Positions 1 to 64,000 of a stretch of 64,000 bases of DNA are shown here, one piece after another. Position numbers and translations under genes: made by a program. Position 1 is the stretch's first letter. Every line of letters begins with the position of its first letter. The DNA lies in NCBI RefSeq assembly GCF_949628215.1, contig NC_134298.1, forward strand, positions 434,001 through 498,000, written 5' to 3'. The DNA is from Phalacrocorax aristotelis (Eukaryota; Chordata; Aves; Suliformes; Phalacrocoracidae). The notes beneath the pieces are model-generated. The model ran no database searches. It was not told the DNA's origin and worked only from the letters and a program-made list of their open reading frames with translations.

Positions 1-271
1 CCATATGCACTGGGGCAGGGCTTTCTGAAGGTAAAGGACCTACTCCCTGTTTCACCTTCCCAGCACTAAGAGTCCTTCACCTCCACTAGACCTGAGAGAG
101 ACCATGATCAGTGCTCTGCGAACCCTCTTCTTTCCCCCAGAGACACCACTGCTTCTGTTCCAACCATGGACATCTTCTACCTCAGTAGAGCAGGGTGGGA
201 ACCTAGATAGCCAGGCTGCCTGTGCCCTGCACATGAACATTTCTGTCTGACTCTTTCCTTTGCATCACCAG

Positions 272-3228
272 GATCCAGCAGTGGGTGAGGGAGCCGTCAC
301 CCTCCAGTACCACGTGGGCAGCCAGTCCTTCAGTTACACACTCAGGTTCTCACTGTCCCCATCATCAAACAACAGGTGAGAGGATAACACACTTGCCCAC
401 AAGGCAGGGTGGCATTGGCAAAGTCTGGAGGAGGGACAGCAGGTGTCATTTGCTTGCATCCTTCCCACTGTAGCCTGAGGCGGGAAGAGAAGCTGGGCAT
501 CCAGTGCTGTCTCCTTGTCCCCTCTGCCCTGAGCTTGGGAGAGGACCTGGGTGACCATTACCCCAGTGCCCCCTCTCTTTGCTCCACGTGTCCCATGCCA
601 CTCCCCGAGGTGGAACCAAGGACTAACTCCCTGCCCCTGCAGGCTGCCTGTGCACCGCATGGCCATGATGCACCTACTGTGGAAACTGGCCTGGGAGAGG
701 ACCAGCAGGGCAGAGAAGGACGTCCAGCACAGTGAAGTTAAGTCCAGCATCAGCCTGGGGATTCCGTCCCCCTTCACAGCCAGCGTGGCAGTAAGCATGA
801 AACAGAGGGATGCCTGGCAGCATGGTAAGGCCAGAAACAGTGGGGATAGGACTGGGAGGAGAAAGCAGGACTTATTGGTCTGATGCCTCCTCACCACCAG
901 CAGCACCCTATCCTGTGGGCCTGACCAGCCTTTTGCCTATCTCTAATACCCATGAGTCTAACCCCCATCTCCCTGCCTCTCTCCCCATATTCTTTGCCTC
1001 CAGAATCTGCCATGTTTTTCTTTCCCTCTTGCAACCTGGTTCCCTGCCAGCTGCTCTGGTTGCGTGGCTTCAGGCCTGTGTGGTTCAAGTCCACCAAGTT
1101 TTGGATGGTCCAGAAGTGCCAGTTCTGCCTTGAGATGCTTGGTCGCAAAGCCCCTGACACTGAGGCACTCACCCAGTTTTCAGCATCCTATAGCGGTAAG
1201 GAGGACCTTCTTAGCTGAGCATTCTCAAAATGTTCTGGACTAGGGTTGAACCCTCCTTTCAGCATTTATCTTCTCACCAGACTTCCTTATTGTCATTGTG
1301 CTGGGGATGGATGGAGTGACAGACAAAGCAAACTCCTACATCTCAACTCTGGGCTGGAAACCAAGAATCAAATTCCTTAATACTTCCCTTTTTCCAACTA
1401 TCCTTAACTCCATACACAAACACTTCAGTTTCTCACACTTTCTTGGAAGTGCACAGCATTAGGATAAGAGGCAACAGACACAATTTGGAACATGGGAAAT
1501 GCTGAATGGGTATGAGGGAAATTTATTTTCCTTTAAAGCAAATGGATAATAAAAAACTGGTGGAATCTCTACCCTTAGAGTTATTCAAGACTTGACTACA
1601 CAGGTACCTGAGTGAGCTGTTCTAATGACACCTGCTTTGAATTGGGATTTGGATGAGATGACTTCCAGAGGTCCCTTTCAACCTCTGTGTACCTTTAGGC
1701 CAGCCTTAAATGACCCTTAGTCCTGCCTCAACTACTCCGTGCCTGAGTGCTTCTTTTTCTGCCCATAAAAGCTCTTAAATCTGCCCCAGAACTGAGCCAT
1801 GCCTGGGATAAAAATGACCATGGGCTGTGCTTGACCCTCCTCAGCTTCACTCTGTTGTGACGCAGTGCTGCTGTAGCTCTAATGAACTCTTACATCTTGG
1901 AATGTGGAAAGGAAAAGCTGATGCTGAGGCTGGTGGGTTTGAATGGATGATGGAGAAGGACCCCTGTGGGGGCCTCAGTGGTGAACATGAACCATAATTG
2001 CAGAAGTGGCGGGGAGGAGTAACATTAAGGAAGCTCATGGGCAGAATTAAGGATGTTCAGAGAGAATTACATGTGCTGGGTAAACTAGAACATATAGGAC
2101 AGATTTTAGGATACTTATGAGGGACTGGGAAGATCTGAGGATGCTCTGGGAGGTCTGGAAAAAGTTCAGAATGCTTGTGGAGGACTAGGAAAAACTGGGA
2201 AGTCCAGAGAGGATGGAGAACAGTTAGGTATGCCTGGAGAAGGCAGAATTTAAGGTTACTAGCCATTGCCTATCTCATATAAGCTGTGTGAATGTTTCTG
2301 TATTCCAGAGCGGGAGCCTTCTCCTGAAGAGCAGGTGATGGAAGATGCACCAGCATTTAACAGCAGTTGGGACTGGACAATTTCACCACTGTCAACAAGG
2401 CTGTGTGACTTCTCCAGGCTCAGGGTGGTGGTGGCACTCCAGAAAGCAAATGGCTCCTGGGCCCTCACCACAGCCCTGGCCTCTGCCTTGGGGCTCAGCA
2501 AGGCTGATGTTGAGGGGCAAAGGCCCAGTGAGGTAAGCAGGTCAAGGGCACAAGTGGGGCACCATCATGAGCTGAACCTTCCCCTGCTCCAAGTGTCCAG
2601 TCTGAGCTTCTGAGCTGAACCGAGAGGAAGAGATCAAAACAGTCTGGATTAGAGCTTCTCCGCTCGTCGAAGTGGGCCATGGAGGGTGAGGGTGGAATCA
2701 GCAGAGGTACCTGGGAACTTTCTGATTTTGAGGATTTCAGAAGCTTAGAGAGTTTATGTGTATGTGTGGAGGTTTTACTTTGTCCCTGTGCTGCTTTAGG
2801 TCTGATTTTTTTATTTCTTCCCCTTGATTGTCTTGTTTTCCCCCACAGGATGTGCAGCCAACTGCCTGGGCCACAGTCTTGGCGTTAGCCTGGTTGCACC
2901 AGTATAAATGGAAAGTATCTTGGTCAGAGCTTCTGCAGGCCAAAGCTTGTAGGTGGCTGCGAGACCAAGCTGGTAAGATTTGGCTGGGAGGAGTCACGCT
3001 TTGGGCCTTTCCCCGCAAATCCACAGCCGACACCCATTGACCCACGTTCCTCTTTCCCAGTGCTCCTGTACAGCAGTCTATGAGACTGTCAATACACAAT
3101 TCCCTTACTGAGTTGTGGGCCCCCTCTACTTTTTCTCCCTGCTTGCAGAGGTCCAGCTGGATGAATGTCTGGAGGCAGCAAATTCCCTGCTAGGCTGCTT
3201 TGTGGATCCCAGCATCTTCAGGATTTGA
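272..3228 (+). CDS. VWA5A-like gene, 3' exons (partial, 5' end outside window)
   Basis: Five spliced exons read without a stop and resemble the C-terminal half of the VWA5A family (VIT plus VWA domain proteins). Exon 272-375 encodes DPAVGEGAVTLQYHVGSQSF and on to SFSYTLRFSL; exon 643-824 starts LPVHRMAMMHLLW and ends in SSISLGIPSPFTASVAV; exon 2309-2532 contains VVALQKANGSWALTTALASA; exon 2849-2972 contains PTAWATVLALAWLHQ; exon 3149-3228 ends VDPSIFRI then TGA. All junctions have AG acceptors and GT donors (for example AG/GTGAG at 375, GAG/GTAAGC at 2532), and phases agree. VWA5A proteins end the same way (a 'QKADGSW' motif, a 'WATILAVIWLH' helix, then 'SVDPAIF'). At least one exon between 824 and 2309 is not identified with confidence; 1049-1194, which ends at a good donor, is a candidate. 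The cellular role of this family is poorly defined. The assignment to the family is firm; orthology to VWA5A rather than a bird-specific paralogue is inferred. Confidence 0.78.
1547..1700 (+). mobile_element. CR1 LINE 3' fragment, old
   Basis: The stretch carries the diverged CR1 3' tail pattern: a line like 'ggtggaatctctacccttagag', then 'gatgacttccagaggtccctttcaacctc'-type sequence split by drift. It lies in an intron of the VWA5A-like gene, in sense orientation. Only the conserved tail is left. Confidence 0.5.
2045..2262. repeat. Degenerate tandem repeat, unit about 30 bp
   Basis: Seven or so units of roughly 30 bp follow one another, most starting AGGATGCT or a near variant and containing GGGA(G/C)(G/T)ACTGGGAA-like text; clear starts are near 2109, 2136, 2166 and 2228. 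The array sits in an intron, ending about 45 bp before the exon at 2309. Units have drifted to perhaps 60-75 percent identity by eye. Confidence 0.55.
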
Positions 3229-4030
3229 ACTTACCCCACTACCTGGGGTGCGCAAGAAGCTGGGTGGGAACACAGCCAGGATAGCTGACCCGAAATGGCC
3301 AAAGCGATGTATCACATACCATTAGCATCATGCCCTTGTGGGACTGGCTCAGTGGGTGCTTAGTTGTTTTCTGGGGCCAACCCACCTCAGCTGGCTTGTT
3401 CACACATTTGCTCTCTACCATATTATGAGAGTTTCCACTGGGTTCTGAAAAATAACCCTAAATACATATACTAAACTTTGCTTCATTTTCCCACATTCTG
3501 CTTTTCTCTGAGGTTTACTCAAATAGTCATCTGCTCAAAATATCAGATCTCAAGGAGAAAAATGCTGTTCAGATACTAGAGAAAAACACCTTCTTCATGA
3601 ATCTGTTTGTCTGCCTGTCTCTTTAGCTAGCGAGCTATTTCCCTCCCTACCTGCCTGCCTATGTACCTTTCTGTTTTTCATAGACATGTAAGACAAATTT
3701 TATTTGGTTTTGCAGGCATTGATTCACTCATCCTCACAAGCTAGAGGACTTTGTTTGTTTGTTTGTTTAAAGGAGGGTTTGTCAAATAAAGGGGTGGATT
3801 TCATTGCATCACTGCAGTGCCTACTGTAGGTGCCCAGTGCCATTTCAGCTGTTCTGAGGTATCTGAAACACCTGCCAGATAGGAGGGGCAGGATAATAAA
3901 GGACTGATTTTCTGAGGTGACAGCTGGAGTGTGAATGGAATACCATGTGGCATGGGATTCAGCTGCCTAAATATGGATGTCTTTATCATTATGATAGACC
4001 ATTATGATGTTCTAGGATTTTCAAGTGTAT
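3229..4030. other. Gene-free stretch after the VWA5A-like stop
   Basis: It should hold the 3' UTR of the VWA5A-like gene. A short (TTTG)n run lies at 3750-3768 and an AATAAA at about 3785. Nothing else was recognised. Confidence 0.4.
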
Positions 4031-4755
4031 TGAGATTACATGGCAAGCTTTTGGCAGTGGTGAGGCTGCAGGGGTGACCTCTGTGGGAAGAGATTGCCCC
4101 ATCCCAGTCACAGACAGTTCCAAAACAGACCCACTGCTGGCCAAAGCTGAGCCAATCAGCAAATATGGTGGCACCCCTGTAAAAGCATATTTAAGAAAAG
4201 GTAAAAAATGCCGCACAGGCAAAGCAGGAGGGAAAAAAAGGAGGGAGAACAACAGTGCAAACGCCAAGGTAAGAGGGAGAGGAGGAGGAGGAGGTATCTT
4301 ACTGTAGACCCTGTGCTGGAGCGGATGGATGTTTGCTAAAGGAATTGCAGCCCATGGAGAGGACCCATGCTGGAGCAGAAAAAAAGAGTGAGGAGGAAGG
4401 AGCACCAGAAAGAAACTGCTATGTATTGACCATAGTCCCCTAGCCTCCACCCTGCCTGTACAAATGGCGGGGTGGGGGGTAGAGGAAGAGTCAGGAGTGA
4501 AGGAGTGAAGTTGAGCCTGGGAAGAAGGGGACCTGGGTGGAGGGTGTTCTAGTTTTTTATCTTTGTTTCTCACCATCTTACTTTATTTTTAATTGTCAAT
4601 AAATTATATTAACATTCCCCAAGCCAAGTCTGTTTTGCCCATGACAGTAATTGCTAAGCAATCTCCCTGTCTTTTTCCTGACCCACAAGCTTTTTAATTT
4701 ATTTTTCTACCCTGTCCTGTTGAGGAAGAGGCGTGAGAGAATTGCTGCATGGGCA
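4031..4755 (+). mobile_element. Solo LTR of an avian ERV, truncated at its 3' end
   Basis: It aligns by eye with the complete LTR at 32341-33078: both share 'GGCCTGCAGGGGTGACCTCTG'-like text near the start (split here as GGCTGCAGGGGTGACCTCTG), a purine-rich middle, TCAATAAATTA or GGTAATAAATTA, and the 'CCTGTCCTGTTGAGGA' stretch near the end. A CR1 tail replaces its last part at 4756. No internal viral sequence is attached. A fossil. Confidence 0.75.
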
Positions 4756-4917
4756 TCGAGAGGAAAATTTTTCACAGTGGTTGACTCGGCCATGTTGGAC
4801 ACCTTCAGCAGTTGTCTGGACAGGGTGCTGGGCCATCTTGTCTAGACTGTGGTCTTCCTAGAAAGGTTGGACTAGATGATCCCTGAGGTCCCTTCCAACC
4901 TGTGAGTCTGTGATTCT
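4756..4917 (+). mobile_element. CR1 LINE 3' fragment, young subfamily
   Basis: It matches the last about 160 bp of the long CR1 copies at 38720-38925 and 51290-51480, including TTTTTCACAGTGG, GTTGACTCGGCCA, CTGGGCCATCTTGT and GGTTGGACTAGATGATCCCT. It is 5'-truncated and joined directly to the LTR on its left. Confidence 0.88.
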
Positions 4918-4920
4918 GGT

Positions 4921-5395
4921 TCAACACCCCTCCCATGGGCAGGGACATCTTTCACTAAATCAAGTTCCTGAAAGCTCTGTCCAACCTGACTTTGAACACT
5001 TAAAAGGAAGGGACATCCACAACATCTCTGGGCAACCTGTTACAGTGCCTCACCACCATTTGTAAAAAAATGTCTTCCTTACATCCAATTTAAGCTACTG
5101 TCTTTCAGTTTAAAACTCTTCTCCCTTGTCCTGTCACTACAGGCCCTGGAAAAATGTCACTCTCTTTTATAAGCCCCCTTTATATATTGAATAGCTGCAA
5201 TAAGGTCTCTACAGATCATTCTTTCCTCCAGGCTGAACAACCCCAACTGTCTCAGCCTTTTTCATAGGAGAGGTGTTCCACCCCTCAGATCATTTATGTG
5301 GCCCTCTTGTGAACCCACTCTAGTAAGTTCATGCCTTTCTTTTACCGGGGACCTCAAAGCTGGATGCGGTACTCCAGGTGGTGTTTCACAAGACT
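4921..5395 (-). mobile_element. CR1 LINE fragment, older subfamily, antisense
   Basis: The + strand reads as the reverse complement of a CR1 3' region: 'catgggcagggacatctttca', then 'cttgtcctgtcactacaggc' and 'tccaggctgaacaacccc', ending 'tactccaggtggtgtttcac'. The reverse strand would encode the CR1 C-terminal region with many disruptions. It abuts the + strand CR1 tail at 4917, so the two are tail to tail. Confidence 0.82.
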
Positions 5396-7429
5396 AGAGT
5401 TAGTGTAGATGCCAGTGATGTAATTATAGCAATAGCCATAAAACCAGGAAACAGATTCAAGTCAGAGTCAGGACTTGTAGTTCATCTGGTCTGTTTAAAC
5501 AATGGCTTACCTATTGCCAAATATCAATCACAAGACATTGCTGCTGGAAGGTAACATTCCAGAAGAACATTTGTGCAAGGCAGCCACTAGCAGACATTCT
5601 CCCACCCCCTGTCAGGAAGCTGGCCAGCGTCCTAGGCAGGATGGTGGAGGCATAATCAGTCTCCGAGGATGACAGCTTCCCTAGACAAAGTACATTGGTG
5701 TGTAAAGGTGCTGATCAGTTCCAACTAGAGCAGTTATCAGGATGTTTCCACTCACAGTAACCCTGTAAATGATGGGGAAAAACAAGAAAAGGAAACCCAT
5801 TGTTCAGGAAGATACTCAAATGCAAGGAGAATAGACTCCATAATACTGGGTTGATTTCTGCACTCTGTTTTTGATATCAGTCTTATCTAGGCAGTAAGAA
5901 TGAACCAGAAATACTTTCAATTATCATCAAACATCCTTGCTTTCTTTCCTGAATGTAGAACTCCTTAATTCCCTTGTCATGTTTTTGCCTATCAGCTGAA
6001 CCAGGACCTCAGAAATGAAAAGTGCATTGAGAAGGAGGGAAGGAGGAAAACAAGAAAGGTTCCTCAGTATCAAAATTACTTCCAGTTTTATTGAAGATGT
6101 GCATTATTCTCTGATGAGGACTTCTGAGCTACATCTTCTTTCAAACTCTATAATAAAAAGAAGCCAGGGTCTTTCAGAAACAAAGGGTTTTACAAGGAAG
6201 CCCAGGAAATCCCTGCTGAATGTCAAGAAGAGTGCCAGCTGACAAATGACTGCATGATGATTCCTTCAATAAATGCCAGGCAATTACCACAAGTCAACTG
6301 TGCCTTCCCTGCATACATCCAACTTTTGATTTCTTTATGCTGTAAGAACACCCTGTATACCTCTATGTGTGCTCTAAGATTGGCACTCACATGCTCAAGC
6401 AGCACTTGGTTACTTTTTCCTCAACGTTCAAGGGACTTCCTGGTGACATGAGATGCCTCCTGTATCCTTCATGTCTCACTTGATACCACTGCCCCTGTAG
6501 CCAGAGGTGGAGGCTTATTTTCTAGTCATATTCTCTTCATCAGGTTCTGGTAGCGCTGACATCCAAATTCCCATCTCCAATGCTTTCTACTGTTTGGAGG
6601 GAAACTGCAGGTGGAGATAGGTGACCTAGGCATGCACATGACCATACCATTGTGATGCTGCTAGTGTGGGACATTCAGGAAATGCTGTTCTTTCGAAATA
6701 AAAGACACACAATAAGCTGAAGTTAAATGTAACTTTCTCGAATAAAGGCAAGTGAAACCTGGCTAACCTATGAAGTGGTGACAGATGCATCTTTTTTTAT
6801 TGCTTTCTTAAGTGTTTTCAGTATGCTACACTCATATTGAAATTTAAAAATTAATGAAAAAAGTGAAATTAATGAAAAAATTACTTACTCTGAACTCTGT
6901 CTCTGTTCACCACCAAAGACATGAATCTAGGTATGCTCTATATTGCTAGTTCTACAGGGGAAAAAAAAAGGTGTTTGTAGGTTTGACTTCCAGCATCACT
7001 TTGAGAGTGACTGATTTCTTCTTTATCAAAATATTCTCAAATTATACATGCTGAGGTATTGTCCTGAATGGAGTAACAATAAAGAAAATTTTGACATTTT
7101 TCAGCAGTTCTGATAACTCTGTGTGGTTGCAAATGAAAACCACATCTACAGGCAGAATCATTGCAGTTGAACTCCTTTAAGCCAACTTTCCAAACCCTAA
7201 AAAATCTGTAAAGATGGAAAATCAGATATGAATGTCCATCCTGAGACAAGCCCCTGGTTAGTCTGCTTGTCGATGTCAAGGGGAGGGAGAAAGGGCAAAT
7301 GAAATGCAAGCAAACATCAGTAAGGGAGTTTCAGGAATATGACCTTTGAGTTTAGTGGTTGCCTTACAAAAAAAAATAATATAATAATAATAAAAATAGA
7401 GTACTACCTTTTTTACAGTGACCTGATGA
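5396..7429. other. Gene-free stretch
   Basis: No gene, RNA or recognisable repeat was seen. There are short A-rich runs (for example 6961-6971 and 7368-7395, the latter an ATA/AAT microsatellite). The small open frames here have no motif I can place. Confidence 0.4.
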
Positions 7430-7650
7430 ACACAACAAAAAGCAGTTTTACTATAGGGTGGTCGAACTGTGGAATGGATTGCCCAGAGATGTTGTGGAGT
7501 TTCCATCTGTGGAAGTATTCAAAACCCATCTAGACACAGTTTTGGAACATGTTCTACCTGACCCTGCTTGAGCAGGGGGAGATTGGATAAGATGACCTTG
7601 AGTTCCCTTCCAACTTAATTATTAGTGATTCTGTGACACTGTAATTCCAC
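7430..7650 (+). mobile_element. CR1 LINE 3' fragment
   Basis: It reads through the usual CR1 tail order: 'gtggaatggattgcccagag', 'tattcaaaacccatctagac', 'cttccaacttaattatta', then GTGATTCTGTGACACTG. It is 5'-truncated and moderately diverged, and lies just upstream of an OR pseudogene on the same strand. Confidence 0.85.
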
Positions 7651-7795
7651 CTTAGTGAAGAAGGTAAATCTAGTTTTCTTACTGTCAAACTCTTTCCAAG
7701 GCTGGAGTGGAATCAGTGCAGTAATCCTTCACATGTTCCTAGAGTTTTCATTTGTATGACCGAGCCTCTGTCCTCTAGATCTGTTCTGCATGCTG

Positions 7796-8500
7796 ACCCA
7801 AGGAATAGAACTTCTGTGACAGAATTCAGTCCACAGGGTTTTTCATCAGAGATGACTCCCTCTGTTGCACTTGCTCTTTTGTCTTGTAGTTGTTTCTGGG
7901 AACACTCTTACTGTATGTGTGGACTGAAGCCTCCACATCACCATTTATTTTTTCTTGGGTAATCTTTCATTCTTGAGATCTGCTATACAACCAATATTGT
8001 TCCTAGGATATTAACCAATTTTCTTACAGAGAAAAAAGTCTCTCTTTCAGGGACTGTACTGCAGTTGTGTGTTTGGCTCTTTGGGAGGAACTGAACATCT
8101 TCTATCAGCCATGATATTTTGTGATCACCATTTAGCTATCTGTAATCCTCTTCATTATACAGCTATAATGAACCAGAATATTATTCCAGGGCTGGCAGAT
8201 CTTTTCTGAACTACTGGCTTGGCAGTCACCTTGGTGATCATTGTATTGATGCTGAGTTTGACTTCCTGTGGCCCCAATGGGGCTGCAGAAAGCCATTTCT
8301 ACTTGTTCATCTCCCCTCATTGTCATCATGACTTTCTGTGGGATCCTTGCGATCATGTATGTATTACCACCTGCCAAATAAAGTGTTCTCCACCTTCTAT
8401 ACAATTGTGATTCCAATGGCAAATCCCCTCACATACACCTTGAGAAACAAGGAAGTCCAGGAAGCCATTAAGAGGTTCTGGGGTAGAAAATCAACTTTGC
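7796..8500 (+). pseudogene. Olfactory receptor pseudogene
   Basis: Fragments in all three frames follow OR order: NRTSVTEF and GFSSEMTPSVALAL (N-terminus and TM1), FFLGNLSFLEICYTTNIVP in the 7945-8010 region (TM2), FCDHHLAICNPLHYTAIMN around 8115-8175 (the MAYDRYVAIC region, with Y/R replaced), VTLVIIVLMLSLTSCGPN around 8225-8280 (TM4 to loop), then [19 protein letters not shown] around 8425-8480 (the PxIYSLRN end). Several frameshifts separate them, a TGA lies just before 8220, and the TM5-TM6 part is short. It cannot make a receptor. The motif set suggests a class II (tetrapod 'gamma') receptor. Confidence 0.85.
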
Positions 8501-8689
8501 GTTATTATTTTGGGGGATTTCTGGATGCTGTAACCATCCTGGCGTATGGGGTAAATACGATCTAATCTTAAGCATGAGATTCAACTGTCCAATCACCATA
8601 AAAATTGTAGGTGTGGAAGAGTAACCATTGTTAAAATATGATGAATTTTCCATAGGGCTTGACCTTGGCTAGCAGCCAGACCACAGAAT

Positions 8690-8740
8690 CACAGACTCAC
8701 AGGTTGGAAGGAACCTCAGGGATCATCTATTCCAACCTCG
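8690..8740 (-). mobile_element. CR1 LINE 3' end, very short
   Basis: About 50 bp read as the reverse complement of a CR1 tail: CACAGAATCACAGACTCACAG, then GGTTGGAAGGAACCTCAGGG and ATCATCTATTCCAACCT. It interrupts or abuts the LTR that follows at about 8741. Confidence 0.8.
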
Positions 8741-9140
8741 TGGGTTAGGATAAGAACAGTGTAATAATTAAAATAAAACAGCAACAACAAAAATCCTATG
8801 GAAAGGAAAACAACGAGAGGTGTGAAACCCGGGGGAGGTGGGGGGGGGAGGAAGGGGGATGAACCACCAAAACAAACCGCACGCAACACAGCCACTCACC
8901 ACCCACCAACCCAACACCACCAGCCCCTGAGCCACAACTGCCCCCTTTAATATACTGGTCATGGTGTCACATGGTATGAAATGAACGTGCCTTTGGCCAG
9001 TCAGGGTCAGCTGCCCCAGCCGTGGCCCCACCCCTCCCAGCCCCCTGCCCATGTGGCAGAGCGCAGGAAGCCGGAAAGGTCCCAGACCACCACAGGCACC
9101 ACAGTGAAGAGAATTAACCCCTTCTCAGCCAAAACCAGCA
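8741..9140 (-). mobile_element. Solo LTR of a class II-type avian ERV, antisense
   Basis: The reverse strand starts TGCTGGTTTTGGCTGAGA at 9140 and runs in parallel with the LTR at 41994-42556: 'gcagctgacc', 'ggccaatgggatattcc'-like text, a TATA-like 'agtatatta', then GTTGGGTTGGTGGGTGG. The 3' end is cut by the CR1 tail at 8740. Flanking text shows no convincing target-site duplication. A fossil. Confidence 0.8.
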
Positions 9141-9707
9141 TACCATGTAACACAACCTCCCTTGGAAAGAAGAGGTGTTTTCTGTGTTTAATTAGCATGA
9201 ATATAGACTCCTTTCTTTTTGTTCAAGCATTGTTAAATGTCTTAATATTTAACCTAAGCTTAGGGAGAGGTTATCTTTGCCATCAGCATTATCCATTTAA
9301 TCAAGGACAAGCATTCCTTTTGGAAGAAAAAGGAGAGTTGGCATGAGAAAATAGCCTTGAATTGTCCTTAGGTGACACACACCATATATGGATAAAAAGG
9401 GTTAGGTTACTTAATCCGTAAAGGACCCCCAAAGAGAGGAAGGCATGTGCAGAAGAATCTGAAGCAGAGCCAAGAAGAGTAACTTAATGCCATTATGCAG
9501 CCTATGTAGAATAGAATGAATATGTATTAGATAGGCAGAATATGTATGAATTTATTCATGAAGACTTGGACTACCCAGTTAGAGAGTGATTTCTGGCCTA
9601 GCCACATGGAGAAAAGAAAACCAGAAATCTTGTGGGAAGAAAAAGGGAGGAGAAAGAGCAGAAAGCATAGTTCAGGTTTCAGTAAGCTTATTGAAAATTG
9701 TTTGAAG
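9141..9707. other. Gene-free stretch
   Basis: Nothing was recognised between the LTR and the tetranucleotide repeat. Confidence 0.4.
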
Positions 9708-9800
9708 GTGGATGGGTGGATGGATGGATGGATGGATGGATGGATGGATGGATGGATGGATGGATGTGTAGGAATAGGTATGTGAATGGATGGATGGATG
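9708..9800 (+). repeat. (GGAT)n microsatellite
   Basis: About fourteen near-perfect GGAT units run from 9708 to 9765, followed after about 20 bp by a few more at 9785-9800. The WMDG repeats that can be translated from it are an artefact of the repeat. Confidence 0.95.
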
Positions 9801-9873
9801 TCTATGGAGAGGCAGGAATGTTATTAAATTATTTTCTTTCACATTCTCCATTGCATCCACATTCATCACAACC

Positions 9874-10771
9874 TCAAATTTCTGGGTGTTTAGAAATAAC
9901 TAGATTCCATTTGATGCTCTCCCTTAAGGCCTACTTAAACTGTGCGCTCCTCAAGCTACAGATGAATGGATCGAGCAGAGGAGATACCACAGTGTTCAAG
10001 ATGGTCACCACCTTGCTGAGGTCCAGTCTGTTGATCTGGGTGGATGTGAGGTACATGAAGATGCAGCTGCCATACACCATAGGCACCACAGTGACGTAAG
10101 AGGCACAGATGGAAAAGGCTTTCTGTCTCCAGCCACAGAGGTCTGCCTAAGCCAGGCTACCCAATAGGGTGAACAATACTAAGATGAAAATCATGTGCTC
10201 TAGGACCTTGCTGCTTCTGCATTTTAGCTCAATTATTCATGTACTATCATAGAAAAAAAAAGATTACTGATGTTTGAGCCACAGAATGGCATCTGGAAAT
10301 ATACCACTGATGGAGAAAAAATGAGCACAGCCCCACCAATCCAGGCAGTGATGAACAGCAGGCTGCAGACTTGTGAATTCATAATGGTCACATAGTGTAG
10401 AGGTTTGCAGATGGCCACATGCTTGTCAAAGGACATTACAGCTAACAGAAGAAACTCAGTGGTACCTAGCATGAAGTAGAGAAAAGCGTAAGTGAGACAA
10501 CCCCTTAAAGAAATTGGTTTCTTGCCTAAAGACAGGTTGGCCAATGCTTTGGGGATGACAGTGGTGGAAAGCCAATCTCTAAGATGGAGAGGTTCCTGAG
10601 GAAGATGTGCATGGGATTCTGAAAAGGATGGTTTATCAGGGTGATGGTGATGACGAGAACACTAGCTGTTAAAGTCAAATGTAGGCGAGTAACAGGATGG
10701 TAAAGAACACATAGATCATCATCCGCAACACCCAAGAGGATGAACTCAATCACTGTTGTTTGATTCTCCAT
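9874..10771 (-). pseudogene. Olfactory receptor pseudogene
   Basis: From ATG at 10771 it reads MENQTTVIEFILLGVADDDL, then ITLINHPFQNPMHIFLRNLS and ILEIGF (TM1-TM2). A frameshift follows near 10550, after which ANLSLGKKPISLRGCLTYAF, MSFDKHVAICKPLHYVTIMN, and FQMPFCGSNISN (TM3 to loop 2) continue in another frame. The TM5 region is partly missing. The tail reads [20 protein letters not shown], then [13 protein letters not shown], an in-frame TAG, and ALRESIKWN before TGA at 9874. The DRY-type motif is DKH, and the usual NPxIY is DPFIC. Length (about 900 bp) fits a once complete single-exon OR. It resembles OR6/OR11-type receptors, but I am not sure of the subfamily. Confidence 0.88.
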
Positions 10772-12753
10772 ATGTAGCTTATCTTTAAACAGGTAAAAAA
10801 GTTCTGAGGGAAGATAATAGCACAGCACACAAAAAAAAACAACCCCAAAAGTATTGAGTGAGAGTCTCCAACTCTTTTACCGGGTGTTCTTCCAAAGAAG
10901 AGGAGTCATGAAGGTCAGTAATATCACCACTCTGAATTGCCTACTACCCGTCCCCACTGGTTTCTAAGATGAAATCTACACTGCCTTTCTGAGTAATACT
11001 CAAACTCAGTGCTAAGCATGTAAAGTGAAAGGAATCCATAGTGTAGAAGAAGCTCTTGAGTATGAAGCAGTGATCCTTCCTTATCCTTCTGTATCTGATC
11101 TTCGGAACCTAAATAAACAGTTAAAATAAAATGGGACATGCGGGGGGGACACTGGACAGTTAAAGGAATGGAGTTTTATGGTGGGTGATTCTGATATAAC
11201 ATATAAGCACACCCAAGGGTAGCTATGAAAAGGACCATCACTTGATTGAACATAGATAGCCTTTATGAAAGACTCCACTACCAAGCTTTAACTAAACCTA
11301 ACAATACTCCTTGCCCTTGGTGTCAGATTCTTAGTTAAATTCATCTTACACAACTCTACCTTGCAAAAAAAATAAGGTGCTAAATCATACTACTAGTATC
11401 TAGGAATTTCAGAAAGGAAATTCTTCCCTTATTAAATGAACATGATGATTAGCCCCTGCATTTGCTGAGGAGCCATTCAAAGCCATTTCTATCTCCAGAA
11501 ACAAGCAGAAGATAAGAGCCTGCTCATCTACCTTCAAGCATCTTTTCTTGTAGAGAGCTACATGACCAAATCATATAGAAACCAGTTTTCAGCAATGGAT
11601 TATAAAAGGCATTTGTAGTACATGATTCATCTCATGGTAGGGTAGATACTTTGATTTCATGAGAATTGGTGTCCTGGATTGCCTATAACTATCCCTTAAA
11701 CAAAACAAAAGACAGAGATGTAGATTTCAGTTTAAGTGAGAAAAGTCCCACTTGTGGTGAGTAACTTACACTTCGACAACGGAGATACAACTCAGTTGCT
11801 TAAACATAGATGTCTAATAACATCTTAGGCACCACAGAGTATTCAGGTCATCAGTACAGTGCTGGCAGATTGGACATGTATTTATAGGTTTCTGCAACCT
11901 GGAGGTGAGATGGGACATTGTAAGGCACATAAAATGCCACTGAGTTATTGTACTGATTTTTAAACATTATCAGAAGGATGCACATGAATTCCTAGACTAA
12001 TGAGACATCTATAGAGGAGTGGCAGACACTGTGGAGGACCATTGTCCCATTGCCCCAGGGGATACTATGTGAGGCTGGTCAAGTAACCCTGAGACATTTC
12101 AAAAGGAGATAGACACCTCTATGTATGCAACCAAATCAAGCATTTAATGCTTCCAGGTGCCCTAAATGAGGTTCCTAAAACATGAGCAAGTTCTGAGTTA
12201 GTCACAGCAGGTTTTTCTAATTAACTGATAACAATAAGCTTTGGCAGGGATGACTTACCTTCATCATAAGTAGGTAATGAAGACAAGTCTGAAAATTGCC
12301 TTCTGGACTTCTCTTGTGCTCTCCACTCAAAAAACACTGGCCCTAAAGTACTTCCTCAGACTTGGATGTCTGACTTGTAGAGATGAATACTCCCTGGACT
12401 CTTGTGCAATGATTTTAATGAAAAAGTTCATGTCTATTACAATGAATGAAGTATGAATTGCTACTAAAGGTTAACGGGAATCCTGACATTAATCTAACAC
12501 AAAATCTTGAGTTATAGCAGAGATAATAATAATAGTAGTAGTAATAATAATATGCAGTATTATTATTGATAAAGTGACTACTTCTAATAAATTAATTGGA
12601 CAGCACATTCAGAGAATTTTGCAAGGGCTAGAAAACCTCTTCTTCTGGGGACAAGACAATACACATTGTCTTAATAGACTGGTTTCATCCTCCTTCAGGG
12701 AGTTCCATTGATACCGTAAGTCAGCAAATATAAGAACCCTCTAAAACTCCATT
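10772..12753. other. Gene-free stretch
   Basis: An AAT/AGT microsatellite lies at 12523-12560. No gene or repeat family was otherwise recognised. Confidence 0.4.
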
Positions 12754-13289
12754 TGTAATTTTAGAAAGTGGACATTCTTTATTGTGGCACCAGGCGCACA
12801 GGGGATCGCTCGACATAGTGTGTGCACCGAGTTGCTCTACTACAGGGGTTATATGCAGTTAAAGTATACATATTCATTAAATTTCTATAAAATAATTACC
12901 ATATTCATACTACTCTTGGAACTCATGAATATATTCAAATGTCCTTAACACATGTGCATTCATGTTCATTGGTGGCCTTCCAGGGTCCTCTGGTGGTTGT
13001 GATAGTCTTCCTCACCATGTCTGCTGGTTGAACTCAGTCTCTGGGCATGCTCAGTTCATTTTTGGCTTGGTTACACAATTCTTACTGATACTGAACTATC
13101 TTATTCTAGCACATCTCCCTTATTGATTCTACTCAAGGATACAGAGTCTCCAGACTCCCTTCTGTCTAATCACATACAGCAAGTTCTATGACTATCTTAT
13201 TAGTAAAGTATTCCAAGTATTTCAAACTTAGCTATGTTGCTCCAATTAAAGGGGGCCGTATGTTCTTTTGAAGCTGGTGTCACATATCA
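12754..13289 (-). mobile_element. 3' LTR of the class I ERV
   Basis: On the - strand a purine tract (AAAAGAAAAGGAGGGA) ends at 13290 and the LTR begins TGATATGTGACACC. It contains a poly(A) signal AATAAAGAATG near 12780-12790 and ends about 12754 in ATTACA. Length about 536 bp fits gammaretrovirus-like avian LTRs. Confidence 0.65.
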
Positions 13290-16200
13290 ATCCCTCCTTT
13301 TCTTTTGAGGATTTGTAGCCAACAAGATACAATCGTCACCATATTAGCTCTCTATTTTTACAGCAAGGGTAGGAGCGATAGTTATAACACAGTACTATTA
13401 CAAAGGCAATTACACATACAGCTAAAATGAAAACACTCAACAGAAATTATGTCTTCAACCAGGACCAATTGGGCAACCACAAGGTTAATTTGTGTCAGAT
13501 TTCTTCAGACCCTAAAGATGTGTCATCCTCCTGTATTTGTTTAAGTATGCTGACTCAGTGTGTTATAACCCCTTTAATAGGTATGGTCCCTCCTATATGA
13601 GGGCCTGATGTTGTCTCCCATAGAGCAATTCACAGAGACTCAAGGTATTTTACCCCGAGGCTGTGTCCTAATTCTTAACAATGCCAAAGGCAAAGCTTGT
13701 ACCCAGGTCATTGAAGTTTCTTGGAATATTTTCCCAATTTGGGATTTAAGAGTGTAGTTCATTCTTTCTATCTTTCCGCTTGACTGAAGTCTGTATGGTG
13801 TATGTAACTCCCAATGCATATCTAAAATTTTACTCAGTTGTTTTTTAACTTCATCAACAAAATGTGGTTCCCGAACTGATGACATCCTTAGGGGAATATC
13901 AAATCTTGCCATTTCTTTTAACAAAACTTTAGTTACTTCTCTAGCCTTATTGGTGCAACAGGAAAAAGCCTCTGGCCATCCGGAAAAAGTGTCAATTAAA
14001 ACCAAGATGTACCTTTATCCTCCTTTTCTGGGTAGTTCTGTGAAATTGATTTGCCAATAACCCCCTGGGGAATTTCCTCATTTGATTACTCCAAAAATCA
14101 ATCTATTACTACTATTTGGGTCATTTTACAACAAATTTCACATCTTTCTGTAATTCCTGTCTTACAACTATTTCCCAAAGATGCTTTACTAAATTTTGCG
14201 TCCCCAGTGTACTGTGTTATGTTCTTGCCTAGTAATTCCTGTCATTAATAAGGGTGGGATTACTACTTGCTCTGTGGGTGTAATAGCCCAGCCATCATTT
14301 GTTCCTATGCCTGTAAGGCCTTTATTAATTTGGCATCTTTAGTATCATATTTAGGTGGTGTCTTAAGTAGAGTTGTTTTCTGATTATAATGCCACAATGC
14401 CTGTTTCTGCAGCCTCTTTGGCAGCTTGATCTGCCAATCGATTACCTGTTTCTGGTGGGGTCTTTCCTGTTATGTGGGCTTTGCAATGCATTATTGCAAC
14501 CGCCGTCAGTTCTTGGATGCTCTCTAGTAATCCTCGTATTTGTGTTGCATGCTTGATTTCAGTTCCTTGTGCTGATAATAGTCCTCTTTTCTTTCCAGAC
14601 AGCTCCATGGGCGTGTACAACTCCAAAACCTTATTTAGAACCTGTCCAGATATTAACCTTTTCCTTCACTCAGTTCCAATGCTAGAAATATGCTACTGCT
14701 CTTCGTTGTCCTCCTAGAAACTGTTCCAGGAGCCTTAATGCCACCCCTCACTGCTCATAAGCGGAAAGTTAAAGATTTTAGTCAGGTCTGGCAGTTCCAG
14801 GGCCGGCGCTCTCATCAGAGCCTGTTTCAACTGTCTGAACACAGCTCTGCTGTCATTTGTCCATTCAAGGATCCCTCTTTGGGAGTCCTTTAGTAATTCG
14901 TACAGAGGTTTTACCATCAATCCATAATTCACAATCCACAGGTGTCACTATCCCACCATGCCTAGAAATGCTCACAATTCTCCTGGTGTGTGTGGCTCAA
15001 GGAGGTGGCAAATAGCTTCTTTTCATTCCATTCCTAGTTGCCTCTGCCCTTTTAGAATTTCAAAGCCTGGGTAGATGACCGTTTCTCAGACAATCTGTGC
15101 CTTTTCTTTTGATACATGGTATTCACTAATTCCCTGCCCATTTTCTTTCCCCCAGATTTCCAATTCTTCTGACCCTGTATGAAGTAAGCATTCTATCTCT
15201 GTTTCCTCTTCCCCCAGCTTCATCTTAACCAGAGGCTCTGCTGGGGAAGATCCCTCCAGCCTCCTTCAGTCCCTAGCTTCTATAGCCATCACAGGAGTGT
15301 CTGATTTCACAGATCTGCAACTGAAAAAGGCACTTTCACCATGACCGGACCATCACTCTGACTGCTTGTCTGAGCGGAGCTTGCAATGCAGCTCCCTGCC
15401 GGCTGTGAGTTTTCTCCACCACTGGAGTTATTCTTGAAACACTTCCCTTTGACTCATTGTCCGATCCCTTTGCCCCAGAGGGTTTGGACCCACAATTTTG
15501 AGGCTGCCCCTGTCTTAACCTCGGGGCCACTAACATCTCTGCACCCTCCTCCTGTTCATTCTGAGTCAGCTTTAAACATCTCTGTCCAATACTGCATGCT
15601 GAACAGCACCTCTTTTATGTTTTCCCTTTATCGCTCTCTCTCTTGCTTATCCTTCTCTAATGCCGACACCAGAGAATCATTCGCGGTCAGTTTGATTCCA
15701 CGGTGGGTGGGTGTGGGTGTGGGTGTTTTGCCAGTCAGGATGTTTTCTTAAAGTAAAAACCATATCACCATACAATACCTCATCCCATTTTCCTTCCCTC
15801 CTTAGAAACAGCGTTAACTGTAACAAGGTACTATAGTTTAAAGTACCATTTACCAGCCACTTTTCTCCATGCTCCAATTCATATAGCGGCCACCACTGAT
15901 TACAATACTTAATTAAATCATCTCTTCTCACAACCCCACCAGGGGATCCAGCAATCTGTTTCCAGTGCATCAGAATACAACCTAAAGGTGATTTCCTTAT
16001 AATTCCCCCACCCACAGATGATCCAACACCCATTTCAAATACAAGGAATGACAGATGTGGGTGAGTCCTGTGTACAACAGCAACACAAACTAATTGCTGT
16101 AACAAGCAAATGAGCAAGTATACAAGTAACCAAACAATTATAACAATTACTGCAGTTATTCTGTTTGTCTCAAGTGGGAACTTTCAACCGCTTCCCAAAC

Positions 16201-16900
16201 CAAACAGGGATTCCAACCCCAGCCCAGGTCTTAAACCCAACCCTGCGTACCTTTCACTGCATCTTATGGGCAGGCAACCAAACCAAACTAAATTGAAAGA
16301 ATGCCTTAAAACTTACCAGGGGTCTTGCTTCAAGCACTTTGATCGAGGTTCTCCCCGAGAATTCCTCAGTGCTGGCTGGAGGCCCTGCAATCCCATGGAT
16401 CCATCGAGATTCAGAAGCAGTGTCCCATCTGGGTTGCCAAAACTGATACTGCAAGTCGGCAATTGTAAGTGCCCTGTCTTGTAAGTGACAAAATCATATC
16501 TTATTTTGTGACATTTCAAGTATGTAGCTTTTTCTTAAACTTAAACTAACCTGTACCCAGCAAAAAAGATCTTTTGCCTGTATGCTCGTTAAATGCATGT
16601 ACAACCTGCCTTTCCAAGTACAATATATATTCTAAAAGGTTCAATACTAACTGCCTAGAAGGAGAAAAAGACAATGCTTAATTTGGTGCTATTAACATTG
16701 CTTCTATTTTGCAATTACTTTAAGAGACAGTGGCCTAGCTTTTTCTCAGAGCTTCTCCTGTGTGAGTTGTTACACCTGTGCTACTTAATCTGGTTTATTC
16801 TAGTTCTCTCCCTTCCCAAGATGACATGTGATGATCTCCCTAGGAAGATCCTGTGTGGTCTTCTGGGAGTGTAATTGTTTGTCACAGAAATGCCTTCTTT
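12754..16900 (-). mobile_element. Broken class I (gammaretrovirus-like) ERV
   Basis: In - strand order: a primer-site-like GGCAACCCAGATGGG near 16425-16445; a Gag matrix region at about 15700-16060 with the motif YCNQWWPLYELE; a proline-rich Gag piece at 15336-15536; the C-terminal RT region at 14735-14932 (EWTNDSRAVFRQLKQAL, PALELPDLTK); RNase H at 14384-14626 (MHCKAHITG, GNRLADQAAKEAA); integrase core at 13640-14005 (DTFSGWPEAF); a polypurine tract beside 13290; and a 3' LTR. No Env was identified, and the limits of the 5' LTR (about 16450-16900) are uncertain. The element is clearly a fossil with many breaks and is not coding. The degree of drift suggests it is old. Confidence 0.8.
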
Positions 16901-17924
16901 CTTGGCTTATTCAATTGACTGAACTTATGGTCCATTCCAAGAGGTAAAAGGTTTAGACAGTAGTGGATATGATTCATCTTACACATCTTTAATATCAACA
17001 CTGTGGGGCTTTGATTCAGTTCCCTACACATACTAATGTGTTAGTAATTTGCCTACTCATAAGCATCAGGACTACTGGAGACAACATAGGGTGTTCCGCC
17101 AGTTCCTGAAGGCAGTCGTGGGCCACATCTACCAGCAGTTGGTTCACCCACTTCCTCAAAGAACTTGCTCTCCCTGGGTGTAATGAGACCGGACGCTCTG
17201 TGGCAGAATTGGAACAAAGGCAGCTAGACTGTCCGGGCTGGTCAAGGCCACCACACTGTCAGCACAGCCCTTGGAGTGGTCTTGTCTGAGAATCACACCA
17301 GTCCTGAGAGGCAGACTTAGGGAAGGTGCCCAGGTTTGGTGACCAAGTGAGAGTTCAGTGAGAGACAGCCAGGGTGTGCTAGAGCAACACATCTGAAGTC
17401 AAATGCAATTTGGTCCCTTCAGCGTCTAGAGACTACCAATGAGGTGGGTTGTCTCAACCAGGGGCTGGCTGCCAGGGAGGCATGAGCATGGGCTGGCTCA
17501 TTCGAGGAAGGTGGAGATGGAACATCATAATAGAGAGGAAATGCCCATGTCAAAAGTAGGTACATGAGTTTCAGCTTGTCTGCCAACTCTCCCCATGCCT
17601 CAGCTGGACAGTGTGTTGATTTTGCTTCTTTGCAACCCACCACCCAGTTAACAGCCTGGCACTAATCAGTGTATGGACATGAGCCCAGCCTCCAAACCCG
17701 CAGCCAGCGCTGCAGGACTGGCAGGGGGACAGATTCTTGCAGGGACCACTGCCGCCTCCTCAGGCACACTGAAGACAGTGACCTGGTTGCAGGGGGGCCT
17801 TGGCAGCTGCTGCCCATTGCATCAGGTGTGAGGACAGTGTGGAAGGGCTGGGCGGTGGGGGGAGATTTGGCAGACTCCCTTTGCCTGGAGCAGTCCTGCT
17901 GAGGGATCTGCAGTCCCTCCCTTG
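16901..17924. other. Gene-free stretch
   Basis: No exon, RNA or repeat could be supported. The sequence becomes GC-richer towards 17900. Confidence 0.35.
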
Positions 17925-18320
17925 GCTGTGCCCAGAGCATCCTGCGGCGGCGAGGGACGCTGCTCGCCGCCCAGCACACCCTCCCCGTTTGGGCGCTGCC
18001 GGGCAAGGTGCGCAGACGCTCCCGGGGCTGCAGCAGCTCATGCGGGGCGGCATCCCGCAGCGCAGTTTGCAGACGCTCCTGCCCACTCGCCACTTAAGCT
18101 TCCGAGGCGGGGAGGCGGCCCAGGGGCCCGATCCCCTCCACCGGGGGAGTCCCCTCTCCCCGCCCCATCCCATAGCCTCGCAGGCTACCCGGCATCCAGG
18201 GTCCCCGCTGTCCCCACAGCCCGCGGGGACCCAGGCGCCCGGGTGCTCGGGAGGAGGTTTGCAGCCGCGCGTCTCCGCGCCCCTGGCCCTGCCTCCCCAC
18301 CTTCCCGTCCGTCCGCCTGC
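17925..18320. promoter_or_regulatory. Orphan CpG-rich block (possible CpG island promoter)
   Basis: CpG dinucleotides are dense from about 17940 to 18300, in strong contrast to both flanks, with GC boxes such as GAGGCGGGGAGGCGG at 18101-18117. No conserved protein can be read from it; the long open frames through it are low-complexity P/A/R/S text. It lies about 2.5 kb upstream of a VWA5A-like pseudogene on the + strand, so it may be the promoter of that copy or of an unrecognised transcript. Confidence 0.45.
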
Positions 18321-20775
18321 CCCTCCCTCTCTCTCGCCATGGCAGCCATCCGTCTGCTTACGCAACCCTGCATCTTCCTGCCTGCCCGAACATCTCTTGT
18401 TCTGCCCTCCATCCCTCCCACTTCTGTCCGTGTATCTCATCCATCTGCCCCTTACTCTCTTCCTCTTCCATCCCTCCCTCCGTCCGATTGTCAGTCCCTC
18501 CCTGCGGACTCCAGCCTTGATTCTGGTGAGTGTCTGCTTATTTCTGCCTCACTTCATCTTTATTCTGTCCTTATTCTCTGTTCATTGTCCCTGTTCACTG
18601 TGGAGAGCTTGCCCCTGTTCAACCCATCCCTCTGTCCATCCCTCACCCATACCCCCCCCGAGGACTTACACCCTAGTTGCTGTCTGTCTGTCACCCTGAT
18701 GGTGGGATGGGGTTTTTTCTGGTGCTCCCTGCCCTGTCACCCCAGAGGGGCAACTGGGGAAATTGAGGCAAATGTGTCTGAACTATTGAGATTTATGTGG
18801 ATGGGTTGGGATAGAGGGCAGTCCCTTTCACCTGGCACTTGTCCAGAAGACAGCCACTTGAACTACACCCTCCCCCCAGTGCTGTTCTGGGATTTGCTCT
18901 GCAATCATGGAATATCTGACTCTGGCCTCATTTCTCTCCCCATCATTTCCCCCCTTATTATCTGGACTTCCAACCTGCCCTCACAGGTGCTATCTCTTGT
19001 GCAGCTACGTTCTCATAATACTGTTTATAATGGGAACCTGCTCATCTCTTCTAAAATTGACCTCTCCACCTGCTCATCCATACATTTCAACATAAATTCT
19101 GATGTCTGTTTGTCCTCCTGTGCATCCATCTGTCCCAAAATGGACCTCATCTGCCAATCTAGCCATCCAGCCATGGATGGATTGCCATGTATTGTTCATC
19201 CCAATATAGTCCCATCCATCCATCTACCCACCCACCCATCCATCCATGCACTCTTGCTTTCATACCTTCTTCCCTCTGTCTCCCCTTGCTGTCCCACAGT
19301 TCTCTTTGAGATTCTCACATGGCTGGGTTGGGGTGCCAACCTCCTCAACACAGAGATACTCCTGGTGATGTCCCAGTGCTCATGAACAGAGATGTCTGAA
19401 TCCCTGTGTTTGCTTTGCCTGTATATGGTGGTTTGGGGCTTCCAGCTATGTGTAGGACTGAAGAAAGAGCAAGGAATCTTCACCAAATAGGGACTGTCTG
19501 GTGCTTTCTGTGGATCTCTCCTCTTACAGGAGACCCTTCTTGTCTGCAAGTCTCCAGAAATGTGGTGTCAGAGCTTTGACTTCTAGGAAAATCCTACACC
19601 CATGACAGGATCAGATAGCTGAGGGACATTTGGGGGTTGGGGGGTGCTCCCAAAGGGGGACAAAGAAAGAATGATAGGCAGCCACAGGGAGAAATGTCTG
19701 GTCTGGATCCTCCCAGAGTGAAACAAGGATGGGAATGGACAAGAGCTCTACAGGAAACATGCAGGGAAGAGAGGTATGGGGAAAAAGGGAAGCTGGGGTG
19801 GTGGTGGGCAGACACTGTTCTATGACAGACTCACACTAGACCCTCAGTAACGGTCACCTAGTCTTGGTTTCCAGGGCGGGAACAGCCACATTCTTGACAT
19901 AGCCCCAACCACCTCCTTGTGTCATTCATGTGTGCTGATGGACAGGTTGCATCTCTCCCAACAGCAATAGGATCCTTTTTGCTGGGGAAGTGGCTCCACA
20001 TACCCCTGTACACACTGCCTCTGTGTAGTGCTGTGGCAGATGTTGCCATCCAGGATTATGTGGCTGATGTGGCCGCTGAACTTGTCTACCAGAATAAGAG
20101 TCCGAAAAGGGCCCCTGGCACTGCTGCCACCCCATCTCAGTCACACATCCCCTGCGAGATTGTTGAGTTTCGTGGCTCCAGTAAAGTCTCTTCCTGTTAT
20201 CCCAAGTGCATCTGGGTTCCACCTGCCTGGCTGACAGCCGTGTGCGACTTATGGCTTGCACATTGTTGACTCACCCATTCTGTTGCTGCCCTGCCCAGCT
20301 GGGGGCTTGCTCAAAAGGTATAGGATAATCTAGTGCATTATAGGAGGATTATGCTGCCATGTCTTGCTCACGGCATGGAAACCAATTAATTTTGCCTTTA
20401 ACCCTTCCCTTAGTTACCCTTAAATCTGCAAGTCCTTCAGGGAATATGAGGCTCAGCTCAGGGACATCCAGGGAGGGATCTGGATCATAAATACACGATT
20501 GGATAAGATGTGTTGGGGGGCTATCAACAGAGGTCTTGGGACATGGCTGGGCAGGAATGCCAGAAGAGGCAATGGTCAAAGCTGAGGGTGAGTTAGTGGT
20601 GCCCAGAAAGGGCTGCAGATGGGAGTGCTTTGGGGACATGCAGGCAGGAGCTTAGACTGCAGGCAGCTACCTAAAGAAGAGCAGAGATAATGCTCTGGGG
20701 CATTGCACAGGGGAGTAGAGAGGGGTCAGCTTCCTGTGATTCTCCCAACCCTCCTATTCACATCTTCCCCCACAG
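18321..20775. other. Pyrimidine-rich low-complexity DNA, no gene recognised
   Basis: From 18320 to about 19290 the + strand is rich in C and T (CCATCC, CTGTCTGTCTGTC, TCCCTCC). The region 19290-20775 has no recognisable gene; it may contain lost exons of the VWA5A-like copy that follows. Confidence 0.4.
19195..19250 (+). repeat. CCAT/CCCA-type microsatellite, imperfect
   Basis: A run of CATCCATCTACCCACCCACC-type units with the same 4-bp period. It is the complement of the GGAT type at 9.7 kb. Confidence 0.7.
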
Positions 20776-21597
20776 CATGTAAACCACCGCCACCATCTAT
20801 TTCTTCTCTCAAGTATATGGATCCCATGGAATTTTTTTCATACTCTCCAATTTTGTGGCAATGGTCCACTGAAACCATTGCTGAGTGACAGGAGCTGGTG
20901 GCGCTGCAAAACGTAGATGGCTCCTGGGACCACAGCTGAGGACTGGCCTCTGTGCTGGAAATCAGTGAGGCTGAAATCAATGGAAAGATGCCTGGTGAGG
21001 TAAGGGGAGAACCTGTTACAGTGCTGGAGTGTCATGCTGGGGCAGTGGCTTGGTGGCAACGCTGGCATCCCAAGGGCAGCCAAAGAATAATGAAGGGATC
21101 AGAAACCAGAATCCACAAAGGAATGGGTGGGAAGCAGCGAGGGTGCAGGGAAGATGCTCAGCACTGCATGCTGGTCTGAGTCATTGCTCTGCTACAGGTC
21201 CTGGAGCCAAGCATCTGGGCCACAGTGCTGGCTGTGACCTAGCTGCACAGAAACGGCAAGTGTTACCAAGACCTCTGTGAGCTGCTGAAGGCCAAGGCTG
21301 TGAACTGGCTGTGCAGCCAAGCTGGTGAGTCTTGAGGGTCCTTTTCCTGCTGATCCCCACAGCACAGCCTCCTCCCTTCTCTCTTCAGTGAGACCTGCCT
21401 CATGCCTTCACAATTTTCTAGGAGCAGTTGAAGGAGTCCTGTGTCCCTTTCTCCTTGCTATCTGTAGGGTCCCTCCTGCCTGACTCCCCTATTGCCCCTG
21501 TCTCTCCCTGACTGCAGTGTCCCAGCTGGGCAAGTGCCTGGAGGCAGTCAATACCCTCTTTGAGAGCAGTGTGAGGCCAAGTGTCTTCAGGCTCTGA
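20776..21597 (+). pseudogene. VWA5A-like pseudogene, last three exons
   Basis: Exons 20776-20999, 21198-21324 and 21528-21597 match the last three exons of the VWA5A-like gene at the left end, with the same junction phases and similar intron lengths. Readable parts are LVALQNVDGSWDHS, VLEPSIWATVLAVT, ELLKAKAVNWLCSQAG, and the end VSQLGKCLEAVNTLFESSVR, PSVFRL, TGA. Two in-frame TGA codons lie in the first exon (just before QELVALQ, and after SWDHS) and one TAG in the second (after WATVLAVT, at about 21240). Splice sites remain intact (GAG/GTAAGG; CAG/GTGAGT). It is therefore a duplicated, not retrotransposed, copy that has lost function; upstream exons were not found. Confidence 0.82.
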
Positions 21598-24448
21598 GCT
21601 CAACACATGCCTTGTGCTACAGATCATCAGCACCTGCAGAGCTAAAAAGAGCCAGAAAGTATAGCCTAAATTCACCTACCATGCTGGGATACCACTGGTG
21701 CTACCAGCTGGGGTCTTACATTACAGATTAATTCTCACTGCTTATGCCTTATACTAGTTGGGCTTAACCTATATCATGCTGAAGTTCTCAAGAAAAAAAC
21801 TCTAGTTCAGAGCCTCCTAAGTTTTTCATTTGAGTAGATGTGGGAGTGGGAAGGAAGCATCACATTCCCCAGTGGTTGCCCTTCCTGAATTCAGCTTTGG
21901 CAAAATGGGCTACTGGGCTCCACAAAGATGCACTTGTCATCAGCATCCACGGACACAAGTCATCCCAACCTGGGAGAAAGGTGTATTAAGAGTTTGGGTG
22001 CATCACCTTTTTTGAGCACCCTATTCATGCCAGGATTTCTATGGACCACGTAGGTGCTTTCCTTCACCATCTCCATCTCCCTGTAAAGGCTCTGAAGTCA
22101 TAGGGAAGAAATCAGTAGGGACATCACTGTGCTCACCCACAATGTTGGGAAAACCCTAGGATGCAGTCTAGGCAGAGGGTTCTGTTCCTCAAGCATGGAC
22201 TTTCCCTGAGGACACACTCAGCCTTGCAGTGGGTACTTACCACAAGCATGCACTAGATCATGGTCCTTCCCCACTTCACCCTCTGTTCACTCAGCCTGGC
22301 AACACTGAGCACAGAGCCCCAAAACCACAGCTGAAAGCTCAGAGGTGCTCAATACCTGCAGTGCCAATTCTTCTACTGACAGGAGAAAGGGCATCTGATA
22401 TGATAGAACATCAGTTGCGTGTTTTCCTCAGTTATGGGGGAAGAAAGTGTAAAGCAGTATTAGTCAGTGAGGAAAGAAACTGTGGCTATAAGAAGTATAT
22501 ATGCGCTGAGATCTGTAATATCTTATGCAGGCTGTGGCATGTGGTTATGACAATTGCAGCAATAGCAGGTGCATTTATGTCAGTTATGTTTGTTTAAATT
22601 TGCCAGCATGTGACTACAATATAGCTGTGATATGATTAATACTGACAATTGGCAGTGGTTGCCTATCAAAAACTTAGCCACACAGCCGTGGTCACTGTTA
22701 GCAGTATAGTGTTACAGGTACTCAGGCACTTTCAGATTCATTAGGACAAGCATTCTCAAATCCCGGAGAGCTACCAACCTGCTGTGGTCTACAGAACCTG
22801 CATACTGGTCCTTGGAGTCCAGACTCAGGGCATGGGAGTTTCAAGATCAACCCACCCAACATGTTGAGGTGGCCTGGAGAAGACCTTTGCCTCCTATTCT
22901 GCACTAGGAGGTGATGGTTCGCCACGATCCCAGTAAGAAAAGCACTCAGGCCCTGTAAACTATAATTTAAAATGCTCTTTATTAAAGCTAGCTCTATAAA
23001 GAAAGAGAGGACAATATAGAAAATTTTATGTCCCTTCACATGCTGGGAACGCCAAGCCGTAAAGCATCAGCTGGGTCTCCAACCAGGGTGCAGCACACCG
23101 CACAGATCCTGTGCATGGAAGGGTCACTCGAGCTACCGGAGGATTTTCTTAAAGGAAAACAACTGTATTCATCATTTCTACTGTCAAACAGAAAGGATGT
23201 TCAGATGTTGGACTGGATGATCTTAGAGGTCTTTTCCAACCTTAATGATTCTATGTTCACATGAGAACTTCTTACTGCACTTTCAGACACAGGCAAGGAC
23301 AGGCAGGTGCCGTAATCGCCAGCACAGAGTATGCGCTGCCTGCAGACTCCTCCGTTACAAGGAGCTGCAGAGGTTGCCCTGCAGCCGGGGCGTTTGTGTG
23401 GCACAGCCCAGCCTGACAGCCCTGCTCTGCATGTGGGACGGCAGGGCAGGGCACAGGCCTGAGCCTCCTGCAGTTAACTGCTACGTGGACCACTAACTCC
23501 TCGATGTCCAGCAGTCTTCGGTCAGGATCACTTCACCTGCACAGCAGTTTCTTAGGTGGTAGGGTCTTCACTGATGATTTTCCTGCTAATGTCACCCCAG
23601 AACCTTTGAGCTGGCCTTTCATCCCCTCTAATTTCAATGATCTGTGGCTTTTTGCAAGTCCTCGGTTTCTGCAGGCAGGTTGTTGTTTATTGTCCCTGTT
23701 AAGTCAGTTTTGTTTTTCTGAAGAGTCAGCTCTGAGACTGACCCAAAGGCAATCGGGCACTTTGCCCTTGTTCTGCAGCTGTCCTATCAGTGATGTTATT
23801 ACAGTAGCCATCCTATGACATAATGATTATCTAGATATGGTCATGCAGCAATTCAGCCAGCAATGTTAGATTCTGTCTCACCAAACACAAAGCTAAGTAT
23901 ACCTGTGCTGATCCCTCTTTCACCTACTGTGGATCTGAGATTTAAATCTCCTCTTACACACTAAGTTGTCTGTCTCCTGATGATAGCAGAAGGAACTCTG
24001 TCCTTTACACCTGTGAAGAGCGTACTGGGAATAACTTCAAGCCTAGCAATTGGGCTGTTGAAGTAATGGGTACCTCCATGAAGCAACTCATCTGTTTGGT
24101 GGAAAGGAGTTGTCATAGGATGAGCTCTCTCCAAGAAGCTATTCCTCTTCTTGCACTAAGTGTGGAGTCCCTAAAGGGACCATGAATACAGCCTGATGTG
24201 TGCAAAACACTATGGCAGTATATTTCAGAAGGAGTTCTTAGAACAGACAGTTTTGGGTATTCTGTTCCCACGAGTCTTTTGCACTCTCTCTACTACCTTA
24301 GCAGCAGATGTTACCAAAGCCATCTCACCCAGAGGAGGCTGTGTAGACTTCCTCACAAATTTTAATCATCATTACCACCCAAAATGAAAAGAAAAGCAGG
24401 GGAACAAAATATAGATCCTTTCATTCATTGAATCCATACAGCTATCAT
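21598..24448. other. Gene-free stretch
   Basis: Apart from a CR1 tail at 23190-23258, nothing was recognised. Several open frames of 60-120 codons have no motif I can place. Confidence 0.4.
23190..23258 (+). mobile_element. CR1 LINE 3' fragment
   Basis: The text GTTGGACTGGATGATCTTAG, AGGTCTTTTCCAACCTTAAT and GATTCTATG is the standard CR1 tail. About 65 bp remain. Confidence 0.85.
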
Positions 24449-25898
24449 TGTTTTCCCAAAAGTGGGATCATTCACATGGTGTGATTATGCTGTTGCTCTA
24501 ATTCCCTCGCAAATGCATTACCAAACAATGTGGGGCTATTTTTGAACACTTGGGGAAGGACAGTCCAACAGAGCTGCATCTTCCGTCCTGTAGTCAGGTT
24601 TTCCCATTCAAAGACAAAAATGGTCTGACTCTGTTCATCCACAAGTAAGCAAAAGAAAGCATCTTTCAAGTCCAACACTGTAAAAAATGCGTTACTGTTG
24701 GGAATTGAGGTGAGGAGGGTATATGGATTTGGGACCAGAGGGTGTATGTCTATAGTTCTCACACTAGTTTCTCATAAATCTTACTAACCTATATTCCAGA
24801 GAGTGAAGCTTCTTTACAGGCAAAATAGGAGTATTATATTCCAACTGACATTCCCTCCATTGTCCATGCTCTACAAAGGAATTTATCATTGGTTCTAATC
24901 CCTTCTGGGCTTCCAGTTTAATAGCGTACTGTTTCTTTCTTACTGGCTGGGCTCCCAGTTGTAGTTTGATCTTTATCAGAGTCACATTCTTGGCTTGCCC
25001 CGGAGTTCCCAATGACTGCATGGGTATTACCACATCTAATATGTCATCTGGAATATTTCCTTCTTTCACAGGATCCTTCTTGGTTAGCAGGCATATCTGG
25101 GCTCTCCACGCATTCTCTGGGGGAATATGTAACTGGACAGAACCTTCAGAGAAGGTTAATTGTGCATTTAATTTACAGGGTAAATCCCATGCAAGTAATG
25201 GTAAAGGACATTCTGGCATATAAAGGAACTAATGTGCTAATTTAGTATTCCCAATCAAGAGCTCCATAGGCTGTAAAAATGGTCTCAAAGTTCTTTTCCC
25301 TGTAGCACCAACAACACTTACCTTAGTCTTGCTTAAAGGTCCCTTACAACTAGCTATCATCCCATATATTTCTGATAGTGGGACATCAGTTTGTACAAGA
25401 TCATTGCGCATTTGACTCCTTGTGCTATAACTCCTTTTGGGTTTGCTGGCTTCCTTTATTCACCACCTGAACAGATGGTCCCGAAATTACAGCCCCAGTT
25501 TCCCTCAAGGTATTTGCTAGGGTGCCTGCATTATCTGCTGCATTTGCCACTGCTGGTATAATCAAGGGTTTTAGTGAGGCAGGCACTCCCCTCAAAAACT
25601 ACATTTTGATACTTCTCGTTACTGCTACCCTCTCCAGATTGGGACCCACAACCCACACATGACCCTTTGCCTTTACCAAACTGTCCCCAGGCACAGCAGA
25701 GTCAGATGATCAGCAATTACAGCCAGGAGAAAAAGCAAAAAGTAGCCACTAACAAGCACTAGACTGTAACATACAGTAAGGCAGGCAAGCCCCATGGCAG
25801 GCACAGAAGCCTGCCCATTAATAGCTAAACAGCAATAACAGTCATAAATTCAATCTAGCACATTCCAATCAAGCCTGTCATTATCTCAAACACTTTGG

Positions 25899-26000
25899 GC
25901 CCCATGTTGGGCACCAAAAAGGGTTGTTATGGATTAACCCGAGCCAGCAACTAACCACCACACAGTCGCTCACTCAGTCCCAGCCCTGCTTACTAGCAAT
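25899..26000 (-). mobile_element. LTR end plus tRNA-Lys-like primer site of a class II ERV
   Basis: On the - strand the LTR-type ending (GGCTCGGGTTAATCCATAACA, here split as GGTTAATCCATAACA) stops at 25924 and is followed within a few bases by TGGTGCCCAACATGGGGC at 25915-25899, one or two changes from a lysine-tRNA primer-binding site. The ending matches the solo LTRs at 41994 and 48051 (TTAAACCACA-type). The outer limit at about 26000 is uncertain. A small fossil inside the class I ERV. Confidence 0.6.
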
Positions 26001-27284
26001 ATGCGTCACCAGCCATTCCACAGTATCTGTTTTCGTTACCTCATCAACTGGGGGATCCCCAGAGCAGCACCCAGGCCAAAAGTGCAGGCACCGCGGAGCT
26101 CAATCCTTGCTAGGGGATCACCAAACCTGCTATTTTTGCTCATATTTCAGGGATTTGCACAGGTATAATTTACCACTGTGCTTTGATCTTTCTCACAGCA
26201 GGGCAGGAATCTCAAGCATGTTCAATAGGCTGCCTCTAAATCTATCCAAGGCCTATGTTATCTAAATATAGATGTTCTACTTGTCCAACACAAAAGGCCA
26301 AACTACAGTTAGTATGACTAATGTGTTTTTTGACACACCAGCTGTAAGTCACCTGAGCACGTTTACACTCCTCCTCACTTATGGACTCTGATCCTAATTG
26401 TTTTGGAAGGGCTACCAATAACTAAGTATCTTCCTCCATGTCCTCTGACCTGTTTTTTTTTGGTCTTACAGTCCGTAAAGCACAAACTCTCTTTTTCCTT
26501 TTTTCCCTTTTCTTGGTTAAAGAATATATTCCATTTTGAATTCCATTCTGGTGTTTTGAATCCACCAGACCACCCTTCTTTCTATTATCCCAGTCATCTC
26601 TTAATGTAAAGAACAAATTAGCAAATAGGCATATGGCATTTTGTCCCATTTCTTAGTCATTCAAGAAAACAAAATTAACTGTAATATAGTGTTATATTTC
26701 AAAGACCCATTTTCAGGCCATATTCCACCATTCTCCAATTGATATTGAGGCCACCACTGATTGCAGTACCATTTTAATTTATCTTTAGTCATGGGGTTCC
26801 CTCCAAATGTACTCCAATTCTTTAGGCTGCATTCTAAGGGCGATAAAAGATGAATGTCCCTGGAAGCAGTGGAACCCATTTCAGTACTGAAAAAAAGAAC
26901 CCAGAATTTAATACACAACAAATTCCAAATACAAACTGAGGGATTTTCTCCCTACATTACAAATACAATATGTAGAAATAAAACTGCGCTATGCTGCTGC
27001 GTATCTTTTCTGCTGCATCTTATGCAGAGCTGATACAAATAACCAGCTCCAACAGCTTCCTTAAGAGGTCTCGCTTTTCCCCTCTTTTCCCCTTAAAATA
27101 TCTCTTTCGAATAGCATTGTACCGTTGTGTCACTCACTGCCCGACTGCAGGAGAGGAGCCGATGGAGTCCCCAGCCAAGTGGTCGGTGCCCACTGGGATC
27201 CAGTCGGGCTGCTTCTCCCCGTTGGGTACGGCAGGACGATGCGGGCAAGGCTGTCAGCACAGTCCCACCTGAGTCACCAAAGCT

Positions 27285-27810
27285 GTTCTCCCAAAAGCAG
27301 GGTCATTCACCTGGTGTGCAATATGCCAAATACACAGAGAGCAGAGGTATTTTATTCATTTTATATTTCAGCCAATATAGGAATAACTCCACAAAGCTAG
27401 AACACAGCACAAAGAAACTACAAGGTATTTATCTTGTTATATGATTAGTTAAAACAAGTCTAAATTCATATTCATTGGTTGGTAATTATTATCTCATCTG
27501 CTATTGGTTAGCTATATTTTAATTAGCCTCACTAGCTATGTAAATTAGCACACATGCTCCTTACAGGAGTGGGGCACAAGTCTTCTCAGTCCTGAACTAA
27601 GTCAGTGGTCGTGATCTCCCCTGTCACCTTTATCTTTCCCCTAGTTACCATAGTTTTGACTGACTTCACACTTTATAACCCAGCTTTTGGTGTCTTCCGA
27701 GGTGGGATGTTCCCTTTTACCAGTTCCTCAGTTCTTCTTCAAGGATATAGTCATAAAATAAATGCTTCCTTATGTCCCAGTTCCCTCCTCTGACCACCTG
27801 ATTCTGTTTT
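27285..27810 (-). mobile_element. LTR of the class I ERV
   Basis: It lies directly upstream (on the - strand) of the primer-site-like sequence, and its inner end begins TGTTCTCCCAAAAGCAGG on the + strand. An AAAATGAATAAAATACC stretch supplies a poly(A) signal at about 27348. The far limit is not certain. Confidence 0.55.
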
Positions 27811-29391
27811 GCAAAGCTTACACTGTTCATTGCTTTTATTTAATGGAAAATACCATTTTCTCCAGGATATCACTAATACTGTCAGCTAAGATCCTCTAAA
27901 GATAATTTTTTATTTCACCTGGCCCTGCAGGTTCAGAAGCACATATCCTGTTATATTTTACAAACCTTTGAAAATGCTCTTTTTAAGGTAGTAATCAGTT
28001 AAATGAAATCCCTTTGCAGGTATTATGCTGAAGTCTAGAATAGAGAGACACTTTGTAAATCTACTAATGTTTCTAATTTCTGTTTAGGAAATAAGTAACT
28101 AACTAAACAATCGAATAAATAAATAAATAAATATTTCTGACCACACCCAAGCTTTAATTAGCAAGAGTTAAAGGGAAAAAAGAAATGTCTAGTTTTGCGG
28201 TTTTCTTAACTGTACTGATCTGGAGGTGTGAACTGCTCACTATACATAGCACAGTGCTTCCTCCTGCCCTATCAGCTACTCAGGCTCCAGGGACCTAACA
28301 TGCACTGGCTCAAGCCGTGTGTTTTATTTTAGTTATCGCTTTGGATTATTTTCTTTGGTTTTCTGTAGCATGACCTGAAAACTGTAGTTTTTAAAGAAAG
28401 TTTTTACTAGCAGTCTGGCTCCTGTTGATCACCTCTTGTTATGACAGGATTGTAAAAATAAAGTTTGTTGAAAGTCATTTTACTGGTGATCCAACTACAT
28501 AAAGTCCAAAAGTTCTGGTGATCCAAATACAAATAAAGATGTTATTGTAACTGAAAACTAGACACAAATGCTAACACTTGTTGTCATCTGCAGTAACAAG
28601 TTATATTCAAAGAAAAATAAGAGTGACCAGGTATAACCGAGTCTGTTGATCAGGAAATGCAAAGACAAGAGCCTTTAAAGCAGAAGGTTGTATGTTACCA
28701 GCCCAAAGGGACTGGTCTCTTGGGGCAAACATAAATCTACCTTCTAACGCAACTGTATTTAAAGAACCAGATAGGTAAAAAATCACAAAAACATTAAAAA
28801 ACATTACAAACCACACAATAGGCCAACTTGTACATATGTTACAGCACAGTGATTACATACTGCTGTGATTATCCCTGAAACTCCTTCCTAGCAGTGCGTT
28901 AGCAGCAGACAGCAAAACTGCTGTTCCTTGTTTTCTGTGTTACCCCAAAACAAAGCTCTTGTCCACAATTCAGTTTCTTTCCTTAATCTGTTAACCAACC
29001 CTGCTTGGAGAAAAAACATATCGGAAGTAAACGATCATCAGGCAATTTGCATTAAATATATAGGGCTGGTTGGCCGCAGTTATTGGTAGTTGGAAAAATC
29101 TGTTAAGAAGAATCCAGTAAACCAAACTGGCCACATATAGTTAGTTTCTTCATTAGACCCTAGACAAGGAACAAGTAGTGAAATTAGTCATTAACAAAAT
29201 AGAGATGGCAGGGCACTTTTTTTTGCAAGGTCTCTTGCCAGGGTGTGAAACTGAGCATGCTTAACACCACAGTTTTGATCGTGTCGTTTATTTGATCTTT
29301 CAGTTCTTGAGGTTATGCTCTTTTTCTAAAATATGAGGATCTCAACACTTTGTGACCTTGAAAGTTCCCTCAAAGAGCTCTAGGAACAGAC
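27811..29391. other. Gene-free stretch
   Basis: An (AAAT)n run lies at 28112-28133. No gene or other repeat was recognised. Confidence 0.4.
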
Positions 29392-31912
29392 AATCAGGAA
29401 TTCAACAGGGCAAAGTGCTGGGCCTTACGCTTGGATCATAACAACCCCATGTAATCATAGAATCATAGAATCATTAAGGTTGGAAAAGACCCTTAAAATC
29501 ATCGAGTCCAACTGCTAACCTATCACTGCCAAGTCCACCACTAATCCGTATCCTCAAACACCACATCTCCCCTTCCTTTAAATACTTCCAGATATCGAGA
29601 CTCAACTACTTCCCTGGCCAGCCTGTTCCAATGCTTGACAACCCTTTTGGTGAAGAAGTTTTTCCTAATGTCCAACCTAAACTTCCCCTGGCGCAGCTTG
29701 AAGCCATTTCCTCTCGTCCTATCGCTTGTCACTAGGGAGAAGAGACCAATCCCAGCCTCACTACAACCTCCTTTCAGGTAGTGGTAGAGAGCGATAAGGT
29801 CTCCCCTCAGCCTCCTTGTCTCCAGACTAAATAACCCCAGCTCCCTCAGCCGCTCCTCAGAAGACCTGCTCTCTAGACCCTTCACCAACTTCGTTGCCCT
29901 TCTCTGGAAATGCTTCAGCACCTCAATGTCCTTCTTGTACTGAGGGGCCCAAAACTGAACCCAGGATTCGAGGTGTGGCCTCACCAGTGGCGAGTACAGC
30001 GGCACTATCTCCTCCCTGCTCCTGATGGCCACGCTATTCCTGATACAAGCCAGGATGCCACTGGCCTTCTTGGCCGCCTGAGCACACTGCTGGCTCATGT
30101 TCAGCCAGCTGTCAGCCAACACCCCAGGTCCTTTTCCTCCAGGCAGCTCTCCAGCCACTCCTCCCCAAGCCTGTAGCATTTCATGGGCTTGTTGTGACCC
30201 AAGTGCAGGACCCGGCACTTAGCCTTGTTGAATCTCATACCATTGGCTCTGGCCCAACGATCCAGCCTGTCCAGGTCCCTCTGTAGGGCCTTCCTGCCCT
30301 CCAGCAGATCGACACTTCCACCCAGCTCGGTGTCATCTGCAAACTTACTGAGGGTGCGCTCAATCCCCTCATCCAGATCATCAATGAAGATATTGAACAG
30401 GACTGGCCCAAACACTGAGCCCTGGGGAACACCACCCATGACCGGCCACCAACAGGATTTGACTCCATTCACCACCACTCTCTGGGCTCGACCGTCCAGC
30501 CAGTTTTTAACCCAGCGCAGAGTGCACTTGTCCAAGCCGTGAGCAGCCAGCTTCTCCAGGAGAATGCTGTGGGAGACAGTGTCAAAGGCCTTACTAAAGT
30601 CCAGGTAGACAACGTCCACAGCCTTCCCCATATCCACTAAGCGGGCCACCTTATCATAGAAGGAGACCAGGTTAGTGAGGCAGGACCTCCCTTTCATAAA
30701 CCCATGCTGGCTGAGCCCGATCCCCTGGTTGTCCCGCATGTGCTGCGTAATGGCATTCAAGATGATCTGCTCCATGACCTGTCCCAGCACCAAGGTTAGG
30801 CTGACAGGCCTGTAGTTCCCTGGATCCTCCTTCCAACCCTTCTTGTAGAGAGGCGTCACATTCGCTAGTTTCCAGTCATCTGGGACCTCCCCGGTTGACC
30901 AGAACTGCTGATAAACGATGGACAGTGGCTTGGCGAGCTCCTCTGCCAGCTCCCTCAGTATCCTCGGGTGGATCCCATCCAGCCCCATGGACTTGTGAAC
31001 ATCCAGGTGGAGAAGCAGGTCAGTGACTGCCACCTCTTCAACAACTGGGACTTCATTCTGCATACTATCCTGATCTCCCAGCACAGGGGCCTGACAGCCC
31101 TGAGGATGACCAGTCTGACTATTAAAGACTGAGGCAAAGAAAGCATTAAGTACCTCAGCCTTCTCCTCATCTTTCGTGGCAAGGTTACCTTCCATATGCT
31201 ACAGACCTGGGGCAGAGTGGCTGGAAAGTGCCCGGCGGAGAAGGCCCTGGGTGTGCTGGCTGACAGACGGCTGAGCATGAGCCAGCAGTGCCCGGGTGGC
31301 CAAGGAGGCCACCAGCCCCCGGGCTTGTGTCAGCACTGGTGTGGCCAGCAGGAGCCGGGCAGGGATGGGGCCCCTGTGCTCGGCACTGGTGAGGCCCCAC
31401 CTCGAATGCTGGGCTCAGGTTTGGGCCCCTCGGGACAAGCAGGGCCTTGAGGTGCTGGAGCACATCCAAAGAAGAGTAATGAAGCTGGTGAAGGGTCTAG
31501 AGAACAAGTCTGATGGGGAGCGGCTGAGGGAGCTGGGGTTGTTTTGTCTGGAGAAGAGGAGGCTGAGACCTTATCGCTCTCTACCACTACATGAAAGGAG
31601 TTTGTAGCAAGGTGGGTGTCCCTCTCTTCTCCCAGGTAACAAGAGTTAGGAAAAAAGAAAATGGCCTAAGTTGCATCAGGGGACATTTAGACTCGATATT
31701 AGGAAAAATTTCTTCTCCAAAATGGTTGTCAAGCATTAGAGCAGGTTGCCCAAAGAGGTAGTGGAGTCACCATCCCTGGAGGTGTTTAAAAGACATGGAG
31801 ATGTGGCGCTTAGAGACATGGTTTAGTTGTGGCCTTGGTAGTCTTCGGTTTAGGGTTGAGCTCAATGATGTCAAGGGTCTTTTCCCACCTAAATAGTTCT
31901 ATCACTCTATGC
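29392..31912 (+). mobile_element. CR1 LINE (+), split by another CR1
   Basis: Two pieces of one CR1 are in register: 29392-29451 (CAGGGCAAAGTGCTGGGCC to ACAACCCCATG) and 31194-31912 (ATATGCTACAGACCTGGGGC onwards). Compared with the intact order seen in the neighbouring copy (CATGAAATGCTACAG), nothing is missing at the join. The second piece encodes the CR1 C-terminal region ([33 protein letters not shown]) with drift and ends in the tail TTTTCCCACCTAAATAGTTC near 31905. It is the older of the two because it was the target. Confidence 0.82.
29452..31193 (-). mobile_element. CR1 LINE (-), 5'-truncated, RT region well preserved
   Basis: The - strand reads an RT domain with few breaks: [20 protein letters not shown], then [40 protein letters not shown], and [10 protein letters not shown] (the F-ADD catalytic box), followed in another frame by [20 protein letters not shown] and [20 protein letters not shown]. 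The 3' end is the repeat CATAGAATCATAGAATCAT at 29456-29474. The 5' end at 31193 lies before [13 protein letters not shown], so the endonuclease and ORF1 are absent. It is inserted in the + strand CR1 described above. Confidence 0.9.
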
Positions 31913-32170
31913 CTCTGCTTTATCTTCATCCCTGTTAGGTGATCATCTTCAACAAGTATCAGTTCAATGTTTTCTTTAGACCTCCTTTTGCTACTGATGT
32001 ACTTTAAAAAGTCCTCCTTGTTGTCAGCCACAACACTGGCCAGTTTCAACTCTAACTGAGCTTTGGCCTTTCATGTCTTCTCCCTGCATATACAAATCAT
32101 AGCTCTGTAATCTTCCTCTGAAGCCTGACCTTGCTTCCAGAGATTTCTTTTTCCTCTTGAGCTCCATGAG
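31912..32170 (-). mobile_element. CR1 LINE fragment (-), ORF2 region between EN and RT
   Basis: The - strand encodes KLASVVADNKEDFLKYISSK and RRSKENIELILVEDDHLTG, the segment just upstream of the RT start in CR1. It ends at the tail of the + strand CR1. Its last residues would be followed in CR1 by the text with which the - strand copy at 31193 begins, overlapping by only four or five residues. Confidence 0.75.
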
Positions 32171-32179
32171 GAGTTCCTG

Positions 32180-32340
32180 TTCAGCCATTACCTGTGATGG
32201 CAATTGGTATGTGATCTCCCTTACTTTATCTCAGTCCACGAGCTTTTTCGTCTTATTTTCTCTCCCTGTCCTGTTGAGGAGGGGCGGTGAGAGAGCTGCT
32301 TGGTGGGTGTCTGGCAGCCAGACAAGGTTAACCCACCACA
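32180..32340 (+). mobile_element. LTR 3' part, abutting a complete LTR
   Basis: The text CCTGTCCTGTTGAGGAGGGG, then GCCAGACAAGGTTAACCCAC and CACA at 32340, matches the last part of the LTR at 32341-33078 and of the one at 4031-4755. Only about 160 bp are kept. Confidence 0.7.
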
Positions 32341-33078
32341 TGTGTACATGACAAGATTTTGGTAACAAGGGGCCTGCAGGTGTGGCCTCTGTGAGAAGAG
32401 GCAAGGGGCTGTTCTATGCTGGACACAGCTACTTCCAGCTGGCTCCAAAATGGACTCACCACAGGCCAAAGCTGAGCCCATAAGTGAAGGTGGTGGCACC
32501 TCTGGAAAAACATCTTTAAGAAAGGGCAGAAATTGCCAGCTACAGAGAGAGGAGGAGAGAACAAAAAAAGTGAGAAACAACAGAGGGAACAGCAAGATCA
32601 GAGAAGAAGGAGGAAATACTCCATGGTGGAGCAGATACCCACTGCAGCCCGTGGAAAACCCATGCTGGAGGAGAGGAAAAGTGCAAGAGGAAAGGAGCAG
32701 CAGAGGGAAACCACTATGGATTGACCATAACCCTCCCCACCCGCCCTGCACTGCTTAGGACAGCAGTAGAGGAGTTCAGAATGAACGAATAAAACTGAGC
32801 ATGGGAAAGGGGGAAGTAAAGGTGTTGGTTTAGTATTTGACTTTGTTTCTCACAAACTAAAACTAATTGGTAATAAATTAAATTAATTTTCCCAAATCCA
32901 ATCTGGTTTGCTCCCAGCAGCAATTGTTAAGCCATCTCTCTGTCTTTACCTCAACCCATAAGTTTTCTTGCTTCTGTTTTTCCTGTTTTCTGCCTCTGGT
33001 CTGGCCCACTACAGGGTAGAAGGTGTGAATGAGCAGCTGGGTGGGAATTTGGTTGTTAGCCAAGGTTAACCCACCACA
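32341..33078 (+). mobile_element. Complete solo LTR of an avian ERV
   Basis: It begins TGTGTACATGACAAG directly after the CACA end of the previous LTR, has a GGTAATAAATTA poly(A)-type signal near 32870, and ends GCCAAGGTTAACCCACCACA at 33078. Length about 738 bp. The - strand frames through it are shadows of a purine-rich LTR. No internal viral sequence adjoins. A fossil. Confidence 0.75.
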
Positions 33079-33296
33079 GCAAGGGGGAAAAATACACAGG
33101 CAAAGCTGAGTCTAGGTACTGGAGGACTAGAAGATCCTTTCTGCATTGGCATATTTTGGTTGCTAACAGAAGAAGGAACAACATAACATGTAGAAAGCAT
33201 AAACCATTTAAAATCAGCATCTTTTATTCACAGTTACACAATGCTGATGGTGCATTTGAGAAACAATTCAGTCACTTGGATGAGCTATTCGATCAT

Positions 33297-34238
33297 TCAC
33301 AACTGCCTTAGGGAGCTAGAAAATGCCTTCAATATGCTCTCCTTTAAGGCTTGTTTGACTTGATTGTTCCTGAGTGAGTAGATGTATGGGTTAAGCATCT
33401 GAGTCACCACTGAGAAGAAGAAAGAAAGAACTTTGTCAGAGTCCTTCCCACCTCGCTGTGCTGGGCGGATATACCTGTAAATACATGTGCTGTAAAAGAT
33501 AATCACCACCATGAGGTGAGCTGAGCAAGTGGAAAATGCCTTCTTCCTACCTGCGGAAGATGGTATATGCAAGATGGTGATAACAATGCAGCCATAAGAA
33601 ACAGCAGTTACTATTAAGGTCCCAGGTATGATGATAATTAGTATAATAAGCATCAGTCCTTCAATGAACCCTGTGTCTGTGCAGGACAGCTGCAACAACA
33701 GGGAAGTATCACAGTAAAAGTGGTTCATGACATTGGGACCACAGAATGGCAACTGGACAATCATAATGGTGGGAGGAAACATCAAGAGAAAACTCACTGC
33801 CCAGCAAGCCAGAACCAGCTGGAGGCAAAATCTGTTGTTCATAACTGTTGTGTAATGCAAAGGGCAGCAAATGGCAACGTATCGATCAAAGGACATTGTT
33901 GCCACATGGAAAAATGTGCAGGTACCCAAGTAAAAGAAAAGCAGCATCTGAAGGAAACAGCCAGGCAGGGAAATCATCTTCCTCTCTGTCACAAGGCTGT
34001 AGAGGGTGCTGGGAATGAAGGTGGAGGTGAAAGTGATTTCCAAAAGGGCAAAATTTCTGAGGAAGCAGTACATTGGGGTCTGAAGGAAATGATTCATAAG
34101 AGTAATGCTGATGACAGTAATGTTTCCAAGCAGGATCAAGAAGTAGGCAATCACAAGGAACAGAAAGAGGATGATCTCCAAATGGCGGCTGTTGGTCAGC
34201 CCCAAGAGGACAAATTCTGCTACTGTTGTGTGGTTCAT
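33297..34238 (-). CDS. Olfactory receptor, intact, single exon
   Basis: A 313-residue, uninterrupted seven-transmembrane receptor of normal OR length. It starts MNHTTVAEFVLLGL with an N-glycosylation site at residue 2; TM2 carries PMYCFLRNFALLEI (usual PMYFFL); TM3 end has MSFDRYVAICCPLHY; loop 2 has the cysteines of PFCGPNVMNHFYCD and LQLSC; TM6 begins RKKAFSTCSAHL; TM7 is PYIYSLRN, and the tail ends SSSLRQL. The conserved LEI and SSAGRKKAFSTC features resemble the OR6-type group of class II receptors; ligand unknown. It acts in the ciliary membrane of olfactory neurons through G protein signalling (family knowledge). Codons read cleanly and the start is the first Met before the standard N-terminus. 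As in other OR genes the 5' UTR would lie in upstream exons (towards 34.3-37 kb), which I did not find. Confidence 0.95.
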   Translation of the reverse strand: MNHTTVAEFVLLGLTNSRHLEIILFLFLVIAYFLILLGNITVISITLMNHFLQTPMYCFLRNFALLEITFTSTFIPSTLYSLVTERKMISLPGCFLQMLLFFYLGTCTFFHVATMSFDRYVAICCPLHYTTVMNNRFCLQLVLACWAVSFLLMFPPTIMIVQLPFCGPNVMNHFYCDTSLLLQLSCTDTGFIEGLMLIILIIIIPGTLIVTAVSYGCIVITILHIPSSAGRKKAFSTCSAHLMVVIIFYSTCIYRYIRPAQRGGKDSDKVLSFFFSVVTQMLNPYIYSLRNNQVKQALKESILKAFSSSLRQL

Positions 34239-36159
34239 TGAGATTTCATTGCTAGCAGAAAAAGAAAAAAAGGCCCATTTTGAGAACTAGTGGAAAACAA
34301 CAGAGCACAAGTCAATTTGGCTTTGCTAACTTTAAAGGGCAATGAACCCTTCTAAGAGACTGGAGCAGCCGCAGTAACCACATATTAACAATCTTATTCA
34401 CGTAAACAGAGTCCCAAGCTCCACTTGGAACATTGAGTCCTTACTCCAGTTAAAATTATTCATACCATTCCTTCTGAGTATAGTTGAGAAAGGTGCACAT
34501 GCAGAAACTGTTACAGACCCTAGGACAAATGAATCTCTGAATGGTTTGACAATGTTCACCCTCCATCAAATACAGAAAAAAAGCCAAATGCACACAGTGA
34601 GTACTTTGACTAAGTGTCCAAAGACGTCGTAGTTGAAATTAATTTAAAAGCAGTACTGCAGAGGAATGCACTCACACTGTAGACTGACACTGAAGCAGAT
34701 TAGACTAGTTGGTGGATAGACTGGTTGCATTAGTATTGGAAACAGAAACTTACTGCAGTTAAAAGGAGATAAAAAGAAAATGACAGAGAGAGATAGAGAC
34801 TTTACAGGGAAAGACCAGACAGAAAGATAGCAATGCTACAAAGAGAAGGATGGCTGGTTACCACTGAGGGAAGGCAAAATGCAAAGAGAAAAGAATGGAT
34901 GCTACACCAAGCAAGACTATAAAAGGGGGAAGGAGAAAAAGTATGGGAAAAAATTTCTGTTTACTTTTCATTTACCCTCAGCTCTACAGCTCCAGTGGAT
35001 CAATTCGGATGCTGTTGGTCGTTCTTTCTTCTTCAGAGCACCTGTCTCCAGGTATTCCTTCACCTTACAACATCCTACCCCAAACTCAGACATGTATACA
35101 CCTCCACTGCACTGTGTCTACACTACTGTACTACACTAACATAGTCACCACTGTGGTTGCCATCACCTTGTGGAAGTGAAGTGGAACCTGAAAACTCTGG
35201 CTGACGTCCTTCAATCAAATTATTTTCATGCAGACTTGCAAGATCCCATCTACGGCTTTTCAACTGCATTCTCCCTCATTTTTCTCCCAGACACCAGCCC
35301 TCCTTGCCCTAAAAAGAGACACACATCTTGTTTTACATTCAGATCTCCCAGGTTTTATCTATTGTGTCTGGATCTTTGAATCTGGTTTAGACTTATTTCA
35401 GACTCATTTCAGGTATTTCTGAATGATTGAAATAAACACCAACACAATGAGTTTCCAGGGAAAGCAAGTACATCTTAGGTAGCTCATAGCCCATGCCAAA
35501 CATGCCACTCAACTTTCCTTCTTCAAAAGCTCTTTAAAAAATGCTCAGCAAAAGGGTAGATACAAGTTAGGATGCTACAACCCTTCTTATCACACTATTC
35601 CCATCAAATCTTTCCCCTTTAGTGCCCTTTTTCCAGCAAAACACAGCGTTTTATTATCATCATCTCATAGTTGTTTCTCAAAAAAACACCTTCCCTCTCA
35701 CAAAACATATAAAATAGAGAACATATTTTTTAATACCACACGTGGACAGATATTATCTGGAAGATGAGTGTCCAGTAACAACTAAAAGCTTTTTCTTATT
35801 TTGCAGACTACAAGTTCAGTTTTCCAAGCCATTGTGCCCTTCATCTTTCGTTGTCTACAAAAAATCACACCTAATCTTTAAGAAATGGTCCAAATAGTTA
35901 CCAGTATATCCACAACAATCCAGGATTTTTCAAAAAAGATTCTGAGTCTGATGTTTCTCCTTCATTTAGTTTGACATCTGATCTTTGGCAAATAAATTTC
36001 CTCTCTTTTCAGCTCCTTTTTATAATAGTGGTAGCATATCACATTCTTGTACTTCTTCACTGAGTCAAACCTCAGGGACCAATTAGGTATTGAAATCTGC
36101 CAAAAACCTTCTGGGAAAATGTTTGTGAAAGTTTGAAGAATGACAAGAATATTATCAAA
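34239..36159. other. Gene-free stretch upstream of the OR gene
   Basis: It should contain the promoter and non-coding 5' exon of the OR gene, but no sequence mark identifies them. No repeat was recognised. Confidence 0.4.
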
Positions 36160-36910
36160 CCATAGAGAGAATGAGCTTGGAAATGACCTCTGAGGGTCCA
36201 ATCCCTTGCTAAAAGAAAGGCTAACTTCAAAGCTGGACAAGGTTGCTCATGACCTTCTCTAGGTAAGTGTGGATATCTCCATGCATGGGGATCCCACAAC
36301 TTCCTTCGGCACCGCCCTGTGCTTCACCATTTTCTTTATGAAAAGGTATTTCCTTGTGTCCAGTGGAGATTTACTTGTTCAAGCCATGACCCACACCTCT
36401 TATCCTTTCATTGTGCACTTCTGAGAGGTCTGGCTCTGACTTCTCTATAAATCCCTTTCAGACAGTGGGAAGTACAGCTAGATCCCTCCTCTGAACTTTG
36501 TCTTCTTCCTCTGCTTCTCTTCATGGGTTATGTACCTCAGTTCTCTCATCAACTTGCTCGTCCTCCATTGAACTCAAAACATTTTTATAACATCTTTGGG
36601 TTTTTTTACTGGGGGCAAGGGGAGATATACTGTACGAAGTTCTCCAGATGCAGCCTCACAAGTGCCAAGCAACAAGAAATTAGCACCTATCTTGAACGGC
36701 TGGCTACAATCCTGTGAACGTAGCCCAGTATGCAGTGAACCTTCACTGTCACAGGGGCACACTGCTGATGTGTTTGGCATGTCACACCAGGAGCCCACAG
36801 GTCTGTCTGCAGAGTGGCTCCACAGCCAGGCAGCTTCCAGCCTACACCTGGTGATGGGGTTATCCCATCCCACATGCAGGACAACTGAAGGGAGCCCGCT
36901 CCACCTCACT
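36160..36910 (-). mobile_element. CR1 LINE fragment, old, antisense
   Basis: The + strand reads a worn CR1 reverse complement: TTGGAAATGACCTCTGAGGG, 'tgctcatgaccttctctagg', 'tactgtacgaagttctccag', 'agtgccaagcaa', then 'gggcacactgctgatgt' and 'ggtgatggggttatcccatcc'. The order is right for the C-terminal and 3' UTR part. Divergence is high, so it is probably older than the other CR1 copies in the window. Confidence 0.65.
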
Positions 36911-37492
36911 TAGTACATGAACTAAGTAATAGCTAGCTTCCTAGCTACTGTGGTTACTACCAGGAGCTAAGTTCAAAGCACCAACATCAGACAGGAACTA
37001 GACTATTAAACCACCCTTCGGCATCATCCATCTTTCTCTGTTCACTATTAGGAATAAAGTGACTAACATGGATTTCTAAAGCAAAGGCCTAAAGCTAGCG
37101 GAGGAAACACACCCTTGTAAGAACTTGAAAGCCAAGTCAATTTCTAAGTTAGTGAGGATTATCCCAGATCCTTCCTTAAATTAGGACTCACTCACCTCAA
37201 TCAGCCTATTCTGTAGCTGTGGACAGGAGAAAAGGACAAACAGACATTACTGCAAATCTCAGCTCTGCAGGAATCAAAACTTTACTTTGACTGTTAATAC
37301 TTGCCGTCTTCCTGAGGGAAGCAATTCATAAGTTGGATTGAAATCCTTCACCACACATGAAGAAGAAATAAACAAATTATTAACCATTTAGTACAGGAGG
37401 AAAGAGGATCACTCTATAGGCCATCTGTTTATTTCTAAAATGTTTTTCTCTATTTTGATGACGTTCCTGGAACTACTAATAAATCAACAGCA
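36911..37492. other. Gene-free stretch
   Basis: Nothing was recognised. Confidence 0.35.
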
Positions 37493-38925
37493 TAGGATGT
37501 CCCAGAGGACTGGAGGAAGGCAAATGTTACCCCTAACTACAATTAAGTCTTGAGGGAGGATCCGGGTAACTATAGGCCCATCAGTCTTACTTCAATCCCT
37601 GGGAAAGTTATGGAACGTATCCTCCTTAGGGCCGTCACAAGTCAAATAAAGCACGTGATTGGGAAAAGCCAACATGGCTTCACTAAAGGTAGATTGTGGT
37701 TGACAAACCTGGTGGCCTTCTATGACAAAGTGACTTGGCCTGGTTGACATGGGGCGGGAGGCTGGACGCTGTCTACCTGGACTTCTCCAAGGCCTTTGAT
37801 ACGGTCCCCCACAGCCTCCTCCTGGAGAAACTGATGTGTTACGGCCTAGACAAGTGGTCTGTGCAGTGGGTGGGGAACTGGCTGATGGGCCGCACCCAAA
37901 GGGGGGTGGTAAATAGCTCTTTCTCAAACTGGCAACCTGTCACTAGTGGAGTCCCCCAGGGATTGATATTGGGCCCAGTGTTATTCAACATCTTTATAAG
38001 TGATCTGGATAACGGCATCCAGTGTAGCCTGATGAAGTTTGCTGATGACACCAAGTTGAGTGGGGAAGTAGACACTCCAGAAGGGAGAGCTGCTCTGCAG
38101 GGAGATCTGGATAGGCTGGAGGAGTGGGCCAGCAAGAACCTTATGAAGTTCAACAAGGAAAAGTGTAAGATCATGCACCTGGGAAAACATAATCCGGGAG
38201 TGCAGCACAGACTGGGATCCACCTGGCAGGAGAGCAGCTCTGTGGAAAGGGACCTGGGGGTCCTGGTGGACAGAAAGCTCAACAGGAGTGAACAGTGGCT
38301 GCTGCGGCCAAGAAGGCCAACAGGATGCTGGGTTACATCAAAAAGGGCATCGCCAGCAGAGAGAAAGAAGTCATTATCCCACTTTCCTCAGCACTTGCCA
38401 GGCCACACCTGGAGCACTGTGTACAGTTCTGGTCCCCACTGTACAAAAAGGACGTGGACAGGCTGGAAGGGGTCCACAGAAGGGCCACCAAGATGATCAG
38501 AGGACTGGGAAGCTGCCATATGAGGATGGGCTGGGAGAGCTGGGTTTGTTCAGCCTTGAGAAAAGGAGGCTCAGAGGGGATCTCGTCCCCGTGTACCAGT
38601 ACTTAAGGGGCAGCTACAAAGAAGATGGAGACTCCCTTTTTACACAGAGTCACGTGGACAGGACAAGGGGGGATGGACACAAGTTGCTCTTGGGGAGATT
38701 CCGATTGGACACCAGAGGGAAATTTTTCACAGTGAGGACAGTCACCATTGGAATAATCTCCCCAGGGAAGGGGTTGACTCGGCCACGTTGGACACCTTCA
38801 AGAGTCGTCTGGACATGGTGCTGGGCCATCTTGTTTCAACTGTGCTCTTCCTAGAAAGGTTGGACTAGATGATCCCTGAGGTCCCTTCCAACCTGTGATT
38901 CTGTGATTCTGTGATTCTGTGGATG
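37493..38925 (+). mobile_element. CR1 LINE, 5'-truncated, young
   Basis: It begins inside the RT domain (WRKANVTP region, then [20 protein letters not shown]) and carries [40 protein letters not shown] and KFADDTKLSGEVDTPEG (RT box), the C-terminal part ([20 protein letters not shown]), and the full 3' tail with three GTGATTCT units at 38896-38922. Frameshifts occur at about 37540, 37745 and 38290. The sequence is nearly the same as the reverse complement of 51290-52730, differing at only a handful of residues over about 250 codons, so both come from a recently active subfamily. Confidence 0.92.
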
Positions 38926-38965
38926 TTTGGTAATGAGGAAGTTCTTATGTAAGAGTGGGAACCAT

Positions 38966-39131
38966 CCAAGATGATATTGTAATATGTCTTTCCAGCAGGT
39001 TCAGGTATTATTCTGCCACTTGTTAATCTGTAGTCTGTACCAGGTCTTATCACACTCAGCTCGTCTGCACTGTCCTGTCTGTCATGGCTTACTACTCTCT
39101 GTTACTCAACTCTTGATCAAAGTAAGGTTGT
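38966..39131 (+). repeat. Direct repeat, copy 1 (unidentified)
   Basis: The text TTTCCAGCAGGTTCAGGTA, CTGCCACTTGTTAATCTG, and 'caactcttgatcaaagtaag' is found again, in the same order and spacing, at 39918-40087. It starts about 40 bp after the end of the CR1 copy. Confidence 0.7.
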
Positions 39132-39284
39132 GCTAATCCCACTTTATTTTGCCCCTTTGTCTTACTGTCATCTGGCAAATACAGGCAATTATATTTTCAC
39201 TTGCAATATACATCATTAGTGGGCAAATAGCTTAAGTTTTCACAGATGTATACACTCCATACACAAAAATTATGATTAAAAAGT

Positions 39285-39423
39285 CTGGGGAGTTCTCTGG
39301 GGAGGACTGGGGCTCTGAGCAACCTGACCTAGTTGAAGATGTCCCTGCTTACTGCAGGGAGGTTGGACTAGATGGCCTCTAAAGGTCCCTTCCAACCCAA
39401 ACCATCCTATGATTCTATGATAG
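39285..39423 (+). mobile_element. CR1 LINE 3' fragment
   Basis: A 5'-truncated CR1 tail: GGTTGGACTAGATGGCCTCT, AAAGGTCCCTTCCAACCCAA and ATCCTATGATTCTATGATA. It lies between the two copies of the direct repeat. Confidence 0.88.
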
Positions 39424-39917
39424 GAATGATGACCATAAACGAATAGGGTGCAAGCTAATCAATGGCCATCAGGACCTAGTAATCTTAACCCTTATGAAGG
39501 CAGCTTGCTTTATTCACATTGTACTCACTGTAAATTAGTTGTCTGTTTCTTCCATGCAAACACCAGCTGGGGAGTTTCAATATATAACTCAAACTTCATA
39601 GGTATTTGTCACTTCTTGGAGTTGCGTCTACTGCTGGTGTTGTGGCTCACTGAAAGTGCATTAGTCATATCACAGATGCCCTGTATCCATAAGCCTAAGG
39701 CATACTGGGACTATGAATTCTGGAAGGGCTGTGCTGTTGTGACCACTGCTCTTACCTCTCGCTCTTGAGGGGATAGTAACATCTTGGCACCAACATGTAA
39801 CCTTTCCACCTCACATCTTCTGTGTCTACAGTTTCTGCATACCAGTGTTCCCCTCATATGTCTATTACCAGGGCTTTTTCAGACAAATGTCAGCACAAGT
39901 TATCAATCCAGTCAGTC

Positions 39918-40087
39918 CCCAGAGATATCATGGTATACCTTTCCAGCAGTTTTAGGTACTGTTCTCCTGCCACTTGTTGACTGGTGGCATCTGCAAAGGC
40001 TCATCACACACAGTTCTTATTTACATTGTCCTGCTGACCATGTCTCATTACACTCAGCTATTCAACTTGTGATCAAGGCAAGAGGGT
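39918..40087 (+). repeat. Direct repeat, copy 2 (unidentified)
   Basis: Matches copy 1 at about 70 to 75 percent by eye (TTTCCAGCAGTTTTAGGTA, CTGCCACTTGTTGACTGG, CTCATCACACACAGTTC, 'caacttgtgatcaaggcaag'). No coding content and no known repeat family recognised. Confidence 0.7.
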
Positions 40088-41209
40088 GATATTCATGTGA
40101 CATATACGCGTGGTGAGGTGACTGCCACCCCACAGCAGAATTCTAAAATGAGACAGGCTACCACCACAGTCAAGTGTCTGTTGTTGTTGCCTGCAGATGA
40201 AGACCTGTATGAGTTGCATGTATTTCCTCATGCTCCCAGCATGGATGACAAGTTAGTGACAAAAATTCAGTAAAGGAAACATATTGGTATTAGCAGGAGG
40301 ACAGAGAGGTCTAAGGCTAGCATAACTCCAGGAGAAAATGCACTTAAGGAAAAGAGAATGGCCCTAGAGCTGACCCGACCTGACAGCAGAGAGATGGAGG
40401 AAATTATACATTTAACTGTAAACCATGGTTCTTTCACATGCTGCCTCTACAATCCAAACTTCCCCCAGATTTTAGCACAACACTGAACAGTGCCTCTACA
40501 AGATGTGCAACTTCCACTTTGCTTAGTGTCACAGAATAACCAGGATGCAACTGAGATCAGGTCAGGACAGTAGCAGTATATCACTACAACCCTAGAGGAG
40601 AGCAGAGAGCAGCAGTGACGCTCTGCTGATGTGAACTCTGCCCAAATGGGGCAGTTACAGAGTTTATACACCTTTGGGTTATACGACTCATTCTTCACCA
40701 AGCCCTGTCAGATAAGCAGGACATGGTAAATCACAGTGTGATGGTAAATCCACAGAGTGGATTACTTCAGATAAGGAGTATCTAGACAGTCCATCCTTTT
40801 ACAATCAACTCATTCTTTCAACACTTGGGTCATGCTGAGCCAGCGAGGCAATCAAGTCACGCTGCAGACTTCTAACTAGAGAAGTCTGCAAACCTCTGCC
40901 TATGAGGTGTCAGCTATTTCACTTCTACACTGGGGAAAGGATCAGCACAAGTAAAAAGCTTCAGATGTGTTCAAGTTAGCATGGCTGGAGCAAGACATCG
41001 GTTTTGGATAGCATTGGGTTAGCAAGAGCTTAAGAACTTCCACTTGCCAGTCCAAAATGAAATCTCATGCAACAAATAATCATTGAGCATTCATTCTAGG
41101 TTTTTAGGTGGAGTAATGACCACTGCTGCCTTCTCAAAGGTCTTGTGAAAAACAGAATCAGTTGTGTGTGTGGTTTGGGGTTTTCTTCAGCTGCTAAATC
41201 ATTGACTCT
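40088..41209. other. Gene-free stretch
   Basis: Nothing was recognised. Confidence 0.4.
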
Positions 41210-41756
41210 GTTATGACGAATTAAAAGTATATTAGATACTAAGCCTCAAGCACTCAGGATAAACATTTGTGTTGAAGAAACTTAGCTAACATTGTATTAG
41301 GTCAAGATGTTCTTTGTATATGTTAAAACTAAAGGACACTAAACTATATTTAATTAGAAGAACAGACATTCAGAATCCTTGGAGAAGGATGGAGAGACTG
41401 ATTAAAGGGAAAACTCTCTCCTCAGATGAAGCCAGTATTGTTAACCAAGGACATCCTGGGGCATCACCTTAAGGAGAGCAACTAATCAGGATGTTTTATG
41501 TATGGTTCCTCATTTGCATATTAAATTCAAAAGGACCTGTACGTTTAAGATGAAGTAAGAAAGAAACTAGCCAATGACTAGCTGGGGGGCATGAATATTA
41601 TGTGTTACTAATACATTTAACAGTATAAATACTTACTGTGATTTTGACGCGGTGTGCTTGATTTGTGGAAAACCACCGAGCGCCCAGGGCTACACAACCC
41701 TGAAATAAACAAGCAGTGTCTCTCCTGAGTGTGTGATTATTGACCCACTGCACACC
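41210..41756 (+). mobile_element. 5' LTR of the class I ERV
   Basis: Starts TGTTATGACGAATTAAAAG, carries a TATA-like CAGTATAAATAC at 41620 and AATAAACAAG at 41704, and ends shortly before the primer-site-like sequence. Length about 550 bp. The end position is uncertain by about 30 bp. Confidence 0.65.
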
Positions 41757-41993
41757 AGGCGACGGATCTGCTTTTTTGGAAAATGGTTTCCTGGCAACCC
41801 AGATGGGACTGCTGTGAAGCCTTACCTGGACTGTCTTGCCAGCTGCTGGTAGGGAGAAGCTGCTCTTCGGACTCCAAGCATGCACCAACCTGTTGTTTGG
41901 AGGACTCCATGAGTAATCTCCCTATCCAGAGCAGGTAAGTGACTCAAAGGTGCCACGCATGATGAAGAGACATTGCATGGGGTAACAGTGGTG

Positions 41994-42556
41994 TGCTGGT
42001 TTTGGCTGGGATAGTTAATTCTCTTCACTGTAGCTGGTATAGTGCTGATGGCACATTGCTGCTTCAGTTGTTAAGTAGCAGTTCAGTGTCGCTAAGTAGC
42101 ACCTATAGAAGTTGGGGACCTTTCCAGCTTCCCGTGCTCTGCTACATGGGCAAGGGGCCAGGAAGGGTGGGGCCACAGCCAAAACAGCTGACCCAAACTG
42201 GCCAATGGGATATTCCATACCATGTGATGTCATGACCAGTATATTAAGCTGGGGAGGCAGTTGCAGCTCAGGGACTGGTAGTGTTGGACTGGTGGGTGGT
42301 TGTCATGAGTTGTTTGATTTGGGTGCTCATTTCCCCTTCCCCCCACCCTGGGTTTTGCCTCTCTCTTGTTATTTTTCCTTTTCATTGCATTATTATTGTT
42401 GTTGTTATTGTTTTATTTTAATTATCAAGCTGTTCTTGTCTCAACCTGTGAGCTTTCTCACTTTTACTCTTCTACTTCTCTCCCCCACCCTGCCAGTGGG
42501 GGAGTGAGAAAGCGGCTGTGTGGGGCTGAGCTGCCGGCTGAGGCTACACCACAACA
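41994..42556 (+). mobile_element. Solo LTR of a class II-type ERV inside the class I ERV
   Basis: It runs from TGCTGGTTTTGGCTGGGATA to GCTACACCACAACA, with CAGTATATTAAGC as a TATA-like box near 42238 and the ending GAGTGAGAAAGCGGCTGTGTG shortened here to GTGAGAAAGCGGCTGTG. It matches the LTRs at 48051-48632 and (reversed) 8741-9140. Flanking bases do not give a clear target-site duplication. Confidence 0.82.
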
Positions 42557-44699
42557 AATGGGTAAAGGTATTTTGTAAGTGCTGTGCATGTTTGCACAGT
42601 GATGACTGGAGTGCATGAAAGCGTGGTTGGTAAGAATGTTGAAAGAATGTAAATTGTTGATATATGATTTGAATGTATTGATGATGATGGAGGACAGAAG
42701 GGAATTGTCTTGGTGTTGTTCTGCTTGTAGTATTGGGGGAAATGTTTGAAAATGGAAGATGAAGATAAGGATATGCAATTGTTGGTTTTTATCTCAGTTA
42801 ATAGAAAGTGCATATAAGGTATACAATAATAGGGAAGAATTGGAAAGGAAGGAAAAACAGAAGGATAAATTGAAGGATAGAATGTAAAATACTGCAATTC
42901 TAGCAGCTGCCTTTGCTCAAGCACACACTTCCTCTCTGGGAAAGGGTTTCCCAAGAGGGCAAGGGCATGGAAGGGGGCAAAGACTAGGAGGAGATATTGT
43001 CTCTTTGAGGAGAGGTCAGTGTGCAGTTTGAAAGGAAAAGGGACATTGGAAAAATGAATGCCCAAAGAGACAATTGGACCCATTCCAGAGGCAGACTTAC
43101 TTACAATTTGTAAGTACAGAAGATTCAGATTGATGGAGACTAGGGATTGAGAAATTAGATTCCTCAGACAAACCCCTGGTTTCAGTCAAGCTGGGGAATG
43201 AGGCAGTTAAATTCCTAATTGATACAGGGGCAATATATTCTGTACTAAATAGTTGTAAAGTGCCCATAAGAAAATTCTCTATGTCAGTGATTGGTGCCAG
43301 AAGAAAATGATAAGTCAGATCCTTTTTTCAACCTTTTCAAGTGTGAAATTGGGAATAAAATACTTACACATGAATTTTTGTATATGCCAGAATGTCCAAA
43401 TACCTCTGATGGGAAGGGATTTATTGAATAATTTGGGAGCAAAAATAACCTTTTATTGGAACAAAATTTGAGTGCTTACTCCACAAAATAATGCCTAGGA
43501 ACACAAGTATATATGTTACAGGAATTATTAGAGACACAAGGTGCTGGAAATAAAGAGAAAAAAATTGAAGCCTCCTCTGAAATTATGAATGAAGTAATCC
43601 CTTTTGTCTGGGCAAGCAAAAAGCCTGGAAGAGCTAAATCGGCAGAACTGGCAAGAGTGGAATTGAAACGGGGAGCAAAGCTGGTAAGACAAAAACAATA
43701 TCCCATAAAAAAGGAGGCCCATGTTGGACTGGAGCAATGGCAAGGTAAGAAGACCGCCACTACTTTGTTACAATATGTAGATGATATCTTGTTGGGAGCA
43801 GACACAGTTGAAGAAAACTTTCAGCTTATTAAACTTTCTGGGGTTAGTGGGATACAAGGTGTCACAAAAGAAAGTACAATTTATGCAGCAGCAGTACTGG
43901 AGAAGAAAGGACACCACTGGTTATCCCCGAGCAGGCTGGTACAATACCAAGCAGTACTGCCCCAACAAGAAGATATAGCAACGAAAGTGTCCAGTACCCT
44001 GAATCCGGCATCATTATTACCCTCACATGTAAAAGAAAAATTGGCACATGACTGTTTACAAACTCTACTCCAGTTGCTCAAACCTGAAGGATACTCCTTT
44101 ACAGAATCCCAGCTGAGAGCTGTTTACTGACGGAAGCAGCTTCATAGTGAAGGGAGAACAGAAGGCTGGATACACAATTGTCACTCTAGAACAGGAAATA
44201 GAGGCAAAACTGCTGCCAGTAAATACAACTCCTCAGAAAGTTGAATTAATTGCTTTAACATGAGCTCTGGAATTATCAGAAGGAAAGCAGGCTAATGTCC
44301 ATACTGACACAAAATATGCTTTTGGAGTTAAAAATACTCATGGTGCAATTTGGAAAGAAAGAGGATTGCTATCTTCACAAGGGAATCTTATATAGCGAAG
44401 AGATTATTAAATTACTTGAGGAAGTTAGTAAAACTACGGAAATAGCAGTGTTACACTGCAAAGCATGTCAATCTGGGCAAAATGATGTAATTAGAGGAAA
44501 CAGAAAAGCAGACAAGACTGTGAGGAGAATTGCTCTGTCAACAGCTGTAGCTTGACCTTGACCCCAGAAAAAAACTTTAAAGATCGACACCCCTGATTAT
44601 ACAGAAAAAGAAAATAAGTTGGCCAAATTATTAAAAGGCATAAAGACTGCTGAAGGATGGTGGGTAACCCCAGCAGGACAATGCATTGAAACTCCACAA

Positions 44700-46545
44700 A
44701 TCACAGAATGGCGGGGGTTGGAAGGGCCCTCTGGAGATCATCCTGTCCAACCCCCTGCTTGAGCAGGCACACCCAGAGCAGGGGCACAGGGCCGCGTCCA
44801 GGCGGGGGGTGAATGTCTCCAGGGAAGGGACCCCACAGCCTCCCTGGGCAGCCTGTGCCCCTGCTCTGGCACCCGCACAGGGAAGGGGTTTGTCCTCATG
44901 TTCAGGGGGAACTTCCCGTGTTCCAGCCTGTGCCCGTTGCCCCTTGGCCTGGCGTTGGGCACCACTGGAAGGAATCCAGTCTCACACTCTTGACACCCAC
45001 CCTTTAGGTAATTATAAGCATTGCTAAGATCCCCCTTCAGGCTTTTCTTCTTCAAGCTAAACAAACCCAAGTCTCTCAGCCTTTCCTTGTAAGGGAGATC
45101 GTCCAGTCCCCTGATCATCTTGGTAGCTCTCCATGGGACTTGCTTGAGCAGTTCCCTGCCTCTCTTTAATGGGGGAGCCCAAAACTGGACACAGTACTCC
45201 AAATGTGGTCTCACCAGGGCAGAGTAGAGGGGGAGGATAACCTCTCTCGACCTGCTGGCCACACTCCTTTTAACACATGCCAGGATACCACTGGCCTTCT
45301 TGGCCACAAGGGCACGTTGCTGGCCCAGGGTCAGCTTGTTGTCCACCAGCACCCCCAGGGCCTTCTCAACAGAGCCACTTTCCAGTAGTTCAGCCCCCAA
45401 ACTGTACTGGTGCGTGGGGTTGTTCCTCCCCAGATACAGGATATTGTACTTGCTCTTGTTGAATTTCATCAGGTTCCCCTCGGCCCAGCGCTCCAGCCTC
45501 TCCAGGTCTCGCTGGATGGCAGCACAGCCTTCTGGTGTATCAGCCACTCCTCCCAGGTTGTTATCATCAGCGAACTTGCTGAGGTTACACTCTACCTCAT
45601 CATCCTTGTCATTGATGTATATTTTGAACAGGCCTGGACCCAGCACAGACCCCTGGGGAACACCACTAGTTACAGGCCTCAAACCAGACTCTGCCCTGTT
45701 GATCATGACCCTCTGAGCTCTGCCGTTCAGCCAGTTCTCTGTCCACTCATCTAACCCACATTGCCTAAGCTTACCTGGCTCCCATAGCAGTGTCAAAAGC
45801 CCTGCTGGAGTTGAGGTAAACAACATCCACTGCTCTCCTTCGTCAACCCAGCCAGTCACACCATCATAGAAGGCTATCAGGTTGGTCAAGCATGATCTCC
45901 TCTTGGTGAATCTATGTTGACTACTTCTGATAACCTTTTTGTCCTCTACATGCCTGGAGATGACCTCCAGGACGAACTGCTCCACCACCTTTCCAGGGAT
46001 GGAGGTGAGGCTGATTGGCCTATAGTTTCCTGGGTCCTTCTTCTTGCCCTTTCTGAAGATTGGAGTGACATTTGCTTTCCTCCCATCCTCGGCCATCTCT
46101 CCTGTCCTCCACGACCTTTCAAAGATGATGGAGAGTGGCTTGGCAAGAACATTCTCCACCTCCCTCAGCACTCGTGGGTACATCCCATTGGGGCCCATGG
46201 ATTTGCAAGGATCCAGCTTGCCTCAGCCATCTCTGACCCAATCCTTCTCAACCAAGGGGAAGCCTTCCTTTCTTCAGACTTTCTCTCTTCTGGGGGCTGA
46301 GATGCCTGAGGGCCAGACTTAGCAGTAAAGACTGAAGCAAAGGTGGCATTCAGTAACTCTGCCTTCTCTGCATCCTGCATCACCAGGTCTCCTAATTCGT
46401 TCAGCAGCAGGCCCAAAGTTTCCCCAGTCTTTCTTTTACTGCTGATGTATTTGAGGAAGCCCTTGTTATCCTTGATATCCCTCACCAGATTTAGTTCTAA
46501 GTGGGCCTTGCCTTCCCTGTTGCATCTCTGCATACCTATATCCTA
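44700..46545 (-). mobile_element. CR1 LINE (-), inserted in the ERV pol region
   Basis: On the - strand: GFLKYISSKRKTGETLGLLL, then [56 protein letters not shown] and [20 protein letters not shown]. The YLDFSKAFD motif is spoiled (reads FTSTPAGLLTLLW after a frameshift), but most of the RT frame (about 486 codons, 44738-46198) is open. The 3' end is CACAGAATGGCGGGGGTTGG at 44702. The ERV sequence continues on both sides. Confidence 0.92.
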
Positions 46546-47170
46546 ATGAAGGAGTTAATGGAGTGAACCTATAAGAATATACATATGGGAACTGAAGCTT
46601 TAATTGAAGCAATAGAGATATGCTGTGGGAATCAATGTGGTACAGATTGCTAGAAGTGTTACACAATGATGTGAAATTTGTGTCAAAAATAATACTAAGA
46701 TCCAAAGAAGACCCCCTCCTGGAGACGTGAAAAGAGGTTTTACACCTGGGGAATACTGGCAAATTGATTTTTCTGAATTACCTAACTGTAATGGATATAG
46801 GTATTTGTTGGTAATTGTTGATACTTTTTCAGGATGGTCTGAAGCTTTCCCATGTCACACCAATAAGTGAAAGAGATGGTAAAAATTTTGTTAAAATAAA
46901 TTATACCTAGATTTGGGGTACCAGAAGGGTCTCTTCAGATAGAGGACCTCACTTCGTGGCAGAGATAGTTCAGGAAGTGTCAAGATTTTTACAAGTTAGG
47001 TGGAATTCATGTCCACCATGGAGGCTGCAATCTAGTGGAAAAGTAGAAAGGATGAATCAGATGACAAAGAGGCAGATTTGAAAATTATGTCATGAAAACC
47101 CAAATGAAATGGAAAGAGTTTTTGCCTCTGGCATTATGAAGAATTAGAGTAACCCCCAGGGACCCAGCAA

Positions 47171-48050
47171 TCCTGAGCACTACCAGAATTGTTGGTGTGC
47201 CCCAGGACTGCAGCCACCATCTTCACTGAGGACATGGTGTCACAGAGCTGTCTGGGTTTGGTGAGGTGAAGAGGAAACCCTACAGTTTCTGATGCTTCTC
47301 AGCAGATGTGAATATGCAGGGGACTGCCACAAGAGCAGCAGTTGCTAGCATCTGGGGGAAGGAGGGACATGGCTGTGGAACCCATTCACACACAGACCTT
47401 TGCTCCTGTTCTGGATGAGAGAGGGGACACAGGCAAATGATTACTCCCAGAAATGCCACAGAAATGGGCAAGTGACCAAGGAGAAAAGGTCCCAGTCCCC
47501 TTATGGGCACTGCAGCAAAACCCTGGGGGAATATGCACGCTCAGGTCCCAATTTCCTCCATGACCAGTGAGACTTCAACACATCAGGATACCAGAAGCTC
47601 TGGAAGGAAGACAGGTAATCCCCCAGACTGTGGCCTAGCAAAATCATGCTGTTAACCCCATCTCCTAGCGCTCCTAGAAGCTGATGTCAGAAATGTAGGT
47701 CTCTTCTACAGGACAAGGCTCCTTCAGGAGGCACTGGAAGCATGATCAGAGGATGGGGCACCTGTAAACATCCCAGCTCAGCTCTACCACTTACAGGCAT
47801 AGACTTCAAAGGGGAAACAGTTTTCACAAGTTGAAACCAAAGACAGGAATGTGTACGCACTTCCCCTGTCCAACCCCCAGATGGGTGCATTCCCTACCAC
47901 ATACACACATGTTGTTCCTTGGGGGTATTCATATCCCAAGGACAGATAAGATGACGCCCATGGGGACCAACCACATTAGTTAGAAGGGATAAGGTCTCCA
48001 AAGAGTCAGGCTACAAGATTGATGCCATGATGTAGTTCAAATGACTTCAC
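47171..48050. other. Gene-free stretch
   Basis: No continuation of the ERV and no gene was recognised. Confidence 0.4.
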
Positions 48051-48632
48051 TGGTTTTGGCTGGGATAGAGTTAATTTTTTTTTCCTAGTATCCGGTATAG
48101 TGCTGTGTTTTGGATTTAGTATAAGAACAATGCTGATAATGCACCGATGTTTTAGTTGTTGCTGGGTAGTGCTTATACTAGTCAAGGGTTTTTCAGCCCT
48201 GCCAGTGAGAAGCTGTGAGGGGGCACACCCAGGACAGCTGACCCCAACTGGTCAAAGGGATATTCCATACCATATGTCATCATGCTCAGTATATTAACTG
48301 GGGAAGATGGCCGGGGAGTAGTGACCGCTGCTCAGGAATTGGCTGGGCATTGGTCAGCAAGTGGTGAGCAACAGCACCGTGCATCACTTACTCTGTATAT
48401 TATTTTATCATTATCACAGAATCACAGGTTGGAAGGGACCTCAGGGATCATCTAGTCCAACCTTTCTAGGAAGAGCAGATTATTTTAGCTTACTTTTCTG
48501 TACTATTAAACTGTCTTTATCTCAACCCATGAATTTTACTTCCCCTGCCTCGACAGTCTCCTGCCATCCCACTGCGGGGGGCTGCGAGTGAACGGCTCTG
48601 TGGTGTTCAGCTACCTGCCGGGTTAAACCACA
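48051..48632 (+). mobile_element. Solo LTR of a class II-type ERV
   Basis: TGGTTTTGGCTGGGATAGAG at the start, GACAGCTGACCCCAACTGG, CATACCATATGTCATCATGC, a TATA-like CAGTATATTAAC, CTTTATCTCAACCCATGA, and the ending GCCGGGTTAAACCACA. A short CR1 end interrupts it at 48416. No clear target-site duplication. A fossil. Confidence 0.85.
48416..48478 (-). mobile_element. CR1 LINE 3' end, 63 bp, inside the LTR
   Basis: The text CACAGAATCACAGGTTGGAA to GACCTCAGGGATCATCTAGT and CCAACCTTTCTAGGAAGAGC is nearly identical to the 3' end of the CR1 copies at 38.9 and 51.3 kb. The LTR reads on normally at both sides, so this is an extremely 5'-truncated insertion. Confidence 0.85.
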
Positions 48633-48959
48633 GCGGTAACACACAAACATCGCTCCTGCCAGCGGCGGGGGATGGGCGAATGCCCCACCTTCACTTCAGA
48701 GCCTGTTCAGGGGTACCAGCTGTCCACAGCGAGAGCTTCCCTGGCTTGGGAGTGAGAGGAAGGCCGGAGCGATTTAAACAGAAGGAATTCTGATTTCGGT
48801 AGAAAAACTTTGCTTCTAGTCTCTTGAATTTCCCCCTCCTCCAAAAAAAGAAAAAAACAGTACTAAAAGAAGCAGAGCCATTTGGCTCTCATTCCAGGCT
48901 CACCGTCGTGACAGCTTTTAACCAAATGCAAGGAAGACAACGATTCGCCTTTCCCCGGC

Positions 48960-49950
48960 TCTGGGCAGGGGCCCCTGAAGCCAAGTTCCCACCACCCGCC
49001 TGGGAGAAGCCGGGCATTTCCCTGCGGAACCGCCACCAAACGCCCCGGCGCAGCGCGCAGCCCGGCCGCAGAGCACCGCCCGGCAGCGCCCGCACCGGCC
49101 CGGCCGGCCCCGCTCGGGCAGCGCTGCCCGGGCGCAGCCCACGCCGCCCCCACTGGGCACCGCGAAACGCTGCCCGCGGGAGGGGCCGTGGGGCGCCGCC
49201 CTCCCGCGGCCAGCGCCGCTCGCACCCCCCGCCCACGCCGCCCCCTCCGCGCGCCCCCCCGCACCGCCAACAGCGCGCCCCGAAACCAGGGATGGGGGCT
49301 CCGCAAGGCTCTGCGGGGCGGGCACTGCCCCCGGGTAGCGAGACCCGGCACTGCGGCCCCGGCCCCGGCCGGGGGCACGCTGCGGACCCCGGGAGCCGCC
49401 GCCCGGCTCTCACCGGTTCTTGGAACGCGGATTCCATAATGCCTTCAGCGCATGCGCTGGCTCAGAAACCAGCCCGCCTCTCCTCCCCCGCTACACGTAG
49501 CCGTCCGCATGCGTACAGCGGCCGGCGGCACCTCCCAGTTCCACCCTTTCGCGGGCAAAAGAACTGCGCCTGCACAGTATTCCCTGACCTGGCGGTGAGT
49601 TAAGTGTGCGTCTGCGCGGCCCCGCAATGCCCCGGAAGAGCTTGCTCGGGGCGCTTCCGGCCACCTCATCCCAGCTGACGGGACGATGTCGGGCGCGGGC
49701 TCGGTGGGTTCGGTGGTGCGGCGCTTCCTGGCGGAGTACGGCAGCGGCACGCCGAGCCGCCTCAAGGTGCTGGACGCCTACCTCCTCTACGTGCTGCTCA
49801 CCGGGGCGCTCCAGTTCGGCTACTGCCTCGGCGTCGGCACCTTCCCCTTCAATTCCTTCCTCAGCGGCTTCATCTCCGCCGTCGGCAGCTTCATCCTCGG
49901 CGGTCAGTGCCCGCCCCGGCCCCGCGCGGGGCTCCCCGCAGGCCCCTTCG
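48960..49950 (+). promoter_or_regulatory. DAD1 CpG-island promoter with NRF1-like and ETS-like sites
   Basis: CpG is dense from about 48960 to 49950. Upstream of the DAD1 start there are four NRF1-type elements: the palindrome AGCGCATGCGCT at 49447-49458, CGCATGCGT at 49506-49514, TGCGCCTGCA at 49565-49574, and TGCGTCTGCGCG at about 49607-49618. A GABPA/ELK-type CTTCCGG lies at 49653-49659 and CCGGAAG at 49630. No TATA box is evident. This pattern is typical of constitutive housekeeping promoters. The long open frames on both strands here are GC-driven. Confidence 0.7.
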
Positions 49951-50971
49951 CACCCGCGCGCTCTCCGTAGCAAAGCTTGAGCCTCCCCTAGCGCCCGCGG
50001 GAGCCCCAGCAGCGTCCGGGGCCCCCGGCCACCATAGGGTTGCCTTAGAAATACCCGATAGCGGTACTTGTGGTAACCAGAGGATTCTTCTAGCCGGCCC
50101 AGGCATTCCCCCTCAGCCCAAGGGAGTGACCCGCAGCAGCCCTCAAACCGGCCCCAGCAGCCTGGGAGTGCCTTTGGCAACCTCCAGCCCTCCCCCAGAA
50201 GCTCCACTTCTGCTCCCAGAAACCTGCAGGCTCCTGACCCGGCCAGCACAGGCACGCCGCGGGGTGCTCCACAGCGCTGAGCCTGCAGGGGTCCTGCCCA
50301 CACACACCGCAGAGTCCGGCTCCTGATCAGCCCCAGAGTGCCCTTGCTTCCCTCTAACAGAGGAACAGCAGGCATCCTTTAGTAACCACCCTGTGGTGAA
50401 ACCCAGACTCTAGTAATGACTGCGTTGGGGTGTTGCTTTCCCATAATACCCCCCAAAATCACCTTAGGTTCATAGAATCATTTAGATTGAAGAAGACCTT
50501 TAAGGTCATCTGTGCAGCCTTCCCTGACACACCCAATGGAGAATGTAGAAGTATCCCCCTTTCTATGTGACTCCCATCCTGTTATAAGACTGCTCCCTTC
50601 AGGGCTCACTTGGCCACCCCTGATAATGTAGGGATGTGGGAGAGCTGATTGCATAGAAGCCTTGTGCAAATTCCCTGCCAGTGTCCTGCTCATCTTATAA
50701 TAAAGGTGGACTTACCTTTCCTTGTGGTACCCTGGTGGAATAGTGACCCAGGCTGGGATGGGCTGTCCCAGGAAGACTCTGCTTCCCACCATTACTTCCA
50801 TTTGTGATCCCTAATCTCTCATTCTTTCTCTGTCACGCAGTTTGCCTCCGGATCCAGATCAACCCCCAGAACAAAGGCGAGTTCCAAGGCATTTCACCGG
50901 AGCGGGCGTTTGCCGATTTCCTCTTTGCCAACACCATCCTCCATCTTGTCGTCATCAATTTTGTTGGCTGA
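49686..50971 (+). CDS. DAD1: Oligosaccharyltransferase subunit DAD1 (two coding exons)
   Basis: Exon 49686-49902 and exon 50841-50971 join in phase 1 to give 115 residues. The first exon reads [30 protein letters not shown]-type text ([20 protein letters not shown]) and [20 protein letters not shown]; the second [40 protein letters not shown] and FVG. Apart from two extra N-terminal residues this follows the vertebrate 113-residue protein nearly letter for letter. DAD1 is a small three-helix membrane subunit of the ER oligosaccharyltransferase, which transfers glycans to asparagines of nascent proteins; loss of it triggers apoptosis (established). Donor GTCAG at 49903; acceptor CACGCAG at 50840. 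The start is the first ATG in good context after the CpG-island promoter. It is convergent with TRAC, the same arrangement as in mammals. Confidence 0.97.
50468..50700 (-). mobile_element. CR1 LINE 3' fragment in DAD1 intron 1
   Basis: TTCATAGAATCATTTAGATT, GAAGAAGACCTTTAAGGTCA and TGTGCAGCC form a diverged CR1 end in antisense. The match fades after about 50530, so the upper limit is a guess. Confidence 0.6.
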
Positions 50972-51289
50972 GCTCTAGAAGAGACTGAGGTACTGATTCA
51001 TGGAGTCACAAAAAGGGCAACCACAGCTCACACGACTTAAGTAATTTTGTAGAGTTGGGAGAGAACTAGACAGATACTGAATCCAGAAGTCTTAGCTCCC
51101 AGCTTCATCTTAGCCAAGAACAGTTAAGCTTCTGGCCTCTAGGTTGATACAAGGTTAGGATTTACAGCTTTCTAGTTTTGTGCATGTATTTTTTTTTTTT
51201 GCTTTAATCATTTAAAAGGCAATGTAACTAGGAGTGTTACAGAAACCTACCTGCATTTCTGTGTTATCACAGAAATATGCCATTTTCAC

Positions 51290-54200
51290 AAAATCACAGG
51301 TTGGAAGGGACCTCAGGGATCATCTAGTCCAACCTTTCTAGGAAGAGCACAGTTTATACAAGATGGCCCAGCACCATGTCCAGACGACTCTTGAAGGTGT
51401 CCAACGTGGCTGAGTCAACCCCTTCCCTGGGGAGATTATTCCAATGGTGACTGTCCTCACTGTGAAAATTTCCCTCTGGTGTCCAATCGGAATCTCCCCA
51501 AGAGCAACTTGTGTCCATCCCCCCTTGTCCTGTCCATGTGACTCTGTGTAAAAAGGGAGTCTCCACCTTCTTTGTAGCTGCCCCTTAAGTACTGGTACGT
51601 GGCTGGTACACGGGGATGAGATCCCCTCTGAGCCTCCTTTTCTCAAGGCTGAACAAACCCAGCTCTCCCAGCCCATCCTCATATGGCAGCTTCCCAGTCC
51701 TTTGATCATCTTGGTGGCCCTTCTGTGGACCCCTTCCAGCCTGTCCACGTCCTTTTTGTACAGTGGAGACCAGAACTGTACACAGTGCTCCAGGTGTGGC
51801 CTGGCAAGTGCTGAGGAAAGTGGGATAATGACTTCTTTCTCTCTGCTGGCGATGCCCTTTTTGATGTAACCCAGCATCCTGTTGGCCTTCTTGGCCACAG
51901 CAGCCACTGTTCACTCCTGTTGAGCTTTCTGTCCACCAGGACCCCCAGGTCCCTTTCCACAGAGCTGCTCTCCTGCCAGGTGGATCCCAGTCTGTGCTGC
52001 ACTCCCGGATTATGTTTTCCCAGGTGCATGATCTTACACTTTTCCTTGTTGAACTTCATAAGGTTCTTGCTGGCCCACTCCTCCAGCCTATCCAGATCTC
52101 CCTGCAGAGCAGCTCTCCCTTCTGGAGTGTCTACTTCCCCACTCAACTTGGTGTCATCAGCAAACTTCATCAGGCTACACTGGATGCCGTTATCCAGATC
52201 ACTTATAAAGATGTTGAATAACACTGGGCCCAATATCAATCCCTGGGGGACTCCACTAGTGACAGGTTGCCAGTTTGAGAAAGAGCTATTTACCACCCCC
52301 CTTTGGGTGCGGCCCATCAGCCAGTTCTCCACCCACTGCACAGACCACTTGTCTAGGCCGTAACACATCAGTTTCTCCAGGAGGAGGCTGTGGGGGACCG
52401 TATCAAAGGCCTTGGAGAAGTCCAGGTAGACAGTGTCCAGCCTCCCGCCCCATGTCAACCAGGCAAGTCACTTTGTCATAGAAGGCCACCAGGTTTGTCA
52501 AGCACAATCTGCCCTTAGTGAAGCCATGTTGGCTTTTCCCAGTCACGTGCTTCGTATGACTTGTGATGGCCCTAAGGAGGATTCGTTCCATAACTTTCCC
52601 AGGGATTGAAGTAAGGCTGATGGGCCTATAGTTAACCTGGATCCTCCCTCGAGCGATTTTTGTAGATGGGGGTAACATTTGCCTTCCTCCAGTCCTCTGG
52701 GACATCCCCCGTTCTCCATGACTTCTCAAAGATTATGGAGAGCGGCCTTGCGATGATGTCAGCCAGCTCTCTCAACACCCTCGGGTGGATGGCGTCAGGG
52801 CCCATTGATTTGTGGGGGTCAAGCTCCTGTAGTAGTTCATATACTAACTCTTCCTTCAGCGATGGTGGGTTGGTGTTTGGTTCGATGGGCAATTTTGTTC
52901 CCAAAGCCTGGGACCCTACAGTGCTGGTAAAGGCAGAGGTGAAGAAGGTGTTGAGGACCTCTGCTTTTTCTGCATCATTCGTGATTGATTCTCCTTTTCT
53001 GTTTAACAGTGGGCCTATGTTTTCCTTCTTTTTCTGCTTGTGGTTGACATGTCTGAAGAACCCTTTCTTGTTATTTTTTATGTCTACAGCCAGTTTCAAT
53101 TCAAATTGGGCTTTTGCTTTTCTGACTGCATCTCTGCACTCACTGGCTATGCCCTGTAGTTCTCGGTGGACAATCCTCCACTTCTGCATCTCTGGAATGC
53201 TTCCCTTTTGCATTTGAGTAGACCCAGGAGGTCATGGTTGAGCCATGGGGGCCTCTTGCTCCGCTTACTTCCCTTTCCTTTGTAGGGGATAAATTGGCTT
53301 CGTGCTTCCAATAGACAGTTCTTGAAGAACTCCCAGCTCTCACTAGCTCCTTTGTATTCCATGGAAGCTTCCCATTGAATCCCTCCCAAATGAGCCCTGA
53401 GTGAACTGAAGTTTGCTCTTCTAAAATCCAGAACCCTTGTCTTAGAGCTGACCTTCAGCACACTCAGCAGGATCCCAAAGTCCACAATGTTGTGGTCACT
53501 GCAGCCAAGGCTATCACTAACTGAGATATTACAAAGCTGGCTTTCATGGTTTGTGAATAGCAAGTCCAGCAGTGCCTCATTCCTGTTGGCACATCTAACA
53601 TTTGTATCAGGAAACAGTCCTCTGTGCATTCCAGGAACTTGGTGGATGACATGCGAGCTGCCATATTGTTCTTCCAGCAGATGCCTGGGTAGTTGAAGTC
53701 GCCCATCAGGACCAGGTTCTGTTGGCCAGAAGCTTGCTTTAGTGCCCCAAATACCGCTTCATCGTCTTCGTCATTGTGGTTAGGAGGTTGATAGCAGATG
53801 CCCACTGCGAGGTACTGCTTGGCGATGACCCCTTTGACTTTAACCCAGAGGCATTTGATAGAGCAGTCGCAGTCACCATAGTTGACTTCGATGCATTCAA
53901 GGTGTTCCTTGATGTAGAGTGCAACTCCTCCACCTCTTCTACCTTGCCTGTCTTCACGAAAGAGCTTGTAACCATCCATTGCGATCCCCCAGTCATTTGA
54001 GGTGTCCCACCATGTTTCAGTTATTCCTATGATGTCGTACCCTTCTGAGTGGGCACGGAGCTCCAGTTCCTCCTGTTTGTTACCTAGACTGTGTGCATTT
54101 GTATACGTACACTTGAGGTGATTACTCTTCTGTTTCACCTCTTGGGAGACAGCTAAGGAACCTTTGTCACCACACTGCTTGGCCTGACTTACTCCCCTGT

Positions 54201-54510
54201 TGGATGTGCTGGTGTGAGCATTTTCGCCATGGATCCCACCCCCCAAGTCCTCCAGTTTAAAGCCCGCCTCACCAAGTTAGCCAGCCTACTGCTGAAGATT
54301 CCCTTACCCCTTTTAGATGGATTCCATCCCTCCCTAGCATGTTGCCATCATTGAAGAACAATTTTGCTAGAGGGGCTTTAGGAACTGGAACTCCTGGGCG
54401 GTTTGGAGGCCATGGTATGGCTGGTGTCCAAGCGTCAAGTTCCTCAGCAGATGAGAAGAGGGAGTTTGGGACAGGGAGAGTTTGGTGCTGGGAAGTGGAG
54501 GACATGCCCT
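51290..54510 (-). mobile_element. CR1 LINE, about 3.2 kb, antisense in DAD1 intron 2
   Basis: On the - strand, from 54505: the end of ORF1 (FFNDGNMLGRDGIHLKGV); the ORF2 endonuclease at 53464-54246 (KCTYTNAHSLGNKQEELELR, ITETWWDTSNDWGIAMDGY, LMGDFNYPGICW) continuing in another frame to about 53147; the linker and RT ([28 protein letters not shown]); RT core at 51706-52458 ([36 protein letters not shown]); the C-terminal region; and the 3' tail at 51290-51345. There are at least five frame changes, among them near 53500, 52650, 52450, 51900 and 51600 (a small duplication there). ORF1 is 5'-truncated. It is the longest CR1 in the window. Confidence 0.93.
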
Positions 54511-54610
54511 GCTGTTACTGTTGCAAGGGCTCACAAGATCATTGGAGCTTGTGGGGTATTTCCTCTTCCTTTGCAGAAACAACACTCATGTTGCCTTTCT
54601 CTCTTTCCAG

Positions 54611-54806
54611 GTTTCGAATTGCTCTAGAGCTCTGATGCCAAAGCCCGGCATTGGAAAGTGCTGTTCCCCAGCAGACCTACTTCCTTGGTGGAGGAAGGGA
54701 ATGCAGGGCTCAAGATTTTTCCCTGCAGACTGTCCTATGGAGGGGTCTGCTGCTTTACTACAGTTACTGTAATTCTTGTCGTCAATAAAACCCTTTATAA
54801 TACTGC
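54611..54806 (+). other. DAD1: DAD1 3' UTR exon (probable)
   Basis: The coding exon 2 ends in a donor (GACTGAG/GTACTG at 50989) 18 bp after the stop codon. A good acceptor CTCTCTTTCCAG lies at 54599-54610, and the sequence from there runs to AATAAA at 54784-54789 with a T/G-rich stretch after it. The exon contains no coding sequence. A stop codon just upstream of a last, untranslated exon would not trigger decay because the distance is under 50 nt. The exon is inferred from signals only. Confidence 0.6.
54784..54789 (+). terminator. Poly(A) signal AATAAA, DAD1
   Basis: GTCAATAAAACCC; the likely cleavage site is 15-20 nt downstream, followed by TTTTCCCTATTGGTG. Matches the expected end of the DAD1 3' UTR. 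Confidence 0.6.
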
Positions 54807-57271
54807 AGTCTTTTCCCTATTGGTGACAAATACAGAGGTTCTTCTGACTCTGAGGGAGTCCCTTTCAGGCATGACTCCCTGTTTTTATGCCCATCCCTCC
54901 CTTTCTACCCAGCAGGCTTTTTTTCTGTGCCTCAATTTTGGAGAGAAGCAGGAAACAAGTTGCCATGGAAACTCAGTTTCAACTCCTTGTTTCCTGCCTC
55001 TTTATGTTATGGAGAATGTATTACCAATGTGCCCCCAGGCTTCAAAGCTGTGGAAAATTTGGGTTAGGCTGTGGTTAGCGGTCATGAACAGAGGGAAGCA
55101 GAGGGTGTCTTCCAGCACACCCCATCTTCCCACAGGCCCATCTCCCAAAGGCATGTGGGGCACAGCTGGATGTCCCAGCTGGACTTACAGGCTCACTAAG
55201 GCCTGGTAGTGATACAGCCACCCTACCACAGTGTTAGCTTTTCTTGAGTCTGATGTGCTGATAAACCTGAGGATGTTAGAAGGGGCCACCCAGCTGTGTC
55301 AGTGCCTCAGACAGAGCTGCACTTTAGCTGTTCTGGGTCCATGGAGAAGCCCACCCCTCAGGCTTAACCTCATTGAAAATCCTTTTCCCTCTAAAGCATT
55401 GAGAAATGCTTAAACTCAGTGCCTTTGGCACTTGGCGGTTGTCTCCTCAAGCCCAAGCTAGCTCCTGCCTTGAGGTCAGATGATGCTTTGTCCTAGTGGA
55501 AAATTACAGCCCTGTGGTGCTCAGGATGAGATATTAACCCCAGCTAGCCCCTCCACACCTTTGGCTGCAGAATTTACCTGGGTTACCTTCATGCATGAGG
55601 TTCCACCCTTATACAGATCCTGCTTCACACTCTTCCGGTTTGCTCTGCAGCTGAAACACCAGATAGATAAAATGTGTGTTGGCGCTATGTGACAAATGTT
55701 TGCCTGCTGGCATCTAGGAGATAAAAGAGAGTCTGATGGCTTCAACCTCTCAGCCCTGGATTATGGTTCCTGTCTACCACCTTTGTCCTTTTAGCATTTC
55801 TAGCTGTGCTGTAGCCATTAAACCCATGAAGTGTGAAACCTGGAGCTTCTAAGTCTCTTGGCTAACATAGGGCCTGAAGAGTGAGGTATGAGGGAGCAGG
55901 GTCTTTACTGTCTCAAAGGATGCTGCCTGTCTGTGGTAGGAACAGAGAATTCGTGCCAGCTCTGATACCACCACCTTCCTCCAGCCCCAGGCATTAGGCT
56001 GCATTTGTTTACAATGGTACCAGCTTTTTACTGCTGGGGAACAGGCAGGAGACTCGACGGCATGTAGGGATTGTAAATGACCCACCGAGCTCTTCTTTCC
56101 CATAGGAAGGGCACTCTCCGAGCCAGGCCCGTGGCAGACACAGCCAGCATGTTCACAGGAGGAGGAACAGTGAGGCCCTTTGCCACTGCAGCTGCCGCTG
56201 TTTGCAAGCTGCGAGTGCCTCCCCGTGGGCCTGTGTGTCTCGGTCTCCCCACAGTTTGGCTTTAGAGAGAGCTCCAGGATGGGACCCTCCTGTGGCCACT
56301 TGTAAGAACTGCACGGGACCGTGTGGAAAAGTAAAAATCATGGGGTTTCTTTGTTTTCCTGAATTTTACCAGCTTGCAATGCCTCTAGTTGCTGTAAACT
56401 CAGCACTAGAATTCAGGTCCTGTTAGAGCTACTCTGACATCTGAATAGGCTTCAAAAAGTCTCTAGACATCTTCAGGCTCTGCTCCTTATAAAGACCATG
56501 CTCAGGTCCCTGTTAAGACTGTAGATGAGGGCAAGAAGAAAGGCTGTTTTGTGTCCAGGGCCATGTTTTTAATGAGATGACAGATGTCGGGCAGGGTGTT
56601 TTCTCTAATAAAATCCCTAGAAAAGATGCAAATTCATCTCCTGCCCATAGGTAGGTACTAGCGGGCAGGAGCTGACACAGGGGAGAGGGTGCTAGAGGTG
56701 GACCATGCCAACAGCTCCTTCCCTGCCAATGTGAGAAGACTCTCTGGCCTGCCCCATCTTCCTCCCTTCCGTTCTGGGTCAGGAGAATTGAAAGGGTTTT
56801 TCTGCACAGATTCACTGCATGTATAACAGGGTGCAGAGGCCTATCAGCAAATTCAGAAAACGTACACACTTCTAAGATCTCTCCCTGCCACCCACCACAC
56901 TCTATATTTAAATACTAATATTTAAATATTAAATATTAAAATAATAAAATAATAAAATAATAAATGATAAATTAATATAATAAATAATAAAATAACAAAA
57001 TATTAAAAACTAATACTAAACACTCTGTATTTTCTTCCCTCCTTTCTCCTGCCTATGCTATACATAGCTCATTCTTTCCTGCTATACCCAAAACAACTCC
57101 CCACACACACCCAAGAGCAGGCTGCGGTAAGGGGGCAGGAAGGGAGGATGCCTTAACCTCTTTCGACTTTGGCCTGTGGTCTAACGTCTGCTGTTCTTTT
57201 CCACATGCTTCTCCTCCTCCCTGCCACGTGCCGCCCAGCCCTGCTCCCCCCACCCCCTGTTTTGCGCTCCA
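54807..57271. other. DAD1-TRAC interval, DAD1 side; no gene recognised
   Basis: No exon, RNA or transposon was recognised; notably free of CR1 and ERV compared with the rest of the window. In mammals the equivalent interval holds the TCR alpha locus control region. An A/T microsatellite lies at 56906-57015. Confidence 0.45.
56906..57015. repeat. A/T-only microsatellite (ATTAAA/AATAAT)n
   Basis: About 110 bp composed almost only of A and T with 5-8 bp periods such as AATAATAAAATAATAAAATA. It lies about 260 bp from the enhancer-like cluster. Confidence 0.9.
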
Positions 57272-57353
57272 CTTTCCAGAGGAAGTGGTTTCTGCGGTGG
57301 GGTGTAGAGGAGCATCAAAAGGTGACCCAGATCTCGATTGTGGCGTCATGGAA
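57272..57353 (-). promoter_or_regulatory. Candidate TCR alpha enhancer core (CRE - TCF/LEF - RUNX - ETS)
   Basis: Read on the - strand (the TRAC strand): TTCCATGACGCCA (57353-57341), a CRE/ATF site with one change from TGACGTCA; CCTTTTGATGCTC (57322-57310), a TCF1/LEF1 site; CCGCAGAAACCACTTCCTCT (57299-57280), containing the RUNX site AACCACT (57290-57284) and the overlapping ETS site TTCCTCT; then GGAAAG. The mammalian enhancer has these four site types in this order, with TTCCATGACG, CCTTTGAAGCTC and a CCACATCCTCTGG RUNX-ETS core, as I recall from the literature. It lies about 3.3 kb downstream of the TRAC transmembrane exon and about 2.5 kb from the end of DAD1, matching the mammalian location. 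In mammals this element drives V-J alpha recombination and TRA transcription in thymocytes. Confidence 0.8.
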
Positions 57354-57484
57354 CTGGTGGTGTGTCCTCTTCCTGCCCCACCTGGGCCATGAGACCCTTT
57401 CCACATCCTGTCCTACTGTGTTATTTCCTGCCTTTGCTTTGCAGCGTGGTTTTTCTCTCTCGAAATAAACAAGAAAGTGCAAAG

Positions 57485-57509
57485 GGGGGGGGGGTGGCGG
57501 GGGGGTGGC
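57485..57509 (+). repeat. G-run
   Basis: Two runs of ten and seven G separated by TGGC, just after a stretch with an AATAAA at 57465. A possible quadruplex; otherwise unexplained. Confidence 0.7.
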
Positions 57510-60500
57510 ACACTGGTAGGAGTTTGAAAGCCTAATATCAGAAAGTGTCTTTGAACTAGACCTACAAATTCAGTGTTTTGCAGCTCACATGCTAAGAGTC
57601 ACTTTAGTCAAACCATTTAACTTTATCTGTATACTCATCTCCTCACTCAGCAAATCTTATCACTGGGGTCCTTTAACCTGGAAAAGACTGAGATGTGGAA
57701 AAGGGAACATGCTGTCCTCCCTCCTTGACCATACAGCTAGGAGTGGGTTTGCAGTGCAACACAAAAAATTTAAGATGGATTTTAATTTTTAAAAGTGATA
57801 CCAAAGGTAAACGAGTGTGGAAACTTTTCTTCCGAGTCCCTGAAGGTTTCTGGAATTAGGTTAATCAGTTGGAAATCTGTGAAATGCAATGACTTGGTTT
57901 GTAATTCAAATATGGTTTAGACAGCTTCATTGAACTGTTTCCCTGTGATGTGACAGACCTCATAATCAGCAAAATGTAAGCTTCAAGAGCTGCCTAGAAT
58001 CTAGCATTTAAAGAGTGTGGACTTTCTACAGCTGGAGAGAAATGAGAGTGACTGTTGTGGCAAGGGAAGAGACAAGAGAATGAGTCTATGAACATCTGTA
58101 CTATTAAATAATATGGGTGACAGACCCAGAAAGTTTGAAGTTGTTTCTTGGCGGGAGGGGTCAGTAACTCTCTGTCACCCTGTGACAGGCCGCCTGCTAA
58201 ATGGTCAAGTAGCAGCACCATGGCAGGAGACCAGGGAGACGTTGTTGTGTTTCTGCTCAGCACTGTGGAGTCAGATCCTGTGGCAGGGATGCTGGCATGG
58301 TCTTCACTTGGGGACCCTGTCCCACATGAAGCACCAGGGCTTTTGGCTAAAAGCATCTGAAGCAGAGCCTTTCCAAAATCAGAGTTCTTTGCAATGGATG
58401 TGAATCCAGCAGGGTGAGAGATATCCCTTAAGGGAAAATCGCCCCCACTAGTCTGGCAAGGCTTTCCCTGCCACTCAGTTTGGGAGCTGGTGTGAGGTAC
58501 AAGCAAGGTTCAAGCTTGCAGGGAGGGTGTGTTTCCTTCAGAGCATCTTTCTCATTCCTCACTCCGGAGGAATCTCTGGTGCTTCAGAAGAAGATGGAGA
58601 AACCGATGACACAAAAGAAGAAAATTTCCTTTCTGGTCTTGCCAGTGACAGACCGAACCTGGAGACACAGGCTGGTTGTTGGTTGGTGTCACTAGTGCAA
58701 AGCAGGTACCATCTCCAGTGACGCTTGGGAGTGAGGGCCATTTAGAGGCAGGATACTCAAAGGTCCTGCATTCTGCATAGCAGTAGACATCTGCATTCAA
58801 GGACCCAGGCTGCTTACTGGTCCTCTCACTGTGGGCAAGCCATATTTTGCTGTTGTCTTCACATAGCACAGAGTCTGCTCTTGGAGAAGTGCTCTTCTCC
58901 GCTTCCCTCCCTACAACCAGCCACCCTGTTCTCACCCAGACACAGCAAGGATGTCCTGGAAAGGGACTTTGTAGCTATTCCCCCTACCCAGCGTGGGTCC
59001 AGCCAGTTATCGCAAACAGCGCCTGGTGGCCAAGCCAGGCTGAAGAGGAGAGTCCGGACACCCCTTCCCTACTTCACCCCAAAGGCGAGGCTCATTCATC
59101 TGAAGGGTACAGCAAGTTCCTTGAACTACAGGTACAAAAGACAAACAAGTTTCTTACTTTTGGTAAGAATTGTTTAATAGCAGCCACAGGCCTAAAGAAA
59201 TGCCAAGACATCAGAGCGGTTGCCAGCACAATTCAAGAACTAGCAGCATGCGACTTTCACATGCATGCACTGTCTCCAAGGAGTGTGCACATGGACAGGT
59301 AAATATTTCAGTTTAGTTTTATGCAATGATATAAAAAAAAATTGGGAAATCTGAGGTGTTTAGAACTAAAAAGGAACAAAAGCAGTTTGTTTTTCTACTA
59401 AACACAAAGCCAAATTCTAAGCTGGTTTAAATTCAGAAAAACTTAAGGCCAGATAGACTTAAAAAAAATACTAAAAAGCGTTCTTTTGTTCTGTGATAAT
59501 GAAGTGAGAATTTCACTGAATTAAGGACTTCTGGGAGACCTAGCAGCATACCTTTTAGGGAGAAACTAAAAGATACCTTGCTCTTGTCTAGGAAAAGATA
59601 GCAGGACATGGTGCACAGCACCCTGAATAAGTCTCCCTCTACTTTTTAGAGTGTTTTATTTGTTACTGAAATGGTGTCTGTGGGGATGCACTTTAAGATG
59701 TGCATACCTGAAAGCTACCAAAGTATGAAAAATTCACATTCAAGTGATATTTAGCATGCAGTTTTCAACAAACAACACTGCCCCAAGCAGAACTTGTGTG
59801 TCATTTTAATACAAGTAATAGTGATGTTTGGCAATTTATAGTTATAGCAAACTATGCGTCATTCAATAAGAGGCATTGTCATGCTAAATAAATCAGGCTT
59901 CTGGGGGAGCAGGATGCTGGAAATTTTAAGCTTATTTTTTAATAGCTTTATAACAATGCAAAATAAGCAATTCAGACTATGATGTCTGGCGTGATATACA
60001 GAAACAGCAAGTGATATGCCTTGCAACAGGAGTGCGTGTTCCCTCTTGCACACAATGCTCTGGTAAAGATTCCTCAGCAGATTTTTTTTTGGTACTTCAG
60101 GGTTGCACCATCCGGTTACTTTAATTCCTGTAACAAAAATAAAGGTATGTTAAATCATTATTTGAGATACAGTCGCAGCCACACAATTGTAGACCTGAAG
60201 TGTCTAGGCAATAGAAAGAGGAGAAAGACACTGGCCCAAAACTAATATATTAGGTCTGAGGTCTTCAGTCAATAAGCATCAAACTTTCCCAGCTGGAAAT
60301 TGGTCAGGGGATGAATCTGATGGATTAATGTAGACAAGGGAAGGGATGGAGGTTGAAATAGAAGAGAGATGTCTAGAAAGAAGAAAGAAGTTAATTTTGC
60401 ATGTGGATAAGGAAAGGTAAATAGACTTGAGGAGTGGGTGAAAACAATGATATGGCCAAAGGAGTGGAGGGGTTTTACTGTTGGTAGGCAAAAGGTGTAT

Positions 60501-60603
60501 GGATAGGCTGCATAAACAGCTATTACAGAGACAAGGAACATTCACAGCTACTGAATTGATCCAGATGTTTTCTGCCAGAGGCATTACCACCCTCCGTGCA
60601 TAC
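57510..60603. other. TRAC downstream region; last (untranslated) TRAC exon expected here
   Basis: No other gene was recognised. In mammals TRAC has a fourth exon that is only 3' UTR; I could not fix its acceptor, but a candidate poly(A) signal lies at 59655-59660 on the - strand. Confidence 0.4.
59655..59660 (-). terminator. Candidate poly(A) signal for TRAC
   Basis: AATAAA in the - strand context CAAATAAAACAC. It is the first canonical hexamer I found downstream of the TRAC transmembrane exon and about 0.95 kb from it, a suitable distance for an intron plus a short 3' UTR. Not supported by any other evidence. Confidence 0.35.
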
Positions 60604-62671
60604 TCACTTTTTTTTCCACATAATCATCGTCATCAGCACATTAAAAATTATTCCTTTCATTAAAATTATTTTCAGGCCCAGCTGTGATAAAGACATCGTG
60701 TTCAGGTTTTCATCTGTAAAAGTAACAGAGAATGACAGTCACAAGAGCACCGAGATATCCTCGCTTCCAGACAGACTTAAAAGCACTTAGTAATGAAGCT
60801 GTTCCACTTTGTGTGATTGAGTCAGCTGGTAGGCTAGCTAACGAGCCAGTGAGCAGGACTGTCTCACTGAGAGACTTTCATTTCTTCCAGTTGGTGTTTC
60901 ATGGGCCAGGTTTTCATGCAATAACCACTTAATTATCCAATGTGCAAGTCTGCCAACCATCTAACTGTGTTTAAATACAGTGTATTATGAACCCAGGGTG
61001 CTGGAGGCATCCCGCCTTCCTCTCCCTAAAATTTTTTAAGATGGGCAGGGGGCAAAACAAGTTTAATTTTATTTGATGTACATGACATCTGTTTGGATTT
61101 TCTATTAATCTTAAGTTACAAAGCCATTTTCATTTGAAAATACATTGATCTATATTGGGGAAGCAAGGAGCTGTCATCAAAAAGTCATTTCATGCTTATC
61201 TTTGAGAACCTCTCTCTGAAATGACTGATCAAATCAGACAAGTTTGCTGATGAGTATTTTTCTGAAGTGGTGTTTTGGAAATATTTGGCTAACTGGTTTC
61301 TTTTCAGCAAGGCTGCGTGTTTGCAAAAGTACAGCTATTCTGCAACCAGGCCACATGCAGATGCAGGCTCAGCGCCTTTGAACAAGCAGTGGCAGCAATT
61401 GCGTGGGCTCCAGCACTGGCCAGCATACTCCCACAGCCATGAGCTGAAGCAAAGCCTGCTCAGATGCACCATATCTTTAGTGCAGCCCTGCTTCTGAGCT
61501 CACAATGCAGGAACCACCTGCTTATTTTTTTGGTTCATTAGGTGTTTGTGCACCCAAAAATAAAAACAACTCTTTTGAAGTCTGAAATGCAGGCAGACAT
61601 CGAGCAAGGCTGACTCATATCAGTACCTTAAGTCATTATGTCATGGGGAGTTGTTGTTTGGCTAGTTCTAGCAAGAGCACATAGGTGCTGGCTACACTGC
61701 TCACATAAAATTACCAGCTCAGATCTGAAAGACTACATTAACCCAAGGACTTCCAGCCTTGACATTTAAAGCCTGTGGGGCCCTTTTGGAAATTTCCAGC
61801 CTGAGTTTTTTTCTCCAACAGGAATTCTGCAAACAGGGAACATTAGCAAAAACTTGGGAAGACATTTCCTTTAATCAGGCCGAGTTTTATGCCTAAAGTG
61901 GTGTGTACATACCTGTCCTGAAGTGTAGAGACAACCCTGTAACACAGACAGTGCTGGCACCTGCAGATAGTAATAATAAATTTAATTAATAACAGAAATG
62001 TACTTCTTCAGAAGTTCATAAAGATATCTCTACTTAGAAGGGCTGGATTAGAGTTTCTGGCCAGTAAAGCCTCCCATAAACATTCATTTCTGCTTGTTTT
62101 GGGGCAAGCATAAAATATGATCTAATTAAACTTTAGTGTGCCATCAGACAAAGGAATTTCAAGCTTTGTATCCCCCACAGTGTGATGCTAAGATCTCTCT
62201 GCTGTGACTGTGCCAGTCTTAATCTTGTTTCCACCAAGGAGGAAGGCAAATGAAAACAGAGGCAACAAGGCAACATTCCTCTGGAGTGTGGGAGCATAAT
62301 TCAGCATTGTTTGCTGGGCTGGGAGGTGAGAACAAGTCCTGCTCATACTAATAGCACAGAGACCAGAGTACCTCTAGCCCTGTACACACACCCAACAATG
62401 CCATTACCACTTTCAGGATCCTCGCCCTCCAGTTCTCCAAAGCCCTCGTGATTTGCACCACACTGCATTTCATCTTTCTTGGCCCAGTAGGTTGACAGGT
62501 AACTCGCTTCCTCTTTTTCCTCAGATGTTGCCATCCCCACAACAGCACTTGTGTACTTATCAGCCCAGTTAAGACTAAGCTTGTCAGGGATGTAATCTGT
62601 GATAAGGCACATTTCCAAATCCTCATCATCTTTAGAGGTCAGCCTGTAGACTGAAGGAGATGGAGTAACAT
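60604..62671 (-). CDS. TRAC: T-cell receptor alpha constant region, three coding exons
   Basis: Exon 1 (62408-62671, 264 bp, starts after CATTTTCAG) encodes the Ig constant domain: VTPSPSVYRLTSKDDEDLEM, CLITDYIPDKLSLNW, then EEASYLSTYW and MQCGANHEGFGELEGEDPES; cysteines at about residues 22 and 71 and Trp 36 fit a C1 fold. Exon 2 (61913-61960, 48 bp, CTGCAG/GTGCC to ACAG/GTATGT) gives GASTVCVTGLSLHFRTD, a hinge with one cysteine for the beta-chain disulfide. Exon 3 (60608-60713) gives ENLNTMSLSQLGLKIILMKG, IIFNVLMTMIMW and KKK, then TGA at 60604. Every intron is phase 1, as in mammalian TRAC. The total, about 139 residues, matches the human region. The transmembrane lysines pair with CD3 chains (family knowledge). 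A V-J exon would be joined upstream; none lies in the window. Confidence 0.96.
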
Positions 62672-64000
62672 CTGAAAATGGAGAAGAGAATAGATATTAA
62701 ATGAGAGTACACAGTCCTCTGTTCCATAGTTCCTTCAATCTTAACATACAGACACTTAGGTATGGAGGTTTTTCCATGTTCCGTTGCCTTATTAGGGATC
62801 TAGTGCTAGGACATCTTTAGAGAACCAAGGCATCCACAATAGACAATGCAGGAGCTACATGAGACTTATCTTGACTTATGTTGACTTCTCTTGTATAGGA
62901 GACACAGAGAGTGTCCCTAGGATGTCAGGATCCCTAGAGCATCTCAAATGATATTGTTGTGGGCATCCACACCCTAGATGTCCATATCTAACCTAGTCAT
63001 TCCTCTCTGTAACAACTCATTCAACTCTACTCTGCAGCCTGGGCTTCCTTTTGGATTGTGGCCTGGATGCATTCAGAAATGTGTATAACAGGCAGAGAGA
63101 GCACTCCCTTCTGGCTTCACGGCTAGGGGATGTAACGTGTCTGGAGAGGACTGAGCAGCCCAGGGGCATTCCGTCTTTTCTGCAAATATGTAGTCAAATC
63201 CATGACTGACATTCAAAATCCCACTTCCTACACCTGTCCTGAGGGATGGTGGATAAACTACCAAGTCTTAAGGGTGTCCACATTTACCACCAGTCTAGCT
63301 AATTTTGTTCCTACAGGAGAAGGCTAGGAAAGTTGCTGCAAGCTAGGAGCACATGGTTGCATTTAGGGGAAGAATGATGAAACAAACAGATGTTTCATTA
63401 TGTTCCACCACCTGACAGTGCAGTGCAAGATTTTTTTTACTAAATTTTACCCTGCAGGAAAGGGGTTTGGGGAACCAAAGGCTGCAGATATAGGACACCT
63501 GGGGTTTATTTCTGTTTTCGTGCTTCAAATTCTGCTAACATGTCGGTTAGACTAGGATTTTCCACACATATCAAAACACTACCTGTGGTTAAAATCTTTT
63601 TTTCACATTTATCTTTGTAAACTTGTACTCTAAGCATATATTTCATCTTGTCCAGCTCTTGAAGTCTGATTCTTTGAGACGGTGCTTTCCTAAGTCTTTG
63701 GTCATGCATAATGGTAAAATATTGTGGGCATTACAGTACTCTAATGATGCACAAATGAAATATCATTAAAGATACACTGTAGCCAAGATGCAAATTTGGG
63801 GCTCTCAGCAGCCCTCTGGCTGCATTTTCCATTGGACTTCACAACCACAGGTTTGAACAAGAGCTTCACTTCACATTTATAAACTGACAAAGTGTTATAA
63901 GGTAGGGTTGAGAGTTTAGACTATTTGCTTTGTCCCTGTTCACACACCTCACTGATAAATAGTGTAGAAATACTAAAGAAGCTTAGTTTGCAAACAAAGA
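62672..64000. other. J-C intron region of TRA (no J segment recognised)
   Basis: This is the stretch upstream of TRAC on the - strand. I looked for FGxG-type J segments with CACTGTG/GGTTTTTGT signals and found none in these 1.3 kb. The last J alpha segment is expected beyond the right edge. Confidence 0.5.

Follow-up and report, generated by a model that had tools for sequence, protein, structure and literature searches.

The TRA locus of Phalacrocorax aristotelis

In this study, we analysed a stretch of 64,000 nt from Phalacrocorax aristotelis (NC_134298.1, 434001-498000), hereafter the window, together with the genome to which it belongs (1.279 Gb in 352 contigs). The first exon of TRAC was found on the minus strand at about 62671-62408, with 65 of 93 residues identical to the TCR alpha chain 6lir_A, which we take to be the chicken chain; its splice sites were read by eye. 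The transmembrane exon of TRAC follows on the same strand at 60608-60713 and has 50% identity over 34 residues (E 3.8e-8) to the human tail. On the plus strand, the coding part of DAD1 exon 1 occupies 49686-49898 (first codon at about 49686, exon end approximate; Pfam DAD PF02109, E 5.7e-21), and the last coding exon lies at 50841-50971 and includes the stop at 50969-50971. The protein is 81% identical to human DAD1. TRAC and DAD1 thus converge.

Beyond TRAC and outside the window, a scan for J segments returned ten rows, two of which are off-frame readings of neighbours, so that eight J-like segments are left. The scan, run without a shuffled control, required that a heptamer and a nonamer precede a J-like FGxG/WGxG motif. 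A GT stands at the expected splice donor after each of the eight segments, and the nonamers of two are weak (5/9). With its TRAC exons, upstream J segments and convergent DAD1, the locus is TRA, and the placement between TRAC and DAD1 given in the preliminary description of this DNA holds. That the chicken TRA/D locus has DAD1 at its 3' end has already been published (PMC2275272).

The core element compared with mammalian E-alpha

Between the two genes, sites follow one another on the TRAC (minus) strand at 57353-57272 in the order of the mammalian TCR alpha enhancer E-alpha: a CRE-like site, a TCF/LEF-like site and a composite of overlapping RUNX and ETS sites. The positions were rechecked on the minus strand, and the order, the strand and the letters of the CRE are those first described. 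The CRE-like site is 5.3 kb from the start of TRAC exon 1, lying 3.3 kb beyond the transmembrane exon, and the stop of DAD1 is 6.3 kb from the RUNX/ETS composite; the element therefore lies where E-alpha is expected, 3' of TRAC and before a convergent DAD1. With mammalian E-alpha (HS1; the T-alpha1/T-alpha2 core) it shares this place, the strand and the order CRE-TCF/LEF-RUNX-ETS, as well as letters flanking the TCF and RUNX/ETS sites. The TCF and RUNX sites each differ by one base from the strict consensus. The mammalian side of the comparison consists of two printed fragments and the CRE consensus.

The CRE-like site TGACGCCA (57341-57348, minus, within GTTCCATGACGCCA) has 7 of 8 letters of the CRE and retains the half-site TGACG. 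As had been claimed, it departs from the mammalian form, differing by one letter from TGACGTCA, the CRE of mammalian E-alpha; TTCCATGACG is presumably its flank. It is the core site nearest TRAC, as the CRE is in mammalian E-alpha.

The TCF/LEF-like site TTTTGATG (57313-57320, minus, within GGGTCACCTTTTGATGCTCC) agrees in 16 of 22 letters with a printed HMG-box probe containing gggcaccctttgaagctctccc, presumably the TCR alpha LEF probe. Its first base is T, not the C of the mammalian site and of the strict consensus CTTTGWW, and its flanks agree with the probe. Ungapped comparison with the printed CACCCTTTGAAGCTC gives CACC[C/T]TTTGA[A/T]GCTC, with two differences in 15 letters. This register replaces the block CCTTTxGAxGCTC of the preliminary description, which was wrong. 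The RUNX/ETS block is identical to GAAGCCACATCCTCT at 13 of 15 letters. The HMG-box probe is printed in PMC10208975, and GAAGCCACATCCTCT is a RUNX1/ETS1 duplex from the TCR alpha regulatory region (PMC3303851, PMC5322934).

The composite itself, GAAACCACTTCCTCTGG (other strand GAGGAAGTGGT), lies at 57276-57292 on the minus strand, with AACCACTTCC at 57290-57281 inside CCGCAGAAACCACTTCCTCTGG and then TCTGG. Its ETS part reads GGAAGT, whereas mammalian E-alpha has GGATGT, and its RUNX half reads AGTGGT, whose first base departs from YGYGGT. Printed ETS/RUNX composites include GAGGATGTGG from TCR alpha, CAGGATGTGG from TCR beta and the ETS1 T-cell enhancer consensus CAGGAAGTGG; one ETS-RUNX spacing is described as over-represented (PMC2787013). 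The bird composite GAGGAAGTGGT is close to the ETS1/RUNX T-cell consensus, and beside CAGGAAGTGG and the printed TCR alpha form GAGGATGTGGC it shows the fixed ETS/RUNX spacing and orientation. From the TCF to the RUNX site, the bird element presumably has a longer spacer than the mammalian core. On the two printed fragments only, the element is probably homologous in sequence to mammalian E-alpha.

Relative to mammalian E-alpha, the bird sequence has an additional feature, a second ETS/RUNX composite CAGGATGTGG at 57401-57410 (minus), 52 bp from the CRE in the direction of TRAC. Its letters, read at 57410-57401, are those printed for the composite of the mammalian TCR beta enhancer; that enhancer belongs to a different locus, whereas here CAGGATGTGG adjoins a CRE/TCF/RUNX/ETS core. 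The string AGGAWGTGG occurs at four sites in the window on both strands, two of them here within 130 bp. On the same side, an E-box CAGGTG (57379-57384, minus) is placed like mouse E1. Because single E-boxes are common (6 strand-matches of CANNTG in 401 bp, 4.9 expected), it is weak evidence. Mouse E1 lies upstream of T-alpha1, in the naming that runs from T-alpha1 to T-alpha4 (PMC10358851).

Towards DAD1, GGGTGGGG, GGGCGG and CACGTG follow the core at 57225-57255 (minus). SP1/KLF-like and E-box strings are present beside the core, and WGATAR is absent from the same 401 bp; the group is a possible, though uncertain, counterpart of T-alpha3/T-alpha4, the part of E-alpha that has additional sites for GATA, SP1 and E-proteins. 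In the 401 bp of 57040-57440 there was no strict TCF site (CTTTGWW), no WGATAR and no MYB consensus, and the window gave no Rfam match at gathering scores. An AT-rich tandem array at 56904-57008, about 270 bp from the core on the DAD1 side, might be no more than a simple repeat, or else a matrix-attachment-like flank.

A CTCF-bearing neighbour similar to mouse EACBE was also considered and rejected. With a CTCF matrix, no CTCF-like site was found near the core (best 2.8 bits at starts 57000-57600), and the window maximum was 13.1 bits, against a mean maximum of 13.8 bits in shuffled windows. EACBE is a separate mouse element and not part of the E-alpha core, and the bird core has no such CTCF motif alongside. 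In the mouse, the histone marks of E-alpha stay unchanged when a 197-bp piece beside it, which carries two CTCF motifs, is lost (PMC7515734).

Chance expectation and uniqueness

For the comparison with chance, the two printed probes and the CRE were combined into a three-probe score (in order, on one strand, gaps up to 60, maximum 45). The best score in the window was 36/45, at the place and on the strand of the E-alpha candidate; no better match was present elsewhere in the window, the next best being 30/45. A score of 36 was reached by none of 10,000 order-2 Markov sequences (maximum 35), and by 0/500 trials each with order-1 sequences, order-3 sequences and permuted probes. In other DNA of the same genome (23 stretches, 230 kb), the maximum was 31. 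The likeness to the mammalian element, asserted in the preliminary description, was thus recovered with printed fragments and was far above chance at this place, on this strand and in this order.

When the CRE is left out, the resulting two-probe score, 29, was reached by 4/10,000 order-2 and 1/500 order-1 sequences, and either probe alone scores just as well on the opposite strand of the window (16/22 and 13/15). Because the two-probe score and the single probes were also matched elsewhere, the strength of the result rests on the combination of probes. The 14-letter ACCACNTCCTCTGG with up to two mismatches was seen three times against 2.36 expected, which is no commoner than chance; with no mismatch it is found at the core only. 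The triple of sites was seen once against about 0.0025 expected, for motifs written after the window had been seen.

In the 1.28-Gb genome, GCAGAARCCACWTCCTCTGG has one match, and the combined TCF and composite pattern TTTGAWGCTCN{2,32}GAARCCACWTCC also has one, both at the core. These two patterns admit the letters of the window and of the mammalian element, so that the fit of the window is built in; the informative point is that no other location in 1.28 Gb matches. In two large microbial collections, the TCF-composite pattern with a slightly narrower gap matched three times. One of these matches falls inside a long coding frame on a viral contig, and the others are on contigs of Amycolatopsis and Paenibacillus; we take all three as chance. 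A stretch of 381 bp around the core is single-copy in the genome, as far as the search sees, and no relatives were found in a further sequence collection.

Interpretation and neighbouring features

We believe that the element is very probably the bird orthologue of E-alpha and goes back to the ancestor that birds share with mammals. This reading rests on the sequence of the element, the order and strand of its sites, its place and its single-copy state, and the bird counterpart proposed in the preliminary description gains support from the three-probe score of 36/45, the TRA surroundings and the single-copy stretch. Also in its favour are the single genome-wide matches of the two patterns, the triple of sites, the closeness of the composite to the ETS1/RUNX T-cell consensus and the second composite nearby. 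Against it stand the CRE reduced to a half-site, the first-base departures of the TCF and RUNX sites, the missing WGATAR, MYB and CTCF sites, the two-probe score being reached in 4 of 10,000 simulations, and ACCACNTCCTCTGG being no commoner than chance when up to two mismatches are allowed. At the base where the RUNX half departs, the sixth position of the composite, A or T can support ETS/RUNX co-occupancy (PMC2787013). Since its key parts and their order match the mammalian switch, the switch is suggested to predate the bird-mammal split. E-alpha has been reported as common to bovine, mouse and human DNA (PMC4289303).

Among the alternatives, the one that survives best is that the bird line built its own T-cell enhancer out of common ETS/RUNX, TCF and CRE sites, one with E-alpha-like function but separate descent. 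Its site types are general parts of T-cell enhancers (PMC2787013, PMC3744446), and the spacers between the sites show no obvious alignment; however, identity extends past the core motifs, with CACC preceding and GCTC following the TCF site and 13 of 15 letters shared in the composite, and order and place are those of mammalian E-alpha, which leaves this explanation improbable. Another regulatory element of the TRAC-DAD1 interval, for instance one that serves DAD1 or corresponds to a different hypersensitive site in the locus control region of the mouse, is more improbable still; mouse HS6 also uses RUNX and ETS proteins (PMC2989920), but the CRE-TCF-RUNX/ETS order and the match to the printed E-alpha fragments speak for E-alpha itself. 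A chance cluster is hardly credible, for although every motif is common singly and both the two-probe score and the TCF-composite pattern turn up in simulated or microbial sequence, the three-probe score was reached in none of 10,000 simulations and stayed at or below 31 in 230 kb of other real DNA, and the sole match of the TCF-composite pattern in 1.28 Gb falls between TRAC and DAD1.

The factors CREB, LEF1/TCF1, RUNX1 and ETS1 bind mammalian E-alpha, and the enhancer stands poised ahead of beta-selection (PMC7696796); in cis it starts germline transcription and V-J recombination (PMC10358851). In Jurkat cells, cutting of the CTTTGA site lowered TCR expression, which was almost completely lost in edited clones (PMC11949936). 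By analogy, we infer the same role for the putative bird orthologue. In developing T cells, an ATF/CREB-family protein would occupy the CRE half-site, TCF1/LEF1 would bend the DNA at the middle site, RUNX1-CBFbeta and ETS1 would occupy the composite, and all factors would assemble as one complex. Such a complex would open the J-alpha array for V-J recombination and drive transcription of the rearranged TRA gene. The weakest step of this mechanism is the CRE, of which one half-site is kept. TCF1/LEF1 partner with ATF proteins (PMC3744446), which might make a weaker CRE tolerable, and further strength might come from the second composite.

We raise only tentatively, and consider rather unlikely, a rewired form of E-alpha, in which an ATF/CREB half-site and a changed ETS part go with a TCF-to-RUNX gap presumably about one helical turn longer than the mammalian gap, so that the factors would stay on the same face, and the second composite would offset the weak CRE. 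If true, this would be a natural experiment on the flexibility of a textbook enhanceosome over some 300 million years.

Mouse and human are the species in which E-alpha, a textbook enhanceosome, has been studied. A bird E-alpha with most of the key letters would, if true, place its origin at least in the amniote ancestor and equip avian immunology with a defined switch for the development of alpha-beta T cells. It would also reveal which spacings and sites may vary, a useful test of enhancer grammar. The literature covered, which did not extend to older subscription titles (for example the chicken DAD1 article of 1997 that PMC2989920 cites), contained no report of an avian E-alpha.

Several other features were observed in and around the window. 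Remains of LINEs, which we take to be CR1, lie at about 51290-54276 on the minus strand, between DAD1 and the enhancer candidate, and at 30101-31198 and 44738-46222, with reverse transcriptase and endonuclease domains. Retrovirus-like remains are present at 13640-14014 and 24472-25228 (minus) and at 43492-44555 (plus); the first has an integrase core below the Pfam cut-off, and the other two were judged by eye. In the J-alpha array, a J-like pair with identical letters lies 9,292 bp apart (about 79244-79914 and 88536-89206 in window numbering), which suggests a recent tandem duplication. On the DAD1 side, olfactory receptor genes occur on the minus strand at 33297-34286, with one intact frame, and at 10233-10876, where the gene looks broken by eye; in mammals, the olfactory receptor genes adjoining TRA sit at the 5' (V) end of the locus (PMC2275272). 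Among the best 120 of 3,821 relatives, those closest to the intact frame (33300-34235) come from birds: it is 95% identical to a flamingo, 94% to an owl and 93% to a gull protein, and 71% to an alligator protein.
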